In this document: piece after piece, positions 1-64,000 of the stretch
How the letters are laid out: every line of letters starts with the position of its first letter
Position numbering within the stretch: the stretch's first letter is position 1
Assembly: GCF_031822435.1 (NCBI RefSeq)
Contig: NZ_JAVQLW010000001.1
Coordinates: 2,786,523 to 2,850,522, forward strand
From: Paracoccus sp. MBLB3053
GTDB lineage: Bacteria; Pseudomonadota; Alphaproteobacteria; Rhodobacterales; Rhodobacteraceae
Length of the DNA stretch: 64,000 nucleotides
Direction: 5' to 3'
The notes under the pieces: model-generated
Told to the model about the DNA's origin: nothing
What the model saw: only the letters and a program-made list of their open reading frames with translations
The model's database searches: none
Program-made: the position numbers and the translations under genes

Positions 1-2
1 GG

Positions 3-92
3 ATCGCCTACCGGCAGGAACCGGCAAGCTCGGGCTGGCGGCGCTTCGTGACCGGGCTATATGCCTGGCTGCCCGTGGCAGGGCAGCTTTAG
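3..92 (+). CDS. C-terminal end of a phospholipase D / cardiolipin synthase-like protein (partial)
   Basis: Only the last 29 codons lie in the window, read in the third frame and closed by TAG at 90-92. The translated tail (ending LYAWLPVAGQL) has the aromatic, arginine-rich stretch and the LP-x-x-G/E-x-L ending typical of ClsC/YmdC-type phospholipase D family proteins. No catalytic HKD motif is visible because it would lie upstream of the window. The gene converges on the next one with a 19-nt gap. The family call rests on the tail alone and is tentative. Confidence 0.45.
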   Translation: MAYRQEPASSGWRRFVTGLYAWLPVAGQL

Positions 93-111
93 GCACCGCG
101 CCGCACCGGCT

Positions 112-897
112 TCAGGCGGCTTCGCGGATCGGGAATTCGTCCAGAGACTGGCGCTGCTCCTCGCTCAGATCCTCTTCGCGGATGACCGAGGTGTGGATCG
201 AAAAGACCACCGCTCCGGTTTCCGGCAGACGGAACAGGCATTGGCGCTCGACCCGGATAAAGGGCAGATCGCCATCGGGTGCCCTGCCCTGTTCCTCGGT
301 CCGGGGATTGTGCAGCGGCGCGTTCGAATGATGCGCCGTCCCGCGCATCATGCCGATCCCGGGCCGGATGCCGTCCAGAAGGCGCTGCACCCGCCTGCCG
401 ATATCCTCGGTATATTTCTCGACCGGCTTGTGGATGCGCATCATCGGGCGCATGAATTTCTGCTCGAGCGACCACCCCGCGGGAAAGCACAGGATCGCGC
501 CGCCCAGGATGTGCTCGCCCCCCTCGCCCGGAACCATCAGGCACAGATCCTCCGCGACCAGCCGTCCCAGCGTCAGCAGCGGCTGGTCGGGGTCCGGGCG
601 GACCAGCCCGCCATCGGGGCGGCGAATGAGCTCGCCCATTCCGTAGCCGTAGCCCGGCAGCAGACGCATGATCCAGTCGTAAAGTTCGCGCGCGGCCGGT
701 GCACAACCTGTGTACAGCCGGTGTACGGCCTGTGTACGCTCGGTGATCAGCTTTTCCCGCAATTCCAGTTGCTTGGCGAAGGCATCGTCGCGGATCAGCC
801 AATCCGCCTCGCTGACGGGAACCGTGCCCGGCAGGCGCCGCGTGCGCGGGTCGGTCCAGGGCGCGAAGCCCAGATGTTTCTGTAAGATCTCGCTCAT
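112..897 (-). CDS. DUF3445 / haem-dependent oxidative N-demethylase family protein
   Basis: This 261-residue protein matches the DUF3445 family by its whole-length pattern: an N-terminal tryptophan-rich LGFAPW segment, a central GGAILCFPAGWSLEQK motif and a C-terminal ERQCLFRLPETGAVVFSIHT block. The founding member is a haem-dependent oxidative N-demethylase with a PAS-like fold, which acts on secondary amines together with ferredoxin-reductase-type subunits. Such partner subunits are not next to this gene, so the substrate here is unknown. It is transcribed divergently from purB across 76 bp and ends close to the upstream phospholipase-like gene. The family call is firm, the reaction inferred. 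Confidence 0.8.
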   Translation of the reverse strand: MSEILQKHLGFAPWTDPRTRRLPGTVPVSEADWLIRDDAFAKQLELREKLITERTQAVHRLYTGCAPAARELYDWIMRLLPGYGYGMGELIRRPDGGLVRPDPDQPLLTLGRLVAEDLCLMVPGEGGEHILGGAILCFPAGWSLEQKFMRPMMRIHKPVEKYTEDIGRRVQRLLDGIRPGIGMMRGTAHHSNAPLHNPRTEEQGRAPDGDLPFIRVERQCLFRLPETGAVVFSIHTSVIREEDLSEEQRQSLDEFPIREAA

Positions 898-973
898 CCC
901 CGCATCATGCTTACGGCAAGGTTGCGGGCAAGGGGTCTTGCGGCTATCAGGCCAGCAAATACAGGAGAATCCG

Positions 974-2290
<1,317 letters not shown>

Positions 2291-2316
2291 CGGGCTGTTC
2301 TTCATTTGATGCAAGG

Positions 2317-2346
2317 CTGCCCCCGAGGATTCGGAATCGGGGGCAG
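2317..2346 (+). promoter_or_regulatory. 10-bp perfect hairpin covering the ribosome site of the FliG-like gene
   Basis: CTGCCCCCGA (2317-2326) and TCGGGGGCAG (2337-2346) form a perfect 10-bp stem with a 10-nt loop. The 3' arm holds the only purine-rich sequence (GGGGG) at a suitable distance from ATG 2351, so the stem would hide the ribosome site. There is no T-run, so it is not a normal terminator of purB. Regulation by RNA folding is an inference. Confidence 0.5.
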
Positions 2347-2350
2347 TCAC

Positions 2351-3385
2351 ATGGAAATCGCGGCGATCCGGCAACCGGGGCTGACTGCCCGTCAGAAAGC
2401 CGCCATCATTGTCCGGCTGATCCTGGCCGAGGGCGAGGATCTGGATCTTTCGCGACTCTCTCCCGAAATGCAGGCCGATCTCGCGCAGGAAATGGCGCAA
2501 ATGGGGCTGATCGACCGGGAAACCCGCAATGCGGTCATCGTCGAATTCTGCGAAAAACTGGAAAAGGTGGGTCTCAGCTTTCCGGGAAATATCGACGGAA
2601 CGCTTGATCTACTTGACGGATACCTCTCAGCCGACACGTCGGATCGGCTGCGCCGCATGGCGGCCCTGCATGGCAGCGGCGATCCGTGGTTCCGCATCAG
2701 CGGCCTCGCCAGCGACCTCCTGGCCGAGCTTGCGCGCACCGAGTCGATCGAGATCGCGGCGGTCATGTTTTCGAAACTGCCCGTTCCACGCGCCGCAGAG
2801 GTCTTCAGCCAGATCGACCCCGAACGCGCCAGGCAGATCGCCTATGCCATGTCCTTGACCGGCACAGTCGAAGCGCCTGCGCTGAACCGGATCGGCCACG
2901 CGCTGATCCAAGCGGCGGATGCCATCCCGCGTACGGCGATCGAGGCGAACGCGGTCGAAAAGGTGGGCGCGATCCTCAACTACTCGCCGGCTCTTACCCG
3001 CGACACCGTGCTGGCCGGTCTGGAAAATGACGATGCCGATTTCGCTGAGGAGGTCCGCAAGACGTTGTTCACCTGGGCCAGCATTCCCAGCCGCATCGAC
3101 GTGCGCGATATCGCGCGCATCCTGCGAGAGGTGGACGGGACAACCCTCGTGAAGGCGCTTGCCGGATCGAAGGGCAAGGATGTCGCGACCGTAGACTTCC
3201 TGCTTGGAGGAGTTTCTTCGCGACTGGCCGAGTCGATCCGGGATGAGATGCAGGCCGTCGGCAAGATCCCCGCGAAGGCCGCCGAGGAAGCGATGGGCGA
3301 GGTCGTGGCGGCGATCCGCCGCATGGAGACCGAGGGTGACCTGTTCCTGATCGCGCTCGACCCGGACGACCCCCCAGCGCCGTGA
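2351..3385 (+). CDS. Orphan FliG-like flagellar motor switch domain protein
   Basis: The protein (344 residues) has the length and three-part layout of FliG. An N-terminal helical segment starts LTARQKAAIIVRLI, the middle domain lies around residues 120-220, and the C-terminal torque-helix domain reads DVRDIARILREVDGTTLVKALAG. FliG sits in the switch complex under the flagellar basal body and interacts with the stator. The middle-domain EHPQ motif is replaced by TESI, so contact with FliM/FliN may be altered. No other flagellar gene is nearby. ATG 2351 was chosen because earlier in-frame ATGs would lie inside the hairpin region and add a non-conserved tail. Confidence 0.75.
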   Translation: MEIAAIRQPGLTARQKAAIIVRLILAEGEDLDLSRLSPEMQADLAQEMAQMGLIDRETRNAVIVEFCEKLEKVGLSFPGNIDGTLDLLDGYLSADTSDRLRRMAALHGSGDPWFRISGLASDLLAELARTESIEIAAVMFSKLPVPRAAEVFSQIDPERARQIAYAMSLTGTVEAPALNRIGHALIQAADAIPRTAIEANAVEKVGAILNYSPALTRDTVLAGLENDDADFAEEVRKTLFTWASIPSRIDVRDIARILREVDGTTLVKALAGSKGKDVATVDFLLGGVSSRLAESIRDEMQAVGKIPAKAAEEAMGEVVAAIRRMETEGDLFLIALDPDDPPAP

Positions 3386-3460
3386 CATGCATAGCTTGCC
3401 GAGCGGCCCCACCTGGCCTAGCACTTCGGGTTGTATCAAAGGAAAGCTCGGGAAGCGAAG

Positions 3461-3604
3461 ATGACCAACTCCATCGCCATTGGGCTCGGATTGCTGATCC
3501 TGGCGCTTTTCGCGCTGGACGCGCTGGTCCTGCACCTGGACCTGCCGGTATTTCTGGGAAAGCAGTTTGCCGCGCTGATCGAATATCTGAGCTTTTGGCG
3601 CTAA
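3461..3604 (+). CDS. 47-residue single-span membrane protein upstream of gap
   Basis: A short frame with a GGAAGCGAAG ribosome-site region just before ATG 3461. The product has one hydrophobic helix (residues 4-20, AIGLGLLILALFALDAL) followed by a conserved-looking LHLDLPVFLGKQF segment and the ending FWR. Small proteins of this shape occur directly before gap in several Rhodobacteraceae, sometimes mislabelled as GAPDH. Its function is unknown; the 151-nt gap to gap leaves room for a separate promoter. Confidence 0.75.
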   Translation: MTNSIAIGLGLLILALFALDALVLHLDLPVFLGKQFAALIEYLSFWR

Positions 3605-3755
3605 CAGACGACGAAGCGGGCAGAAGCGCCCGTCTGTCAAGGCGCTAACATGAACTATTCACAAGAAACTGGCACTTAAAGCCGTTCAGCCATTTGCATT
3701 CCCCCAGGAATGCGGTCTATCTCGCAGCCGAACATCAACACCGCCGGAGGAACCC

Positions 3756-4757
3756 ATGGCTGTAAAGGTGGCAATCAACGGTTTTGGCCGTATCGGCCGG
3801 AACGTGCTGCGCGCGATCATTGAATCGGGTCGTACCGATATCGAGGTCGTCGCGATCAACGATCTCGGCCCGGTCGAGACCAACGCCCATCTGCTGCGCT
3901 ACGATTCGGTCCATGGCCGCTTCCCGGCCAAGGTGACGACCACCGAGGACACGATCGACGTTGGCCGTGGCCCGATCAAGGTCACCGCGATCCGCAACCC
4001 GGCCGAACTGCCCTGGGGTGACGTTGACGTCATCATGGAATGCACCGGCATCTTCACCTCGAAGGAAAAGGTCCAGCCGCACCTTTCGACCGGCGCGAAG
4101 CGCGTGCTGATCTCGGCCCCCGGTGACAATGCCGACAAGACCATCGTCTTCGGCGTCAACCACGAGACGCTGACCAAGGACGACATCGTCGTCTCGAACG
4201 CCAGCTGCACCACCAACTGCCTTTCCCCCGTGGCCAAGGTGCTGAACGACACGATCGGGATTGCCCGTGGTTTCATGACCACGATCCACAGCTATACCGG
4301 CGACCAGCCGACGCTCGACACGATGCACAAGGACCTGTATCGCGCCCGCGCCGCGGCCCTGTCGATGATCCCGACCTCGACCGGTGCTGCCAAGGCCGTG
4401 GGCCTCGTGCTGCCGGAACTCAAGGGCCGCCTCGACGGCGTCGCGATCCGCGTGCCGACCCCGAACGTCTCGGTCGTCGACCTGACTTTTGAGGCCGCCC
4501 GCGACACCTCGGTCGAGGAAATCAACAATGCGATCCGCGCAGCCGCGAATGGCCCGCTGAAAGGCATCCTTGGCTATACGGACGAACCGCTGGTTTCGAC
4601 CGACTTCAACCACGACCCGCACAGCTCGGTCTTCCACATGGACCAGACCAAGGTCATGGAAGGCAAGCTCTGCCGCATCCTGACCTGGTACGACAACGAA
4701 TGGGGCTTCTCGAACCGCATGTCGGATACCGCCGTCGCGATGGGCAAGCTGATCTGA
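3756..4757 (+). CDS. gap: Glyceraldehyde-3-phosphate dehydrogenase, type I
   Basis: GAPDH (333 residues) oxidises glyceraldehyde 3-phosphate to 1,3-bisphosphoglycerate with NAD. The N-terminal Rossmann motif [10 protein letters not shown] and the active-site SCTTNCLSP with catalytic Cys151 are present, as is the C-terminal [12 protein letters not shown] signature. The start has a GGAGG ribosome site eight bases upstream. A strong intrinsic terminator follows 25 nt after the stop, so it is transcribed alone or with the small membrane protein. Confidence 0.98.
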
Positions 4758-4782
4758 TCCGGGACTGGACGAAGAAATGACG

Positions 4783-4808
4783 AACGCGCCCCAAGGGGCG
4801 CGTTTTGC
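4783..4808 (+). terminator. Intrinsic terminator of gap
   Basis: AACGCGCCCC and GGGGCGCGTT form a perfect 10-bp stem with an AA loop (4783-4804), followed by TTTT overlapping the stem end. It lies just downstream of the gap stop codon. Confidence 0.85.
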
Positions 4809-4839
4809 GTTTGCAAGACCGACAGCTCAGCGCCGGGTA

Positions 4840-5154
4840 CTATTTCTTGTTCGACAGGCGCCGAACATTCGCCTTTGTGCGCCGACGATAGGGGCGCAGC
4901 GCCGCCGCCACGACCCGATCGGCCCGATCTCCGCGGCCCGCGGCTTGAAGCGCTGCGAACATTGCCTCTGAGGCCGCATTGGCTTTCTCGACCACCATCC
5001 TGGTCGGTTCGGTGGCGTCCTGACGCACCAGGCCCATCATGCCGGCCGTGCGCATTGCGATCACCATCTGGGATTCCCATGCGATCCGGGCCATCTGCTG
5101 CCAAAGCAGCATCGGGTTGCCGATCGTGAACGGGTCTAACTTGCGAGACGCCAT
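4840..5154 (-). CDS. Small conserved Rhodobacteraceae protein ('antifreeze protein' in name only)
   Basis: This 104-residue protein has a helical methionine-rich N-terminal half (QMARIAWESQMVIAMRTAGMMG) and a basic C-terminal tail ending RRRTKANVRRLSNKK. Rhodobacteraceae genomes carry many relatives annotated as antifreeze protein without experimental support. The helix plus basic tail also resembles small phasin-like or nucleic-acid-binding proteins. It is convergent with gap. ATG 5154 gives the usual MASRKLDPF-type start. Function unknown. Confidence 0.65.
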   Translation of the reverse strand: MASRKLDPFTIGNPMLLWQQMARIAWESQMVIAMRTAGMMGLVRQDATEPTRMVVEKANAASEAMFAALQAAGRGDRADRVVAAALRPYRRRTKANVRRLSNKK

Positions 5155-5281
5155 CCGCCACTCCGTTAACATCTTTACAGGCGAAGGAACCTGCGCCTTC
5201 CGGCGAAGGAATCCAAGTCATTCTTTCGCGATCTGCCCGGGGCCTATTTTCATGCCCTGCCAGCCGGTATAGAGGATGCCC

Positions 5282-6325
5282 ATGATCACTTCCATGACGC
5301 TCCGCCGCCCCGACGACTGGCACCTGCACCTTCGCGATGGTGAGATGCTTGCTGCAGTTGCAGCATATTCCAGCCATTTCGGCCGGGCCATGATCATGCC
5401 CAATCTGGTGCCCCCCGTCGTCACCGGGGCACAGGCTGCTGCCTATCGCGACCGCATTCTCGCCGCTCTGCCCGAGAAAGTGACGTTGCGTCCATTGATG
5501 ACGCTCTACCTGACCGAAGACACTGATCCCTCCGATCTTGTGGCGGCGCATCGGGATGGAATCATCACCGCCGTCAAGCTCTATCCGGCAGGCGCGACGA
5601 CGAACTCGGCTTCGGGCGTGCAGGACTTCGACAAGGTGCGGCCCGTTCTCGAGGCCATGGCCGAGGCCGGCATCCCGCTTTGCACCCATGGCGAGGTGAC
5701 CGATCCGGCGGTCGACATCTTCGACCGCGAGGCCGTCTTCATCGACCGCGTGCTTGACCCGATCCGCCGCGCGACGCCGGGCCTGCGCGTGGTGATGGAA
5801 CATATCACCACCTCGGACGGCGTCGATTACGTCAGCAGCCAGAGCGATATGGGCGCGACCATCACCACCCATCACCTGGTGATCAACCGCAACCACATCC
5901 TGGTCGGCGGCATCCGCCCGCATTACTACTGCCTGCCGGTCGCCAAGCGCGAAAGCCATCGCCTCGCGCTGCGCCGCGCCGCGACCTCGGGGGACACGCG
6001 CTTCTTCCTCGGCACTGATTCGGCGCCGCATCCGGACCGCGCCAAGGAATCGGCCTGCGGCTGCGCCGGCTGCTTCACCGCCCCGAACACCATGTCGATC
6101 CTTGCCAAGGTCTTCGAAGAGGATGGCGCGCTCGACAGACTGGAAGGCTTCACCTCGCTCAACGGCCCGGCCTTCTACGGGCTGCCCGCGAACGAGGACA
6201 TGATCCGCCTCGTCAAGCGCGAGACCCCGGCCACCTATCCGACCCATATCCCCGCCGGGGACGAGACCGTCACCGTCTTCGATCCCGGCTTCCCGCTCTA
6301 CTGGCATGTCGAGGACCCCGCATGA
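5282..6325 (+). CDS. pyrC: Dihydroorotase, class II (E. coli PyrC type)
   Basis: PyrC (347 residues) closes carbamoyl aspartate to dihydroorotate in pyrimidine synthesis. It carries the metal-binding [13 protein letters not shown] motif at its N-terminus, the lysine-containing [13 protein letters not shown] segment that provides the carbamylated metal ligand, and the conserved FLGTDSAPH and CGCAGCF motifs. ATG 5282 is preferred over 5276 because the AGAGG ribosome site (5271-5275) is six bases from 5282 but abuts 5276. It overlaps pyrE by four bases (ATGA), indicating translational coupling. Confidence 0.96.
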
Positions 6326-6993
6326 CCCTGCCCTTCCCCCCGCGTGAGGAAATCGCGCGCCTGACCGCCCGCATGCTGCTGGAAATCAAGGCCGTGCATT
6401 TCAACGCGGCCGAGCCCTATACCTATGCGTCCGGCCTGAAGGGCCCGACCTATATCGACTGCCGCAAGCTGATCAGCTTCCCGCGCATCCGCTCGACTCT
6501 GATGGATTTCCTGTCGGCAACCGTGCTGCGCGATGCGGGCTTCGACGCCTTCGACAATATCGCCGGTGGCGAGACGGCGGGCATCCCCTTCGCGGCTCTG
6601 GTCGCGGAACGGCTTGAGCTGCCGATGACCTATGTGCGCAAGAAGCCCAAGGGTTACGGCCGCAACGCCCGCATCGAGGGCGCGATGACCGAGGGCCAGC
6701 GCGTCCTGCTGGTCGAGGACCTGACCACGGATGGTGGCTCGAAGCTGAGCTTCGTCGACGCGATCCGCGAGACCGGCGCTTCCTGCGCCCATACCGCGGT
6801 GATCTTCTATTACGGCATCTTCCCGGAAACGACGCAGCGCCTTGCCGATCACGGCGTGCAGCTGCACCATCTCTGCACCTGGTGGGACGTGCTGGCCGAG
6901 GCCAAGGCGCAGGGCTTCTATGACGAGGCCACGCTGAACGAGGTCGAGAGCTTCCTGACCGATCCGCGCGCCTGGCAGGCCGCCCACCCGTAA
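6322..6993 (+). CDS. pyrE: Orotate phosphoribosyltransferase
   Basis: PyrE (223 residues) joins orotate to PRPP to make OMP, the step after dihydroorotate dehydrogenase. The 13-residue PRPP-binding signature is visible as [13 protein letters not shown], preceded by [10 protein letters not shown], the flexible-loop region of the family. It is the second gene of a pyrC-pyrE operon with an ATGA overlap and is followed by a strong terminator. Confidence 0.96.
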
Positions 6994-7019
6994 GCCGTTC
7001 TCGGCCCAGAAAATGCGAC

Positions 7020-7053
7020 GCCGCCCGTGCGCCTGCGCGGGCGGCAATCTTTT
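7020..7053 (+). terminator. Intrinsic terminator of pyrC-pyrE
   Basis: GCCGCCCG (7020-7027) pairs with CGGGCGGC (7038-7045), and three inner pairs lengthen the stem to about 11 bp. The short tract AATCTTTT follows. The T-run overlaps the first DnaA box of the dnaB upstream region. Confidence 0.75.
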
Positions 7054-7108
7054 CCACAGCTTATCCACAGCATATCCAGATAGACCGCTGGTAGCTTAAG
7101 GTGGATAA
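7050..7108 (+). promoter_or_regulatory. Cluster of DnaA boxes upstream of dnaB
   Basis: TTTTCCACA (7050-7058) and TTATCCACA (7061-7069) both match the DnaA-box consensus TTWTNCACA, lie on the same strand and are 11 bp apart, about one helical turn. A third, 8 of 9 match is on the other strand (GGTGGATAA, 7100-7108). All lie within 100 bp of the dnaB start. Direct control of dnaB by DnaA, or DnaA titration, is an inference from the sites. Confidence 0.6.
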
Positions 7109-7147
7109 GTACCCTCACTCGAGTCGAACATCCGGAGCCTTCAAGGG

Positions 7148-8647
7148 ATGAGCGAGCTGCGCGCCGTCGAAATCAGGAACCCAAGTGAAATCGCCGAGGC
7201 TGTCGCAAGCCAGGCCGTGCCCTTTTCGATCGAGGCTGAGCAACAGCTTCTGGGCGCGCTCCTGACCAATAACGAAGTCTACGACCACGTTTCGCGCATC
7301 ATCCAGCCAAAGCACTTCTACGACCCGGTTCACCGCCGCATCTACGAGATCTGCATCGAGCGCATTGCCAAGAATGCGCTGGCAAGCCCGGTGACGATCA
7401 AGGCGTTCATGGAAAACGACGCCGGGCTCAAGGAACTGGGTGGTCCGGCCTATCTGGCTCGCCTCGCTGGCGCTGCGATCTCGTCCCACGCGGCGCGCGA
7501 CTATGCGCAGATGATCCGCGAATTCGCTCTACGCCGCGACCTGATCTCGCTCGGGCAGGACATTTCCTCGCGCGCCTCGACCGTTTCGGTGTCGGACTCG
7601 GCCGAGGACCAGATCAAGGAAGCCGAGCAGACGCTTTACAAGCTGGGGGAACAGGGCGTCGCGGAACGTGGCTTTCAAAGCTTTCTCTCGGCCGTCAGCG
7701 GCGCGCTGACTGCGGCCAATGCCGCCTTCAGCCGCGGCGGCGGTCTGTCGGGGATTTCTTCCGGGCTGGTCGATCTCGATGGCAAGATGGGCGGCTTGAA
7801 CCGTTCGGACCTCATCATTCTGGCAGGCCGTCCCTCGATGGGGAAAACCTCGCTTGCCACCAACATCGCGTTCAATGTCGCCAAGGTGCATCGCATGGGC
7901 GAACAGCCCGACGGTACGCATGGCACGGTGGCGGGCGGCGTCGTGGGCTTCTTCAGCCTGGAAATGTCGGCCGAACAGCTTGCTGCACGCATCCTGTCCG
8001 AGGCCGCCGAAGTCCCGAGCGAGTCGATCCGCCGCGGCGACATGACCGAAGACGAGTTCCGCCGCTTTGTCAAAGCCGCGCATGACCTGCAGAACTGCCC
8101 GCTCTATATCGACGACACGCCCGCGCTGCCGATCAACCAGCTGGCCGCCCGCGCGCGCAAGCTAAAGCGCACGATGGGGCTCGACCTGCTGATCGTGGAC
8201 TATCTTCAGCTGCTGCGCGCCGCGACCGCCAAGGACAGCCGCGTCAACGAGGTCTCCGAGATCACGCAGGGCCTCAAGGCCATCGCCAAGGAATTGGACA
8301 TCCCGGTCATCGCCCTGTCGCAGCTGTCGCGTCAGGTCGAGAACCGCGAGGACAAGCGCCCGCAGCTTTCCGACCTGCGGGAATCGGGCTCGATCGAGCA
8401 GGACGCCGATATCGTGATGTTCGTCTTCCGCGAGGAATATTACCGCGAGCGCGAGAAGCCCGCCGATCACGAACTGGACAAGATGGCGGCCTGGCAGCAG
8501 ATCATGGAAGCCTGCCATGGCAAGGCCGAGGTCATCATCGGCAAGCAGCGTCACGGGCCGATCGGCACGGTCGAACTGTCCTTCGAAGGCCGCTTCACGC
8601 GATTTGGAAATCTCGAAAAACATCGTAGCTGGGATCGCTCCGAATAA
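7148..8647 (+). CDS. dnaB: Replicative DNA helicase
   Basis: DnaB (499 residues) is the hexameric helicase that unwinds DNA at the replication fork. The N-terminal primase-interaction domain begins near PFSIEAEQQLLGALL, a linker follows, and the RecA-like C-terminal domain has Walker A GRPSMGKTS at about residues 227-235, Walker B LLIVDYLQLL, and the DnaB-specific SQLSRQVENR and DLRESGSIEQDAD motifs. No intein is present. The ATG is preceded by an AAGGG ribosome site. Confidence 0.98.
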   Translation: MSELRAVEIRNPSEIAEAVASQAVPFSIEAEQQLLGALLTNNEVYDHVSRIIQPKHFYDPVHRRIYEICIERIAKNALASPVTIKAFMENDAGLKELGGPAYLARLAGAAISSHAARDYAQMIREFALRRDLISLGQDISSRASTVSVSDSAEDQIKEAEQTLYKLGEQGVAERGFQSFLSAVSGALTAANAAFSRGGGLSGISSGLVDLDGKMGGLNRSDLIILAGRPSMGKTSLATNIAFNVAKVHRMGEQPDGTHGTVAGGVVGFFSLEMSAEQLAARILSEAAEVPSESIRRGDMTEDEFRRFVKAAHDLQNCPLYIDDTPALPINQLAARARKLKRTMGLDLLIVDYLQLLRAATAKDSRVNEVSEITQGLKAIAKELDIPVIALSQLSRQVENREDKRPQLSDLRESGSIEQDADIVMFVFREEYYREREKPADHELDKMAAWQQIMEACHGKAEVIIGKQRHGPIGTVELSFEGRFTRFGNLEKHRSWDRSE

Positions 8648-8756
8648 AGGGGGAGCCCAGGCGCGATTGCATCATGATGCTGCCTCTGTTCGCGGCGAAA
8701 CACTTCCATACAATCGCCTGGTTGCCATTCCCGCAGACACGCGCGATTACTGCGGC

Positions 8757-9965
8757 ATGACCCCGAACCATGCCCCGGCCGACAAGCGGCCGAGCCTGCT
8801 GACACTGGTATCGATCACCGGTGTGGGCGCGCTCTCGATGAACATCTTTCTGCCTTCGCTGCCGGGAATGGCACGGGATTTCGGTGTTGATTACGCCGTC
8901 ATGCAGCTTTCGGTTTCGGCCTTCCTTGCCGTCAGCGCCGTGCTGCAACTGCTCTGCGGACCGATCAGCGATCTGTTCGGGCGCCGCCCGGTGATTCTGG
9001 GCGCCTTCGCGATCTTTCTCCTTGCCACCCTCGGCACGCTTCTTGCTCCGAGCGCGGGATGGTTCTTGCTGTTTCGGATGATTCAGGCGGTCGTCACGAC
9101 GGGATTCGTTCTAAGCCGCGCCGTGGTGCGCGACATGGTTCCCGCCGAACAAGCCGCCAGCATGATCGGCTATGTCACTATGGGCATGTCGCTTGTTCCG
9201 ATGATCGCACCGACGATTGGCGGCGTGCTTGACGAAAGCTTCGGCTGGAAAGCCAGCTTCGCAACAATGGGCATCCTTGGCTGCGCTGTCTTTGCGCTGT
9301 GCTGGTTCAACCTTACGGAAACCGCGCGAGACGGGGGCATCCCGTTGCGCCAGCAGGTTGCGACCTATCCCGTCCTGGCGCGCTCGCACCGGTTCTGGGG
9401 GTATTCGCTGGCGGCAACGCTCAGTGCGGGCGCGTTCTATGCCTATCTCGGTGGCGCGCCGTTTGTTGGCCAGGTTGTCCTGCACCTGAGCCCGGCCCAG
9501 GTTGGCTACTGGTTCGCGGCCCCTTCGATCGGCTATGCCCTGGGCAATTTCCTTTCCGCACGTTTTTCCCTGCGCATCGGCATGAACCGGATGATCCTTG
9601 CCGGGTCGATCATCTGCACGGTGTCCCTTTCGATTGCCCTGATGATCGACATGGCGGGGGGCCAGTCGCCGCTGGTCTTCTTTGGCTCCGTCGCCTTCAT
9701 GGGACTGGGCAACGGCATGCTGCTGCCCAATGCCAATGCCGGGATGATGAGCGTTCGACCCGAACTGGCAGGCACGGCAAGCGGTCTGGGCGGCAGCATG
9801 GCCGTCGCGGGCGGCGCGGGCCTTGCCGCTTTGGCCGGTGCCTTCCTGCATGACGATGCCGGCGCGGCGCCGCTTCTGACGATCATGGTCATCGTCTCGG
9901 CCGCTTCGATCCTTTCGACGCTTTGGGTCATTGCCCGCGAAAGGCAGGTCGTGGCAGGCGGCTAG
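8757..9965 (+). CDS. MFS multidrug exporter, Bcr/CflA type
   Basis: This 402-residue protein has the twelve hydrophobic segments of the major facilitator superfamily. The Bcr/CflA hallmarks are visible: SMNIFLPSLPGMARDF in the first helix and loop, the loop 2-3 motif GPISDLFGRRPVILGA, and motif C-like residues in helix 5 that mark proton-driven exporters. The substrate cannot be read from sequence. ATG 8757 follows a 109-nt non-coding stretch after dnaB. The 62-nt gap downstream carries the repeat before the regulator gene. Confidence 0.85.
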   Translation: MTPNHAPADKRPSLLTLVSITGVGALSMNIFLPSLPGMARDFGVDYAVMQLSVSAFLAVSAVLQLLCGPISDLFGRRPVILGAFAIFLLATLGTLLAPSAGWFLLFRMIQAVVTTGFVLSRAVVRDMVPAEQAASMIGYVTMGMSLVPMIAPTIGGVLDESFGWKASFATMGILGCAVFALCWFNLTETARDGGIPLRQQVATYPVLARSHRFWGYSLAATLSAGAFYAYLGGAPFVGQVVLHLSPAQVGYWFAAPSIGYALGNFLSARFSLRIGMNRMILAGSIICTVSLSIALMIDMAGGQSPLVFFGSVAFMGLGNGMLLPNANAGMMSVRPELAGTASGLGGSMAVAGGAGLAALAGAFLHDDAGAAPLLTIMVIVSAASILSTLWVIARERQVVAGG

Positions 9966-9980
9966 GCCCTTGCGTCCAAG

Positions 9981-10013
9981 CCTTTGCAAACCGTATGACT
10001 CGATTTGCAAAGG
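9981..10013 (+). promoter_or_regulatory. Perfect inverted repeat with two TTTGCAAA boxes, likely autoregulatory operator
   Basis: CCTTTGCAAA (9981-9990) and TTTGCAAAGG (10004-10013) are perfect 10-bp inverted copies separated by 13 bp. Each contains the palindrome TTTGCAAA. Pairs of TTTGCAAA are, from memory, the site described for PccR, the ScfR-family regulator of propionyl-CoA use in Rhodobacter, though with a shorter spacer. The gene just downstream encodes such a regulator, so autoregulation is the simplest reading. Confidence 0.65.
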
Positions 10014-10027
10014 GGGAGGAGCCAGGG

Positions 10028-11422
10028 ATGGCCATGCAGAAGATCTACGCCGGGGCCTCCTTGCGCGAAACCCGCGGTCGCGCCGGATTGACGCAGCGGG
10101 CCTTCGCAGACCGCCTTGGCATTTCGCTGCCCTACCTGTCGCAGATGGAGAACAACCACCGTCCCGTCTCGGCCGGGGTGCTGTTGCGATTGGCTTCGGA
10201 ATTCTCGCTTGATCTTGGCGCAATGGCCGCCGGGGATTCTGAACGCATGGTGATGGACATGGCCGAAGCCCTCGCCGACCCGCTGTTCGATTCGCCCCCG
10301 CCCCGCGCCGATCTGCGTCTTGCCGCCACCAATGCCCCGGCGCTCGCGCGGGCTTTTCTTGATCTGTATCGAGCGCATCGAGACGGGCAGGAACGTCTTG
10401 CCGCGCTGGACGAGGTCATCGGAGCCGGGGTCCAGAATACAACACCCTCGCCTTGGGAAGAGGTTCGCGACTTCTTTCACTATTGCGACAACTATATCGA
10501 CGCCGTCGATCGCGCAGCCGAGCAATTCGACCGCAACCACCCCCAGCCGACGCCTCTTGCCCGCGCCATTTCTGCACTGAGCGATATCGGGGTTCAGGTC
10601 GAAATGGCTGAACTGGGAAGTGGGCCGGTCTACCTGCGCAACGATCGCCGCATCACGCTGAATGCCGCGGCCGAGCCATCGACCCAGGCCTTTCAGCTCC
10701 TTCATCTGTTCGCCCTCGAAAGCCGCGCCGAGCTGATAGAAGCCACGCTTGAACTGGCCCGCTTTCGCAGCGGCAGCGCCCGGGATATCGCACGGCTCGG
10801 GCTTGCGAACTATTTTGCCGGCGCCGCGATGATGCCATATGGGCGTTTTCTTCGGGCAGCCGGCCGCGAGCGCCACGATCTTGAACGGCTGGCGCATCTT
10901 TTCGATGCCTCGCTCGAACAGGTGGCGCATCGCCTTTCGACCCTGCAGCGCAGCGGCGATCGGGGCGTGCCGTTTTTCTTCGTCCGCGTCGATCAGGCTG
11001 GCACGATCACCAAGCGGCACTCCGCGACGCGGCTGCAATTCGCACGCTTCGGCGGCGCCTGCCCGCTTTGGAACGTGCACCAGGCATTCGAAACACCGGG
11101 CCGATTCCTCCGCCAATTGGCCGAGACGCCGGACGGCAAGCGCTACCTGCTTTTGGCGCGGGATGTCACGAAATCATCAGGGGCATTTGGCGCGCCGATC
11201 CGTCGTTTCGCCATCGGCCTCGGCTGCGAAATCACCCATGCGCGGGAACTCGTCTATGCTGATGGACTGGATCATGGGAACCCCCAGATCTTCGAGCCCA
11301 TCGGAATCTCTTGCCGGATCTGCCCGCGACCGAACTGCCATCAGCGATCGGTTCCGCCGCTGGACCGCCCGATCCGGGTCCCGAAGGACCGGCCCGGCCC
11401 GCTCCCATACGAATTTTCGTGA
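10028..11422 (+). CDS. Short-chain acyl-CoA responsive transcriptional regulator (ScfR family, XRE HTH)
   Basis: The protein (464 residues) has an N-terminal XRE-type helix-turn-helix (about residues 8-65, with LTQRAFADRLGISLPYLSQMENN), a central IrrE/DUF955-like region with a degenerate metal site, and a C-terminal domain ending in a cysteine cluster CRICPRPNC. This layout is that of the ScfR group (PccR, RamB, MldR), which sense short-chain acyl-CoAs and control propionate, acetate or glyoxylate assimilation. PccR is the closest Rhodobacteraceae example, but its usual target pccB is not in the window. The ATG has a strong GGGGGAGGAG purine tract upstream. Confidence 0.85.
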   Translation: MAMQKIYAGASLRETRGRAGLTQRAFADRLGISLPYLSQMENNHRPVSAGVLLRLASEFSLDLGAMAAGDSERMVMDMAEALADPLFDSPPPRADLRLAATNAPALARAFLDLYRAHRDGQERLAALDEVIGAGVQNTTPSPWEEVRDFFHYCDNYIDAVDRAAEQFDRNHPQPTPLARAISALSDIGVQVEMAELGSGPVYLRNDRRITLNAAAEPSTQAFQLLHLFALESRAELIEATLELARFRSGSARDIARLGLANYFAGAAMMPYGRFLRAAGRERHDLERLAHLFDASLEQVAHRLSTLQRSGDRGVPFFFVRVDQAGTITKRHSATRLQFARFGGACPLWNVHQAFETPGRFLRQLAETPDGKRYLLLARDVTKSSGAFGAPIRRFAIGLGCEITHARELVYADGLDHGNPQIFEPIGISCRICPRPNCHQRSVPPLDRPIRVPKDRPGPLPYEFS

Positions 11423-11828
11423 AACCTGCCGTAACGTCCTTTCCGCGATACGGTTCCATGACCTGCCGTTCGACAGATGAATGCCTAACGATTTTGCCTT
11501 GATCAAAGGCAAAAACGGAACCTTTTCGGATTCGCCCATCATGCAAGTCCCAAAACCCATAGGATGAACTTTCACCCTTTATTTCTTGTTTATTTCCAGA
11601 GCGGTGATCCGGGCTCTTCGAAAAACAAGACCTTAGTATGGTATTTTTCCGCCCCCGTTTCAGGCTGATTTTCTCTTGTTAGCGCTGACTCTATCGGCGC
11701 AGATCCGCCCATATTGGATGCAGTAATTCCGCAAATGTTGCGCTTTGAGCACATGTCAGATTTATCAGACGCAATCGCGACCGCCTCTGCTCGGTTGGAA
11801 CGCGTCGCAACAGAATGGATCAGGGACA
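11423..11828. other. 406-bp intergenic region before the M23 peptidase gene
   Basis: The stretch is clearly richer in A+T than its surroundings from about 11560 to 11760 and probably holds the promoter of the peptidase-bactofilin pair. It contains the 23-nt palindrome at 11492-11514. A short frame from ATG 11735 to 11863 overlaps the peptidase start and may be chance. No RNA gene was recognised. Confidence 0.5.
11492..11514. repeat. 23-nt palindrome with TTTTGC/GCAAAA arms downstream of the ScfR-type regulator
   Basis: TTTTGCCTT (11492-11500) and AAGGCAAAA (11506-11514) are perfect inverted arms around GATCA. There is no adjacent T-run beyond the arms, so it is a weak terminator at best. The outer half-sites TTTTGC and GCAAAA recur in the valine-catabolic promoters at 15.9 and 17.5 kb. 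Confidence 0.5.
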
Positions 11829-13121
11829 TTGCGGATCACTCACAGTCTGAATTCGGTGCTTGAGCGCTGGCTGCCAGAACAGCGACTCTTCTTGAAGTCG
11901 GACAGTTCGACTCGTTTCGTCCGGCTCAGCCCGGTCACGCAACTCGTGGCGCTTGGCGGCTCGGCTGCCTTTCTGGGCTGGACCATCATTGCCAGCTCGA
12001 TCCTTGCGATCGACGGGATCAGCGCGCATGGCACACGGGATCAGGCTCGCATGTCGCAAGCCGCGTTCGAGACGCGGCTGGCCGATCTGTCGGCCGAGCG
12101 CGACAATCGCGCCTCCGAGGCCCTGGCCGCGCAGAACCGCTACAAGGTGGCACTGAACCAGGTTTCGGACATGCAGTCCCAGCTTCTTGAATCCGAAGCG
12201 CGCCGCAGCGAACTTGAAACCGGTATCGGCGTCGTCCAGTCCAGCCTGCATGCCGCGGTCAAGGAACGCGACGAATTGAAGGCTCAGCAGCTTGCATCGG
12301 GCGAAAAGAGCCCTGCCGAACGCACATCCGAGCTTCAGCTTGCGTTGGACATCGTGTCGGGCGAGTTGAAACAGGCGGCGGCTGCCCGGGTAGATGCACT
12401 CAAGCAGGTTGAGGACGCCAAGCAGACTGCCGATGCGGTCACCTTGCAGCGCGACCAGATCGTCGCCCGCAACGACGAGATCATGACCCAGCTCGAGGAT
12501 GCCGTCAGCGTCTCGGTGAAACCGTTCGACGAAATGTTCCGCAGTGTGGGCCTGAACCCGGACGAAGTGCTGCGCACGATCCGTCGCGGCTATTCCGGTC
12601 AGGGCGGTCCGCTGAACCCGATCAGCTATTCTTCCAGCGGGAATGCCGAGATTACCCAGAAGGAAGCCAAAGCGAACGAGATCCTGATCACGCTCGACAA
12701 GATGAACAGCTATCGCATCGCGGTCGAGAAGATGCCGCTGGCGATGCCGGTGAAAAGCGCGTTCCGCTACACCTCGCCCTTTGGCCGTCGCTGGGGACGC
12801 GCGCATGAAGGCATCGACATGGCCGCGCCGGTCGGTACGCCGATCTATGCGACAGGTGACGGGGTCGTAACATTTGCTGGCCGTCAGAGCGGATATGGCA
12901 ATCTTATCAAGGTTCAGCACGAACTTGGCACAGAAACCCGCTATGCGCACCTGTCCAAAATCAAGGTCAAGGTGGGTCAAAAAGTGTCGCGCGGAAGCCT
13001 GATCGGTGCTATGGGCAATACCGGCAGGTCGACCGGTCCGCATCTTCACTATGAAGTTCGCGTGAACGGCCGTGCCGTGAACCCCATGACCTTCATCAAG
13101 GCAGCGCAAAATGTTTTCTAA
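11829..13121 (+). CDS. M23 family metalloendopeptidase with DUF5930 N-terminal domain
   Basis: This envelope protein has an N-terminal segment with the family motif LPEQRLFL, one membrane helix, a long coiled coil (roughly residues 75-215) and a C-terminal M23 LytM domain. The zinc ligands are in AHEGIDMA (first His and Asp) and HLHYEVRVNG. It should cleave peptidoglycan cross-links in the periplasm. TTG 11829 is chosen because it starts the conserved segment; ATG 11745 would add 28 unconserved residues, and the ribosome site is poor for either. It overlaps the bactofilin gene by 11 nt. In Hyphomonas and Rhodomicrobium such M23 proteins work with bactofilins in cell-shape control. Confidence 0.88.
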   Translation: MRITHSLNSVLERWLPEQRLFLKSDSSTRFVRLSPVTQLVALGGSAAFLGWTIIASSILAIDGISAHGTRDQARMSQAAFETRLADLSAERDNRASEALAAQNRYKVALNQVSDMQSQLLESEARRSELETGIGVVQSSLHAAVKERDELKAQQLASGEKSPAERTSELQLALDIVSGELKQAAAARVDALKQVEDAKQTADAVTLQRDQIVARNDEIMTQLEDAVSVSVKPFDEMFRSVGLNPDEVLRTIRRGYSGQGGPLNPISYSSSGNAEITQKEAKANEILITLDKMNSYRIAVEKMPLAMPVKSAFRYTSPFGRRWGRAHEGIDMAAPVGTPIYATGDGVVTFAGRQSGYGNLIKVQHELGTETRYAHLSKIKVKVGQKVSRGSLIGAMGNTGRSTGPHLHYEVRVNGRAVNPMTFIKAAQNVF

Positions 13122-13623
13122 GACGCGTGTGACAGAACCCGGACCCAGAACGCAACCGGCGACCGAACCCGAGGCTCCGCGCAAGCTCGACACCAGTTTC
13201 GACGTCCCCGCTTCGCCGGCCACCCAGTCGACGCCCCGCCCACGCACAGCGCCATCGGTTCTGGCATCGGACCTGACGGTGACCGGAAACATCAGGACAC
13301 AGGGCGACATCCAGGTCGAAGGCACTGTTGAAGGCGATATCCGCGCCCATCAGCTTGTCGTCGGCGAAAGCGCGACGATCCGTGGCGAGATCGTGGCCGA
13401 AGAAGTGGTCGTCAACGGTCGCGTCGTCGGCCGCGTCCGCGGCCTGAAGGTTCGCCTGACCGCCAGCGCGAAAGTCGAAGGCGATATCATCCACAAGACC
13501 ATCGCGATCGAATCCGGTGCGCATTTCGAGGGATCGGTGCAGCGTCAGGAAGATCCGCTTGCGAATGGCGTCACGCCCAAACTGGCCGCGCCCGCACGCA
13601 AGGCCGACGAAGCGGCCGAGTGA
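13111..13623 (+). CDS. Bactofilin
   Basis: The protein (170 residues) has a disordered proline-rich N-terminus (about 1-48), a central bactofilin beta-helix with repeating hydrophobic turns (VTGNIRTQGDIQVEGTVEGDI, trimmed here by family comparison, to about residue 140) and a short charged tail. Bactofilins polymerise without nucleotide and act as membrane-linked scaffolds for wall enzymes. The start codon lies inside the M23 peptidase gene, so the two are probably co-translated and act together. Confidence 0.9.
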   Translation: MFSKTRVTEPGPRTQPATEPEAPRKLDTSFDVPASPATQSTPRPRTAPSVLASDLTVTGNIRTQGDIQVEGTVEGDIRAHQLVVGESATIRGEIVAEEVVVNGRVVGRVRGLKVRLTASAKVEGDIIHKTIAIESGAHFEGSVQRQEDPLANGVTPKLAAPARKADEAAE

Positions 13624-13647
13624 TCGGGGCCCCTACGAAAACGATGC

Positions 13648-13671
13648 GGGCGGCCATTGGCCGCCCTTTTT
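13648..13671 (+). terminator. Intrinsic terminator of the M23-bactofilin operon
   Basis: GGGCGGCC (13648-13655) and GGCCGCCC (13659-13666) form a perfect 8-bp stem with an ATT loop, followed by TTTTT. Confidence 0.9.
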
Positions 13672-13675
13672 CATG

Positions 13676-13804
13676 TCAGCCTGACATTCTTTCCGAAACT
13701 GCCGTCTCTCCCGGTCCGGGATCGGGCATCGGGTCCGGCATGGGCGGTCGGTCAGGGTCGGGAATGGGCAATGGCTTGGGCTGGGGAGAACTGTCGGATG
13801 GCAT
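13676..13804 (-). CDS. 42-residue proline/aspartate-rich small protein
   Basis: A short minus-strand frame starts with ATG at 13804 and has a textbook AGGAGG ribosome site five bases upstream. The product is dominated by Pro-Asp repeats (LPIPDPDRPP, PMPDPMPDPGPG) and has no hydrophobic segment, so it is probably disordered. It lies 56 nt downstream of coaD on the same strand and could share its transcript. Between it and bactofilin lies the operon terminator. Short PDP-repeat proteins of this kind occur in Rhodobacteraceae; their role is unknown. Confidence 0.7.
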   Translation of the reverse strand: MPSDSSPQPKPLPIPDPDRPPMPDPMPDPGPGETAVSERMSG

Positions 13805-13860
13805 TCTGGCCTCCTGCGGTGGCCCGATCAGCCTAATGCCAACAACGCGTCACGCAAGCG

Positions 13861-14355
13861 TCAAGCGGGGTAGCGTGAAATAAGCGCGTCCCGCACGGCG
13901 GGCGTCACGAATTTCGACACATCACCTCCGAGCCGCGCGATCTCTTTCACCAGCTTGGAAGCGATGGCCTGACGTCGCGCATCCGCCATGAGAAAGACCG
14001 TTTCGATGCTGGCATCAAGCGCGCGGTTCATCCCGACCATCTGGAATTCGTATTCGAAATCCGCGACCGCGCGCAGGCCCCGGACGATGACCGAGGCACC
14101 GACATCGCGCGCGCAATCGATCAGCAGGTTCTCGAAGGGATGAACGACGATTTCGCCGCCAAAGCGCTGCGTGATGTCATTGCATTCGCGTTGCACCATC
14201 TCGACGCGCTCATCCAGCGGGAAAAGGGGGCCCTTGTCCCTGTTGATGGCCACGCCGATCACGAGCCGGTCGACTAGGGCCAGCGCGCGCTGGATGATAT
14301 CTAGATGACCCAGCGTGATCGGGTCGAAAGTGCCTGGGTACAACCCGATGCGCAT
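13861..14355 (-). CDS. coaD: Phosphopantetheine adenylyltransferase
   Basis: CoaD (164 residues) transfers AMP to 4'-phosphopantetheine, the fourth step of coenzyme A synthesis. The N-terminal nucleotidyltransferase motif GTFDPITLGH contains the TxGH ATP site. The VRGLRAVADFEYE segment binds the pantetheine substrate, and SSxLVKE is represented by ASKLVKEIARLGGD. Length is normal. It is transcribed away from the CBS-domain gene, with a hairpin between them. Confidence 0.96.
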   Translation of the reverse strand: MRIGLYPGTFDPITLGHLDIIQRALALVDRLVIGVAINRDKGPLFPLDERVEMVQRECNDITQRFGGEIVVHPFENLLIDCARDVGASVIVRGLRAVADFEYEFQMVGMNRALDASIETVFLMADARRQAIASKLVKEIARLGGDVSKFVTPAVRDALISRYPA

Positions 14356-14416
14356 GATCTGCCCTTCCCCTCAACGGACCGCGACACCGAAACAGGTTTC
14401 TGCGCGCGATTGCAAG

Positions 14417-14442
14417 GGGCTCTGCGTGATCTCGCAGAGCCC
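14417..14442 (-). terminator. Hairpin downstream of the CBS-domain gene
   Basis: GGGCTCTGCG (14417-14426) and CGCAGAGCCC (14433-14442) form a perfect 10-bp stem with a 6-nt loop, 21 nt after the end of the CBS gene on the minus strand. The following bases (CCTTGC) are only weakly T-rich, so termination may need Rho. Confidence 0.6.
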
Positions 14443-14463
14443 GAGGCGGTCATCCCACCGAAA

Positions 14464-14901
14464 TCAATTGCCCATGATCATGCCGGTCAGCGCGTCACGC
14501 TCGTCCCTCAGCTCCTTCAGACGGGCCGAGACCGCGTCGCCGATCGAGACGATGCCGATCATCCGGCCTTCGGCATCGACCACCGGCATGTGACGAAAAC
14601 GCCCCTCGGTCATCCGTTCCAGGATCGCGCGGGTATCTTCGCCCGTCGAGCAGGTCGACGGCTTGCGGGTCATGATGTCTGCAACGCTGCGCGACAGCAC
14701 TTCGGGCCCCTGTTTGCCCAGTTCGCGAACGATATCGCGTTCCGAGATGATCCCTTCCGGATTGACGCCGTCATCTGAAACGATGATCGCCCCGATGCGC
14801 TTGTCCGACAATTGCTTCACGGCATCGGCCACACTGGCGGACGAGGCGATGGTGTAGACCTCGCCACTGGGCTTCATCGACAGCATCTGCTTCACGAGCA
14901 T
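14464..14901 (-). CDS. CBS-domain protein
   Basis: This 145-residue protein consists of two CBS motifs and little else (first about residues 10-65, second about 75-140 with RFRHMPVVDAEGRMIGIVSIGD). Stand-alone CBS pairs bind adenosine nucleotides or NAD and are often stress or energy sensors acting on partner enzymes. The partner here is not evident. It is separated by 62 nt from the LysR gene upstream and is probably its own unit. Confidence 0.85.
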   Translation of the reverse strand: MLVKQMLSMKPSGEVYTIASSASVADAVKQLSDKRIGAIIVSDDGVNPEGIISERDIVRELGKQGPEVLSRSVADIMTRKPSTCSTGEDTRAILERMTEGRFRHMPVVDAEGRMIGIVSIGDAVSARLKELRDERDALTGMIMGN

Positions 14902-14963
14902 GGCATTCCTCCTAGGGTCGCGAAAGCTGTTTTAATTCAGCGTTGCCCCTCGTCGTTCATCCG

Positions 14964-15884
14964 TCAAGTGTGCACTTGGGATGGGCTTTCCACTGCAAGC
15001 AATGCTTGCAAACGTGCCACCTCCTGCCGAATTCCCAGCGCCAGTGCTTCCGCAAGCCGGTTCATGCGCTGCGACCTTCGGTCATCTGCATGCCGGATCA
15101 GCCAGAAGCTGCGCCGCAGGGAAATCTGGTCGGTCAGGATGCGCCGGACACCGGGACAGAAGGGAATTGCGAAATCATGGACGATGCCGAGCCCCGCCCC
15201 GGCCCTCACGGCCTGAGTCTGAACCGAGACCGAATTTGAGGTCAACTGGGCCCAATCCATTCCCGTCTCGGTCAGATAGTCGAGCTCGCGGTCAAAGATC
15301 ATGTCCGGGATATAGCCGATCATCCGATGCCCGCGCAGGTCGTCACGGCTCGTGATCGGGGGATGCGATTTCAGGTAGTCATCGTGCCCCGCAAGATGAA
15401 GCTGGTAGTCGGTCAAACGTTGCACCACCAGACGCCCCGCCTGCGGCTGCGACACCGCAATGGCCATGTCGGCCTCGCGCCGCGACAGGTTGAAAACCCT
15501 GGGCAAGGCGACGATCTGGATTTCCAGACCGGGATGATTTTCGCAAAGCTTCGCGCAGATCTGAGGCAGGAGGTAGTTCGCACAGCCATCGGGCGCGCCG
15601 ATGCGAAGCTGCCCGGTCAGATCACCCGGGCCGGACAGGGCCTCTCTGGCGCCAGAGAGTGCGGATTCGGCGAGCTCGGCATGGGGAAGCAGGCGCTCTC
15701 CCTCGGGCGCCAGCGCGTAGCCCTGGGGCGTCTTGACGAAAAGCTTCGCGCCCAACGCCCCTTCCAGCCGCGCGACCCTGCGTCCCACCGTCGATGCGTC
15801 GATGCCCAGCCGCTTGCCCGCGCCTGACAGACTTTCTTCGCGGGCAACGGTCAGAAATATGCGAAGATCATCCCAATCCATCAT
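14964..15884 (-). CDS. LysR-type transcriptional regulator, divergent from mmsA
   Basis: A 306-residue LysR regulator with the winged helix-turn-helix at residues 1-62 (DWDDLRIFLTVAREESLSGAG, IDASTVGRRVARLE) and a periplasmic-binding-like effector domain. The start is ATG 15884 or the adjacent ATG 15881; upstream in-frame codons run into the mmsA promoter and are not conserved. It is divergent from mmsA across about 100 bp that holds TTTTGC/GCAAAA half-sites. By position it is the likely regulator of valine degradation, with the effector unknown. Confidence 0.88.
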   Translation of the reverse strand: MMDWDDLRIFLTVAREESLSGAGKRLGIDASTVGRRVARLEGALGAKLFVKTPQGYALAPEGERLLPHAELAESALSGAREALSGPGDLTGQLRIGAPDGCANYLLPQICAKLCENHPGLEIQIVALPRVFNLSRREADMAIAVSQPQAGRLVVQRLTDYQLHLAGHDDYLKSHPPITSRDDLRGHRMIGYIPDMIFDRELDYLTETGMDWAQLTSNSVSVQTQAVRAGAGLGIVHDFAIPFCPGVRRILTDQISLRRSFWLIRHADDRRSQRMNRLAEALALGIRQEVARLQALLAVESPSQVHT

Positions 15885-15888
15885 CGCC

Positions 15889-15932
15889 CTTTGCAAAAAC
15901 GCAAAACCCTTTTGCCAGTCTCGCTCTTTTGC
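15889..15932. promoter_or_regulatory. Operator-like half-site cluster between the LysR gene and mmsA
   Basis: CTTTGC (15889-15894) and GCAAAA (15901-15906) form an inverted repeat with a 6-bp spacer, one base from perfect. GCAAAA and TTTTGC (15910-15915) form a second one with a CCC spacer, and a further TTTTGC lies at 15927-15932. TTTGCAAA is also present at 15890-15897. The same TTTTGC-N6-GCAAAA site recurs before the acyl-CoA dehydrogenase gene. Confidence 0.6.
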
Positions 15933-15987
15933 AGGCAATGATGCAAGTCTATGATCCCGGCAAATCTGAATCCCCTGGGAGGCTATC

Positions 15988-17487
15988 ATGGAAGAACTCT
16001 GCCACTGGATCGACGGCAAAGAGGTCAAGGGCACTTCGGGCCGCTATGCCGACGTCTACAACCCCGCAACCGGCGAGATCCAGGCCCGGCTTCCCCTGGC
16101 GACCCCGGCCGAGCTTGATGCCGCGATCGCAAGCGCCGAACGTGCTCAGGTGATCTGGGCCGCGACCAACCCGCAGCGTCGCGCACGCGTGATGATGAAG
16201 TTCGGCCAGCTCATCAACGACAACATGGACATGCTGGCCGAGGTCGTCTCGCGCGAACATGGCAAGACCCTGCCCGACGCACGCGGCGACGTTCAGCGTG
16301 GCCTTGAGGTGATCGAGGTCTGCATGGGAACGCCCGCGATGCTGAAGGGCGAATATACCGACAGCGCCGGACCGGGGATCGACCTCTATTCGATGCGCCA
16401 GCCGCTGGGAGTTGTTGCGGGCATCACCCCCTTCAACTTCCCCGCGATGATCCCGCTGTGGAAGATGGGCCCGGCGCTTGCCGCTGGTAACGCGATGATC
16501 CTGAAACCCTCCGAGCGTACGCCTTCGACTGCGATCGAACTGGCGAAGCTCGCGAAGGCAGCCGGGGTGCCGGATGGCGTGCTGCAGGTCGTTAACGGTG
16601 ACAAGGAAGTCGTTGACGCGATCCTCGACAACCCGGTGATCCAGGCTGTGGGCTTTGTCGGCTCGACCCCGATCGCTCAATATATCTACGGTCGCGCCGC
16701 GACCAACGGCAAACGCGCGCAATGTTTCGGCGGTGCGAAGAACCACATGCTGATCATGCCAGATGCGGATCTGGACAAGGCCGCCGACGCGCTGATCGGC
16801 GCAGGCTACGGCGCGGCGGGTGAACGCTGCATGGCGATCTCGGTTGCGGTTCCGGTTGGCCAGAAAACCGCCGATGCCCTGATCGAGCGGCTGGTGCCGC
16901 GCATCGAGAAGCTCAAGGTCGGCCCCTATACTGCCGGCGACGATGTCGATTTCGGCCCGGTCATCACGAGGGCCGCACATGACCGCATCAATTCGCTGAT
17001 TGCCTCGGGCGTGGAACAGGGCGCCAATCTGGTCGTCGATGGCCGCAATCTGAAGATCCAGGGCTATGAGAACGGCTTCTTCTGCGGTCCGTCGCTGTTC
17101 GACAATGTCACCCGCGACATGGACATCTACAAGGAAGAGATCTTCGGCCCGGTCCTTTCGACCGTCCGCGCCGACACCTACGAGGATGCGCTGAACCTTG
17201 TCATCGACAACAATTACGGTAACGGCACCTCGATCTTCACCGCCGATGGAGACACGGCCCGCGATTTCGCCAGCCGCGTGAACGTGGGCATGGTCGGCAT
17301 CAACTTCCCGATCCCGGTGCCGCTTAGCTACTACACCTTCGGTGGGTGGAAGAAATCGGCCTTCGGCGACCTGAACCAGTATGGCCCGGATGCCTTCCGC
17401 TTCTACACCAAGACCAAGACGGTAACCGCCCGTTGGTTCTCGGGGATCAAGGAAGGCGCCAGCCTGAACTTCAAGGCGATGGACTGA
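15988..17487 (+). CDS. mmsA: Methylmalonate-semialdehyde dehydrogenase (CoA-acylating)
   Basis: MmsA (499 residues) converts methylmalonate semialdehyde to propionyl-CoA in valine catabolism, and malonate semialdehyde to acetyl-CoA. It is an aldehyde-dehydrogenase-fold enzyme with the nucleotide motif GFVGSTPIAQYIY and the catalytic cysteine in GERCMAIS. The usual general-base glutamate of ALDHs is replaced in FGGAKNHMLIMPDADLD, which is characteristic of the CoA-dependent MMSDH group. The start has a GGGAGG ribosome site. A terminator follows, so it is a separate unit from the acyl-CoA dehydrogenase operon. Confidence 0.97.
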   Translation: MEELCHWIDGKEVKGTSGRYADVYNPATGEIQARLPLATPAELDAAIASAERAQVIWAATNPQRRARVMMKFGQLINDNMDMLAEVVSREHGKTLPDARGDVQRGLEVIEVCMGTPAMLKGEYTDSAGPGIDLYSMRQPLGVVAGITPFNFPAMIPLWKMGPALAAGNAMILKPSERTPSTAIELAKLAKAAGVPDGVLQVVNGDKEVVDAILDNPVIQAVGFVGSTPIAQYIYGRAATNGKRAQCFGGAKNHMLIMPDADLDKAADALIGAGYGAAGERCMAISVAVPVGQKTADALIERLVPRIEKLKVGPYTAGDDVDFGPVITRAAHDRINSLIASGVEQGANLVVDGRNLKIQGYENGFFCGPSLFDNVTRDMDIYKEEIFGPVLSTVRADTYEDALNLVIDNNYGNGTSIFTADGDTARDFASRVNVGMVGINFPIPVPLSYYTFGGWKKSAFGDLNQYGPDAFRFYTKTKTVTARWFSGIKEGASLNFKAMD

Positions 17488-17500
17488 CCAGGACAACGGC

Positions 17501-17534
17501 AAGGGCGAGGGCATTGTCCCTCGCCTTTCCTTTT
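17501..17534 (+). terminator. Intrinsic terminator of mmsA
   Basis: AAGGGCGAGGG (17501-17511) pairs with CCCTCGCCTTT (17518-17528) with one G-T wobble and a 6-nt loop. A TTTCCTTTT tract follows. Confidence 0.8.
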
Positions 17535-17548
17535 GCGAGGGTGCAAAA
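17531..17548. promoter_or_regulatory. Perfect inverted repeat TTTTGC-N6-GCAAAA upstream of the acyl-CoA dehydrogenase operon
   Basis: TTTTGC (17531-17536) and GCAAAA (17543-17548) are perfect inverted 6-bp arms with a 6-bp spacer, 60 bp upstream of the acyl-CoA dehydrogenase start. The same geometry is found before mmsA (15889-15906). The arms overlap the end of the mmsA terminator tract. Confidence 0.6.
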
Positions 17549-17607
17549 CTCACGCAACAATTCCCGGTCATCACCGGGCGCATAACGAAAGACATGAGGG
17601 GGAGAGC

Positions 17608-18753
17608 ATGGATTTCGCACTGAGCGAAGAGCAGCAGGCCATATTCGACATGGCGCGCGATTTCGGCCAGGAACATATCGCACCGAATGCACAGAGCTGG
17701 GAAGAGGCGGGAACGATCCCGCGTGATCTCTGGCCCAAGGTGGCCGAACTGGGCCTGGGCGGGCTTTACGTTTCCGAAGAACATGGCGGGTCCGGCCTGA
17801 ACCGGCTGGATGGCACGCTGGTTTTCGAGGCGCTGGCCATGTCCTGCCCTTCGGTCGCGGCTTTCCTGTCGATCCACAACATGTGCGGCGGGATGATCGA
17901 CAAATTCGGCTCGGACGAGACCAGGGCGCATTGGCTGCCGGACCTGTGCAGGATGGAGAAGATCTTTTCTTATTGCCTGACCGAACCGGGCTCGGGATCG
18001 GATGCGGCGGCGCTGCGCACGCGGGCCGAACGGGACAATGACGGCTGGCGGCTCAACGGGACCAAGGCATTCATTTCGGGCGGCAGCTATTCGGATGCCT
18101 ATATCTGCATGGTCCGCACCGGCAGGGACGGTCCCAAGGGCATCTCGTCGATCATTGTCGAACACGGCGCCCCTGGGCTCAGTTTCGGCGCCCCCGAGCG
18201 CAAGATGGGCTGGAAGTCCCAGCCGACCTCACAGGTTCAATTCGACGATTGCAACGTTCCCGCCGAGAACCTTCTGGGCGAGGAAGGCCGCGGCTTCAGC
18301 TATGCCATGGCGGGGCTCGATGGCGGGCGGCTGAATATCTCGGCCTGCGCATTGGGCGGCGCGCAGGCTGCTCTGGACGCGACGCTGCGCTACATGGCCG
18401 AGCGCCGCGCCTTCGGACAGAGCCTGGACCAGTTTCAGGCACTCCAGTTCCGTCTGGCCGAGATGGAGACCGCCCTGCAATCCGCGCGCATCTTCCTGCG
18501 TCAGGCGGCGTGGAAGCTTGACCAGGGCGTGCCCGACGCCAGCAAATTCTGCGCCATGGCGAAACTGCATGTCACCGACCGCGCCTTCGAGGTTGCGAAC
18601 CAGTGCCTGCAACTGCATGGCGGTTACGGCTATCTCGCGGATTACGGGATCGAGAAGATCGTGCGCGACCTGCGCGTTCATCAGATCCTAGAAGGAACGA
18701 ACGAGATCATGCGGCTCATCGTCAGCCGGGCCCTTCTGGCGGAGCGCGTCTGA
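17608..18753 (+). CDS. Acyl-CoA dehydrogenase, probably isobutyryl-CoA dehydrogenase
   Basis: This 381-residue flavoenzyme has the acyl-CoA dehydrogenase signatures YCLTEPGSGSDAAAL (FAD site) and QLHGGYGYLADYGIEKIVRD, and the catalytic-base region ILEGTNEIMR. Its neighbours (3-hydroxyisobutyryl-CoA hydrolase, mmsB and mmsA) are the valine pathway, so isobutyryl-CoA to methacrylyl-CoA is the expected reaction. The hydratase for methacrylyl-CoA is not in this operon. The stop overlaps the next start by one base (TGATG). Confidence 0.9.
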   Translation: MDFALSEEQQAIFDMARDFGQEHIAPNAQSWEEAGTIPRDLWPKVAELGLGGLYVSEEHGGSGLNRLDGTLVFEALAMSCPSVAAFLSIHNMCGGMIDKFGSDETRAHWLPDLCRMEKIFSYCLTEPGSGSDAAALRTRAERDNDGWRLNGTKAFISGGSYSDAYICMVRTGRDGPKGISSIIVEHGAPGLSFGAPERKMGWKSQPTSQVQFDDCNVPAENLLGEEGRGFSYAMAGLDGGRLNISACALGGAQAALDATLRYMAERRAFGQSLDQFQALQFRLAEMETALQSARIFLRQAAWKLDQGVPDASKFCAMAKLHVTDRAFEVANQCLQLHGGYGYLADYGIEKIVRDLRVHQILEGTNEIMRLIVSRALLAERV

Positions 18754-19760
18754 TGGCAGATATCAATATCCGCAAGGACCGCCTCGCCGGGCGGATCACC
18801 TTCACCCGGCCGCAGGCACTCAACGCGCTCAGCCATGCCATGGCACTTGCCATAGACGAAGCGCTTGAAGGATGGCGCGACGATCCCAAGGTCCGCCTTG
18901 TCATCATTGACGCCGAGGGCGACCGCGCATTTTGCGCGGGCGGAGACATTGCGGCGGTGTACCGCGCCGGGCTTTCCGGCGATCATCAGGTCGGGCGCGA
19001 CTTCTTCCGTGACGAATACCGGATGAATGCCAAGATAGCAGATTTCCCCAAGCCGATCGTCGCCTTCATGCAGGGATTCGTCATGGGCGGCGGCGTCGGC
19101 GTCGGCGGGCATGCAAGCTCCCGCGTCGTCTGCGAAAGCACCCAGATCGCGATGCCCGAAGCAGGAATTGGCCTGATCCCCGACGTCGGGGGCAGTTGGT
19201 TGCTTGGCCACGCGCCCGGCCGGGTCGGGGAGTACCTGGGCCTGACCTCGGGCCGGATGGGCCCGGGCGACGCCATCTTTGCCGGTTTCGCCGATACTTA
19301 CCTGCCCGAGGCAGAGTGGCCCGCACTGATCGAATTGCTGGCCGAAACCGGGGATATCTCGCTGGTCAAGGGCGGACCGCGCCCCGATGCGCCGCTTGAG
19401 CGGATGGATCTGGCGGCATTCGGCGGCCGGACCGTCGCCGAGATCATTGCCTCGCTGGAAGCTGCGGGGGATGAGCGCGCGCTCAAACCGCTGCTGCGCA
19501 ATTCCCCCTTGTCCATGGCGGCGACGCTGGCTCTGGTTCGCGCCGCGCGTGGCGACCGTTCGGTCCGCGACAGCCTCGCTCGCGAGTACAGGTTCACGTT
19601 TCGCGCCACGGCAGAAAGCGATTTTCTGGAAGGCGTCCGGGCGCAGATCATCGACAAGGACCGAGAGCCCAAATGGGCGGCCGATCCAAGCGACGGCCAT
19701 GTCCGTGCCCTGCTCGAACCGCTCGGGGATGACGATCTGAAATGGGAGGATGCGGAATGA
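18753..19760 (+). CDS. 3-hydroxyisobutyryl-CoA hydrolase (enoyl-CoA hydratase/isomerase family)
   Basis: A 335-residue crotonase-fold protein longer than a normal hydratase and ending in the extra C-terminal region of the HIBYL-CoA hydrolase (ECH_2) group. The oxyanion-hole segments are CAGGDIAAVY and GFVMGGGVGVGGHA, and the catalytic glutamate region is MPEAGIGLIPDVGGSW. It should release free 3-hydroxyisobutyrate from its CoA ester, feeding MmsB, whose gene starts inside this one by a four-base overlap. Operon context supports the substrate. Confidence 0.92.
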   Translation: MADINIRKDRLAGRITFTRPQALNALSHAMALAIDEALEGWRDDPKVRLVIIDAEGDRAFCAGGDIAAVYRAGLSGDHQVGRDFFRDEYRMNAKIADFPKPIVAFMQGFVMGGGVGVGGHASSRVVCESTQIAMPEAGIGLIPDVGGSWLLGHAPGRVGEYLGLTSGRMGPGDAIFAGFADTYLPEAEWPALIELLAETGDISLVKGGPRPDAPLERMDLAAFGGRTVAEIIASLEAAGDERALKPLLRNSPLSMAATLALVRAARGDRSVRDSLAREYRFTFRATAESDFLEGVRAQIIDKDREPKWAADPSDGHVRALLEPLGDDDLKWEDAE

Positions 19761-20635
19761 AGATCGGTTTCATCGGTCTGGGAAACATGGGCGGACCTAT
19801 GGCCCGCAACCTGCGGCAGGCAGGACATGAGGTGGTGGGTTTCGATCCGACCGCCGCGATGCCGGAAGGTGTGACCATGGCCGACAGCGCCGCTGGCGCC
19901 GCGACCGGTGCGGATGTCGTCATCACGATGCTGCCGAACGGGGCGATCCTGCGCGACGTCGCAGGCGAGGTCATCCCGGCAATGGGAACTGGTTCGGTCT
20001 TTTGTGACTGCTCGACCGTCGATGTCGAAAGCGCCCGCGCCGTGGCCGAACAGGCCAAGGCGGCGGGCCTTGGCGCGCTAGATGCCCCCGTCTCGGGCGG
20101 GATCGGAGGCGCCGCTGCCGGCACGCTGACCTTCATGGTCGGGGGAACGGATGAAGCATTCGCAAAGGTCGAGCCGCTGTTCGAGATCATGGGCCAGAAA
20201 GCGGTTCATTGCGGCAGTTCGGGCGCCGGCCAAGCGGCCAAGATCTGCAACAACATGATCCTGGGCGCGACGATGATCGCGACCTGCGAGGCCTTCGCGC
20301 TTGCCGACAAGCTGGGCCTGGATCGGCAGAAGATGTTCGACGTAGTCTCGACTTCGTCCGGCTACAGCTGGTCGATGAACGCCTATTGCCCTGCCCCTGG
20401 CGTGGGCCCGCAATCGCCTGCCGACAACGACTACAAGCCGGGCTTTGCCGCAGAACTCATGCTCAAGGATCTGCGATTGAGCCAGCAGGCGGCAGAAGCG
20501 GTCGATGCCCCTACCCCGATGGGAGAGCTGGCCACAAAGCTTTATGCGCATTTCGTCGAAGACGAGGAGGGTCGCGGAAAGGATTTTTCCGCCATGCTTC
20601 CCCGGCTTGCGCGTCAATCGCGAGACCAGGGGTGA
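19757..20635 (+). CDS. mmsB: 3-hydroxyisobutyrate dehydrogenase
   Basis: MmsB (292 residues) oxidises 3-hydroxyisobutyrate to methylmalonate semialdehyde with NAD; MmsA uses the product. The N-terminal Rossmann motif GFIGLGNMGGPMA, the substrate motif DAPVSGGIGGAAAGTL and the catalytic-lysine region GQAAKICNNMILG are all intact. It is the last gene of a three-gene coupled operon (ATGA overlap with the hydrolase) and is followed by a hairpin. Confidence 0.95.
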   Translation: MKIGFIGLGNMGGPMARNLRQAGHEVVGFDPTAAMPEGVTMADSAAGAATGADVVITMLPNGAILRDVAGEVIPAMGTGSVFCDCSTVDVESARAVAEQAKAAGLGALDAPVSGGIGGAAAGTLTFMVGGTDEAFAKVEPLFEIMGQKAVHCGSSGAGQAAKICNNMILGATMIATCEAFALADKLGLDRQKMFDVVSTSSGYSWSMNAYCPAPGVGPQSPADNDYKPGFAAELMLKDLRLSQQAAEAVDAPTPMGELATKLYAHFVEDEEGRGKDFSAMLPRLARQSRDQG

Positions 20636-20677
20636 AAGGCATGTGACGTTCCTCCCTCGCCGTTAACAAAACTGCAC

Positions 20678-20709
20678 GACCCGAGGGATCTTTTGGGCGG
20701 GTCTTTCGT
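20678..20709 (+). terminator. Probable terminator after mmsB
   Basis: GACCCG (20678-20683) pairs with CGGGTC (20698-20703), followed by TTTCGTT. The loop is long (14 nt) and the stem short, so it is a weaker candidate. Confidence 0.5.
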
Positions 20710-20783
20710 TCTCTCTCCCGAATGCATGAAATTCAAGCCGGCGTTCAGGAATTGTAAAGATTATCTGCCCAGACTGCCCGACC

Positions 20784-21110
20784 ATGAAGTCAAGAAACAG
20801 AAACCTTATCCTTGTCACCGTGATGGCTCTTGCGGCGACAAGCATGGCCGTAGCCCAGCACGGCCTCGAGCCCGATGCAGTGCACGTTTCTATGCGGGAG
20901 ACTGCATCGGGCGTCCCCTACAAGATCATGATCGGCGCACCGGTTGGGACGGATCGGCTGCATCATATCACCCGCCCGGGCCTTTACGGCATCAGCGCCC
21001 CGCCAGCGGGAAGCACCTATGGCGTGATCGACGGCTATCTCATCCGCTATGATCCCCAGACCATGCAGGTCCAATCGATCATTCGCCAGATCGACGAAAT
21101 CCTCGACTGA
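20784..21110 (+). CDS. Small secreted protein of unknown function
   Basis: The 108-residue product has a clear Sec signal (basic MKSRNRN, hydrophobic core to about residue 20, cleavage likely after AVA near residue 24). The mature part is about 84 residues and ends with YGVIDGYLIRYDPQTMQVQSIIRQIDEILD-like sequence, a pattern seen in small periplasmic proteins of the RcnB/PepSY-like kind, but without firm family recognition. It has no cysteines. It converges with recN, only the stop codons separating them. Function unknown. Confidence 0.65.
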   Translation: MKSRNRNLILVTVMALAATSMAVAQHGLEPDAVHVSMRETASGVPYKIMIGAPVGTDRLHHITRPGLYGISAPPAGSTYGVIDGYLIRYDPQTMQVQSIIRQIDEILD

Positions 21111-22754
21111 TCAGCCGCCGAGCAGGGCGCGCGCCGCTTCCTTGGCGGCAGCCGTGATCTCTTCTCCGGAAAGCATTCGGGCGATTTCATCGACCCTGTC
21201 CGACTGACCCAGTGCCGCCACGGTCGAGGTCGTCATCCCATCGGCCACCGATTTCGACACGCGGAAATGATGCCCGCCCAGTGCCGCGACCTGCGGGCTA
21301 TGGGTCACGACCAGCACCTGCGCCCCTTCGGACAGCCGGGCCAGACGACGCCCCACGGCATCGGCTGTCGCCCCCCCGACGCCACGGTCGATTTCGTCAA
21401 AGATCAGCACGAGCGCGTCATTGCCGCGTGCCAGACAGACCTTCAGCGCCAGCAGGAAGCGCGACAGTTCTCCACCCGAGGCGATCCTGTCCAGCGGGCC
21501 AGAGGGGGCGCCGGGATTGGTCGCCACCGTGAATGCAACCATGTCCTGCCCCTCGGGGCCGGGTTCGGACGATGCCAGCCTTGTCTCGAAGACGGCGCGC
21601 TCCATCCTGAGCGGTGCGAGTTCGTCCGCCATCGCGGCATCGAGCCGCTTGGCGGCCGCAGCGCGCGTCGCGCTTAGCCGGGCCGCGGCTTGCAAATATT
21701 CCGCCTCGGCCGTAGCAAGATCGGCCCGGAAGCGCGCCAGATCCCCTTCGCCAGCATCGATTCTCGACAGTCTTTCCCGCAGCTCGTCTGCGAGTGTCGC
21801 CAGATCGTCAGGGAGGACATCATGCTTGCGCGCGAGCGCGCGCAGCGCAAAAAGCCGCTCTTCCGTGCTCTCAAGTTCATGCGGATCGAAATCCATCGCC
21901 TCGAGCGCGGTTTCGACCCCGGATACGGCTTCGCCAAGTTCGATCAAGGCCCGCTGCAGCGAGGCAACGGGGGCCTCAAGCCGACCCTCGGCCCGTTCGG
22001 CGGCGCCGTCGAGCCAGCGGACCGCCTCTAGCATCGCGCCTTCGGCACCTTCCGGCCCAAGCGTGCGAAGGGCGCGCGAAACGTCCCCGCGGATCCGTTC
22101 GGCGCCCTGCATGGCACGGCGACGCGTGTCAAGCTCGGCCTCTTCTCCGGGTTGGGGCGCGAGCGTGTCGAGTTCGGCCACGGCATGGCGGAGAAACTCT
22201 TCCTCGCCCTTGACGGCGGCGAGCGATGCCTCGGCCTGTGCCAAGGCGGTGGCAGCCTCACGGCGGGCAGCCCAGGCGGCGCGCACCGGGCCGAGATCGA
22301 CTGCGGCGAAGGCATCGAGCAGCGCGCGGTGGCCACGCGGATTGAGCAGGCCGCGATCGTCATGCTGGCCGTGCAATTCCACCAGAGTTTCGGATAGCGC
22401 CCGCAATACCTCACCCGAGGCCCGGCGATCATTGATCCAGGCCGTCTTGCGACCGTCGGCGCCATTCACGCGGCGCAGGATCAGTTCGTCCCCTGCCGGG
22501 ATTCCCGCATCGGTCAGGATGGTCCTGCCCGGATGATCGGTCGGCAGGTCGAAAACCGCCGTGACCTCGCCCTGGGCGGCTCCACTGCGCACCAGATCGG
22601 CCCTGCCCCGCCACCCCAGCACAAAGCCCAGGCAATCAAGCAGGATCGACTTGCCCGCGCCGGTTTCACCGGTCAGCACATTGAGCCCCGGCCGGAAATC
22701 AAGCTCCAGCCGGTCGATCAGCAACATGTCGCGGATATCGAGATGCCGCAGCAT
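21111..22754 (-). CDS. recN: DNA repair protein RecN
   Basis: RecN (547 residues) is an SMC-like ATPase acting in double-strand-break repair. Walker A GETGAGKS is at residues 29-36, long coiled-coil arms run roughly from 150 to 370, and the C-terminal half carries the ABC signature SGGELSRF, Walker B LIFDEIDRGVGG and the H-loop VTHSPQVAA. It lies seven bases after bamD on the same strand, the standard arrangement downstream of lpxC-bamD in this family. Confidence 0.96.
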   Translation of the reverse strand: MLRHLDIRDMLLIDRLELDFRPGLNVLTGETGAGKSILLDCLGFVLGWRGRADLVRSGAAQGEVTAVFDLPTDHPGRTILTDAGIPAGDELILRRVNGADGRKTAWINDRRASGEVLRALSETLVELHGQHDDRGLLNPRGHRALLDAFAAVDLGPVRAAWAARREAATALAQAEASLAAVKGEEEFLRHAVAELDTLAPQPGEEAELDTRRRAMQGAERIRGDVSRALRTLGPEGAEGAMLEAVRWLDGAAERAEGRLEAPVASLQRALIELGEAVSGVETALEAMDFDPHELESTEERLFALRALARKHDVLPDDLATLADELRERLSRIDAGEGDLARFRADLATAEAEYLQAAARLSATRAAAAKRLDAAMADELAPLRMERAVFETRLASSEPGPEGQDMVAFTVATNPGAPSGPLDRIASGGELSRFLLALKVCLARGNDALVLIFDEIDRGVGGATADAVGRRLARLSEGAQVLVVTHSPQVAALGGHHFRVSKSVADGMTTSTVAALGQSDRVDEIARMLSGEEITAAAKEAARALLGG

Positions 22755-22761
22755 CAGCGGC

Positions 22762-23607
22762 TTACAACCATTTGCCCTGAACGACCTGACGATAAACGTT
22801 GGTCAGCCAGCTGTTGCCGCTGACTTCCGGTGCGAGACCGGCACCGCTCAGCTGGGCATAGGCGTCGAGATAGAACGGCGACGAGCGGAAGTTGTGGCCG
22901 AGGATCGCGCCTGCGGTCTGGGCCTCATCCGTCAGCCCGAGGGCCAGATAGGCCTCGACAAGGCGCATCAGCGCTTCGGGAGTATGCGTCGTGGTCTGGT
23001 ACTCTTCCACGACCACCCGGAAGCGGTTGATCGCTGCGCTGTAATGGCCACGTTTCAGGTAGTAGCGCCCGATTTCCATTTCCTTCGCCGCGAGATGGTC
23101 GAAGGCGAGATCGAACTTGAGGATCGACGAGCGGGCATATTCGCTGTCGGGATATTCCTCGATCACCTCGCGCAGCGATTGCAGCGCCTGGAAGGTCAGG
23201 CCCTGATCGCGGCCGACCTCGTCGATCTGGTCGTAATAGCTGAGCGCGAGAAGGTATTTGGCATAGGCCGCATCCTCATCACCAGGATAGGTGTCGATAA
23301 AGCGCTGCGCCGCACCGCGCGCCTCTTCGTAGTCACGCGCGCGATGGTAGGAATAGGCCTGCATGATCAGCGCGCGCTTGGCCCATTCGGAATAGGGATA
23401 AAGCCGCTCGACCTCGGAGAAATACTTCACTGCCGATTCGGGTTTGCGGCTGTTCTCAAGCTCGTACTCGCCGCGCTTGTAGATTTCCTCGGCAGTGAAG
23501 CTTTCGAGCGATTCGGGAGGCTCGCTGCCGGAGCCGCCGCATCCCGCAAGAATCCCGACCGAGAGCACCACCGCGATGAAAGAACCCGCTGATCTGATGC
23601 CCGCCAT
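22762..23607 (-). CDS. bamD: Outer-membrane assembly lipoprotein BamD
   Basis: BamD (281 residues) is an essential lipoprotein of the BAM complex that inserts beta-barrel proteins. The lipobox LAGC gives the modified Cys23. The mature protein is a row of TPR-like repeats (AEEIYKRGEYELENS, SEWAKRALIMQAYSYHRA, DEDAAYAKYLLALSYYDQID). It is between lpxC and recN, all transcribed the same way, with 152 nt to lpxC. Confidence 0.95.
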   Translation of the reverse strand: MAGIRSAGSFIAVVLSVGILAGCGGSGSEPPESLESFTAEEIYKRGEYELENSRKPESAVKYFSEVERLYPYSEWAKRALIMQAYSYHRARDYEEARGAAQRFIDTYPGDEDAAYAKYLLALSYYDQIDEVGRDQGLTFQALQSLREVIEEYPDSEYARSSILKFDLAFDHLAAKEMEIGRYYLKRGHYSAAINRFRVVVEEYQTTTHTPEALMRLVEAYLALGLTDEAQTAGAILGHNFRSSPFYLDAYAQLSGAGLAPEVSGNSWLTNVYRQVVQGKWL

Positions 23608-23759
23608 CTCTACCTGCCCGTCAGAAATTTTTTCCGCCCCGTTGGCCTATCACCACGCGGCTCGGTCGTCCTAGCATAGAAAATCGGACTGCGCAAAATG
23701 CCAAAGCACGGAAAATCCGGGCAGATCGAACACGGTATCGACAGCTTGTCACCCGAGAA

Positions 23760-24701
23760 TCAGGCAACAGCGAGTTGCTGTGCAGGATGGAGGCCGTGAA
23801 GCGCGCCAGCCGCCACGCCCGCTCCGGGCAGATGGCCGTAGATGGCGGGGGTGACCGTTGTCCATTCCCACGCATCCGGCGCGGCGAAAAGCGCATGCAG
23901 CAGCTTGTTCGTCATGGCGTGCCCCGCACGGTGCCCGGTGTAGCGACCGAGGATGGGTGCACCTGCCAGCGCAAGATCGCCGACCGCATCCAGCATCTTG
24001 TGACGAACCGCCTCGTCGCTGTGGCGCAGGCCACCGGGCGACAGAACCTTGTCACCGTCGATGACGACAGCATTCAGGTAGGTCCCGCCCAGGGCCAACC
24101 CGTTCTGCTGCATCTGCACGACATCGGATTGACGGCAGAACGTACGACTGTCCATCAGCTCGTGCACGAAGGCGCCATTGGCCATGTCGAGTTTCTTTTC
24201 CTGATGGCCAATCGCCGCGTCGGCGAAATCGATGTCGAAATGGATCTCAAGATGTTCGGCCGGCGAAAGGCGGGCAAAGCCCTGGCCGTGATGCACCTCG
24301 ACCGGACGCAGAATACGGATCGCGCGCAGTGCGGCTTCGGGCTGCTCGCTGATGCCTGCGGCAAGGATACCCCGAACGAAGGGCTCGGATGAACCATCGA
24401 GAATCGGCACTTCAGGGCCGTTCACCTCGACAAGCGCGTTCCGGATGCCCGTACCGGCAAGCGCGGCCATCACATGCTCGACGGTCGAAACCGTGGCCCC
24501 CTGACCATTGTCGAGCAGCGTGCAAAGCTGCGACGGCGTGACGTGATCCCAGCGGGCCGGGATTCGCGCGCCGCCAAGATCGGTGCGTGCGAATACGATG
24601 CCGTGGCCCGCCGGGGCCGGAAGAATCGCAAGACGCACCGCTGCACCCGAATGCAGCCCGACTCCGCGGAACTGAGCTTTCTGAGCAATGGTCGTCTGCA
24701 T
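23760..24701 (-). CDS. lpxC: UDP-3-O-acyl-N-acetylglucosamine deacetylase
   Basis: LpxC (313 residues) catalyses the committed step of lipid A synthesis. Zinc ligands are visible at His76 (STVEHVMAAL), His234 and Asp238 (RHKMLDAVGDLAL), with the active-site His261 in HRAGHAMTN. Together with ftsZ and ftsA it forms the usual end of the division and wall cluster. A bidirectional terminator separates it from ftsZ, so it has its own promoter in the 237-bp gap. Confidence 0.97.
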   Translation of the reverse strand: MQTTIAQKAQFRGVGLHSGAAVRLAILPAPAGHGIVFARTDLGGARIPARWDHVTPSQLCTLLDNGQGATVSTVEHVMAALAGTGIRNALVEVNGPEVPILDGSSEPFVRGILAAGISEQPEAALRAIRILRPVEVHHGQGFARLSPAEHLEIHFDIDFADAAIGHQEKKLDMANGAFVHELMDSRTFCRQSDVVQMQQNGLALGGTYLNAVVIDGDKVLSPGGLRHSDEAVRHKMLDAVGDLALAGAPILGRYTGHRAGHAMTNKLLHALFAAPDAWEWTTVTPAIYGHLPGAGVAAGALHGLHPAQQLAVA

Positions 24702-24882
24702 GGTCTGGCCTGTATGAAATCATCGTTGGAATCGCCGTCGGGCTTTTGTCCCATGGCGTTGATCCTGAATTAGGTGCGACGCCTGAGAGTCACAATTAAC
24801 GATTTGTAACGGGATGAAACAAAGGGGCCGCCTTTCGACCCGAACGAAGGGCGTGTCACGCAAACGCCTGAAATAAAATATG

Positions 24883-24908
24883 AAAAGGGCCGCCTGAGCG
24901 ACCCTTTT
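24883..24908 (-). terminator. Intrinsic terminator of ftsZ
   Basis: GGGCCGC (24887-24893) and GCGACCC (24898-24904) form a 7-bp stem with one wobble and a 4-nt loop. It is flanked by AAAA and TTTT, so it could act in both directions. It lies 31 nt after the ftsZ stop codon. Confidence 0.85.
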
Positions 24909-24938
24909 ACGAAACCGTCCGAAAAACTTGTGATCGGC

Positions 24939-26573
24939 TCAGTTTGCCTGACGGCGCAGGAATGCCGGAATTTCGACATTGTCATCGGCACGGTCCGGGC
25001 TGGCCAGGTCGTCGAAACCAGCGTCGAAGCCGCTGCTGCGGCGCGCCGCGACGCGCTCGTTCACGCGTTCGGCGATCGTCGAGGGCGCGGGTTTTTCCTG
25101 CTCGCCATGACCCGAGATCCGCTCGAGCATCCGGCTGAGGCCACCCATGCGGCTTTGCACGCGGCTGGCCACGTCCTGCCCTGCGGGCGGTGCGGCCGGG
25201 CGGTTCGGCGCGGCCTGCTGACGTTCCGGGGCGCGCTGAACGGCCTGCGCCAGACGGCTCATCGTTGCCTCGGACGGCGTTCCGGGAGCGGGACGACGAG
25301 GCGCAAGGAAGCTGCCCGAATCGGCATTCAGAGCGTCCTGATGCGACGGTGCGGTCTGGCGGCTATCAGGCTGGTAGGCCGGACGCGGCATATCGTCTTC
25401 GTCATAATGCGTCGCTGCCGGCTGCTGCGGACGGCCAGCGGGTTGCGCCGCGGCCTGGGGCGCGGGATCGCGCTGTTCGGCGGCGGGTGCAACGCGGCGC
25501 GGCGGAACGGCCAGTTCCTCTTCCGCCGGTTTCTGGGCAACCGACGGGGTCTGGGTCAGCGGTTCTTTCATGCCGCGGCGCGGCGCCGGCAGTTCGGCTG
25601 CACTGGCGTCGATCCCGGTGGCGACAACCGAAACGCGGATCGAGCCTTCCATCGACGGATCCAGGGTCGAACCCACGATGATGTTGGCGTCGACATCGAC
25701 CTTTTCGCGGATCTTCTCGGCCGCCTCGTCCATCTCGAACAGCGTGAGATCGTAGCCGCCGGTGATGTTGATGAGCACGCCCTTCGCACCGTTGAGGCTG
25801 ATTTCGTCCAGCAGCGGGTTGGCAATCGCCTTTTCGGCGGCCTGCACGGCACGGTTCTCGCCCGACGCTTCGCCGGTCCCCATCATCGCCTTGCCCATCT
25901 CGTCCATCACCGCGCGAACGTCGGCGAAGTCGAGGTTGATCAGGCCCGGACGGACCATCAGGTCCGTCACGCCCTTGACGCCTTGGTAAAGAACGTCATC
26001 GGCCATGGCGAAGGCCTCGGTGAAGGTCGTCTTTTCATTGGCAAGACGGAACAGGTTCTGGTTCGGAATGATGATGAGCGTGTCGACGACCTTTTGCAGG
26101 GCCTCGACGCCCTCTTCGGCCTGCCGCATGCGCTTGGTGCCTTCGAACTGGAACGGCTTGGTCACGACGCCAACGGTCAGGATGCCCATTTCGCGCGCGG
26201 CCTGAGCGATGATCGGGGCCGCACCTGTACCGGTGCCACCTCCCATGCCTGCGGTGATGAAGCACATATGCGCGCCCATCAGATGATCGACAATATCCTC
26301 GATGGTCTCTTCGGCGGCCTTGGCGCCGATCGACGGCTTCGCGCCGGCGCCAAGACCTTCGGTCACTTTCGGACCGATCTGGATGCGGCTTTCGGCTTTC
26401 GAGTTGGTCAGCGCCTGAGCGTCGGTATTCGCGACAACGAAGTCGACGCCCTCGAGCTGCTTGTCGATCATGTTGTTGACCGCGTTGCCGCCCGCTCCGC
26501 CGACGCCGAACACGGTGATACGCGGCTTCAGTTCCTGCTCATCATTCAGCATCAAGTGGATCTGCCGTTCCAT
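24939..26573 (-). CDS. ftsZ: Cell division protein FtsZ
   Basis: FtsZ (544 residues) is the tubulin-like GTPase that forms the division ring. The GTP motif GGGTGTG is at residues 111-117, and the N-terminal [13 protein letters not shown] segment is intact. After the GTPase core (about residue 320) there is a long linker rich in Ala, Pro and Gln (some 200 residues), common in alphaproteobacteria. It ends with the conserved C-terminal peptide [12 protein letters not shown] that binds FtsA and other partners. A 214-nt gap to ftsA probably holds an extra promoter. Confidence 0.98.
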
Positions 26574-26787
26574 GTCTCGCCTGCCTCGTATGTTATGCCG
26601 GACATACGCCCGGTCGTGTCCCCGTATGGCTCAAGCCTAGCCAGATTCTGTCGCAGCGTCACCCGAAAAACACAGCGTTCCCACAAAATATGGCAGTTCA
26701 TTGCTGGCGAACCAGCGGTATCTTGCCCATAACCCAGCATGTGGTGGGGACCGCCCCCATCCACCACCGAATCAACGTATCAATCAA

Positions 26788-28122
26788 CTACCAGTTGTTC
26801 TTGAACCACCGGTAGGCCCGTCGGAGGCTTCTGGCCGGATAAGCCTCTGCCGGCATTTCAAAATCCCACCACTCGTCCTGCGGATGCGCAGTCAGAAGCG
26901 CCAATCCGATGGCCGAGGCAAAGCCTGGCGCGGTCGCGTTATGGGGCAATCCCTGGATGCGCAGCGGCCGACCGATCCGGACGTTCTGCCCCAGCATCCG
27001 CGCGGCCAGCGTATCGAGCCCCGGTATCTGGCAACCGCCACCCGTCAGCACGATCTGTCGTGACGGCATCGAATCGAACCCCGCGGCATCAAGGATGCCG
27101 CCCACGTTTTCCAGGATCTCTTCAACCCGGGGACGCATGATCCCGATCAAGTCCGCCCGGCTCACACTGCGCTGGTCGGTTTCCCAATCGCCGGTATCGC
27201 CGCCAAGCGGGATCATCTCGCGGTCGTCGCGCCCCGTCGCCTCGACGCCACCATGCAAGGTCTTCAAGCGTTCGGCCTGCGCGTAGCTCACACGCAAGCC
27301 TTTCGCGATATCCTGCGTGATCAGATCGCCGCCGAAGCGCACCGCATCAGCAAAGATCATGTGCTTCTTGATAAAGACCGACACGCCTGTCGTGCCGCTG
27401 CCCAGATCGATGCAGGCTGCGCCCAGTTCCTGCTCGTCCTCGACCAGCGAGGCCAGCCCCGAGGCGTAAGAGGCCGAGGCGACCCCAGCAAGTTCCATGT
27501 CGCAACGCCGGATGCAATGCACCAGATTGCCCGCCGCATCCCCGTCGATGGTCAGCACATGCATGTCGACGGCCAATGCTCCGCCTGCATGATCGCGGGG
27601 ATCGGAAAGCCCGGAACGGTCGTCGACCGCGAAGTTCACGGGCTGGGCGTGCAAGACCTCGCGGCCACGTCCGAAATCGGGAACATCGCAGGCGGCCAGC
27701 ACGCGGGCGACATCGCTCGCGGCCACCTTGCCCGCCGGCAGTGAGATCTCTCCAGCCAACCCATATGAAGCGGGCCGCGCCCCGGAGATGCAGGCAATGA
27801 CGTGATCGACCCGCACACCGGCCGCCCTTTGCGCGGACTGGATGACCGTGCGGATGGCGCGTTCGGTTTCGGCCATGGTCTGGATTTCACCGGCACGCAT
27901 GCCGCGGGAACGCGTCTGGGCGCTGCCGATGACACGGAAATTGGACTGCCCCGCCATCGGGCCGACGCCGTCGGTTTCGCGGAACTGGCCGGGTCCGTCG
28001 AACTGAAGCACGAGGCAGCCGATCTTGGAGGTTCCGATGTCCAAGACCGCGATGACCCCACGCTGCATGGCCTGCCGGCGCATGGCGCGCATCGCTCTTT
28101 GACCCTGGTACAGATCCTTCAT
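26788..28122 (-). CDS. ftsA: Cell division protein FtsA
   Basis: FtsA (444 residues) is the actin-like ATPase that tethers FtsZ to the membrane. Recognisable parts are the phosphate-1 motif VLDIGTSKIGCLV near residue 28, the 1C (SHS2) subdomain, the CIDLGSGTTGVSVF phosphate-2 motif and the IVLTGGGCQIPGL adenosine motif. The C-terminal helix (RRAYRWFKNNW) is the expected amphipathic membrane-targeting sequence. It is 23 nt after ftsQ. Confidence 0.97.
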   Translation of the reverse strand: MKDLYQGQRAMRAMRRQAMQRGVIAVLDIGTSKIGCLVLQFDGPGQFRETDGVGPMAGQSNFRVIGSAQTRSRGMRAGEIQTMAETERAIRTVIQSAQRAAGVRVDHVIACISGARPASYGLAGEISLPAGKVAASDVARVLAACDVPDFGRGREVLHAQPVNFAVDDRSGLSDPRDHAGGALAVDMHVLTIDGDAAGNLVHCIRRCDMELAGVASASYASGLASLVEDEQELGAACIDLGSGTTGVSVFIKKHMIFADAVRFGGDLITQDIAKGLRVSYAQAERLKTLHGGVEATGRDDREMIPLGGDTGDWETDQRSVSRADLIGIMRPRVEEILENVGGILDAAGFDSMPSRQIVLTGGGCQIPGLDTLAARMLGQNVRIGRPLRIQGLPHNATAPGFASAIGLALLTAHPQDEWWDFEMPAEAYPARSLRRAYRWFKNNW

Positions 28123-28145
28123 TCCCCTGCCCCTTCAGAATTTCT

Positions 28146-29180
28146 TCAAGTCTTTTTCGCTTGAGTTCCCGTGTCTGTCCTGGCGGCCCCTGCGGCCGAT
28201 CCGGTCTTGGTATCCAGTGGTTTGCCATCGGCCCCGAGTTCGACCTGGCCCCGAGCGCGGCGAATGGCGTTTTGGGCCTCGAGCCCGATGCGCAGGACAG
28301 GCCGTGCTTCCCTGCGCAGGTCCACGACATCGACATCGCGCGACAGAAGGCTTTGCGCCTGGTCTAGACCCATGGCGCGCTCGAAGGCCCGCAGTGCTCC
28401 GTCTTCGGGCAACATGATGCGTTGCCCGCGATCCAGCACCACGTCCCAGCGCCGCTCACCGATGCGCTCGAGCCCGCGCAATCGCGGCAGGATCGGTCCC
28501 GCCGCGTCGATCAGCGCCAGGGCCTCGGCAGCAGCGCGATCGGCCCCTTCACCCGCGATCAACGGAAGATCGGCGCGCACGTCCCGCGCCGTGACCGAAG
28601 CAACGCGATGGCCGGTCTTGTCCAGAAGCTCGACCCCGCGTGGGTGACGCCACAGCACGGCAGGGACGCGTTCGGTGACAACGGCAGAAAGGATGCCGCC
28701 GGGCTTGATACGCAATTCGATCGCCGCGACGGCATCAAGCTTCAGGACCCGCTCGCGCAGCTTTTCCAGATCGATATCAAAGCTCGACGCAGGCAGATCC
28801 ACGGGCAGCATCGCGCCAAGCCCTTTGGTCACCGCATCCGACGCGCCCTCGATTTCAAGGCTGTGAACCATGAAGGCATCACGGTGCTGGACCTTGTCCA
28901 CCATCCCATCGATCCCGCTGCTCAGGTTGGCGCGGCGCGTGTCGTCCGAAAGCCAGATCCCCGCCACCATTGCAGCCAGGAAGGCCGGCAGACCGATCCG
29001 CACAAGCCGCCGGATCAATGGCCGCAACATCATCCTGTTCAGACGATATGCCAGCCGCGACGGCGCCGGATCGCGACGACCCGCCGCCTTGCCCTGTGGC
29101 ATCGGCCTGCTTGGCGCGTGACGGACAGGGACCGGACGGCCGGGCTCCTGATCTTGGCGGAAGGGGTTCAGTCCCTGCAT
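28146..29180 (-). CDS. ftsQ: Cell division protein FtsQ
   Basis: FtsQ (344 residues) is a bitopic divisome protein linking early and late factors. A basic cytoplasmic N-terminus (about 1-55) precedes one membrane helix ([23 protein letters not shown]), then the periplasmic POTRA domain ([17 protein letters not shown]) and beta domain. ATG 29180 is chosen because it starts the conserved MQGLNPF sequence and overlaps the ddl stop by 13 nt. The open frame upstream lies within ddl. Confidence 0.93.
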
Positions 29181-30088
29181 AGCGCCTCCTCGACGATCCA
29201 CGAGCACAGATCGGGAAAGCTCATGCCCGAATAGGCGGCCTGCTCGGGAGCGAGCGAAGTTGGCGTCATGCCGGGCTGGGTATTGACCTCGAGAAGGATC
29301 AGACCGTCGAGTCCACGGCTTTCGTCCCAGCGGAAATCGGTGCGGCTGAGACCGCGGCATCCAAGCGCCTGATGCGCCCGGACCGCAAAATCGCGGCATG
29401 CGGCGGCAATCTCTTCGGGAATTTCGGCGGGAATGACATGGGTCGAACCGCCGGGCTTGTATTTGGCATCGTAGTCGTACCAGCCCTCGGTCTTGATTTC
29501 CGTGATCCCAAGGGCGCGGTCGCCCAGCACGGCCGTCGTCAGTTCGCGGCCCGGCGCGTAGGTTTCGACCATGACACGGGCTGGCATCTTGTCGGAAAGC
29601 TGCGGCGGGCTGTTTGCCGCCTCATGCACGATATAGACACCGACCGACGAGCCCTCGTCATTCGGCTTGACCACATAGGGCGGCGCCATCACATGGCGCG
29701 CGCGAACTTCGTGGGCATCGGCGATAACGCTTTCGACGACGGGCAGACCCGCCTCGCGGAAAGCCTGCTTGGCGCGGCTCTTGTCCATGGCGATTGCCGA
29801 GGCAAGCACGCCGGAATGGGTATAGCGGTAACCCAGCCATTCCATCAGGCCCTGGACGCAGCCATCCTCGCCCCAACGGCCATGCAGCGCGTTGAAGACG
29901 ACATCGGGCGCACATGCAGCCAGACGCTCGGGCAGATCCCTGCCCGCATCGATTTCGTTGACCTCGTAGCCCGCCTGCCGCAACGCCAGAGCGCATTCAC
30001 GCCCCGAGGACAGGGATACCTCGCGCTCGGCCGAGGGTCCGCCCATGAGAACTGCGACTTTCGGGGCTGTCCTGCTCGACCTGCCCAC
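29168..30088 (-). CDS. ddl: D-alanine--D-alanine ligase
   Basis: Ddl makes the D-Ala-D-Ala dipeptide for peptidoglycan precursors. The ATP-grasp fold is shown by [19 protein letters not shown] at the N-terminus, NDEGSSVGV in the central domain and [20 protein letters not shown] at the metal and ATP site. The start is a non-ATG codon: GTG 30088 has better spacing to the GGCAGGA ribosome site than TTG 30091. It overlaps ftsQ downstream. Confidence 0.95.
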
Positions 30089-30209
30089 CAATTCCTGCCT
30101 CGTGAACCCGGTTGATCCGGGTATTTATGAAGCGAGGATAGCCGCAGATACCTGTTCGCAAAAGTCCCTTTTTCGCGTTTTACGCGATTTTTGCTGTGAG
30201 ACCGGCAGG

Positions 30210-31148
30210 TTACGGCTCACCGATGCGAATTACCTCCCATTGCAGCTCATGTCCGCTTGTTTCATGGACACGTTTGCGCACGAATTCGCCCAAAGCCTCA
30301 AGTTCGGCTGCCGTCGCGCCATCTGCGTTCAGAAGAAAGTTCGGGTGCTTTTCGGACATCTGCGCCCCGCCAAGACGGTAGCCACGCAGCCCTGCCGCAT
30401 CGATCAGGGCCCAGGCCTTCAGCTCATGCGTATCATCCGCGCGGCCAGTTGATGAATAGCCAGCAGGGTTGCGGAAGGTCGAACCCGCGCTGCGGTCCCT
30501 GGTCGGCTGGCTCGCATCCCGCCGGGCGAGCTGTTCATCCATTCGGGCGACGAGTTCCGCCGGATCTCCCGTCGCCGCGCGGAAGCGCGCCTCGGTCACG
30601 ATCCATCCTTCGGGCAGTTCCGAATGACGATAGCCGAAATGCAGGTCGTGGGCCGCGATCTCGCGGATACTGCCGTCCCGCGTCACCGCCCGGACGGAAA
30701 TCAGGTGATCCGCCACATAAGACCCGTAGCACCCCGCGTTCATGCGTACCGCGCCGCCGATGCTTCCGGGGATGGTCCGCAGGAAGGTCAGGTCCAGCCC
30801 CGCTTCGGCCGCTCGCCGGGCGACATGGGCATCCAGCGCGGCAGCCCCCGTCGTGACGACACCATCCTCGAAGGCAATCGCGTTGAACCCGCGCCCCAGA
30901 CGGATGACGACACCGCGAATCCCCCCATCGCGGACGATCAGGTTGGAGCCGACGCCGATCGGAAAGACCGGCACAGCCCCGTCAAGCGACGCAAGAAACG
31001 TGCAAAGATCGCCTTCGTCGGCAGGCTGGAACAGATATTCCGCGGGACCGCCAACCCTGAGCCAGGTCAGGTCCGCCAGGCTCCGTTGGGGCGTCAGGGC
31101 ACCGCGCACTTGCGGCAGGGCGACCGGGATCAGGGCGCTGTTGGACAT
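30210..31148 (-). CDS. murB: UDP-N-acetylenolpyruvoylglucosamine reductase
   Basis: MurB (312 residues) reduces UDP-GlcNAc-enolpyruvate to UDP-MurNAc with FAD and NADPH. Flavin-binding signatures are [14 protein letters not shown] and [17 protein letters not shown], and the catalytic serine region is [10 protein letters not shown] (type I MurB). The C-terminal KHPNFLLN motif is present. ATG 31148, with a GAGGAG ribosome site, starts the family-like sequence; the upstream open frame crosses an intergenic region. Confidence 0.96.
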
Positions 31149-31212
31149 TGCGGGCTCCTCTGGGCAATCGGCGGGCTTGGTAAACCAAAGCCGCGTTTCG
31201 CGCAAACCTGCC

Positions 31213-31491
31213 CTATTGCGCACCGGGATGGGCAGAGCCGCGGCGACGGCGGCGCAGCATTTCAAGCGGGGGCCAGACCAGGATCGACAGGCCGAGCGCC
31301 ATGAAAAGGACCCCGAAGCCGGGCCCGCAGAGATAGGTCAGCCAGCCAAGAATGGGCACCCCCGCAGCGACAAGCCCCCAGAAAAGGGCGGTCCGCCAGA
31401 CCGGTCGCAGCAATGGCAGCGCAGATGCGAAGAGCATCCAGCCCAACCCTCCCAGAGCCGCAAGGCCCGGATGGCTGGCCAGCCCGATCAC
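31213..31491 (-). CDS. DUF2484 small membrane protein
   Basis: The 92-residue product has three hydrophobic segments and a basic arginine-rich tail ([14 protein letters not shown]). It belongs to DUF2484, found in Rhodobacteraceae precisely between murC and murB. The start overlaps the murC stop by four bases (ATGA), which points to translational coupling and to a role near precursor synthesis or lipid II export, though the function is not known. Confidence 0.85.
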
Positions 31492-32915
31492 GCCGCCGCC
31501 TCCTGCAGCCGGTCCGGGAGATTGTTGGCCCAGGTGGAAATCGTACCAGCGCCCAGGCAGACAACCATGTCGCCGGGCCGCGCCTGCTCTCGCACCAGTC
31601 GGGCCAGATCCGCCTCATCGATGACGGCGCGTGCATGGCGGTGACCATGTGCGATGAGCCCCGCGACCAGATCGTCGCGAGATGCACCGGGAATGGGCTC
31701 TTCGCCCGCCGAATAGACCTCGGCTATGCCGACGACATCCGCTTCGTTGAAGCAGGTGCAGAAATCGTCGAAGAGGCTCGACAGTCGCGAGAAACGATGT
31801 GGCTGGTGAACCGCGATGACCCGGCCCTTGGTGGACTGGCGCGCAGCCTTCAGCACCGCGGCGATTTCGACCGGGTGGTGCCCGTAGTCGTCGATGATGG
31901 TGACGCCATTCACTTCGCCCACGCGGGTGAAGCGGCGACCGACGCCCCCGAATTTCGCCAGCGCGTCACGGATCTGGGCGCGCTTCATGCCAAGATGACG
32001 CGCCACGGCGACGGCGGCCAGCGCGTTCGAGACATTGTGGTCGCCCGGCATGGGCAGGGTGCAGCCCTCGATGACGGGCGTTTCGCCGTCATTGAGCTCG
32101 GCCTCGCCCTGAAGCGCAATATCGAAATGCGCGATACCATTTTCGTAGCGCAGGTTCGTCGCCCGCACATCGGCCTGGGCGTTGAACCCGAAGGTCACGA
32201 CCCGCCGATCCGACAGCTTGCCGACCAGGGACTGAACCTCGGCATGGTCGGTGCAGCAGACGGCCAGGCCGTAGAACGGAATGTTCGAGACGAAATCCTG
32301 GAAGCCCTTGCGCAGCGCATCGAAGCTGCCCCAGTGCTCCATGTGCTCGGGGTCGATATTGGTGACGATGGCGATGGTCGCGGGCAGACGGTTGAAGGAA
32401 CCGTCGGATTCGTCGGCCTCGACCACCATCCATTCGCCGGCACCCGCGCGGGCGTTCGAACCATAGGCATGGATGACGCCGCCATTGATGACCGTCGGAT
32501 CGAAGGCGCCGGCGTCAAGCAGCGTCGCGACCATCGTCGTGGTCGTCGTCTTGCCATGCGTCCCGGCGATCGCGATGTTCGACTTGAGCCGCATCAGTTC
32601 GGCCAGCATCTCGGCGCGACGAACCACGGGCAGGCCGCGACGACGGGCTTCCTCGAGCTCGGGGTTGCCTTTCTTGATCGCGGTCGAGATCACGACAACG
32701 CCCGCCTCGCCGAGATTCTCGGCCCTCTGCCCCTCGAAGACGGTCGCGCCGAGCGTTTCCAGCCGGTCGGTGATCTTCGAACGCCGGGCGTCCGACCCCT
32801 GGACGGCATAGCCCAGCGTCATCAGCACTTCGGCAATCCCGGACATGCCGATGCCGCCGATGCCGACAAAGTGGATGGGCCCAAGCTCGCCCGGAAGTTT
32901 GGTCGCTGCGTTCAT
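31488..32915 (-). CDS. murC: UDP-N-acetylmuramate--L-alanine ligase
   Basis: MurC (475 residues) adds L-alanine to UDP-MurNAc. The N-terminal [14 protein letters not shown] motif binds the UDP substrate. The ATP P-loop is GTHGKTTTT at about residues 118-126, and [14 protein letters not shown] marks the C-terminal domain. Both ends overlap neighbours by four bases (murG and DUF2484), so translation is coupled across the operon. Confidence 0.97.
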
Positions 32916-34003
32916 GCGGTCAGTTCCGTCACTAGATCTGCAAGTCGCTGCGCCGCATCGGGGCGGCCAAGGGCCAGCGCGGCCGCAGCCATGGCGGAGG
33001 CGCGGGGGCCGTCCGTAAGGATTCCCCGCATGTCGCGCCTGAGGCTCTCAACGTCAAGCACGGATTCGGGAAGGACGATGGCCGCACCGGATTCCGCCAC
33101 GGCACGCGCATTCGCCGTCTGGTGGTCTCCGGTCGCGGCCGCAAAGGGGATCAGAATGGCCGGGCGGCCGATCACGGTGATGTCGGCAAGGGACGATGCC
33201 CCTGCCCGGCTGACGACCAGTTGGCATTCGGCCAACCTGCGCGGCACATCCTCGAAGAAGGGTTGCACCTCTGCCTTGATGCCCGCCTCGCGGTAAGCCG
33301 CGCTGACCCGCTCGCCATCCTCGGCGCGGGCCTGATGGCTGACATGGAGACGGGCGCGAAGATCCTCGGGCAAGCCGATGATCGCCTCGGGCACGACGTC
33401 CGACAGAACGCGGGCGCCCTGACTTCCGCCGATCACCAGAACGTTCAGCGCCCCGTCGCCCGGCTGGACATAGGGCATGCCAGCCCGATCCAGCACGGCC
33501 TTGCGGACCGGATTTCCGGTGTGGATGCCCTCGATACCCGGGGGTAACTGCGTCGGCCAGGTGCCGCAGGCAACCTTGTTGACCCGTCCGGCAAAGGTCG
33601 AATTCACGCGGCCCATGACGCCGTTCTGTTCGTGGATCATCCGGGGAATGTTCAATGCCAGCGCCGCCGACATCGCAGGGATGGTCGGATAGCCCCCGAA
33701 TCCCACCACCACAGCAGGCCGATCCTGTTTCAGGGCACGCCATGCCGAGATCACGCCCGAACCGATACGGAACGGAACCACGAGCTTGGCCGCCGCTCCG
33801 CCCCGGGCGGTCGTCGCTGAATCGACCACTTCGCGCGTGACGGCCTCGGGAAAGGCCGTGGCATATCTGGCGCCTCGTTCGTCGGTCGAAAGCTTGACCC
33901 GCCAGCCGCGCGCCAGCAATTCCTCGGCAAGGGCCTGGGCGGGAAACATGTGGCCGCCGGTGCCTCCGGCGGCGATCAGGCAATAGGGGATCTTGACGGT
34001 CAT
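32912..34003 (-). CDS. murG: Undecaprenyl-PP-MurNAc-pentapeptide GlcNAc transferase
   Basis: MurG (363 residues) converts lipid I to lipid II on the inner face of the membrane. The glycine-rich [19 protein letters not shown] loop, the second G-loop [16 protein letters not shown] and the C-terminal [23 protein letters not shown] motif are typical. It overlaps ftsW and murC by four bases each. Confidence 0.97.
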
Positions 34004-35169
34004 GACCGGCCCCGACCCAGAACATCCGCCATCCGCCCCTGCGGTCGCGAGCGGGTCAAGGCCAGCAACATGCCGACGGCGATCCCCGACGCAATGACGG
34101 ACGAACCGCCGTAGCTGACGAAAGGCAGGGTCATGCCCTTGGCTGGCAGCAGGCGCACGGCGACCCCCATGTTGATCACCGCCTGCACACCAAAAGCGCA
34201 GGCAAGACCCGTGCCGGCGATCCGGGCAAACGGATCGCGTTCATTCCTGAGCCGGGCGAGCGAACGGATCACGATGGTCGCATAAAGCGAGATGATGATC
34301 AGGACGAGGATCAGCCCGTATTCCTCGGCCGCGACGGCGATGATGAAATCGGTATGCGCATCGGGCAGCGACCATTTCACCGACCCCTCCCCGACACCGA
34401 CGCCGAAGAAGCCACCCTCCTGGATCGCGTTGGTGGCATAGCCGATCTGGGTGCGCGGATCGATTTCGGCAGCCAGGAAGCCGTCGATCCGACGCGCGAA
34501 ATGTTCCGACGCGTTATACGAGAAAAGCCCGCCCACAGTCGCCAGGGCAAGCACGCCAAGCAGGATGTAGAGCGGCGCGCCGGCGATGAAGAACATCACG
34601 CACCACGAAAAGAGCACGAGCGAGGCCTGGCCGAAATCCGGCTGCAACGCCAGCATGACGACTACGACGCTCGCGACAAGCGCCGAGATCGAGCGTCCGG
34701 GCGGCCCGCCCACTTCCTGGCTCGCGGCCATGAACCAGCCACAGATGGCGATAAAGCAGGGTTTCAAGAACTCGGAGGGTTGGATCGACATCCCGCCGGG
34801 TAAGCGCAACCAACGCACCGCGCCCTTTCCGAAATCGGTTCCGATCAGCGGCAAGAGAAAGATCGCCGTCATCGCAACCACGAAGCCCAGCACGCCGATA
34901 CGCCTGACCTGGCGCGGCGAGAAGGTCGAGATGACCAGCATGACAAGCAAGGCGGCCGAGCCGAAAACTGCCTGCCGCGTCACATAATAGAATTGCGGCA
35001 AGTTGTTCTTTTCGGCCAACGGCACGGATGCAGCCAAACCGAGAAGTATCCCGATCGAGAATAGCCCCAGCACACAAGCCAGCGACCATCGGTCGACCGT
35101 GCGCCACCAACGTGGAAGAATCGGATCACCAGCCCGCACGGGCGTGGTGCCAAAGACCATCTCGGTCAT
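34000..35169 (-). CDS. ftsW: Lipid II polymerase / SEDS protein FtsW
   Basis: FtsW (389 residues) is the ten-helix septal peptidoglycan glycosyltransferase of the SEDS family. Signature sequences are [15 protein letters not shown] (around the loop that carries a conserved residue of the active site), the [10 protein letters not shown] catalytic-aspartate region and the C-terminal [21 protein letters not shown]. It is the first gene of this block in the window; the upstream members of the usual cluster (murD, mraY, ftsI) are not next to it. Confidence 0.95.
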
Positions 35170-35315
35170 GGATGAACCGCCGTCACTGCCTCTGCCAAAT
35201 CCCGTCTCCGGGTGCCCGTTTTTCCGGGTCTGTTCGGGATGATAGCGCGAATGCCACGTTCACGCTACCACGGATTCATCGATTGCGTGCGAGATCGCTC
35301 CACAACCCTGAGGGT

Positions 35316-35336
35316 AAGGGCCGGAAAGGCCCTTTT
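35316..35336 (+). terminator. Terminator-like hairpin in the leader of the ATPase-metA operon
   Basis: AAGGGCC (35316-35322) and GGCCCTT (35328-35334) form a perfect 7-bp stem with a GGAAA loop and a TTTT end. The genes on both sides diverge from this region, so no upstream plus-strand gene needs terminating here. A second small hairpin (ACCCT-G-AGGGT) is directly before it. Attenuation of the downstream operon is possible but unproven. Confidence 0.5.
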
Positions 35337-35387
35337 CTCTCTCGCTTCGCGGTTCTAACTATCGCGGGACCGAATGGGGATCCGAAG

Positions 35388-36251
35388 ATGCTTTACAATT
35401 CGACGGCCGAATGGCTCATGGCGCCACGCAAGCGCGTGCTGTTTTTCGGCATGTCGGGACTGGGCAAGACCTATCTCGCGACCATGCTCAGGAATGCGGG
35501 CGACTGGTTCCACTATTCCGTCGATTACCGCATCGGAACCCGCTACATGGGCGAGCTGATTGCCGACAACTTCAAGCGCGAGGCGATGAAAGTACCTTTC
35601 CTGCGCGAGCTTCTGCTGTCGGATTCCGTCTATATCGCCTCGAATATCACATTCGAGAACCTCGCGCCGCTTTCGACCTATCTCGGCAAGCCCGGCAGCC
35701 CGTCGCGCGGCGGGCTGGACTTCGAGGAATACATGCGCCGTCAGGACCAGCATCGAGCGGCTGAAATCTCGTCGCTGCTGGATACGTCGCATTTCATTCA
35801 CCGCGCAAAGGACATCTACGGAATACCGAATTTCGTCTGCGACTCGGGCGGGTCTGTCTGCGAAGTGGTCGACCCTTTCGCGGCAAGCGACCCCGTGCTG
35901 GACGCGCTGGAACGCGATCTTCTGCTGGTCTGGATCAAGGGTTCGGATGCGCATACCGCCGAACTGGTGCGTCGCTTCGATCGCGCGCCGAAACCCATGT
36001 ATTATCAGCCGCAATTCCTGGACCGCGCATGGACGGATTACAGGGTTGAAATGGGGCTGCGCGAAGAACAGGTCAATCCAGACGAATTCATCCGCTGGAC
36101 CTATGCACGCGCCCTTGCCCATCGCCAGCCCCGCTACGAGGCGATGGCGCGGCGCGGCGTGACGCTGCAAGCCGAGGAAGTTGCCGAAGTTCACACGCCG
36201 GACGACCTGATCGCCCTGATCGGCCGAGCCATCGACAGAAAGGACGCATGA
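35388..36251 (+). CDS. Conserved P-loop ATPase upstream of metA, function unknown
   Basis: This 287-residue protein has a clear N-terminal Walker A ([13 protein letters not shown], about residues 19-31) and a kinase-like [13 protein letters not shown] segment next to it. The rest ([48 protein letters not shown]) is highly characteristic of one Rhodobacteraceae family found directly before metA. It resembles small nucleoside-kinase or chaperone-type ATPases, but no substrate is known. ATG 35388 opens the conserved MLYNSTAEW sequence. Its stop overlaps the metA start. Confidence 0.75.
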
Positions 36252-37177
36252 TGCCCATCACCCTGCCAAATGACCTGCCCGCCTTCGACATCCTGTCGAA
36301 CGAGGGCGTGATGGTCATGTCGCCGGGTCGGGCCGCGACCCAGGACATCCGGCCCTTGCGCATCGGGCTTCTGAACCTGATGCCGAAGAAGATCCAGACC
36401 GAGAACCAGTTCGCCCGGCTGATCGGCGCGACACCTTTGCAGATCGACTTCCAGTTGATCCGCATGTCCGACCACGAAAGTCGCAACACCGCGGCCGATC
36501 ACATGCAATCCTTCTACCGGCGCTTCAGCGAGGTCGAGGCCACGGGCGAAAAGTTCGACGGGCTCGTCATCACGGGTGCCCCGATCGAGCACCTGCCCTT
36601 CGAGGAGGTGACCTATTGGGACGAGCTGACGCGCGTCTTCGAATGGACCCAGAGCCATGTGCATTCGACCTTTGGGGTCTGCTGGGGCGGCATGGCGATG
36701 GCCTGGCATTTCAACGGGCTGAAGAAACACATCCTCGATCACAAGGCCTTCGGCTGCTTTCGGCATCGCAACCTTGCGCCCGCCAGCCCCTATCTGCGCG
36801 GCTTCTCGGATGATGTGCTGGTTCCCGTCAGCCGCTGGACCGAAGTGCGCCAGAATGAAGTCGACGCCATCCCGGCCCTGCGCACGCTGATTGCGTCGGA
36901 TCAGGCTGGACCCTGCCTGATCGAAGATCCGAGCCGGCGCGCGCTCTATGTCTTCAACCATTTCGAATATGACAGCACGACGCTTAAGGACGAATATGAT
37001 CGCGACGTGATCGCAGGCAAGCAGATCAACGTCCCGGTGAATTACTATCCGGATGACGATCCCAGCCAGCAACCCACGAACCGCTGGCGCAGCCATGCCC
37101 ACCTGCTTTACGGTAATTGGATCAACGAGATCTACCAGACGACCTATTATGATATGGAGCAGATCGGAAAGGGCTGA
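36251..37177 (+). CDS. metA: Homoserine O-acyltransferase (MetA family, acetyl-CoA type residue)
   Basis: MetA (308 residues) activates homoserine for methionine synthesis. The catalytic cysteine is Cys144 in FGVCWGG, and the conserved [11 protein letters not shown] region carries the His and Glu partners. The residue that sets acyl-CoA choice, Gly in E. coli (succinyl) and Glu in acetyltransferases, is Glu113 here ([10 protein letters not shown]). Acetyl-CoA is therefore the likely donor despite the MetA fold, and homoserine O-acetyltransferase (metAA) is the better name. The gene is coupled to the upstream ATPase. Confidence 0.93.
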
Positions 37178-37180
37178 GCC

Positions 37181-38092
37181 GTGGCGAAGAAATCCGAAAA
37201 CAAGGCACTGGCAACGGACCATCCGGACCTGCCCTATGTGGGCGCGATCACGCGCTACCTTGAAAAAGACGCCCCTTCAGACATTCGCAAGACGATCAAG
37301 AAGGCTGACAAGAACGGCATTCTGAGCAAGACCTACCCTTATCCCGAAGAGATGAAATCCAAGGATTACGACGCGCATATGGAACTGCTGCAATTGCAGC
37401 TTGTCCGAATGATGCGGGACGTCATCCACACCGGAAAGCGCGTCGTGGTGCTTTTCGAGGGTCGCGATGCCGCCGGCAAGGGCGGCACGATCGAGCGCGT
37501 GCGCGAAAATCTCAATCCGCGTTCGGCCTATATCGTCGCCTTGCCCAAGCCCAATGAGCGCGAGGCCGGACAATGGTATTTTCAACGTTATGTCGATTGG
37601 CTCCCCGCGCAGGGCGAAATCGCGCTGTTCGACCGCAGTTGGTACAATCGGGGTGTCGTTGAAAAGGTCTTCGGCTTCTCGACCGACAAGCAACGCGAGA
37701 CGTTCTTTCGCCAGTTGCCGCATTTCGAGGGGATGTTCGCCGATGACGGCATCACCCTCGTCAAGCTGTGGCTCAGCGTGGACCGCGCCGAACAGCTGAA
37801 GCGCTTTCTTGACCGCGAAAAAGACCCGCTGAAGCATTGGAAGCTCAGCTCGATCGACGTGGACGGGCTCGCGAAATGGGACGACTATACGGCAGCGATC
37901 CACGACACCCTGACACGCAGCCATTCCCATGTCGCGCCCTGGACGGTGATCCGATCCGATGACAAGAGACGTGCGAGGATCGCGGCCATCCAGACCATTC
38001 TGCATGCAGTAGATTATGTGGGTCGCGATGATGCGCTGATCGGTCGGCCCGATCCCCAAATCGTTGGTGGACCGGAACTTCTGTCCGACTGA
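37181..38092 (+). CDS. ppk2: Polyphosphate kinase 2
   Basis: This 303-residue PPK2 transfers phosphate between polyphosphate and nucleoside diphosphates. Walker A is GRDAAGKGG at residues 94-102, the lid region contains RENLNPRSA, and Walker B is FDRSWYNRG with Asp151. The single-domain length fits class I (NDP phosphorylation). The start is GTG, three bases after the metA stop, so the two are co-transcribed. Confidence 0.95.
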
Positions 38093-38182
38093 GGCGCCCT
38101 AGGGGCCTCGCGGCATCGCGCGCCCCTCGGGCGGTGTCGAAAGGGCCAGAGCAGCCGAGCACGCTGGATGGGAAGCCATGCG

Positions 38183-39232
38183 ATGAATGATCATGAACGG
38201 TTCGCTTGTTTCGACTACAAGAGCCAACCTTCCCGCGATCGTCAGGATTGGCCGGGATGCCTGTTGTCCTCCCGGCGACCATGGCACCAGTTCACCGGCG
38301 GCCTGTTGAAGCGCGGCGGCTCGGTGATCGCTGCGCTCATCCTTTCCATCGCCCTGTGGCTGGGTCTGATGGCGCCGATCCACGCGCAGGATCTGCCGGA
38401 TTGGCAGGACGCCCATGTCAATGACTTCGCCAGGCTGCTTGGTCCCGGCGATGCCGAGGCGATCCGGATGGCGCTCAGCGACTTGCGCAGCACGACCGGG
38501 GTCGAGGGCACGATCGTCACGCTGTCGGATCGCGCCACCCATGGCGGGGCGGACGGGCTGGAACCCTTCGCGACGCGCCTTTTCAATCACTGGGGGGTGG
38601 GCGATGCCGGGCGCAAGAACGGGTTCATGATACTCGTTCTGGCCAACGACCGCGAAGCCCGCATCGAACTGGGCGCGGGCTACCCGACCGAGGCGGACAT
38701 TCGCGCGCAAGACATCATGCGCAACACGATGCTGCCCGCTTTCCGCGACGGTCGGATGTCCGAGGGCATCCGGCAAGGCACCGAGGCCGTGATCTCGCTG
38801 ATTGCACGCCCCGGCGCTCCGGCGCTGGCGCCAGCTGCTGCCTCGGGCACGAATTGGGTCGACCGGGCACTGAACCTCGTCTTCTTCGGGGCCTTCGCCG
38901 CGATCTTCGGCGCGATCGGGCTCAGGCACTGGCGGCGCAGACATTGCCCCGAATGTGGCAAGGGCGGGCTCGAAACCGCACGCGAGGCGGTGCAGACCCC
39001 GCAAGAGGATGGCGGATATCTGGTCGCGGACAGCCAGACGATCCGGTGCTGTCCGCATTGCGGATGGTCGGAAAGCCGGCGCATGCCGATGCCCCGACGC
39101 GTCTATTACGGTCCGGCGGGAGACGTCCTCAGAAGCGAGCGCAACCCCGAGTATCGCGCGCGTTCAGGGAGCGGCTCGTCCGGTTTCGGTGGCGGCTCAT
39201 CGCGCGGCGGCGGGGCCTCGGGACGCTGGTGA
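38183..39232 (+). CDS. TPM-domain membrane-anchored protein
   Basis: The protein has a long basic N-terminus, a signal or membrane helix (VIAALILSIALWLGLMAPIHA), a TPM domain (VNDFARLLGPGDAEAIRMAL to about residue 190), a second membrane helix (LNLVFFGAFAAIFGAIGL), two CxxC pairs that could hold zinc (CPECGKGG, CCPHCGW) and a Gly/Ser-rich tail. TPM proteins are implicated in membrane-protein turnover or phosphatase-like roles. ATG 38183 is preferred because a GGGAAG sequence lies ahead; a later start before the signal helix is possible. Confidence 0.8.
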   Translation: MNDHERFACFDYKSQPSRDRQDWPGCLLSSRRPWHQFTGGLLKRGGSVIAALILSIALWLGLMAPIHAQDLPDWQDAHVNDFARLLGPGDAEAIRMALSDLRSTTGVEGTIVTLSDRATHGGADGLEPFATRLFNHWGVGDAGRKNGFMILVLANDREARIELGAGYPTEADIRAQDIMRNTMLPAFRDGRMSEGIRQGTEAVISLIARPGAPALAPAAASGTNWVDRALNLVFFGAFAAIFGAIGLRHWRRRHCPECGKGGLETAREAVQTPQEDGGYLVADSQTIRCCPHCGWSESRRMPMPRRVYYGPAGDVLRSERNPEYRARSGSGSSGFGGGSSRGGGASGRW

Positions 39233-39238
39233 CACGGG

Positions 39239-39257
39239 CTGCCGGTTGAACCGGCAG
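39239..39257. repeat. Near-perfect 19-nt palindrome after the TPM gene
   Basis: CTGCCGGTT and AACCGGCAG are perfect 9-bp inverted arms around a single G. As RNA it would need to open some pairs to form a loop. A T-run is lacking, so it is a weak terminator or a protein-binding palindrome. Confidence 0.4.
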
Positions 39258-39354
39258 TGTATGCAAAACGGGCAGTGGGGGCGCAGCGAAAGCTTGCGAC
39301 ACAGGTTTGAGACAGATAGCGTCGCAATCATCTGCTCTGAATTAAAGGTCCCAG

Positions 39355-40410
39355 ATGAAACTTCTGCGCTCCTCGGCTCTCGCGCTCGTTCTCTCGGGCG
39401 CGGCGCTTGCCGCCCCCGTCCATGCCGCCGATTCCGAACTGACCGTGTTCGACTGGGCCGGCTTTGAGGAACCTTCGATCTTCCAGGCCTATGTCGACAA
39501 ATACGGCGACAGCCCGACCTACGCCTTCTACGGCGATGACGACGAGGCCTATCAGAAGCTCGCCTCGGGGTTCAAAGCCGATGTCGCACATCCCTGTTCG
39601 CAGATGGTGTCCAAGTATCGTGATGCGGGGCTGATCGAACCCTGGGACACTTCGAAGATCCCGAACTTCGACTCGATCGATCCCAAATTCCTGGAATCCT
39701 CGATCTTCAAGGACGATCAGGGCGTCTGGTTCATTCCGACCGACTGGGGCGCAACCGCCATTGCCTATAACACCGAGACGGTTCCGGCCGAGGACGTGGC
39801 CAGCCTGAATGTCTTCCTTGATCCCAAGTATCAGGGTCGCACCACCCTTCCGGATTCTTCGGACGACATCTGGGCGCTGGCCTATCTTGCGACCGGCGTG
39901 ACCGATTGGACCGAGGTGACGGACGAACAGTTCCAGGCCGCGGCAGACTGGCTGCGCAAGGCACATCAGAACGTCGCCGCCTATTGGGCCGACCCGTCCG
40001 AGCAGGCTCAGCTGATGGCTTCAGGTGCGGTCGATGTGGCCTGGTCGTGGAATGACGGTGTGGTCCTGCTTGAAAATGACGGCTTCCCGGTCGGCTTCCA
40101 GCGTGCTCCCAAGGAAGGGTCCTCGACGTTCTTCTGCGGTTTCATCAACATGAAGGGCGGACCCGGCAGCGAGGAAAAGGCGCATGACTTCATGAACGCC
40201 TGGTTGGAGCCTGGATCGGCCAAGGCGCTGCTCGACACCATCGGCTACGGCCATACTTCGACGGTCGCCATGGAAACGGTCAAGGACGAGCCGGCCGTGA
40301 AGAACGGCCTGTCCGAGGTTGATGCGCCGATCCTTGCCCAGACGCCGAACGATCCCGCCCAACGCGAAAAGCAGTTGGCCGAATTCGAGAAAATCAAGGC
40401 CGGCTTCTGA
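39355..40410 (+). CDS. Orphan ABC transporter substrate-binding protein, polyamine (PotD/PotF) type
   Basis: The protein (351 residues) has a signal peptide cleaved near residue 24 (PVHA-AD) and the fold pattern of spermidine/putrescine-type binding proteins. These features are VFDWAGFEEPSIFQAYVDKYG, an aspartate-rich loop (YGDDDEAYQKL) and the FIPTDWGATAIAYN segment. No permease or ATPase genes are adjacent, and a strong terminator follows, so it must work with a transporter encoded elsewhere. Polyamine or a related cation is the likely ligand. Confidence 0.85.
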   Translation: MKLLRSSALALVLSGAALAAPVHAADSELTVFDWAGFEEPSIFQAYVDKYGDSPTYAFYGDDDEAYQKLASGFKADVAHPCSQMVSKYRDAGLIEPWDTSKIPNFDSIDPKFLESSIFKDDQGVWFIPTDWGATAIAYNTETVPAEDVASLNVFLDPKYQGRTTLPDSSDDIWALAYLATGVTDWTEVTDEQFQAAADWLRKAHQNVAAYWADPSEQAQLMASGAVDVAWSWNDGVVLLENDGFPVGFQRAPKEGSSTFFCGFINMKGGPGSEEKAHDFMNAWLEPGSAKALLDTIGYGHTSTVAMETVKDEPAVKNGLSEVDAPILAQTPNDPAQREKQLAEFEKIKAGF

Positions 40411-40437
40411 TCCGCGAAGCTCGCGCGCAACCATCCG

Positions 40438-40463
40438 AAGGGAGGCCCCTGGCCTCCCTTTTT
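40438..40463 (+). terminator. Intrinsic terminator of the binding-protein gene
   Basis: GGGAGGCC (40440-40447) and GGCCTCCC (40451-40458) form a perfect 8-bp stem with a CCT loop, followed by TTTTT. Confidence 0.92.
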
Positions 40464-40509
40464 CCATTTGGACCAAGGCGGATACAGCCCCGGCAAAGCG
40501 GTCGGTCCC

Positions 40510-40538
40510 TTGCGCATGTGAAACTCCCGACCTATATT
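40510..40538 (+). promoter_or_regulatory. Promoter of ssrA
   Basis: TTGCGC (40510-40515) and TATATT (40533-40538) are separated by 17 bp. The first structured base of the tmRNA lies seven to eight bases further on, a normal start distance. Confidence 0.65.
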
Positions 40539-40545
40539 CCCCTTC

Positions 40546-40858
40546 GTCCGGGCTTGCCCGGACTATGGACATAAACGCGCAGGTAATAAGCGGATCGGAC
40601 CCGGGGGCGGTACCCGGCGGCTCCACCAAAATCCCTCGTTGGGGGCACTTGGGGCCGAAACAGGATCGACGAACGTCTAAAGCTGTTTGCTTTGTCTCGG
40701 TGAGCTACCACCGATATCGGTGCAAATTGTACAGTTGCCAACGACAACCGTGCTCCGGTGGCTCTGGCTGCGTAAGCAGTTCGAGTACCGAAACTTAAGC
40801 CCTTGCGCCTAGCAGCGTAAGGCGGGGCCCGCAGGAGCCTGGCAACAGAATCCTGCAC
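40546..40858 (+). ncRNA. ssrA: Circularly permuted (two-piece) tmRNA
   Basis: The acceptor piece comes first: it starts with the hairpin GTCCGGG-CTTG-CCCGGAC (40546-40563) and ends in CCGGG-loop-CCCGG (T-arm) and CGGCTCC-ACCA at 40628. After a short intervening stretch the coding piece begins with GGGGCCG at 40651, which pairs with CGGCTCC including the G3-U wobble needed for alanylation. The tag frame at 40737-40775 encodes ANDNRAPVALAA followed by TAA. The coding piece closes with a GCAGGA/TCCTGC helix. tmRNA rescues stalled ribosomes with SmpB. The exact ends are estimates. Its 3' end carries the integration site of the downstream element. Confidence 0.95.
40849..40858. repeat. attL core in the 3' end of ssrA
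   Basis: AATCCTGCAC occurs here and at 52087-52096 and marks the two ends of the element. In this copy it forms the 3' strand of the terminal helix of the tmRNA coding piece, so ssrA stays whole after integration. Confidence 0.75.
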
Positions 40859-40922
40859 TTTATTCCATTATCTGTAAGCATCTGATTTCCCTGCCTAATG
40901 GGTTTCCAGTTTTGCAACGGTT

Positions 40923-41957
40923 TTACAGTTTGCGTTCCCGATACGTGCTGAGGACGGTCTGGGCCGCTGCTACACGGTCTTGATGGCGGCTGTAACGCTC
41001 GACCATTTCGACCGACATTCCGATGGTGTCGCTGATCTGCTGGCCGGTGTATCCGGCGCGGCGAAGACGGATGACAGCATTCGCTCTGAGCCCGTGCCAG
41101 ACGACGCCGTCGAGTTCGTCGTGCTTGTCGCGGTATTTGTCGAATTCCTTCCACAACTGATTCGGGCTGACCGGCTTTCCGGTGTTCTTGCCGCTGTCTT
41201 GCAGCAGGAACGGCCCCGGCCGCTTTTCCCATGTCGCCATTTCCGCTTCCAGTTCGGGGAAGATCGGGCAGACGGGACGAACGCCGGTCTTCTTCTGCGG
41301 CAAGCTGATGGTGTTGCCGTCGACGTCGGTCCAGCCCATACGGACGATGTCGCTGGCGCGCTGGCCGGTGTAGCGGGCAAGGAAGAAAGCTCGACGCAGC
41401 ATCCCCGCCAGGTTCTTTTCCGCGAAGGTAAGCTGGTCGTCGGTCCAAGGCTCATGCCCGCCCTTCGACTCGAAGGTCTTCACGCCGTGGACGGGATCGG
41501 TATGCAGCAGCCCGACGGGACCGCGCGCCCATGAGCACATGCTGCGCAATGCATAGAGGATGTTATTTGCCCTGCCCGGCTTCACAGCCCCGATCTTGAC
41601 CATGAGTTCTTCGACATGGGCGGGACGCAAGTCTTCTGCCGGTAGGTTGCCCCAGAGGTCGCGCACGACTTCCAGATAGCGCCGATACTGCGATTGCGTG
41701 GCCGGGGTGATCTGTTTTCGCGCGGAAGGCCAAGAGGCGACGTAGGCATTAATCAACGCGCCGATGGTGTCGGTCCTCTCAGCGATGCCTTCCAACTGTC
41801 GGATGGTCGCCCAGAATTCGGGGGATCGGGGATCGTCGGGAAGGCGGATGCGTGGCCCTACGTCCGGCGTCCCGCGCCCGGTCTGATGGTAGTAGTAGAA
41901 CCTGCCCCGAGCCTTTACGCGGTGGACGCCTCGCGGCAGTTCGATCTTAGGTGACAC
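40923..41957 (-). CDS. Tyrosine-type site-specific integrase
   Basis: The 344-residue recombinase has an N-terminal arm-type DNA-binding region, a SAM-like core-binding domain (about residues 65-150) and a catalytic domain. The active-site residues are visible: Arg in RYTGQRASDIV, His-x-x-Arg in WHGLRANAVI, and the nucleophile Tyr in VERYSRHQD. Start GTG 41957 overlaps the Xis-like gene by 11 nt. It lies next to ssrA, 65 bp from the att core, as expected for an integrase using this target. Confidence 0.95.
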   Translation of the reverse strand: MSPKIELPRGVHRVKARGRFYYYHQTGRGTPDVGPRIRLPDDPRSPEFWATIRQLEGIAERTDTIGALINAYVASWPSARKQITPATQSQYRRYLEVVRDLWGNLPAEDLRPAHVEELMVKIGAVKPGRANNILYALRSMCSWARGPVGLLHTDPVHGVKTFESKGGHEPWTDDQLTFAEKNLAGMLRRAFFLARYTGQRASDIVRMGWTDVDGNTISLPQKKTGVRPVCPIFPELEAEMATWEKRPGPFLLQDSGKNTGKPVSPNQLWKEFDKYRDKHDELDGVVWHGLRANAVIRLRRAGYTGQQISDTIGMSVEMVERYSRHQDRVAAAQTVLSTYRERKL

Positions 41958-42189
41958 GGCCCAGCGCCTCCTTGAAGGGATCGGTCGGCGGCAATGGCGG
42001 GGCCAGACGGTCGACGACTTCGGGCCAGAAGTAGCGGACAGCACCCTTGTAGCGGCGCGGCTGCGGCAAGATGCCGTGGCGGGTCCATTCGTCGACGGTC
42101 GAGACGCTGGCGGACAGTTCCGCCGCCAAGTCTGCTTTCGAAAGGAACATGGGCGGACGCTCGCCTTTGACGACCGGCCGCTTCGTCAT
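41947..42189 (-). CDS. AlpA/excisionase-like HTH protein
   Basis: This 80-residue protein has a MerR-like helix-turn-helix of the HTH_17/AlpA type (SKADLAAELSASVSTVDEWTRHGILPQPRRYKG pattern, residues about 17-50), the usual form of recombination directionality factors. It overlaps both neighbours (ATGA with the upstream gene, 11 nt with the integrase), so int and xis are expressed together. In PICI-type satellites AlpA proteins also activate the element. Confidence 0.85.
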   Translation of the reverse strand: MTKRPVVKGERPPMFLSKADLAAELSASVSTVDEWTRHGILPQPRRYKGAVRYFWPEVVDRLAPPLPPTDPFKEALGRVT

Positions 42190-42503
42190 GCGCAATCCGC
42201 TTCCAGATCAATGCCGACGACTTCGCTGCCGACAATCATCAGCCGCGCCGCTGCCGCCTCAATCATCTCATGGCACACCAGCAGTTTAGCGGCTTGGTCT
42301 GCGAAGTTTTCAATGAGGCTCGTCATTGCCTCGGGCTCTGCTTCGAACCCGGTGCGCAATTCGTTCTTGGTCTTTGCGATCAAAGAGCCAGCAAGACGAA
42401 TGTGCGCCCCAAGATGCATCTGCCAGTCTGCACCGAAGTGCTCTTTCGGGAAGGGCACGGCATCGAATGAGATGCCAGAGTCGTTCGCGGGAATCGTGTC
42501 CAT
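42186..42503 (-). CDS. Small element protein of unknown function
   Basis: The 105-residue acidic protein is largely helical (residues 40-95, with KTKNELRTGFEAEPEAMTSL) and has no recognised domain. It is the first gene after the Arc-like regulator and overlaps the Xis-like gene by four bases, so it belongs to an int-xis operon. The composition is that of a small partner or adaptor protein. Function unknown. Confidence 0.65.
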   Translation of the reverse strand: MDTIPANDSGISFDAVPFPKEHFGADWQMHLGAHIRLAGSLIAKTKNELRTGFEAEPEAMTSLIENFADQAAKLLVCHEMIEAAAARLMIVGSEVVGIDLEADCA

Positions 42504-42514
42504 CGTTCTCTTTC

Positions 42515-42658
42515 CTATGCTTCCTGCCGTTCCATCCGCTCGCGGACGGCTCTGACGATTTCAGAATTCTGACTGCTGGCGTTCTTGCTCGCCTGCTCGA
42601 CCAGCCACGCCTTCACATCGGCAGGCAGTCTAAGGGGGAATGCGGCCTTTACTTGCAT
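42515..42658 (-). CDS. Arc-type ribbon-helix-helix repressor (47 residues)
   Basis: A short minus-strand frame with a GAGAGG ribosome site before ATG 42658. The protein shows the Arc/MetJ pattern: an N-terminal beta strand (AAFPLRLP), helix A (ADVKAWLVEQASKN) and helix B (SSQNSEIVRAVRERMERQE). Arc-like proteins act as dimers on inverted half-sites. It is divergent from the gene at 42769 across a 110-bp region that contains such repeats, and is a good candidate for the main repressor of the element. Confidence 0.85.
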   Translation of the reverse strand: MQVKAAFPLRLPADVKAWLVEQASKNASSQNSEIVRAVRERMERQEA

Positions 42659-42682
42659 GGTCCTCTCTTACACACACATCAC

Positions 42683-42734
42683 TGTCACCTCTAAGTGACA
42701 TTAGGTGTGCAATTGATGCCAGTCAAGAGTGACT
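42683..42734. promoter_or_regulatory. Operator repeats in the divergent regulator region
   Basis: TGTCAC-N6-GTGACA (42683-42700) is a perfect inverted repeat. A second one, AGTCA-AGAG-TGACT, lies at 42721-42734. Both share the GTGAC core and sit between the Arc-like gene and the divergent gene, where a ribbon-helix-helix repressor would bind. Confidence 0.55.
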
Positions 42735-42768
42735 ATAGAAGGCACACAAGAGATGACACGAGGAAGAC

Positions 42769-43224
42769 ATGGCCAAGGAACCAGAAGAGGACACACCGTC
42801 GGGACCGGACAACATCCGACGCGTCTACGCCCTTCCAGCCGAGATGGTGGAGCGGATCACCAAGTTCCAAAAGGACAAGGGCCTTACGTCAGAGGTTGAG
42901 GCCGTTAGACGTCTTCTTGATGAGGCGCTCAAAACACGGGACAATCTTGAGACGTTGATAAATCGAATCTTGGCAAAACTCGGACAAACGAAAATCGCCT
43001 CTGAAGCTGCCCGCGATGTTCTAGTCGGGCATCCGCTGGTGGCCTCGATCTCATTCGGTGACGACTATGTTCAGTTTTCACTGAAGAACGAAATGACCGC
43101 TCGCGTGTTCGAGAACGGAAAGGTTGAAATCGTCAGCCGGGGCTACGGTGAAGCCGACTGGGAATTTTGGGACGACAAGAACAGGTATAAAGGCGGCGGC
43201 TTTGATATTGGCGTTCCGTTCTAG
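42769..43224 (+). CDS. Ribbon-helix-helix-like protein with unknown C-terminal domain
   Basis: The 151-residue product has a CopG-like N-terminal part (RRVYALPAEMVERITKF, then LTSEVEAVRRLLDEAL; residues 17-60), a helical linker and a beta-rich C-terminus with several aromatic residues (DWEFWDDKNRYKGGGF). It is divergent from the Arc-like gene and on the opposite strand to nearly all other element genes. It could be the counter-regulator or lysogenic-state cargo. Only the DNA-binding half is recognisable. Confidence 0.65.
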   Translation: MAKEPEEDTPSGPDNIRRVYALPAEMVERITKFQKDKGLTSEVEAVRRLLDEALKTRDNLETLINRILAKLGQTKIASEAARDVLVGHPLVASISFGDDYVQFSLKNEMTARVFENGKVEIVSRGYGEADWEFWDDKNRYKGGGFDIGVPF

Positions 43225-43234
43225 GGATCGAGAA

Positions 43235-43444
43235 ATGACAGACGCGGTTTGGTATTTCGACCGGAACGGGACGCCCGCCTTCTATCGGGACGGCGACAAC
43301 GTCTTCAAAGACGGGAAGCGCATTTACTGGATTTCGAGCGGCAACTGGTATTCGAATGCCTCCGGGCCTGTCCGACGGGCGTTCTATGAGTCGGAGAAAT
43401 GGCTCATTGACGATACCGGCACCGGCCAGTTCTACCGCTCTTAA
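43235..43444 (+). CDS. 69-residue aromatic-rich small protein of the element
   Basis: Starts 10 nt after the previous gene with a GGGA ribosome site. The product is rich in Tyr, Trp and Phe and seems to be mostly beta strands (AVWYFDRNGTPAFYRDGDN, RIYWISSGNWYSN). It has no signal or membrane helix. It is in an operon with the regulator-like gene and converges with the head gene cluster. No family recognised; it may be cargo. Confidence 0.6.
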   Translation: MTDAVWYFDRNGTPAFYRDGDNVFKDGKRIYWISSGNWYSNASGPVRRAFYESEKWLIDDTGTGQFYRS

Positions 43445-43468
43445 CCGGCCCCTGCCTGTTAAGCCCTC

Positions 43469-43855
43469 TTACGCCTCGACCATGACCTCGATCTGAATGA
43501 CGCCGTGAATGGTAACGCCGTCGGGATCGTCCATGATGCGCACCAGCGACACGGATGCCGGGTGCATGGTCAGGGCGTTCTGATCGGCCCAGCCATTCAG
43601 CGCCGCCGCGACATCGTCGACCACATCCTCGGCCGCACCCTTGCTCGCCTGACTATGCCAGATGTCCGCCTGCAACGTGACCTCACGGGCCTCGATGCAT
43701 TCGACCGAGCCGTCGGTCCAATAGCTCGGCCCTAATGTGCAGTATGGGAAGATGGCGTCCTCAGTGGCACGGTCATAGACACGGCCACCCAGCGCCGGAA
43801 CCTGATCCTTGATCCGCGCAATGACGATCTGCCGCAGAGTTCTTCCGGCGCGCAT
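43469..43855 (-). CDS. DUF3168 / gp17-like tail completion protein
   Basis: This 128-residue protein matches the DUF3168 family (RVYDRATEDAIFPYCTLGP, EVTLQADIWHSQ, VDDVAAALNG), which includes the lambdoid and SPP1 gp17-type tail-terminator or head-tail joining proteins. It is the last gene of the leftward head operon, and no tail tube or tape-measure gene follows. Its role here may be to cap the head for joining to tails supplied by a helper phage. Confidence 0.85.
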   Translation of the reverse strand: MRAGRTLRQIVIARIKDQVPALGGRVYDRATEDAIFPYCTLGPSYWTDGSVECIEAREVTLQADIWHSQASKGAAEDVVDDVAAALNGWADQNALTMHPASVSLVRIMDDPDGVTIHGVIQIEVMVEA

Positions 43856-43858
43856 GGG

Positions 43859-44173
43859 TCAGTCCTCCACTAGCATTGCAAGCATGGCGTCCTCACGACG
43901 CGGGTCTTCCTTGAGGTCGAAGGTCCGGTCGTCGATTTCGACGCGCCATTCGGATGTGATCTGCCGCGCAGCCGCGAAGTCGCGGATGGTGACGACGGCC
44001 GGGGCCTTCGACTGTAACCGCGCCTGCATAACCGCCTCTGATCCGCGCAGATAACGGATGTGCGCCGCGCAGGTGAATTGCAGAGTCCAGCCTTGGACAA
44101 TCATGCCGTCGGCGTCGACTTCCTCGACAGGCTCATAGAAGCCCGCGCGCCGGGTCAGTTCGGATGCGTTCAT
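43859..44173 (-). CDS. Phage head closure / head-tail adaptor protein
   Basis: The 104-residue protein has the beta-rich pattern of gp16/Gp7-like head closure proteins (GFYEPVEEVDADGMIVQGW, VTIRDFAAARQITSEWRVEIDD, FDLKEDPRREDAMLAMLVE). Such proteins close the portal after DNA filling. Start ATG 44173 overlaps the zinc-knuckle gene by four bases; it is followed by the gp17-like gene after three bases. Confidence 0.8.
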   Translation of the reverse strand: MNASELTRRAGFYEPVEEVDADGMIVQGWTLQFTCAAHIRYLRGSEAVMQARLQSKAPAVVTIRDFAAARQITSEWRVEIDDRTFDLKEDPRREDAMLAMLVED

Positions 44174-44451
44174 GTCTTCGCCCTCTTGCGCCGTTCCCGC
44201 TTCCGCAGGTTTTCCATGTGAACCGCACAACGCAGTGTGCAGTATCGCGCCAGCCCGTGAACCTCGGCCGGGATCGGGGTCTTACACCAGCCGCAGACAC
44301 GATCCGCCCTGGCGTCCAGCCGCGCCGCTTTCCGCAGTCGGTATTCATCGGCACAACAGCATTTCGGGCTGCAATAGAGCCGGATATTCGACATCTTCGT
44401 CACCGGGATGACGCCGCCGCAGAACCGGCAATGGTCGGTAAAGCTCAGCAT
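44170..44451 (-). CDS. Small protein with two zinc-knuckle motifs
   Basis: The 93-residue product holds two C-x2-C ... C-x3-C motifs (CRFCGG ... CSPKC and CGWCKTP ... CTLRC), each typical of a treble-clef or zinc-ribbon knuckle, and a very basic C-terminus (RKRERRKRAKT). It overlaps both neighbours, TGATG upstream and ATGA downstream. Placed within head genes, it may bind DNA or act in packaging or a host takeover step. Function not known. Confidence 0.7.
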   Translation of the reverse strand: MLSFTDHCRFCGGVIPVTKMSNIRLYCSPKCCCADEYRLRKAARLDARADRVCGWCKTPIPAEVHGLARYCTLRCAVHMENLRKRERRKRAKT

Positions 44452-44960
44452 CAGATCCAGCCCCCTTGATGGTGCTGAATGCGGTCCCAGATGGTTTCCT
44501 CACTCGCTTGACGCCGGGCATTCAGCCGGTAGTTGTGAACCTTCGCGCAGCCGCTTGAGCAAAACTTGAAGTGCCCTTGCGGCAAAGGACCGTGGCATTT
44601 TGCACAGCGGGTCCGCTCAATCAGAGCGCCGCTGCATATTGCCCAATCCGGCTGACCTTCGTCCCAAGCCGGCCGAATGGCCCGCACCTTGAGGAAGGCA
44701 TCGTCGAGAAGATCGCGCGCCGCCAGATCGGCGGTCTGCCAGCCCCACCCCTGTCGACACAGGTCAGACCGGATGCCTGCCCTTAGCGGCCCTTCCAGCC
44801 CGAACAGACTGCCAGTGTCGCCAGCCTCAAATGCCAGCCAGATCACGCGGGCCAGTTCCTTGACCAGCATGTTATAGCGGCGCTCGCCCAGACGCCCACG
44901 ACGCGCGTCCCTCGCCCGCCGCTCTTTCCGATTGATGAGATGGGCGGGCATCTGCAACAC
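44451..44960 (-). CDS. Element protein with a C-terminal zinc knuckle
   Basis: The 169-residue protein has a basic N-terminus (LINRKERRARDARRGRLG), a helical middle part and a C-terminal C-x2-C ... C-x3-C motif (CAKCHGPLPQGHFKFCSSGC). This is the same kind of knuckle as in the next gene, suggesting a shared origin. GTG 44960 gives the best spacing to an AGAGGA ribosome site; ATG 44951 is possible. It lies between portal and head closure, where canonical HK97 phages have no such gene. Confidence 0.6.
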   Translation of the reverse strand: MLQMPAHLINRKERRARDARRGRLGERRYNMLVKELARVIWLAFEAGDTGSLFGLEGPLRAGIRSDLCRQGWGWQTADLAARDLLDDAFLKVRAIRPAWDEGQPDWAICSGALIERTRCAKCHGPLPQGHFKFCSSGCAKVHNYRLNARRQASEETIWDRIQHHQGGWI

Positions 44961-44964
44961 GGGC

Positions 44965-46185
44965 TCAATCCTCTTTGGGTGCGGCCTTCTGTTCCGACTG
45001 CATGTTCATGGGGCTGAGGAAGACATCTGCGTCGGCGTCGGATCGTGGATTGAGATGCTCGAAGCGGCGCAGGTCATTGGCGCTGTAGAGCCCCGTCTCC
45101 CGGCCGATACGGTAGCCTTGCAGGCGGGTCAGGAAGTCGGCGCGGACCAGAAGGTCGGTGTCGAATTCGACTTCATGGTTCCGACGTCCGGCATCGCTGA
45201 AAAGGTCGCGCATGATGGCTTCCTCCCAGCGGACCAGCCACGGCTGCACGGTCCCGGCCGCGAATTGGCGGCGCAGTTCGACGACGTTGGAATAGTTCGC
45301 GCCTGACAGTTCTTGCAGCAACGGCGGCGGAACGTTGAAGATTCGCGCGACTTCCAGAACGGCCAGCCGACGGGCTTCCGACAGTTCGGCGTCATGGGCG
45401 GTCGAGGATACAGAGACCCAATCGCTGCCTTCTTCCAGCACGCCGATCTTGCCCGCATTCTCGGCCCCGCCATAAAGCGCATTGAGGCTGTCGCGCAGTG
45501 TGCGGGCAGCGTCAGGGCCAATCTGTTCAGGATGCTTCACAAAGCCGCTCAGACGGGCGCCATTACGCCAGATGGATTGTGCGAAGCGTTCGGTCGCCAC
45601 AGCGCCGCCCAGCGCCTCGCGGCAGCGATCCAGACGCGAGCGGGGCGTAAAGGGATCGTCCCAGCGGTCGCGGATGGTGAAGACTTCGTCGGGCAATAAG
45701 CGGCGAGTGCCGACTTCGTCGCTGACCTGATAGCGGATGCGCCGGGTGCCGGGGATTCGCTCGATGTTGATCTGCCCCGGATGGACCGGCCACAGCGCCA
45801 CGGGTCGACCGTTGCCGTCCCGCTCGATCTCGGCATAGGCAGCGCCGAAAATCAGGCAGTTCGCCTGCATCATGGCGACAAGCTCGGTGGGTGTCTGTAG
45901 ATCGTTCGGGGCGATCGTGAAGAGCCGGGCCACGGGATGCGACGCCTCGACATCGCGGACGCCGTCACCGTCCTTGCGATACACGTTGAGCGGAAGCGCC
46001 GCGACAGCCTCAGAGATGACCGTCACGGCGTTGAATGCGGCGGCATTACCTTCGACAGCGGCAGGCGCAATGCAGCCCCCTGCCAGCGAAGGCAAGCCCA
46101 ATGTCGCCAGCAAGTCCCAGGATGTGGCGCGGGTTTCTCCAGATTTGGAGACACCCCTGCGAAGGATGCGGTCGAGGATGCTCAT
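44965..46185 (-). CDS. HK97-family portal protein
   Basis: The 406-residue portal has the family patterns NAVTVISEAVAALPLNVYR, NDLQTPTELVAMM, and in the wing and stem region the RLAVLEVARIFNVPPPLLQEL and NVVELRRQFAAGTVQPWL motifs. Twelve copies would form the DNA entry vertex. It starts four bases inside the protease stop. In this element it follows capsid and protease instead of preceding them. Confidence 0.93.
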   Translation of the reverse strand: MSILDRILRRGVSKSGETRATSWDLLATLGLPSLAGGCIAPAAVEGNAAAFNAVTVISEAVAALPLNVYRKDGDGVRDVEASHPVARLFTIAPNDLQTPTELVAMMQANCLIFGAAYAEIERDGNGRPVALWPVHPGQINIERIPGTRRIRYQVSDEVGTRRLLPDEVFTIRDRWDDPFTPRSRLDRCREALGGAVATERFAQSIWRNGARLSGFVKHPEQIGPDAARTLRDSLNALYGGAENAGKIGVLEEGSDWVSVSSTAHDAELSEARRLAVLEVARIFNVPPPLLQELSGANYSNVVELRRQFAAGTVQPWLVRWEEAIMRDLFSDAGRRNHEVEFDTDLLVRADFLTRLQGYRIGRETGLYSANDLRRFEHLNPRSDADADVFLSPMNMQSEQKAAPKED

Positions 46186-46694
46186 AGGCAGGTATCCAGG
46201 AAGCGGCGGGCGGCAACCAATTTGCCAGACGCGGCCAGTCGCCGCCTCGCCTGCACTATTGTCCCGTCGTAGGCAGGGAACGCCGAGACAATGCTGATTT
46301 CGTGAAGATTGATGCTGCGAAGTTCGCGGCGGCTTTCCTGCCAGCGTTCATCCTTGACAGTGAAGCCAAAGGAAGCCCCGCCGACGTCGCCACGCTCGGC
46401 CAGTTCGAGAATGTCGCGGCCAAAGCTGGTATTCGGAACGTCGAGTTCGAAATGCAGACCGCGCGTGTCCTCGGCCAGTCGCAGCGTCCCTGAGCGGGTG
46501 CGGGCCAGAACAGCGCGTTCGTCATGATCGGCAAGGGCAAGGATGTCCCTGCCCCCTGCCAGCGTGTCCTTGAAGGCGCCGGGAATGATGACTTCGGTGA
46601 AGTCCCGGATGCGGGTGTCCTGACCGAAGACGGCGGCATAGCCTTCCAGCTTGCGACCAGCGGCCCGAAGTTCAATCGAAGCCCGGCGTTCCAT
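46182..46694 (-). CDS. HK97-family prohead protease
   Basis: This U35-type serine protease (170 residues from ATG 46694) matures the prohead. Features are GRKLEGYAAVFGQDT, the catalytic-histidine region LALADHDERAVLARTRSG, and the serine motif GGASFGFTV. It begins one base after the capsid gene and overlaps the portal gene by four bases. The upstream open frame lies inside the capsid gene and was not used. Confidence 0.92.
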   Translation of the reverse strand: MERRASIELRAAGRKLEGYAAVFGQDTRIRDFTEVIIPGAFKDTLAGGRDILALADHDERAVLARTRSGTLRLAEDTRGLHFELDVPNTSFGRDILELAERGDVGGASFGFTVKDERWQESRRELRSINLHEISIVSAFPAYDGTIVQARRRLAASGKLVAARRFLDTCL

Positions 46695-46695
46695 G

Positions 46696-47955
46696 TCAGA
46701 CTTCCAGATCGTCAGCGACCGCGAAGCTTTCCGCATGGCGGACCGCGACGTCGACATCCTGCATCGCCCGAACCTGCACGCGTCCCCGCGCATAGGCAGT
46801 ATCGCCATAAGGGTTGACCAGCAGGTCGAGACCGGACCAGCGACCAATTAGCAGTTGCGACCATGCGCCGAAGATCACGGTCGAGGTGTCAGGCGTTCCT
46901 GCTGCGGTCGGAATGGCGGTCGAGGTGCCAACGCCATAGCCCGCCAGATTGCCGGGATCGGTCATCAGGAAGCCATGCTCAGGCTCGGCTGATACCTTGT
47001 TCGTGCCGCGCAGCTTAGCGACCGCTGCCGGGTTCATGGCCCAGTTCAGCGAACCGATGTCGGCGTCTTCGTTCTGAATGTCGGCAATCATCGCCAGCAC
47101 TTCCGACCAGCTGGGGGTCGCCAGCGTCGAGGATGCCACGCCAGCGGCGTTGACGACGCCGACGGGGGTGTTGCCGGTGCCAGTGCCGAAGATCGCCTGA
47201 TAGTCGATTGCACGGGCCACCACAGCGGCCAGATCGCGGCGGACAAGCTGTTCGACGGCAGGGACCGCGTTAATCATGGTGCGGCGGCTGTAGCTGGTCA
47301 GGGCGCCGACAGTCTTCGGTGACAGGTTGACGTCGGTGAAGTTCGCGTCGGTTTCCGTCAGGGCAGCATCTTCGGCCAGCCATTGCGCTGCGGACGATGC
47401 GGTCTGCTTGGGAATGTCGATGGTGCCGACAAGTCCGTCCAGCACGGTCGCGCCCAGCCGGGCGGTCATGATCGCGCTGCGGCGCATGTCGATGAACAGA
47501 TCGCCGCGATGCACGTTCGGGACCAGATCGGCAGCGGCGCCAGAGGTCAGGAGGGTTCGCTTTTCGAGGAAGACTTCGTCAGGGACCGCGATGCCGGTGA
47601 AGGCTCGACCAGAACGGCGTTGCAGTTCCGCCGATAGTTCGCGTTCGCGGCCGTCGTCGACACGCTCGCCCATGGCTGCACGGATTGCGGTCGTCAGGCT
47701 GAATTCACGGGCGCGGTCTTCATATGCACCATCGCCACGGCCAGAGACGACGGCAGGCGCGCTGCGTTCCATCTCGGCAATGTCTTTGGCACGCTGAATC
47801 TTCCCGTCCAGTGCGGTGATGTCGCGCTTGAGGTCGGCGTGGCGCCTTTCCTCATCGGCGGTATAGTCGTCGCCACGGGTTTCGACAGCATCAGCCAGAC
47901 GGCGCATTTCCGCGACCGCCTGACTGCGCTGTTCTTGCAAGTCATGAATGCGCAT
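46696..47955 (-). CDS. HK97-family major capsid protein
   Basis: The 419-residue protein has a coiled-coil delta domain at the N-terminus (about residues 1-75, MRIHDLQEQRSQAVAEMRR) that the protease would remove. The HK97 capsid fold follows (LTSGAAADLVPNVHRGDLF, WLAEDAALTETDANF, AIFGTGTGNTPVGV, LLVNPYGDTAYARGRVQ). ATG 47955 has an AAGGA ribosome site. It lies directly after the large terminase, so the order here is terminase-capsid-protease-portal. Confidence 0.94.
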   Translation of the reverse strand: MRIHDLQEQRSQAVAEMRRLADAVETRGDDYTADEERRHADLKRDITALDGKIQRAKDIAEMERSAPAVVSGRGDGAYEDRAREFSLTTAIRAAMGERVDDGRERELSAELQRRSGRAFTGIAVPDEVFLEKRTLLTSGAAADLVPNVHRGDLFIDMRRSAIMTARLGATVLDGLVGTIDIPKQTASSAAQWLAEDAALTETDANFTDVNLSPKTVGALTSYSRRTMINAVPAVEQLVRRDLAAVVARAIDYQAIFGTGTGNTPVGVVNAAGVASSTLATPSWSEVLAMIADIQNEDADIGSLNWAMNPAAVAKLRGTNKVSAEPEHGFLMTDPGNLAGYGVGTSTAIPTAAGTPDTSTVIFGAWSQLLIGRWSGLDLLVNPYGDTAYARGRVQVRAMQDVDVAVRHAESFAVADDLEV

Positions 47956-48036
47956 TGTTGATCCTTCAAAGGGCTTGGCGCGTCTCACGACGGGCCTGTT
48001 CGAACAGGTTAATAATACGTCAGCACTTCTTACCTA

Positions 48037-49644
48037 TCAAGCAATGAATACGCCCCGTTGCGCGTAGACCGAACGCTTTGGCGCCGGGGTCCGCGCGGCC
48101 AGACCGATCGCCATTGCCGCCGCCTGCAAGCCGTCAATCCGGCCTGTCGCCTTGGCCTTGTCCAGCTTGCGCCCGCCTGCCGGGTTCATCGTCGCAATCG
48201 CATTGGCGACACACATCGTCAGGGCAGGATTGTTCGGATGCCTGAGTTCGCCTTGCAGGACCAGCTTCTCGACCGCGTCCAGCGCCGGTGCCATGTCCTG
48301 AAAGCCCTGCCCCCATGCTTCCATCGGCAGCTTGACGCCCTCGTCCGCCATGATTCGCTCGACTTCCTTCATTCCCCAGCGGTCGAACGCCACGCCCTGC
48401 ACGTCATAGAGCGCCGCAATCTCGGCCAGACGACAGACGACGAATCCCTTGTCGATCGCCCTGCCCGGCGTTGCCTCGATGAAGCCCTGCCGCACCCATG
48501 TCTTATATGGCACATGGTCCATCCGTTCAGCTTCGTCCAGCCCGTCCTTAGGCTTCCAGAACCATGCCAAGAGGTCGCCGGTATCGGGGAAAAACGCTGC
48601 CAGAGCCGTGAGGTCGACGGTCGACGACAGGTCGAGCCCCAGATAGCAGCGCCGCCCTTTCAGCGTCTCGATGTCGATGTCCGCCGCGCAAGCCCGCCAG
48701 TCGGGCGCCGCCAGGAACCGGGCTTCTGACTCGACGCGCATGTTCAAGCGCAGGTTCATGAAGCGCGGCAGGAATGACGGCGCTCGCTTGGCCCGCTCGG
48801 CTTGGCTGCGGAATTCCTTTTCGTCGAGGAAGATGCCCCATGCCGGATTTACGGCCTGCCAGAGCTTGTCGTCGAACGGGTCTGCATCTTCCGGCGCGGC
48901 GGTCATCTGCAAGTAGACCGTCGGGTCGACGCCCTTCTTCGCGTCGTCGATCAGGATGCTGAGCGGGTGCTGGTCGGTCGCTGCCTGCGTCGAGATGACG
49001 ATGCCCAGCGATTCCTTGCGCTTGCCCTGAGCCGTTTGCAGGTTGTCGAACAGCTCGTCGGTGCGGACTTGCGCATACTCGTCATACACCCACAGCGACG
49101 GGGCCAGACCGTGACCGCGCCGGACATCGGCCGAAAGCGCCTCATAGGTCGAGCCTTTGCCGTCGCCGGCCAGAACCTCAATGATCTTGTGGAACCGCTG
49201 GACGTTGCAACGTTCGTCGAATTCGGGAACGGCCTCGATGATTGCCGACATCTCATTGAACAGCAGCGACGCCTGCTTCTTGTCGACGGCCGCACTGTAA
49301 ATCTCGCCCCGCTGTTCCGCTTCCGGCCCGATCAGATGGCACAGACAAAGCCCGGCAATGAGCCCGGTCTTGCCGTTGCCGCGCGGTTCCGACTTGATGG
49401 CGGTCCTGATGGTGCGCCTGCCGTCGGCGTCGACGTTGCCATAGATGGCTTCGATGAATTGACGCTGGTTCGGCAGCAGCTTCATCTTCTTCCCGGCCAA
49501 GATGCCTTTGGTGATCGGCAGGAATTCCATGAAGGCGACGACACGTTCCACACGGGACAGCCCGCGCTTGCTCCAAGGCAAGCGACGCTGCGGCATCGGC
49601 TCGACGCCCTTGCGCCTTTTAGCCCCCGGACCACGCAAACCCAT
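48037..49644 (-). CDS. Phage terminase large subunit
   Basis: TerL (535 residues) is the DNA-packaging motor. The ATPase domain has Walker A SEPRGNGKT at residues 85-93 and Walker B LWVYDEYAQ, followed by a coupling motif (GIVISTQAATD). The nuclease domain begins near YLGLDLSSTVDLTALA with its metal-binding aspartates. ATG 49644 begins four bases after the HNH gene. No small subunit gene is recognisable next to it. Confidence 0.94.
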   Translation of the reverse strand: MGLRGPGAKRRKGVEPMPQRRLPWSKRGLSRVERVVAFMEFLPITKGILAGKKMKLLPNQRQFIEAIYGNVDADGRRTIRTAIKSEPRGNGKTGLIAGLCLCHLIGPEAEQRGEIYSAAVDKKQASLLFNEMSAIIEAVPEFDERCNVQRFHKIIEVLAGDGKGSTYEALSADVRRGHGLAPSLWVYDEYAQVRTDELFDNLQTAQGKRKESLGIVISTQAATDQHPLSILIDDAKKGVDPTVYLQMTAAPEDADPFDDKLWQAVNPAWGIFLDEKEFRSQAERAKRAPSFLPRFMNLRLNMRVESEARFLAAPDWRACAADIDIETLKGRRCYLGLDLSSTVDLTALAAFFPDTGDLLAWFWKPKDGLDEAERMDHVPYKTWVRQGFIEATPGRAIDKGFVVCRLAEIAALYDVQGVAFDRWGMKEVERIMADEGVKLPMEAWGQGFQDMAPALDAVEKLVLQGELRHPNNPALTMCVANAIATMNPAGGRKLDKAKATGRIDGLQAAAMAIGLAARTPAPKRSVYAQRGVFIA

Positions 49645-49648
49645 GCAA

Positions 49649-50002
49649 CTAACCCTTTTCCGATGGGGGACGCGGGTGTGACGGCCCATTTGCCGGTGAT
49701 TGAACGCCCCCCGGATGCCACGGATGATCCGGGTCGAGCGGCATTCCATCCGCGTCACAGCCCCGATGCTTTGGCAGCACCCATGCCTTGCCCTGCCGTT
49801 CGGCGTGGGTCTTCTGATTGTGACAAGGTTGGCAGACCGACATCCAGTTCGACGGGTTCCAGACCAGACCGCCACGCTTCACAGGGACGATATGGTCGAC
49901 ATGCTCGGCAGGTCGCTTGTCACATGCTTGGCAGATCGGATCACGCGACAGCTTCGTCCGCCTGCACTTCTGCCACCTGCTTGTGTCGTAGAACCGGGTC
50001 AC
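49649..50002 (-). CDS. HNH endonuclease of the packaging module
   Basis: The 117-residue nuclease has the HNH core HVDHIVPVKRGGLVWNPSNW...CQPCHNQKT with a CxxC zinc pair before it (CQAC). In HK97-like phages and in capsid-forming islands an HNH protein sits beside the terminase and is needed for cos cleavage and packaging. Start GTG 50002 overlaps the connector stop (GTGA). Confidence 0.92.
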   Translation of the reverse strand: MTRFYDTSRWQKCRRTKLSRDPICQACDKRPAEHVDHIVPVKRGGLVWNPSNWMSVCQPCHNQKTHAERQGKAWVLPKHRGCDADGMPLDPDHPWHPGGVQSPANGPSHPRPPSEKG

Positions 50003-50322
50003 GGCTCGACGTCGTCTTCGGCTTCCTCGCATTCCCTGACCGCTGGGTCTTTCCAATCGCGCAACTGATGAATGAGACTGCGGACATGGAACGGGACAAC
50101 GCGGTCGCCGCCGCTGGTCAGTTCCCTGTTCTGATACCAATGTGTCGCAAGCGCGATGATGGCGAAGCAAGCCCGCTCTGGCATTTCGTCCACATAGTCA
50201 TGCCCCGTTGCAGTCCGCACATATTCCGATGCTGCATTGAGCAGGTTGGCAAGCGTGGCGTCTTCGTCGTCGAAGTCGACGCGGGCATACAGTTTAAGGG
50301 CGCCGAGATCGGGAAAGGGCAT
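49999..50322 (-). CDS. gp6-like head-tail connector protein
   Basis: The 107-residue protein fits the phage gp6-like connector family: LGALKLYARVDFDDEDATL, LNAASEYVRTATGHDY, ALATHWYQNRE and VPFHVRSLIHQLR. These form the ring below the portal. In most HK97-type phages it follows the capsid gene; here it is upstream of HNH and terminase. ATG 50322 is chosen to start the conserved segment; the open frame continues upstream into the inverted-repeat region. Confidence 0.85.
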   Translation of the reverse strand: MPFPDLGALKLYARVDFDDEDATLANLLNAASEYVRTATGHDYVDEMPERACFAIIALATHWYQNRELTSGGDRVVPFHVRSLIHQLRDWKDPAVRECEEAEDDVEP

Positions 50323-50475
50323 AGAGGTCCATCCAAGGGCTAGGCACGCTTCACAGCGGGCAGGATCAATATACCAGACGCCGATTAGGTCAGCAACGCT
50401 GTCGTATTGCGTCCCGCGATGTCGGGGCGGGGCGGAACGGCGCATGATTTCAATACAGGACAATCACTTAGGTCT

Positions 50476-50613
50476 GAAATGTTCCACATATGGAGAGGGA
50501 ACCGGATGGAGTCGACGACCTTTGAACCGACCACCCGTCCCCACCCGTTCCTTCCCGTCCCGGCGCAGTCCCGCAGGCGGGGAAGACCGTCCCCTCCATA
50601 TGTGGAACATTTC
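50476..50613. repeat. 20-bp perfect inverted repeat in the element's only large non-coding gap
   Basis: The 20 bases at 50476-50495 and their exact reverse complement at 50594-50613 are separated by 98 bp (the arms contain TTCCACATATGGA). With one mismatch the arms extend to 23 bp. The 340-bp gap (50323-50662) carries no convincing gene and lies between the polymerase-like gene and the packaging genes. It may be a replication origin, a packaging site or an RNA structure. Confidence 0.7.
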
Positions 50614-50662
50614 CCAATTTTATAGCATGAATTCAAAGACATGATGCGCCGAAAATCGGTCG

Positions 50663-51781
50663 TCATTTCTGCGATACCGACATCATCCAAAGCCCGGCCT
50701 GATTGGCGGCTTTCAGCATGACTTCTTCCAGAAGATCGCGCTTAGATGCTGGCACAAGGAACGAGTCATGCACGGGCAGCGCGACGACGCCCTTGTCCAG
50801 CATGTCGGACATCACGCAACTGGCGATGTCACTGTCTATGGTCATCAGCCTTGCGCCCGCATCGCTATGGAACGCGTGGGCAATCGGCCGGTGCATGACC
50901 TTGATGGCGTCAATGAGTTCGCCAGCAGCACGCAAGGCAGCTTGTGAACCAAGAGGCGCGACCGCTTCCATAGGGTCCGCATGGGCAAGTGCATGGCGGG
51001 CCTGATGCGGCGTTTGAGCGTTTATCAGGATCAGCAGCGCGACCTTGACCAGCTTTCGCGGCCAGCCCGCAATCTCGTAGCAATCCGACGGCATCGTCGC
51101 GCCAGCCTCGGCATAGAGAATGGCCGGATGCAAAGTCTTGTAGTCCAGTTCGACGACCGGCTCGCCGCTGATGGTCACAGCGCGACGCGCTTCCGACGGA
51201 AGATTCTGCCAGCTTGGCCCCATAGCGTAGTGGCGCCCCCCGCGCTTCGATGTCTGATTATAGATGCGGGCCAGCGGTGCCACGACTGAGGCGTCCAGCC
51301 CAGCGCCCGCGATGGCCTCATTGAAACGAATGACCTGCTTGCGCTTCCGGTCTAGGTCGCGCGTATTCCGGTAATCCAGAAGGTTGCCGTCGGCGTCGCG
51401 CAGAAGAATGACCTCGGCAGGGCGGGCCAATGTCGGGACCGATGTGCCAAGGATCTTCGCATGAATTCCGCGCAGGTCATCGGTTGCCCGAAGCGCACTT
51501 TGCCAGCCCCGTTCGCCGGGCGGACGACGGTCATGGTCAATCAGCCCTTGCTGGTCGAGGTAATCGACCTGAGACACGACCTTGCGATAGGTATAAAGCC
51601 CGTTGCGGTATCGCTTAGGCACTTCGTAATGACGGGCGGTTCGACTGTAGCTTATCCATCCATCCGCATTGCAGATGTCCAGGATGATAGCTGCCCCGGT
51701 CGGCGCGACGCCTATCTCGGCCTCGAACGCCTTCCAGAGCAACTTCGTTTCGAACCGCAGCGAAAGCGGCTGTTGGCTCAC
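50663..51781 (-). CDS. Winged-helix plus family-A polymerase-like palm protein
   Basis: The 372-residue protein has an N-terminal winged-helix-like region (about 25-100, IILDICNADGWISYSRTAR). Its C-terminal half follows DNA polymerase A motifs in order: GRHYAMGPSWQNLP (182-195, like the GR..LQNIP motif), motif A ELDYKTLHP with Asp213, an O-helix-like PRKLVKVALLILINA (241-255), and motif C PVHDS with Asp339. It lacks exonuclease domains and is about half the size of Pol I cores. It is the likely replication protein of the element. GTG start; overlaps the previous stop by one base. Confidence 0.7.
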   Translation of the reverse strand: MSQQPLSLRFETKLLWKAFEAEIGVAPTGAAIILDICNADGWISYSRTARHYEVPKRYRNGLYTYRKVVSQVDYLDQQGLIDHDRRPPGERGWQSALRATDDLRGIHAKILGTSVPTLARPAEVILLRDADGNLLDYRNTRDLDRKRKQVIRFNEAIAGAGLDASVVAPLARIYNQTSKRGGRHYAMGPSWQNLPSEARRAVTISGEPVVELDYKTLHPAILYAEAGATMPSDCYEIAGWPRKLVKVALLILINAQTPHQARHALAHADPMEAVAPLGSQAALRAAGELIDAIKVMHRPIAHAFHSDAGARLMTIDSDIASCVMSDMLDKGVVALPVHDSFLVPASKRDLLEEVMLKAANQAGLWMMSVSQK

Positions 51782-52083
51782 TACAGGGCGCCCTCGACCA
51801 GCCCCGTCAGCCCGGCGTCGCTAAGCTGTTGCCGCACCTGATTGGCGTGGCCCGGCGACACACAGATGATGACTTCGTCAAGCGCGTCGGGACGGTGAAC
51901 GGTGATGACGTCCCTGCCCTCGGCCTTCTCAATATGGAACCAGCCTTTCGGCCTCATGCTGAGTCGATCAGCCAGCGAAAGCGTTTTACAGTTGGCTCCG
52001 GTGTTCTGGGTCTGGTCCTGCTTTTCGCGCAAGTCCTTGGAAAACAGTTTCGCTTCCGCTTCAAGCGGATGACCTGTCTTCAA
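51781..52083 (-). CDS. Small element protein at the attR end, function unknown
   Basis: The 100-residue protein has a charged N-terminus and a compact C-terminal half (WFHIEKAEGRDVITVHRPD, EVIICVSPGHANQVRQQL) without a recognised family. The likely start is TTG 52083, whose ribosome site GCAGGA is the reverse complement of the att core. The first gene of the element is therefore read from a signal supplied by the att site. It is coupled to the polymerase-like gene. Confidence 0.6.
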   Translation of the reverse strand: MKTGHPLEAEAKLFSKDLREKQDQTQNTGANCKTLSLADRLSMRPKGWFHIEKAEGRDVITVHRPDALDEVIICVSPGHANQVRQQLSDAGLTGLVEGAL

Positions 52084-52086
52084 TGA

Positions 52087-52096
52087 AATCCTGCAC
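52087..52096. repeat. attR core
   Basis: AATCCTGCAC repeats the ssrA 3'-end sequence at 40849-40858 in the same orientation. Beyond the core, several bases on each side also match (CAA before, TT and CATT after). It lies 71 bp before the proA start. Confidence 0.75.
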
Positions 52097-52167
52097 CTTC
52101 ACACATTCCGTTCTGGTTTTTCGGGGCGCCCCGGCCTATCTCATGGGCCATGCAAGGGAACCCCGAC

Positions 52168-53439
52168 ATGAAAGACCTGACCCAGACCGATGCCGAAGCC
52201 CTGATTGCAAAGCTCGGCGCCAATGCGCGCGAAGCGGCAAGCGTGCTCGCCGAAGCCACCGCAGAGCGCAAGCATGCGGCGCTGATCGGAGCCGCCGACG
52301 CGATCATCGCATCGGAAAGTGCAATTCTCGACGCCAATGCGCAGGATATGCGCTTCGCCGAGGAAAAGGGGCTTTCGCCAGCCATGCTCGACCGGCTTAG
52401 CCTCGATCCGTCCCGCATCCGCGCGATGGCCGATGGTCTGCGGTCAGTTGCGGAGCAGGCCGATCCGGTCGGCCGCGTGCTGGCCGAATGGGACCGCCCG
52501 AACGGGCTCCATATCCAGCGTGTCGCGACTCCCCTGGGCGTCATCGGCGTGATCTATGAAAGTCGCCCCAATGTCACCGCCGATGCGGCGGCACTCGCGC
52601 TGAAATCCGGCAATGCCGTCATCCTGCGCGGCGGCTCTGAAAGCCTGCATTCTTCGGAAGCGATCCATCAGGCGCTGGTCTCCGGCCTGAGACAGGCCAA
52701 TCTGCCCGAAACGGCAATCCAGCTCGTGCCGACGCGGGATCGCGAAGCGGTGGCGGCCATGTTGCGGGCTCAGGGGCTGATCGACGTCATCATCCCCCGC
52801 GGTGGCAAGGGCCTGGTTGGCCTTGTTCAGAGTGAGGCCCGCGTGCCGGTTTTTGCCCATCTCGAAGGCATCTGCCACGTCTATGCCGACCGCGATGCCG
52901 ATCCTGACAAGGCGCGTCGGGTCGTCCTTAACGCCAAGACCCGGCGGACCGGGATTTGCGGCGCAGCAGAATGCCTGCTGATCGACCGCGAGTTCTTCGC
53001 CAAGCACGGCCCGGTCCTTGTGCAGGATCTGCTGGATGCCGGCGTCGAGGTGCGCGCTGACGGCGAGCTATCGCAGATTGCCGGCACCATCCCGGCCGAG
53101 CCATCCGATTTCGGGCAGGAATTTCTGGATAAGATCATCGCGGCGAAACTTGTCGACGGGGTTGGCGAGGCAATCGATCACATCCGCCGCTATGGCTCGG
53201 GTCATACGGAATCGATCCTTACCGAAAATGACGCGACGGCCGAGCGCTTCTTCAAGGGCCTCGACAGCGCGATCCTGATGCGCAATGCCTCGACCCAGTT
53301 CGCTGACGGCGGCGAATTCGGCATGGGGGCCGAAATCGGGATCGCGACGGGAAAGATGCATGCCCGCGGACCTGTCGGCGCCGAACAGTTGACGAGCTTC
53401 AAATATATCGTAACCGGCGACGGGACCATCCGCAGCTAG
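52168..53439 (+). CDS. proA: Gamma-glutamyl phosphate reductase
   Basis: ProA (423 residues) reduces gamma-glutamyl phosphate to glutamate semialdehyde in proline synthesis. It has the aldehyde-dehydrogenase fold with the [29 protein letters not shown] motif region and the catalytic cysteine in [18 protein letters not shown] 52168 gives the normal length and has an AAGGGA ribosome site; ATG 52150 would add six residues. The proB partner is not next to it, and the integrated element now lies between proA and ssrA. Confidence 0.96.
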
Positions 53440-53552
53440 GATCGCGACCTGAAGCGGCGGCTGCATGACGCCGGCAGGCAAAGGATAGGATCGCGCGCTT
53501 GAGGGCCAATGGCACGAGACATGGCGGCGCCGCAGCGCGCCGCCATTTCGGG

Positions 53553-54209
53553 CTAGAATGCGATCTCGCCACCCCTTTCATCCAGTTCCCAGCTCAGATG
53601 ACGGCCCTCACGCTGAGCAAAGCATCCAAGCAAAGCGAAATGTACCTCGGATGGCGCGGGTTCTGGCCGATCACGTCCGGCCTCGGCATCAAGCCAGCTC
53701 CACAGTGCCGGGTCCAGCTTGGTCCGCGCAGCCTCTGCCAGAAGCCGCCACCCGGTCGCGCCTCGGCATACAAGTATGGTTCCGCCCCAAGGCATTGCCG
53801 TCTCCAGACACATGAGCGCGAGCAGGATCAGCCGAGCTTCCGGTCGTGGCAAATCGCCCTGCGCGTCCAGCCGCAGCCGAAGCCGCCCGCCCTTTTCGAC
53901 ATCCCCCAGAAGCGATGAAAGCTCTGCAAGGCTGATCCGCTGATCGGGCGATGACTGGCCAAACCCGATCCGGAACCAGCGGACCCTCGCGCGGGCGGCC
54001 TCGATGCTTTCGGCAACCAGCACCAGTTCAGGACTGTCCGAGATGCCGGGCCATTCGCCGGACAGTTCGAGCAGCTCCAGCCCATTGCCGATCGCCCCCA
54101 GGGGCGAGACGAGATCGTGGCACAGGCGCGAACATACCAATGCGGCCAGCCGTTCAGGCTCGATCGGCAGTCGGGGTGAGGAGTTGCGGCTGATTGTCAG
54201 ATCGTCCAT
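53553..54209 (-). CDS. chpT: Histidine phosphotransferase ChpT
   Basis: ChpT (218 residues) passes phosphate from CckA to CtrA (and CpdR) in the alphaproteobacterial phosphorelay. The dimerisation and phosphorylation helix LVCSRLCHDLVSPLGAIGNGLELLE holds His31, and the C-terminal part is a degenerate histidine-kinase ATPase-like domain without ATP motifs. It converges with proA and is divergent from the DUF3553 gene. In Rhodobacteraceae this relay controls motility genes and gene transfer agent production. Confidence 0.9.
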   Translation of the reverse strand: MDDLTISRNSSPRLPIEPERLAALVCSRLCHDLVSPLGAIGNGLELLELSGEWPGISDSPELVLVAESIEAARARVRWFRIGFGQSSPDQRISLAELSSLLGDVEKGGRLRLRLDAQGDLPRPEARLILLALMCLETAMPWGGTILVCRGATGWRLLAEAARTKLDPALWSWLDAEAGRDRPEPAPSEVHFALLGCFAQREGRHLSWELDERGGEIAF

Positions 54210-54249
54210 CGAGGTCTAGCCTTGGTTGTGCCGCAGGAAGGATCGCGAC

Positions 54250-54426
54250 ATGAATGAAATCCTTGAACCCGGAATGCTCGTCCGACACCCCGGCGCGCCT
54301 GAATGGGGGGTGGGTCAGGTCCAGTCACGTATCGGGGACCGCATCACCGTCAATTTCGCGAATGCCGGCAAACAGGTCGTCGACGGCCGCAATGTCAGCC
54401 TGGAGCTCGTCAACAACTACTCATAA
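54250..54426 (+). CDS. DUF3553 family small protein
   Basis: The 58-residue protein has the DUF3553 pattern: ILEPGMLVRHPGAPEWGVGQVQS and ITVNFANAGKQVVD, an SH3-like barrel related to the CarD/UvrD C-terminal (Tudor-like) domain. ATG 54250 has an AAGGAT ribosome site. It lies in a 360-bp gap between the divergent chpT and olsB. Its role is unknown; RNA polymerase or helicase interaction is suggested by fold relatives only. Confidence 0.85.
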   Translation: MNEILEPGMLVRHPGAPEWGVGQVQSRIGDRITVNFANAGKQVVDGRNVSLELVNNYS

Positions 54427-54441
54427 TTTATAGTGCAAGAA

Positions 54442-54512
54442 TTAATGCAACTTAAGATTGTGTCAATCCCCCCGCCCGCGCAATCGAGGAACGGCATGTG
54501 CTGTTGCATTAA
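54442..54512. promoter_or_regulatory. 10-bp inverted repeat in the olsBA promoter region
   Basis: TTAATGCAAC (54442-54451) and GTTGCATTAA (54503-54512) are perfect inverted copies, 51 bp apart, ending 57 bp before olsB. The left arm is part of TTAA-N6-TTAA (54442-54455), one base short of the usual CtrA spacing. No Pho box was found. Confidence 0.45.
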
Positions 54513-54569
54513 GGACCGCGCCCGCCTAACACATGCGGCAGAAGAAACAGACTTGGCCCAATCCATAAG

Positions 54570-55352
54570 ATGACGCTCGACGGCTCGTATTTCGAAACGC
54601 GGCTTGCCACGGATGAGGCCGATCTGCTTGCTGTCCAGCGGCTGCGCTACCGGGTGTTCGTCGAGGAACTGGGCGGAGACGGCTCGCTGGTCGATCACCA
54701 GCGCAGGCTGGAGCGCGACGAATTCGACCCGATCGTCGATCACCTGATCCTGGTTGATCGGCGCAGGTCCAAGGACGATCTCGAACATGTCCTGGGCGCC
54801 TATCGGCTGCTGCCCGGAGATCGCGCCGAAAAGTTCGGCCGGTTCTACTGTGACGCGGAATATGATCTGGACCCACTGCGTCGCTCGGGCAGGTCGCTTC
54901 TGGAACTTGGTCGATCCTGCATGGACGCCGAGATGCGCGGCGGGACAGGCATGTTCCTGCTGTGGAATGCGCTTGCCGAATATGTTCTGGGGCGAGAGAT
55001 CGAGCTTCTCTTCGGCGTCGCCTCGTTCCATGGCATCGACACCAACCAGCACGCCCAGTCCCTGACCTGGCTGCACGAGCACCATCTGGCGCAAGAGCAT
55101 ATCCGACCGGTCGCCCGCCAGACGGGCTATCATCGCATGGACCTTGTGCCCCAGGCCGATCTGGACCGGCGCGTCGCAATGGCGAACATGCCCCCGCTCA
55201 TCAAGGCCTATCTGCGCCTTGGCGGCATGATCGGCGAAGGCGCGTATCTTGACCGCGAATTCAACACCACGGACGTGTTCTTGCTGGTGGACACTGCGGC
55301 GATGTCGGCAAAGCACAAGAAATTCTACGAAACCCGCTGGCAGTCCCAATGA
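54570..55352 (+). CDS. olsB: L-ornithine N-alpha-acyltransferase
   Basis: OlsB (260 residues) attaches a 3-hydroxyacyl chain from ACP to ornithine, making lyso-ornithine lipid. It is a GNAT-like acyltransferase of the OlsB group: LLAVQRLRYRVFVEELGG at the N-terminus, RSLLELGRSCMDAEMRGG in the core and LFGVASFHGIDT. It overlaps olsA by four bases, and the pair makes the complete two-step pathway for phosphorus-free membrane lipids. Confidence 0.92.
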   Translation: MTLDGSYFETRLATDEADLLAVQRLRYRVFVEELGGDGSLVDHQRRLERDEFDPIVDHLILVDRRRSKDDLEHVLGAYRLLPGDRAEKFGRFYCDAEYDLDPLRRSGRSLLELGRSCMDAEMRGGTGMFLLWNALAEYVLGREIELLFGVASFHGIDTNQHAQSLTWLHEHHLAQEHIRPVARQTGYHRMDLVPQADLDRRVAMANMPPLIKAYLRLGGMIGEGAYLDREFNTTDVFLLVDTAAMSAKHKKFYETRWQSQ

Positions 55353-56203
55353 GCGATCCGACAACGGAACCGCGCAACGGATTGCGCGGCCCTTGGTACG
55401 GCGACGCCCCTGCCCCGGTGATCGAAAGGCCAACGGCGCTTGGCCGCGTTCTGATGATCACACGCGGTCTGGGGATCATTTCCGTCCTGCTGATCGGCGT
55501 CATGCTCATCATCCCGATGCGCTGGCTCGAACGGCTCATATCCGGCGCGCGCCGGCCTTGGACCGGCCCCTGGGTTCAGGGGGTGTGCCGGCTGTCCTTG
55601 TGGATCCTGGGGCTGAAGTGGCACCGCGAGGGCGTTCCCATGCGCGGCCCAGGCGCCGTCGTCGCCAACCACTCAAGCTGGCTCGACATTCTCGTGCTGA
55701 ATGCGGCCATGCCGGTTTTCTTCGTTTCGAAGGCCGAGGTCGCCACCTGGCCCGGCATCAATGTGCTGACCCGCGTCACCGACACGCATTTCGTCACCCG
55801 CGACCCCAAGCTTGCCCGCGCACAGGCCGAGGAATTCGCCTCGCGCACTCGTGCCGGCCATAGGCTGCTGTTCTTCCCCGAAGGCACGAGCACCGATGGC
55901 CGCAGGGTCCTGCCCTTCAAGCCGACGCTGTTTCAGGGGTTCCTGGCACCTGAACTACCCAAGGGTCTGGCAATCCAGCCGATGACGGCGGTCTACCATG
56001 CACCGGAAGGCCGCGATCCGCGCTTCTATGGCTGGTATGGCCACATGTCCCTTGGCCCGCATCTGATCGCTGTGCTGTCCCAGGTCCGCCAAGGCAGCGT
56101 CACCGTCCGCCTGCATCCGCCGATCCCGGTCGAGGACGAGACGCGCAAGACGCTTTCGGCCAAGGCCGAAAGCGCAGTGCGGAACGGGTTCGAAAAGGGC
56201 TGA
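55349..56203 (+). CDS. olsA: Lyso-ornithine lipid O-acyltransferase
   Basis: OlsA (284 residues) adds the second acyl chain to lyso-ornithine lipid and belongs to the PlsC family. One membrane helix lies at about residues 30-55. The acyltransferase motif H-x4-D is NHSSWLD and the second motif is FFPEGTSTDG. Coupling to olsB by an ATGA overlap supports the ornithine-lipid role over a general phosphatidic acid role. Confidence 0.9.
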   Translation: MSDPTTEPRNGLRGPWYGDAPAPVIERPTALGRVLMITRGLGIISVLLIGVMLIIPMRWLERLISGARRPWTGPWVQGVCRLSLWILGLKWHREGVPMRGPGAVVANHSSWLDILVLNAAMPVFFVSKAEVATWPGINVLTRVTDTHFVTRDPKLARAQAEEFASRTRAGHRLLFFPEGTSTDGRRVLPFKPTLFQGFLAPELPKGLAIQPMTAVYHAPEGRDPRFYGWYGHMSLGPHLIAVLSQVRQGSVTVRLHPPIPVEDETRKTLSAKAESAVRNGFEKG

Positions 56204-56215
56204 TGCCCCGGCCGC

Positions 56216-57994
56216 CTAGAGCGGCCAGAACAGCGGGATCGTCAGACAGGCCACGATGCCCGTGATGATGTCCAGGGGAATGCCCACCCGGATGAAGTCG
56301 CTGAACTTGTAGCCTCCGGGGCCATAGACCATCATATGTGTCTGGTAGCCGATCGGGGTCGCGAAGGCGACCGTGGCCGAGAACATGACCGCGACGACAT
56401 AGGCCCGAGGGTCATGGCCCAGAGATTTTGCCAGCGCGATGGCAATCGGGGTCAGCAGCACCGCGACCGCATTGTTCGAAAGCACCTCGGTCATGGCCAG
56501 ACCAAGGAAATAGACGCAGACAAGCGTCACGAATGGAGGCAGGTGCTGCAGGAAGGGTGCCACGGTATCGACGATCAGGTTGACCGTTCCGGTGTATTCG
56601 AGGGCCTCCCCCACCGAGAGCATCGCGAAGATCATCGCGAGCAACCGTCCGTCGACAAAGGCAAAGGCCTCCTCGGCATCCACGCAGCGGGTCACAAGAA
56701 TAAGCGCCGCGGCAAGGAAGGACAAGGCGAGGATCGGGGCGACGTTGAGCGAGGCGAGCACCACCACGGAAAGCAGAGCGAGAATGGCGATGGGCGCGCG
56801 ATCGCGACGGAAGGCCCGAGCGGCCGGACGCGATACATCGACCAGTTCCATATCTGCGGCAAGGCGTGCGATATCCTCGGGCGCCCCTTCCAGCAGCAAG
56901 GTGTCGCCGACGCGCACGACCAGATCGTCAAGCTGCCGGCCGATGTTCTGGCTGCGGCGATGTGCCGCCAGAACATACACACCATAGCGACGGCGCAGGC
57001 GCATGTCGCCAAGGCGGCGACCGATCAGCCGCGCGCCGGGCGAGATCAGGACCTCGACCGTCTCGGTGGCAACCGAGCTGAGCTTGTCGACCATCTGCAG
57101 GTTCTTGTTGGCCTGCATCTCAAGCAGATAGGCCATTTCAGTGCGCAGAACGACCCGATCACCGGGTTCAAGCACCACTTCGGCCAGATTGCGGCGCAGC
57201 GACGCATCGCCACGCAGCACGTCCACCAGCCGCACCGCTTCGCGCTTGAAGAAGGGCACCTCGGTAACAGCCTGGCCGACAAGGCTGGAATCCTCGGGGA
57301 TCGCGACCTCGGTGAAATACTTCATTTCGCGCGGGGTCCCCAGGAACCCGGCCAGCGAGGTCCGATCCGGCAGAAGCTTGCGGCCGATCAGAAGGAAATA
57401 ACCGATACCCGCCACGGTGATCGCAATGCCCACGGGCGCGATCTCGAAGATGGTAAACGGCGTCATCCCGGCCTCACGCGCGACGCCATCGACAAGAAGG
57501 TTCGTCGAGGTGCCGATCAGCGACAGCATCCCGCCAAGGATCGTGAAATAGCTGAGCGGCATCAGGAATTTAGATGGAGCCAGCCCGAGCCGAATGGCAA
57601 GCTGGATGAAGATGGGGATCATTACCGCCACGACCGGCGTGTTGTTCATGATCGCAGATGCGACGATCACGAAGGCGAAAAGCGCGCAGACCGTCAGCCG
57701 GGGCTGGGAAACCGCGCGTGAAGCAACCAGTTGCGACATCAGTTCAAGGGCGCCGGTCCTGAGCAGACCACCCATGATGATGAACATGAAGGCGATGGTC
57801 CAGGGCGCGGCGTTCGAAAGCACACTTGCCGCGTCCTTGACCGGAAGCAGACCCAGCAGCATCATCGTCGCGGCAGAGCCGATGGCGACGACCTCAGGCG
57901 GGTGCTTCTCGCGAATGAACTGGATGAAGGTAAAGGCGACGATGATAAGCATCGCAATCGCCGCATTCGTTCCCGTCAGTTCGAACCCGAGCAT
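56216..57994 (-). CDS. SLC13-family permease with TrkA-C (RCK_C) domains
   Basis: The 592-residue protein has two blocks of membrane helices (about residues 1-200 and 395-592) typical of the divalent anion:Na+ symporter (ArsB/NhaD-like, citrate transporter) fold. Between them are two soluble TrkA-C domains (about 210-290 and 300-380, with the LEPGDRVVLRTEM and VRVGDTLLLEG turns). Substrate may be sulfate, a dicarboxylate or similar. Conserved motifs include MNNTPVVAVMIPIF and SNNAVAVLLTPIAIAL. It converges with olsA. Confidence 0.88.
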   Translation of the reverse strand: MLGFELTGTNAAIAMLIIVAFTFIQFIREKHPPEVVAIGSAATMMLLGLLPVKDAASVLSNAAPWTIAFMFIIMGGLLRTGALELMSQLVASRAVSQPRLTVCALFAFVIVASAIMNNTPVVAVMIPIFIQLAIRLGLAPSKFLMPLSYFTILGGMLSLIGTSTNLLVDGVAREAGMTPFTIFEIAPVGIAITVAGIGYFLLIGRKLLPDRTSLAGFLGTPREMKYFTEVAIPEDSSLVGQAVTEVPFFKREAVRLVDVLRGDASLRRNLAEVVLEPGDRVVLRTEMAYLLEMQANKNLQMVDKLSSVATETVEVLISPGARLIGRRLGDMRLRRRYGVYVLAAHRRSQNIGRQLDDLVVRVGDTLLLEGAPEDIARLAADMELVDVSRPAARAFRRDRAPIAILALLSVVVLASLNVAPILALSFLAAALILVTRCVDAEEAFAFVDGRLLAMIFAMLSVGEALEYTGTVNLIVDTVAPFLQHLPPFVTLVCVYFLGLAMTEVLSNNAVAVLLTPIAIALAKSLGHDPRAYVVAVMFSATVAFATPIGYQTHMMVYGPGGYKFSDFIRVGIPLDIITGIVACLTIPLFWPL

Positions 57995-58087
57995 GAATAT
58001 CCTGTCCCGTGCGCCGCTAAATCACGGCCCTTACGATGGGTTTTAGAATATTTTTCTGCGCTGCCGCAAGCGAAACGCAGGCCAGAT

Positions 58088-58906
58088 TCACGAATGGGCG
58101 GCGGTTGGCGCCAATCTGCCTCCGGTACGGACAGCTTCGATGGCTGTGGCCTTGCCGCTACGGTCATCGGTCGTGACCATAACGCCACACAACGTCGCTT
58201 CGCCTTCGGCGGGGGTGAAGCGTTCTGACACCATGCCGGTCAGGAAACGCCGCAGGGGTTCGGCCTTGTCCATGCCAATGACGCTGTCATAGTCGCCGCA
58301 CATGCCCGCATCCGACTGATAACCCGTGCCGCGCGACAGGATCATGGTGTCAGCCGTTGGCACATGGGTATGGGTCCCGACGACAAGACTTGCGCGCCCG
58401 TCGCACCAATGACCGATCGCCATCTTCTCGCTGGTCGCCTCGGCATGGATGTCGACCACCGAGGCCTGCACCAGCCCGCCCAGCGTGTGGCTGCGCAGCA
58501 CCGCGTCGATGGCCGAGAAAGGATCGTCAAAGGGCCGTTTCATGAAAACCTGACCAAGGATCTGCGCAACCAGGATCTTGCGCCCCCGCGTCGCCTCGAA
58601 AACCCGCGCGCCCTTGCCCGGCGCGACCTTGGAATAGTTCAAGGGCCGGATGACGCGGGGCTCGGTCTCGATGAAGGACAACATGTCCTTCTGATCGAAG
58701 GCATGATCGCCCAGCGTGATGCAATCTGCCCCGGCTTCGAGGATCAGCTTGGCATGTCCGGCCGTCAGGCCCATGCCGCCCGAGGCGTTCTCGCTGTTGA
58801 CGATGGTGAAATCTGCCCCGAGCCGCTCTTTCAGCGGCTGGAGCCCTTCGGTAATGGCGCGACGGCCGGCCCGGCCCATCACGTCCCCAAGATATAGAAT
58901 GCGCAT
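58088..58906 (-). CDS. YmdB-type metallophosphoesterase
   Basis: The 272-residue protein matches the YmdB/TIGR00282 family of metallophosphoesterases: YLGDVMGRAGRRAI, VNSENASGGMGL, LGDHAFDQKD, and GTHTHVPTADTMIL carry the metal ligands. YmdB from Bacillus hydrolyses 2',3'-cyclic nucleotides and affects biofilm and motility regulation. ATG 58906 starts the conserved sequence; the longer open frame upstream is non-conserved and runs into ubiB. Confidence 0.9.
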   Translation of the reverse strand: MRILYLGDVMGRAGRRAITEGLQPLKERLGADFTIVNSENASGGMGLTAGHAKLILEAGADCITLGDHAFDQKDMLSFIETEPRVIRPLNYSKVAPGKGARVFEATRGRKILVAQILGQVFMKRPFDDPFSAIDAVLRSHTLGGLVQASVVDIHAEATSEKMAIGHWCDGRASLVVGTHTHVPTADTMILSRGTGYQSDAGMCGDYDSVIGMDKAEPLRRFLTGMVSERFTPAEGEATLCGVMVTTDDRSGKATAIEAVRTGGRLAPTAAHS

Positions 58907-58958
58907 GCCGCGAGCGTTAGGCCAATCCCGGCCTCTGCTCAAGTCCCGCGACGTGCCG

Positions 58959-60500
58959 TCACCCGATCCATGCGCCAAAGAACGCCGACGCAAGGGCAAC
59001 GACGGCTCCGATCGCGATCCCGGCCGCCAGGCCCGACCTGCGATCGCGTCGCCCTTCGCCCGCGTCGCGGGGCTCGCGCAGCAGTTCGGGCAGCCGATTT
59101 TCCAGGAACTCTGGCAGAAGCGGGGCAAAGCGCGCCACCACCTGCGCCGATCGGCCCAGATCGCGCACCGCCGCCTTGGGGCCAAGGTTGTCGCGGATGT
59201 AGCTTTCCACCACGGGCCGGGCGACTTCCCACATATTGATCTGGGGATCGAGCGAGCGCGCCACGCCCTCGACCACGACCATGGTGCGTTGCAAGAGAAT
59301 AAGCTCGGTCCGGGTCCGCATCCCGAAGCGCTCGGTCACCTCGAAAAGATAGGCCAGCAGGTTCGCCATCGAGATCTGGCTGGCATCCGCACCGAAAATC
59401 GGTTCGCCCACGGCACGGAGCGCTCGGGCGAATTCGGCCATGTCGCGGTCGCGCGGCACATAGCCTGCCTCGAAATGGACACGCGCCACCCGCATGTAGT
59501 CGCGTCGGATGAAGCCCATCAGGATCTCGGCATAGACGCGGCGGGTATATTCGTCGATCTCGCCCATGATGCCGAAGTCGTAGATGACGATATCGCCATT
59601 CGAGGCAACCTTCAGGTTGCCCTGATGCATGTCCGCATGGAAAAATCCATCCCGCAGAGCATGTTGCAAAAACAGCTGCAGCACCCGCGAACCCACCTTG
59701 GGCAGATCATGTCCGGCGGAACGCAGACCGGCGACATCGCCCATGGGCGTGCCCTCGGCCCAATCGCTGGTCAGGACGCGGCGCGCGCTCAGATGCCAAT
59801 GCGGATGCGGCACCCGCATGCCTTCATCCTCGCGCGTGTTCTCAGCGAATTCGGAAGCCGCGGCCGCCTCGCGCCGCAGGTCCAATTCTCCCGTCACGAC
59901 GGATTCGAAATGGCTCACCACGTCGCGCGGGCGCAGGCGGCGCGTCGCGGGCGAGATGTTCTCGATCATCGAGGCGGCGAAATGGAACGCGTCGATGTCG
60001 CGTCGAAAGCCTGCCTCGACCGAGGGCCGCAGCACCTTGACCGCGACTTCGCGCCCGTTATCGGCGCGCCGTGCCCGATGGACCTGTGCGATCGAGGCAG
60101 CGGCGACGGGTTCGGAAAACTCGCTGAAAAGCGCCTCGACCGGCTTGCCCAGAGCGTCCCCGACAATGCGCTTGGCCCGATCCTGCGGGAAGGGCGGCAG
60201 GCGGTCCTGCAGCATCGAGAGCTGCTGGGCCAGTTCGGGCCCGACCACGTCGGGTCGCGTCGAAAGGATCTGGCCGAACTTGATATAGGCCGGACCCAGC
60301 GCGGTGATCGCGCGGGTGACGGGCGGCAAAGCCGGATCGCCCTTGTAACCCAGCCATGCAAAGGGCCAGCCCAGCACATGCGCCGCAAGCCGCACCCGGG
60401 CCGGGGCATTGACCGCATCCAGCGCCGCCCGCATGGCCCCGGTCCGCTCGAAAGTGGCGCCGGTGCGGATCAGGCGCCAGATGTTATGGGGTCCGCGCAT
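58959..60500 (-). CDS. ubiB: Ubiquinone biosynthesis kinase-like protein UbiB
   Basis: UbiB (513 residues) is an atypical protein-kinase-like ATPase required for ubiquinone synthesis. The KxGQ motif is in YIKFGQILSTRPD, the Ala-rich loop AAASIAQVHRA, the invariant lysine VAVKVLRP, and the metal DFG motif IYDFGIMG. Two C-terminal membrane helices follow (AAGIAIGAVVALASAFFGAWI). It directly follows ubiE on the same strand, three bases apart, the usual pairing. Confidence 0.95.
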   Translation of the reverse strand: MRGPHNIWRLIRTGATFERTGAMRAALDAVNAPARVRLAAHVLGWPFAWLGYKGDPALPPVTRAITALGPAYIKFGQILSTRPDVVGPELAQQLSMLQDRLPPFPQDRAKRIVGDALGKPVEALFSEFSEPVAAASIAQVHRARRADNGREVAVKVLRPSVEAGFRRDIDAFHFAASMIENISPATRRLRPRDVVSHFESVVTGELDLRREAAAASEFAENTREDEGMRVPHPHWHLSARRVLTSDWAEGTPMGDVAGLRSAGHDLPKVGSRVLQLFLQHALRDGFFHADMHQGNLKVASNGDIVIYDFGIMGEIDEYTRRVYAEILMGFIRRDYMRVARVHFEAGYVPRDRDMAEFARALRAVGEPIFGADASQISMANLLAYLFEVTERFGMRTRTELILLQRTMVVVEGVARSLDPQINMWEVARPVVESYIRDNLGPKAAVRDLGRSAQVVARFAPLLPEFLENRLPELLREPRDAGEGRRDRRSGLAAGIAIGAVVALASAFFGAWIG

Positions 60501-60503
60501 GGT

Positions 60504-61256
60504 TCAGACCTTCCAGCCGGAATGCAGCGCGGCGATCCCCATGGACATGTTGCGATATTGCACGCGGCCGAAGCCGGCGTGGCGGATCATCGTGGCGAAA
60601 GTTTCCTGATCCGGGAACTTGCGGATCGATTCCACGAGGTACTGGTAGCTGTCGCGGTCATTGGCGACGATCTCGCCCATCTTGGGGATCACGTTGAAGC
60701 TGTAGCGGTCGTAAAGCCATTGCAGCATCGGAACCGGCATCTGGCTGAATTCCAGCACCATCAGGCGGCCGCCGGGCTTCAGCACGCGACGCGCCTCGGC
60801 CAGCGCATCGGGGATGCGGGTGACGTTGCGAATGCCGAAGCTGATCGTGTAGCGGTCGAAACTTTCATCGGCAAAGGGCAGCTTCATCGCGTCGCCCGTG
60901 ACCCAGGCGAGGCGGTCGGCAAGGCGGCTCGCCTCGGCGCGCTTGCGCCCCTCGACCAGCATCGACTCGGTCATGTCGCAGACGGTGACCCGCGCACCCG
61001 AGGCGCGCTGCAGAAAGCGGAAGGCCACGTCACCTGTTCCCCCCGCGACATCCAGCAGGTGCTGGCCGTCGCGCGGCGCAAGCCAGTCCATCATCGCCGT
61101 CTTCCAGACGCGATGGATGCCCACGCTCATCAAGTCGTTCATCACGTCATATCGAGACGCCACGCGCGAAAAGACGCCATGCACCAGCCCTGCCTTTTCC
61201 TCTTCCGCCACGGTGCGGAAGCCGAAATGGGTTTCGTTGCGCTGGTTGTCGGTCAT
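60504..61256 (-). CDS. ubiE: Ubiquinone/menaquinone C-methyltransferase UbiE
   Basis: UbiE (250 residues) methylates the 2-polyprenyl-6-methoxy-benzoquinol ring with SAM. Class I methyltransferase motifs: [14 protein letters not shown] (motif I), [16 protein letters not shown], and the family signatures [17 protein letters not shown] and [18 protein letters not shown] 61256 begins the typical sequence; the open frame upstream is antisense to mutM. It is divergent from mutM across 76 bp. Confidence 0.96.
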
Positions 61257-61332
61257 CTTGCTTGTCCATTCGTCGTTTCGCGCCCAGATAGGCCAGATGC
61301 GCGCCGCGCACCATGCGACGAATGGAAAATAA

Positions 61333-62178
61333 ATGCCAGAACTGCCTGAGGTCGAAACCGTCCGCAGGGGCCTCGCCCCGCATCTCGAAGGGCACGTCAT
61401 CACCCGCGCCGAGGCGCGCCGCCCCGACCTGCGCTGGCCCCTGCCCCCGGATCTCGTGCAGGTGGTGACCGGGGCGCGGGTGACGGGCCTCAGGCGGCGC
61501 TCGAAATACATCCTGGTGGATCTCGAGGATCGCGGCAGCATCCTTCTGCATCTGGGCATGTCGGGACGCATGCTGATCGAGGGCGCCGTTCAGGGCGAGT
61601 TCCACCGCGATCCGGCGATCCTGCCGCGCCATGACCATGTTGTCTTCTGGAACGATGAAGGCACCCAGATCACCTTCAACGACGCCCGTCGATTCGGCAT
61701 GGTCGATCTCGTGGCGCCGGGGGCCGAACATCCGATGCTGGCCCATCTCGGCCCCGAACCCCTGTCCGACGATTTCACCCCCGATGTCCTGATCCGCGCT
61801 TTCTCGGGCAAGAAGACTCCGGTCAAGGCCGCCCTGCTGGATCAGCGCATCGTCGCGGGCCTGGGCAATATCTATGTGTCGGAGGCGCTCTACCGCGCCG
61901 GGATCGATCCGCGACGGCTGGCCGGCCGCATTTCGGCCGCGCGCATTTCGGCCCTGGTCGGGCATATCAAGGATGTGCTGAGCGAAGCCATAGCCGCAGG
62001 CGGATCGAGCCTGCGCGATCACCGCCAGGCAACCGGGGAACTCGGCTATTTCCAGCATTCCTTCCGCGCTTATGGCCGCGAGGGCGCGCCTTGCGCGACA
62101 GCAGGATGCAGCGGCGTCATCCGTCGCATCGTGCAATCGGGCAGATCCAGCTTCTATTGCCCGACCTGCCAGAAATAG
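61333..62178 (+). CDS. mutM: Formamidopyrimidine-DNA glycosylase
   Basis: MutM (281 residues) removes 8-oxoguanine and formamidopyrimidines. The N-terminus [14 protein letters not shown] supplies Pro2, the nucleophile, and Glu3. The helix-two-turn-helix ([15 protein letters not shown]) and the C-terminal zinc finger (APCATAGC ... CPTCQ) are intact. It is transcribed divergently from ubiE, a conserved arrangement in these bacteria. Confidence 0.97.
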
Positions 62179-62297
62179 CCCAGCGAAAGAATCAGCAGTT
62201 GAACCATGAACCGCCCGGGACTGCGCGCGGTGCTAGCCAGATGCTCGCGGCTTTGTTACGAGTCGCGACCAGCTTCAATGCGAAAGGCTAGGTTTGA

Positions 62298-63074
62298 ATG
62301 GCTTACCAGACCCTCACCGTCGAGATCGACGACTATGTTGCACTGATCCGGCTGAACCGGCCCGAAGCGCTGAATGCCCTGAACTCGCAGCTGCTAAGCG
62401 AATTGGGCAATGCGCTGGCCGAGGCCGACCAGAACGAAAAGGTCCGCTGCATCGTTCTGACAGGTAGCGAAAAGGCATTTGCCGCCGGCGCAGACATCAA
62501 GGAAATGGCCGAAAAGAGCTTTGTCGAAGTCTATAACGACGATCTTTTCGGCGCCGAGATCGACCGGATCACCGCGACCCGGAAGCCGATCATCGCGGCC
62601 GTCTCGGGTTATGCCCTGGGCGGGGGGTGCGAATTGGCCATGGCTTGTGATTTCATCATCTGCGCCGATAACGCCAAGTTCGGACAACCTGAAATCAATC
62701 TGGGCGTCATTGCCGGCATCGGCGGAACCCAGCGCCTGACCCGTTTCGTTGGCAAGTCGAAATCCATGGAAATGCACCTGACGGGACGTTTCATGGACGC
62801 AACAGAAGCCGAGCGCGCGGGTCTTGTCAGCCGGGTCGTGCCTGCCACCAAGCTGATCCCCGAGGCGGTGGCGACAGCGCGCAAGATCACCGAAAAATCG
62901 CTGGTGGCCGTGATGGCCGCGAAGGAAGCCGTCAACCGAGCTTATGAGACGACGATGCGCGAAGGCATCCTGTTCGAACGCCGCACCTTCCAGGCGCTCT
63001 TCGCGACCGAGGACCAGAAGGAAGGCATGGCGGCGTTTCTCGAAAAGCGCGAACCCCAGTTCCGCGACCGGTAA
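62298..63074 (+). CDS. Enoyl-CoA hydratase (crotonase family)
   Basis: The 258-residue protein has standard short-chain enoyl-CoA hydratase features: the oxyanion-hole segments [13 protein letters not shown] and [18 protein letters not shown], and both catalytic glutamates (ELAMACD region and [20 protein letters not shown]). Its closest type is the general short-chain (FadB1/PaaF-like) hydratase that could also act on methacrylyl-CoA or crotonyl-CoA. It sits between mutM and rpsT, and is not in an operon with the valine genes. Confidence 0.92.
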
Positions 63075-63082
63075 TTTCCGCT

Positions 63083-63111
63083 TGGCAACCCGCTCCGGCA
63101 CCTATATAGGG
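63083..63111 (+). promoter_or_regulatory. Promoter of rpsT
   Basis: TTGGCA (63083-63088) and TATAGG (63106-63111) are separated by 17 bp and followed by a roughly 110-nt leader before rpsT. Confidence 0.6.
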
Positions 63112-63155
63112 CCGAGCTTACATGCGCGTGGGCCCGCTTTAAGGCAAGAATCGTG

Positions 63156-63174
63156 ATCGTCCTTTCGGGACGAT
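63156..63174 (+). promoter_or_regulatory. Leader hairpin of rpsT
   Basis: ATCGTCC (63156-63162) and GGACGAT (63168-63174) form a 7-bp stem with a 5-nt loop in the leader, 52 nt before the rpsT start. S20 represses its own translation in E. coli, so a leader structure would not be surprising. Confidence 0.4.
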
Positions 63175-63226
63175 GCCATGGGGCTTTTGCGTAACCGAGA
63201 CACATAGAACAGACAGGACCGCACCC

Positions 63227-63493
63227 ATGGCCAATACGCCCCAATCGAAAAAGCGCGCCCGCCAGATCGAGCGCGTGACCGAAGTCAACAAGGCACGTCG
63301 CTCGCGCATCCGCACCTACCTTCGCAAGGTCGAAGAAGCGATCGCCAGCGGTGACGCTGCTGCCGCGAGCCAGGCGCTCAAGGCTGCTCAACCCGAGCTG
63401 ATGCGCGGCGTGAGCAAAGGCGTCGTGCACAAGAATACCGCTGCCCGCAAGATGTCGCGCCTGGCAGCACGCGTGAAGTCGCTCGCCGCCTGA
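63227..63493 (+). CDS. rpsT: 30S ribosomal protein S20
   Basis: S20 (88 residues) binds 16S rRNA at the base of the small subunit. It has the usual basic N-terminus ([17 protein letters not shown]), a helical bundle and the [21 protein letters not shown]-terminal helix. ATG 63227 starts this sequence and has an AGGAC ribosome site. The gene has its own promoter and a strong terminator, and in many Rhodobacteraceae it is followed by dnaA, which would lie beyond this window. Confidence 0.98.
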
Positions 63494-63533
63494 TCGGCTG
63501 CGGCATTTACGCAACTGAAAGTAGAATTAGATT

Positions 63534-63562
63534 GGGCACGTTCATCGTGAGCGTGCCCTTTT
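63534..63562 (+). terminator. Intrinsic terminator of rpsT
   Basis: GGGCACGTTCA (63534-63544) pairs with TGAGCGTGCCC (63548-63558) with one wobble and a TCG loop; TTTTCC follows. Confidence 0.92.
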
Positions 63563-64000
63563 CCATTAAATCCGATGGGCTAATTTATTGCAATATAACG
63601 GCTTTCGCGCTGTCACGATACCGTCACCGCGCCGTGAGATTCGAACGGCAAAGTGACTGTCAAGCGCGAAGATCGGTTGTCGGCAGAGCGTCGTTCTTGC
63701 TAGCTTCGGTCCTGCGATTCACGTCGCACCTGGGGGACATGCCCCGTGGACCGGCTCTGCCGTCGGAATACGGGCTGGAAGCTTGATCGGGGGACGATCC
63801 AGCGACCAATGTAACGTGAACCGGCTTTCTGCCGGGCCACGCTTCATGAGTGGAGGCAAAGCCGCGGGATGGCTTGCGCGTCGCTTTTGCGGCGGGACAT
63901 CCTGTTGTTTTGTCGCCAGTCCATCCGGGGACCGATGCCGAATCAACTCACGCCGGGCAAACCCGGCGGGTACATGGGCTAAGAAACGGACTTGGGCGAG
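63563..64000. other. 438-bp non-coding stretch at the right edge
   Basis: No convincing gene is seen. The first part (63565-63605) is A+T-rich, the rest is of ordinary composition. A 7-bp hairpin CGCCGGG-CAAA-CCCGGCG is at 63951-63968 without a T-run. No good DnaA box was found. It is probably the upstream region of the next gene, perhaps dnaA by comparison with related genomes. Confidence 0.5.

Follow-up and report, generated by a model that had tools for sequence, protein, structure and literature searches.

Island boundaries and the ssrA attachment site

The window analysed here, a 64,000-nucleotide stretch of the genome of Paracoccus sp. MBLB3053, carries beside its tmRNA gene a compact set of phage head and packaging genes, and the question is whether these are the remains of a prophage or part of a living element that makes its own heads. 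A first-pass annotation had placed them in an element of approximately 11.2 kb between two core copies, inserted in a permuted tmRNA gene, and both statements were borne out. The tmRNA gene was recovered by Rfam (RF01849 alpha_tmRNA, 40506-40859, 293 bits, model positions 1-355 of 355) and by ARAGORN (permuted tmRNA*, 40536-40866), and is still intact despite the insertion of the island at its 3' end. Direct copies of AATCCTGCAC at 40849-40858 and 52087-52096 flank the island, which spans 11,238 bp from core to core.

40506..40859, plus strand: permuted tmRNA gene (ssrA), the integration target (Rfam and ARAGORN)
40849..40858, plus strand: attachment core, integrase-side copy, identical in empty and occupied relatives
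52087..52096, plus strand: attachment core, distal copy, 63 bp upstream of proA

Taken bare, the 10-mer repeat is statistically weak (0.22 matches expected; two copies in 3 of 100 shuffles), but the boundaries are made convincing by empty ssrA-proA sites. Thirty ssrA loci in the genus were examined, the window's own and 29 others. The core leads directly to proA in 12 of the 29, its first base lying 58-93 bp ahead of the proA start (one start extrapolated), a range that includes the 63 bp of the window's right core copy; a related integrase, whole or in part, follows the core in 6, and neither this nor a core-to-proA junction was found in 11. A chance repeat or an assembly artefact as the source of the boundaries was ruled out by the empty sites. 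The island is therefore real and its ends are correctly placed.

Gene content and corrected gene calls

The 17 frames of the island are as follows.

40923..41957, minus strand: tyrosine integrase (PF00589, 1.6e-9; phrog_1, 5e-35)
41947..42195, minus strand: AlpA/MerR-like excisionase/regulator, 82 aa (PF13411 at its cut-off; phrog_66, 2.5e-6)
42186..42503, minus strand: g105, a 105-aa protein with no function assigned (no Pfam, PHROG or NCBIfam match)
42769..43224, plus strand: 151-aa protein, candidate master repressor (phrog_16979, 2e-39, function not assigned)
43235..43444, plus strand: 69-aa small protein, no function assigned (71% identical copy in P. thiocyanatus)
43469..43855, minus strand: tail terminator/neck protein, 128 aa (PF11367, 1.3e-17; phrog_176)
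43859..44176, minus strand: head closure protein Hc1, 105 aa, start approximate (PF05521, 2.4e-16; phrog_25)
44170..44451, minus strand: z93, small cysteine-rich zinc-ribbon-like protein (phrog_3794, 4e-4, function not assigned)
44451..44960, minus strand: g169, predicted helical domain with C-terminal Cys4 zinc-finger-like motif
44965..46185, minus strand: portal protein (PF04860, 3.5e-88)
46182..46847, minus strand: HK97-type prohead protease, S78 (PF04586, 6e-42; TIGR01543 above cut-off)
46696..47955, minus strand: HK97-fold major capsid protein, MCP (PF05065, 1.4e-38; start from homologue L007)
48037..49644, minus strand: large terminase TerL, HK97 group (PF20441/PF03354; start from L151 homologue)
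49649..50170, minus strand: HNH endonuclease (PF01844; phrog_2323, 8e-25)
49999..50463, minus strand: head-tail adaptor Ad1, gp6-like (PF05135, 2.9e-11; phrog_40, 1e-25)
50663..51781, minus strand: minimal right-hand polymerase, 372 aa, predicted replication protein
51781..52083, minus strand: 100-aa protein, no function assigned (74% in P. thiocyanatus; 38-47% in L007/L008)

All 17 frames were free of stops on translation, as the first-pass annotation had maintained, and 94% of the span is coding; the integrase, AlpA/Xis-like factor, polymerase-like protein and HK97 head and packaging set that it had named were all found in open frames. Its claim that tail genes are missing stood in part. Profile searches of the island ORFs against tail tube, tape measure, tip, holin and lysin families gave no match, but the neck protein at 43469-43855 belongs to a tail terminator family, its nearest phage record being Sinorhizobium phage AP-16-3 (33%), and Hc1 is 47% identical to its counterpart in Rhizobium phage 16-3 over 79% of the Hc1 length. 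The highest 19-residue Kyte-Doolittle mean among the ORFs was 1.58, in the portal. Revised starts are probable for TerL (49644), MCP (47955) and the integrase (41957), whose ORF extends to 42044 but is interrupted in homologues by a stop codon shortly before the proposed start; the true start of the HNH endonuclease probably lies inside its ORF.

Two plus-strand genes diverge from the g105-AlpA-integrase group. The first encodes the 151-aa protein, a candidate for the master repressor, which also has a weak match to phrog_4738 'transcriptional repressor' (0.0026), and the phrog_66 matched by the AlpA-like protein is annotated 'excisionase and transcriptional regulator'. The small terminase, TerS, had no family match in the window except a weak HTH match of the AlpA-like protein, and was likewise unrecognised in the ORFs scanned or compared of L007, L008, L043, L045 and L151. 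TerS diverges fast, and its absence by profile is therefore not proof that it is lacking.

Selection on the head genes and recurrence of the head set

One explanation of such a gene set, akin to the alternative offered by the first-pass annotation (a prophage missing its tail half), is a temperate siphophage from which the tail and lysis half has gone and which is decaying in place. The disrupted or relaxed genes expected of a decaying prophage were not found, since all frames are open and the head genes are under purifying selection, with dN/dS values of 0.07-0.16 for TerL and portal (0.075-0.16 for the portal by itself) and 0.10-0.22 for the MCP. The broken head genes that the first-pass annotation had regarded as evidence against a satellite were thus not seen. 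A value of 1.45 for the HNH endonuclease against L007 is distorted by the overlap of this gene with Ad1, and the set excludes the tail terminator, which had no homologue for comparison. In-frame stops in homologues of the integrase (P. thiocyanatus, G130), MCP (L007) and protease (L008), at aligned columns 4 to 23, were dismissed as signs of broken genes, as these positions are upstream of the likely starts.

The tail-less head set also recurs at several sites across two bacterial orders, which again argues against decay. A near relative in P. thiocyanatus sits between the same cores as the island; Paracoccus sp. 2205BS29-5 carries the set at tRNA-Ala, on 10,476 bp bounded by 49-bp repeats; in Chelativorans it adjoins the tmRNA gene; and it is present on a 9,932-bp metagenome contig, L151, that is terminally redundant with a 127-bp repeat. 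No tail gene was recognised in L151, whose products are 53% (TerL and portal), 60-67% (MCP), 63% (polymerase), 47% (protease), 44% (HNH) and 35% (Ad1) identical to those of the island. A second contig, L125, was considered circular on account of a split capsid gene and rejected, as it ends without overlap. The portal search (E 1e-80) of 394 family genomes, nearly one per genus, returned the window alone, so that heads of this type are rare. Six genomes emerged from the capsid search of 101 relatives, namely the window, G045, G021, where a 78% fragment lies at the end of a contig, and three with matches of 33-40% (G079, G059 and G009). Whole-island megablast against phage and plasmid records gave no match, and the protein matches to phage records were all below 60% identity (portal, 1,547 records; TerL, 1,745). 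As judged by sequence comparison, the island is not a lone remnant: Paracoccus and allied bacteria carry many islands related to it.

Some copies do decay, since the same-site element of P. thiocyanatus has lost an internal stretch reaching from polymerase to capsid and the related integrase of G113 aligns only in shifted pieces. Loss of a tail would also be in keeping with the 43.6% TerL identity shared with full-tailed HK97-group phages, and with what accompanies the integrase elsewhere. Counting the window, 8 of 125 genomes have a related integrase, which in each lies whole or in part next to ssrA. Three of these elements are head-only as read (window, G161 and G052), four carry part of a tail (tube proteins in G130, tube and tape measure in G138, tape-measure matches in G135 and G113), and that of G004 is too fragmented for tail assignment. 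Close same-site relatives with full tail and lysis modules, the other finding that the first-pass annotation would have held against a satellite, were not seen, although contig ends truncate three of the eight elements (G135, G113 and G004), which may have a full tail there. The head modules of G130 and G138, the readable ones among the four elements with tail parts, differ from that of the window. At the same ssrA site, related integrases are accompanied by two further virion modules, one of which includes a tail tube and a tape measure. If these are satellites, their shared integrase type and site with differing virion modules would provide a direct test of which head-tail joint satellites can cross.

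On the grounds of selection, recurrence and boundaries, a decaying prophage was judged unlikely. The island is very probably a living, capsid-forming phage satellite, the reading of the first-pass annotation, which is supported by the recurrent tail-less head set, the purifying selection and the empty sites, and whose odds are lowered by the four same-site elements with part of a tail.

Comparison with known satellites and phages

The capsid set of capsid-forming PICIs (cf-PICIs), given in PMC10690885 as MCP, head maturation protease, portal and head-tail connectors, is present in the island in full. From their packaging set (TerL, TerS and HNH), TerL and HNH were found and TerS was unrecognised; like these tail-less elements, the island has no recognised tube, tape measure or tip. 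An integrase, an AlpA-type regulator, site-specific integration and a mean size of about 14 kb are described in PMC10803314, beside which the island has an integrase, an AlpA-like gene, the ssrA site and a length of 11 kb. The gene complement in common with cf-PICIs, whose prototype is EcCIEDL933, extends from integrase and AlpA-type regulator to capsid, protease, portal, connectors, TerL and HNH, whereas the island differs in being alphaproteobacterial, in its unrecognised TerS and in g169, a protein not found in phage records. The island works like a cf-PICI but is not classed as one, because TerS is unrecognised and its dependence on a helper is something that we infer.

A stricter possibility is that the island shares common descent with the cf-PICIs of Gammaproteobacteria and Firmicutes; the published cf-PICI capsid clades form three radiations (PMC11389934). 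The MCP-protease-portal order with HNH and adaptor matches that of Pmp8, a Pasteurella record that was deposited as a phage but resembles a cf-PICI, and portal (35-36%) and protease (41-45%) are similar to those of Pmp8 and of the 16.5-kb record vB_KppS-Ant. However, TerL is just 26-27% identical to these two and nearer to the HK97 phages, the MCP has no BLAST match to either, and with the portal some gut Firmicute phages score higher (220 versus 204 bits). The replication protein also differs, Pmp8 being annotated with a primase where the island has a PolA-like minimal polymerase. With TerS unrecognised and g169 absent from phage records as well, such common descent is rather doubtful. HK97-group temperate phages share the portal, S78 protease, capsid, HNH and TerL families with the island, but their tail and lysis genes were not found in it.

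Other satellites with their own capsids offer further parallels. The Vibrio cf-PISP satellite-plasmids are presented in PMC13230959 as capsid-encoding, tail-less and episomal, and are comparable with L151, in which no integrase was seen; their capsid groups with those of gammaproteobacterial cf-PICIs, and parA/repA are present, whereas L151 shows head genes, polymerase and small regulator-like ORFs. The Streptomyces satellites MulchRoom and MiniFlayer are likewise described as having capsid and packaging sets, and the tail of MulchRoom is ascribed to its helper; they differ from the island in their virulent helpers, direct terminal repeats and other hosts and, in PMC10690885, are stated to have no significant homology to cf-PICIs.

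The polymerase, g169 and z93

The polymerase is a probable replication protein of the family A DNA polymerase/single-subunit RNA polymerase superfamily, with DNA and RNA polymerases tied in Z in the fold comparison. Beside the same head set the replication gene varies, being a primosomal protein in L045 and, by weaker matches, primase-like and initiator-like in L007 and L043. For g169, 159 homologues were obtained, with no Pfam domain among the 120 listed, and C119, C122, C134 and C138 were invariant in 32 sequences. Its AF2 model (pLDDT 83, pTM 0.54) gave no significant match in the fold search (best E 0.93), and no match was found in 50,697 phage records. The idea that g169 is a hidden small terminase was ruled out, as several type C elements have both a TerS-like gene and g169.

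This protein was found in 18 of 125 Paracoccus genomes and in 52 viral contigs. A z93-like match follows it in 43 of the 52 viral loci (counted by eye), and most of the other nine end shortly after g169. The module is head-only in 34 of the 52, with no tube or tape-measure reference match in the available sequence; these loci are not independent, since L042 is the element of P. thiocyanatus and several of the metagenome contigs resemble one another. It is conceivable, at somewhat below even odds, that the island belongs not to a branch of the known cf-PICIs but to a separate, large satellite family centred on Rhodobacterales, most members of which would be marked by g169-z93 while integrases, replication genes and virion modules are swapped. 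The virion modules might then comprise two different head-only types, each about 10 kb long, and a third type, about 18 kb long, with head, tail tube and tape measure, for which the helper might have to supply no more than a tail tip; theft could then begin beyond the head-tail joint, at a point lower on the tail. The odds of this reading are lowered by the absence of g169 from G138 and from a type C element in the strain's own genome. As a guess, g169 and z93 would be peculiar to satellites and act at a late stage, either on packaging or on the helper. These two families and that of the polymerase, to which the libraries searched assign no function, gain a biological setting.

Proposed cycle and source of the tails

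For the island as a satellite, we infer helper induction, tail theft and roles for the polymerase, repressor and g169/z93. The integrase would carry out recombination at the 10-bp core in the ssrA 3' end without disrupting the tmRNA, with the small AlpA-like protein assisting excision, and the divergent regulator probably silences the island. Entry or induction of a helper, most likely a tailed siphovirus, would lead to excision, followed by replication by the island's minimal polymerase. An HK97-type head would then be built from its own capsid, protease and portal, filled by its own TerL and HNH nuclease, and closed by its own adaptor, head-closure and terminator proteins, tail and cell lysis being supplied by the helper. 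As the island encodes its own head and packaging motor and no recognisable tail tube or tip genes, the tails are most likely borrowed from a helper virus. If so, satellites with self-made heads would occur commonly in one of the major groups of environmental bacteria; no description of such satellites in that group was found among the best matches in the open-licence literature.

The tails could instead come from the host's own gene transfer agent. Gene transfer agents are chromosomal clusters with head and tail and without integrase or att sites; the island has integrase and att sites and no tail, and a GTA-like cluster lies elsewhere in the genome. This cluster (C1, about 54-59 kb, putatively so labelled) is the only one of its kind there, and no second DUF2460 tail protein was found in the genome, myo- and podophage families being outside that search. 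The nearest records of the neck proteins, however, are Rhizobium 16-3-group phages, the sole neck match to the GTA-like cluster was one of 25% for the type C Hc protein, and the published cf-PICI helpers are phages not necessarily native to the strain (PMC11389934). Tails from the gene transfer agent are accordingly very improbable, and a helper virus is preferred. The PF20155 profile misses this kind of tape measure: it had no match in the strain's own genome, where comparison with G138 points to a tape-measure-like gene in the type C element.

Insertion of the island between ssrA and proA

The two flanking repeats described in the first-pass annotation were borne out at 40849 and 52087, the left copy lying within the 3' end of the permuted tmRNA gene (ssrA) and the right copy 63 bp upstream of the start codon of proA. 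Of 125 Paracoccus genomes searched for ssrA, 121 gave a match, and 30 loci were read, the window's own and 29 others. The repeat core was followed by proA, 58-93 bp away, in 12 of these 29, by a related integrase or integrase piece in six, and by neither in 11. From the repeat positions and the empty ssrA-proA loci, it was therefore determined that the insertion measures 11,238 bp and leaves ssrA whole. The coding fraction of this span is 94%, with genes in the following order.

Minus strand, from 52083 downward: 100-aa protein; polymerase-like protein (50663-51781); head-tail adaptor (Ad1); HNH; large terminase (TerL); major capsid protein (MCP); protease; portal; g169 (44451-44960, with a Cys4 zinc-finger-like motif); z93 (small, cysteine-rich); head closure (Hc1); tail terminator
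Plus strand: two genes
Then: g105 (105-aa protein); AlpA-like factor; integrase

The integrase, AlpA-like factor, polymerase-like protein and HK97 head/packaging set noted earlier were thus all present. The reported absence of tail, tape-measure, holin and lysin genes also held, as no island ORF was recognised as belonging to a tube, tape-measure, tip, holin or lysin family, and none contained a strong hydrophobic segment. The plus-strand pair starts 265 bp from g105 and runs in the opposite direction; this arrangement is usual for a repressor that faces an excision operon, and we infer a repressor role for these divergent genes. The polymerase-like protein is a member of phrog_4756 (some 280 proteins, none with an assigned function). 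The prediction for it is a right-hand polymerase of minimal size, with no room for an exonuclease domain. The same family occurs in viral contig L158 (IMGVR_UViG_3300026264_000055; 13,249 bp, 99-bp terminal repeat), which matched no reference head module.

Against relatives, dN/dS was 0.075-0.16 for the portal, 0.07-0.10 for TerL, 0.10-0.22 for MCP, 0.20-0.36 for the protease, 0.17-0.29 for Ad1 and 0.18-0.32 for g169 (dS being saturated in one pair), with values of 0.09-0.33 across the integrase, AlpA, Hc1, the 100-aa protein and the partial polymerase. The set leaves out the tail terminator, which had no homologue for comparison. The value of 1.45 for HNH, obtained against locus L007, was attributed to its overlap with Ad1.

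Three virion modules at one site

A related integrase (E 1e-60) was found in 8 of the 125 Paracoccus genomes, the window's included, and in all eight an integrase or a piece of one adjoins ssrA. A near copy in P. thiocyanatus spans 6,953 bp from core to core, the cores being identical to the window's (integrase 89%, portal 91%), and has an internal deletion that joins polymerase to capsid. The element of genome G052 is also head-only (10,202 bp; integrase 60%) and has a different head module, its TerL and capsid matching the window's at 28-29%. A third module, tail-tube proteins included, is present in G138 and G130, with a tape measure also in G138; in the 11,608-bp G130 copy, everything between terminator and tape measure, these two included, has been lost. 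Three virion modules are therefore found with related integrases at this one site. Full-tailed relatives at this site, which the first-pass annotation had named as evidence that would refute its reading, were not seen; partial tails were found in G130, G138, G135 and G113, the last two having tape-measure matches ahead of the contig ends that cut their elements, and the G004 element, likewise cut, is too fragmented for class assignment. Any of these three cut copies may have a full tail.

The third module (type C) runs from portal, assembly chaperone, a capsid protein to which the protease appears to be fused, HNH, one or two tail-tube proteins and Ad1 to neck, terminator, Hc1, small terminase (TerS), TerL, tape measure, a tail-chaperonin-like protein and, where present, g169/z93. 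The G138 element (G138:C1:82666-100615; L048, L056) measures 17,949 bp between cores. A second satellite-like element, of type C, lies outside the window in its own genome (G000:C1:2033528-2052446; L181, L182). It measures 18,905 bp from one 14-bp repeat to the other, sits at tRNA-Ser(TGA) and encodes an HK97 head set, tail-tube proteins and a tape measure. Neither element matched g169, and past the tape measure no tail-tip family was recognised among the ORFs scanned, which took in some of the small ones; an anti-repressor and an acetyltransferase were recognised there. G138 and loci L089-L093 have their own head, tail tube, tape measure and chaperones, and most end in g169/z93 at the phage tail-tip position; elements of this kind are possibly satellites that borrow the tail tip only.

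Distribution of g169

For g169, 159 homologues were found, and the names given among the 120 matches listed were rhodobacterial; a 39% relative occurs in Chelativorans, and none of 50,697 phage records matched. It is present in 18 of the 125 Paracoccus genomes (two as partial matches). In an order sample of 390 genomes from 139 genera it was found in 17 genomes, which represent 12 genera, and a further 52 occurrences are in viral contigs, some of which are not independent of one another. C119, C122, C134 and C138 are invariant, which suggests a zinc finger; the predicted model is helical (pLDDT 83, pTM 0.54) and gave no significant match in a fold search.

A head-only module accompanies g169 in 34 of the 52 viral loci (type A in 6, type B in 28), with no match to tube or tape-measure references within the available DNA of each locus. 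Module C accounts for the other 18, with a tube or tape-measure match in 15. Seventeen other loci from the genus set comprised two of type A, seven of B, six of C and two unclassed, one of these with a tape-measure match. Where present, g169/z93 come after the last virion gene, a position at which the gene order of a phage would go on into tail or tail tip.

The same head set at other sites

Paracoccus sp. 2205BS29-5 has TerL, MCP, protease and portal (80-89%) in a 10,476-bp element at tRNA-Ala that is bounded by 49-bp repeats. Its integrase is a different one, one of its genes is weakly primase-like, and no match to Hc1 or the terminator was seen in it. The head set also adjoins tmRNA in Chelativorans, which is outside Rhodobacterales, with no repeat established at the far end. 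Another Paracoccus genome has, at the end of a contig, a 78% identical piece of the window's capsid gene (L055, G021).

Seven IMG/VR contigs of 4.8-12.6 kb, some of them fragments, encode a related portal (65-91%). Contig L151 (9,932 bp) has a 127-bp terminal repeat, as is typical of molecules that are circular or terminally redundant. Its ORFs include the head set, a polymerase of the window's kind (63%) and regulator-like ones; neither an integrase nor a tail gene was recognised, the profile scan having taken in four of its small ORFs. Its 111-aa ORF resembles head closure by eye.

Comparison with known satellites and tail sources

As described in the available text of PMC10690885, capsid-forming PICIs (cf-PICIs) encode MCP, protease, portal, connectors, TerL, TerS and HNH, and need a helper for tails only. 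On this description the island would work like a cf-PICI and is a candidate member of that class. The cf-PICI reading of the first-pass annotation was upheld to that extent; however, the described set is incomplete, as TerS, unlike in cf-PICIs, was not recognised among the island genes.

The open-licence literature searched yielded no description of phage satellites in Rhodobacterales; papers that bring together Alphaproteobacteria, helper phages and satellites were, by their titles, on other subjects, and the word 'satellite' is absent from the available text of a Paracoccus virome survey (PMC6536676).

The window's genome contains three HK97 capsid genes: the window's, that of the type C element and that of a gene transfer agent (GTA)-like cluster (C1, about 54000-59000; L176) with DUF2460, Phage_tail_2 and HK97 capsid matches. 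A DUF2460 search of the genome found no second such protein. Published cf-PICI helpers, in the part of PMC11389934 available, may be non-native to the strain. The nearest phage records to Hc1 and the terminator were of the Rhizobium 16-3 group.

Two records of 15-16 kb deposited as phages, Pasteurella phage Pmp8 (OR544139.1; L069) and Escherichia phage vB_KppS-Ant (LR881103.1; L068), look like capsid-forming satellites; the annotation of the latter places a tape-measure protein directly after the terminase.
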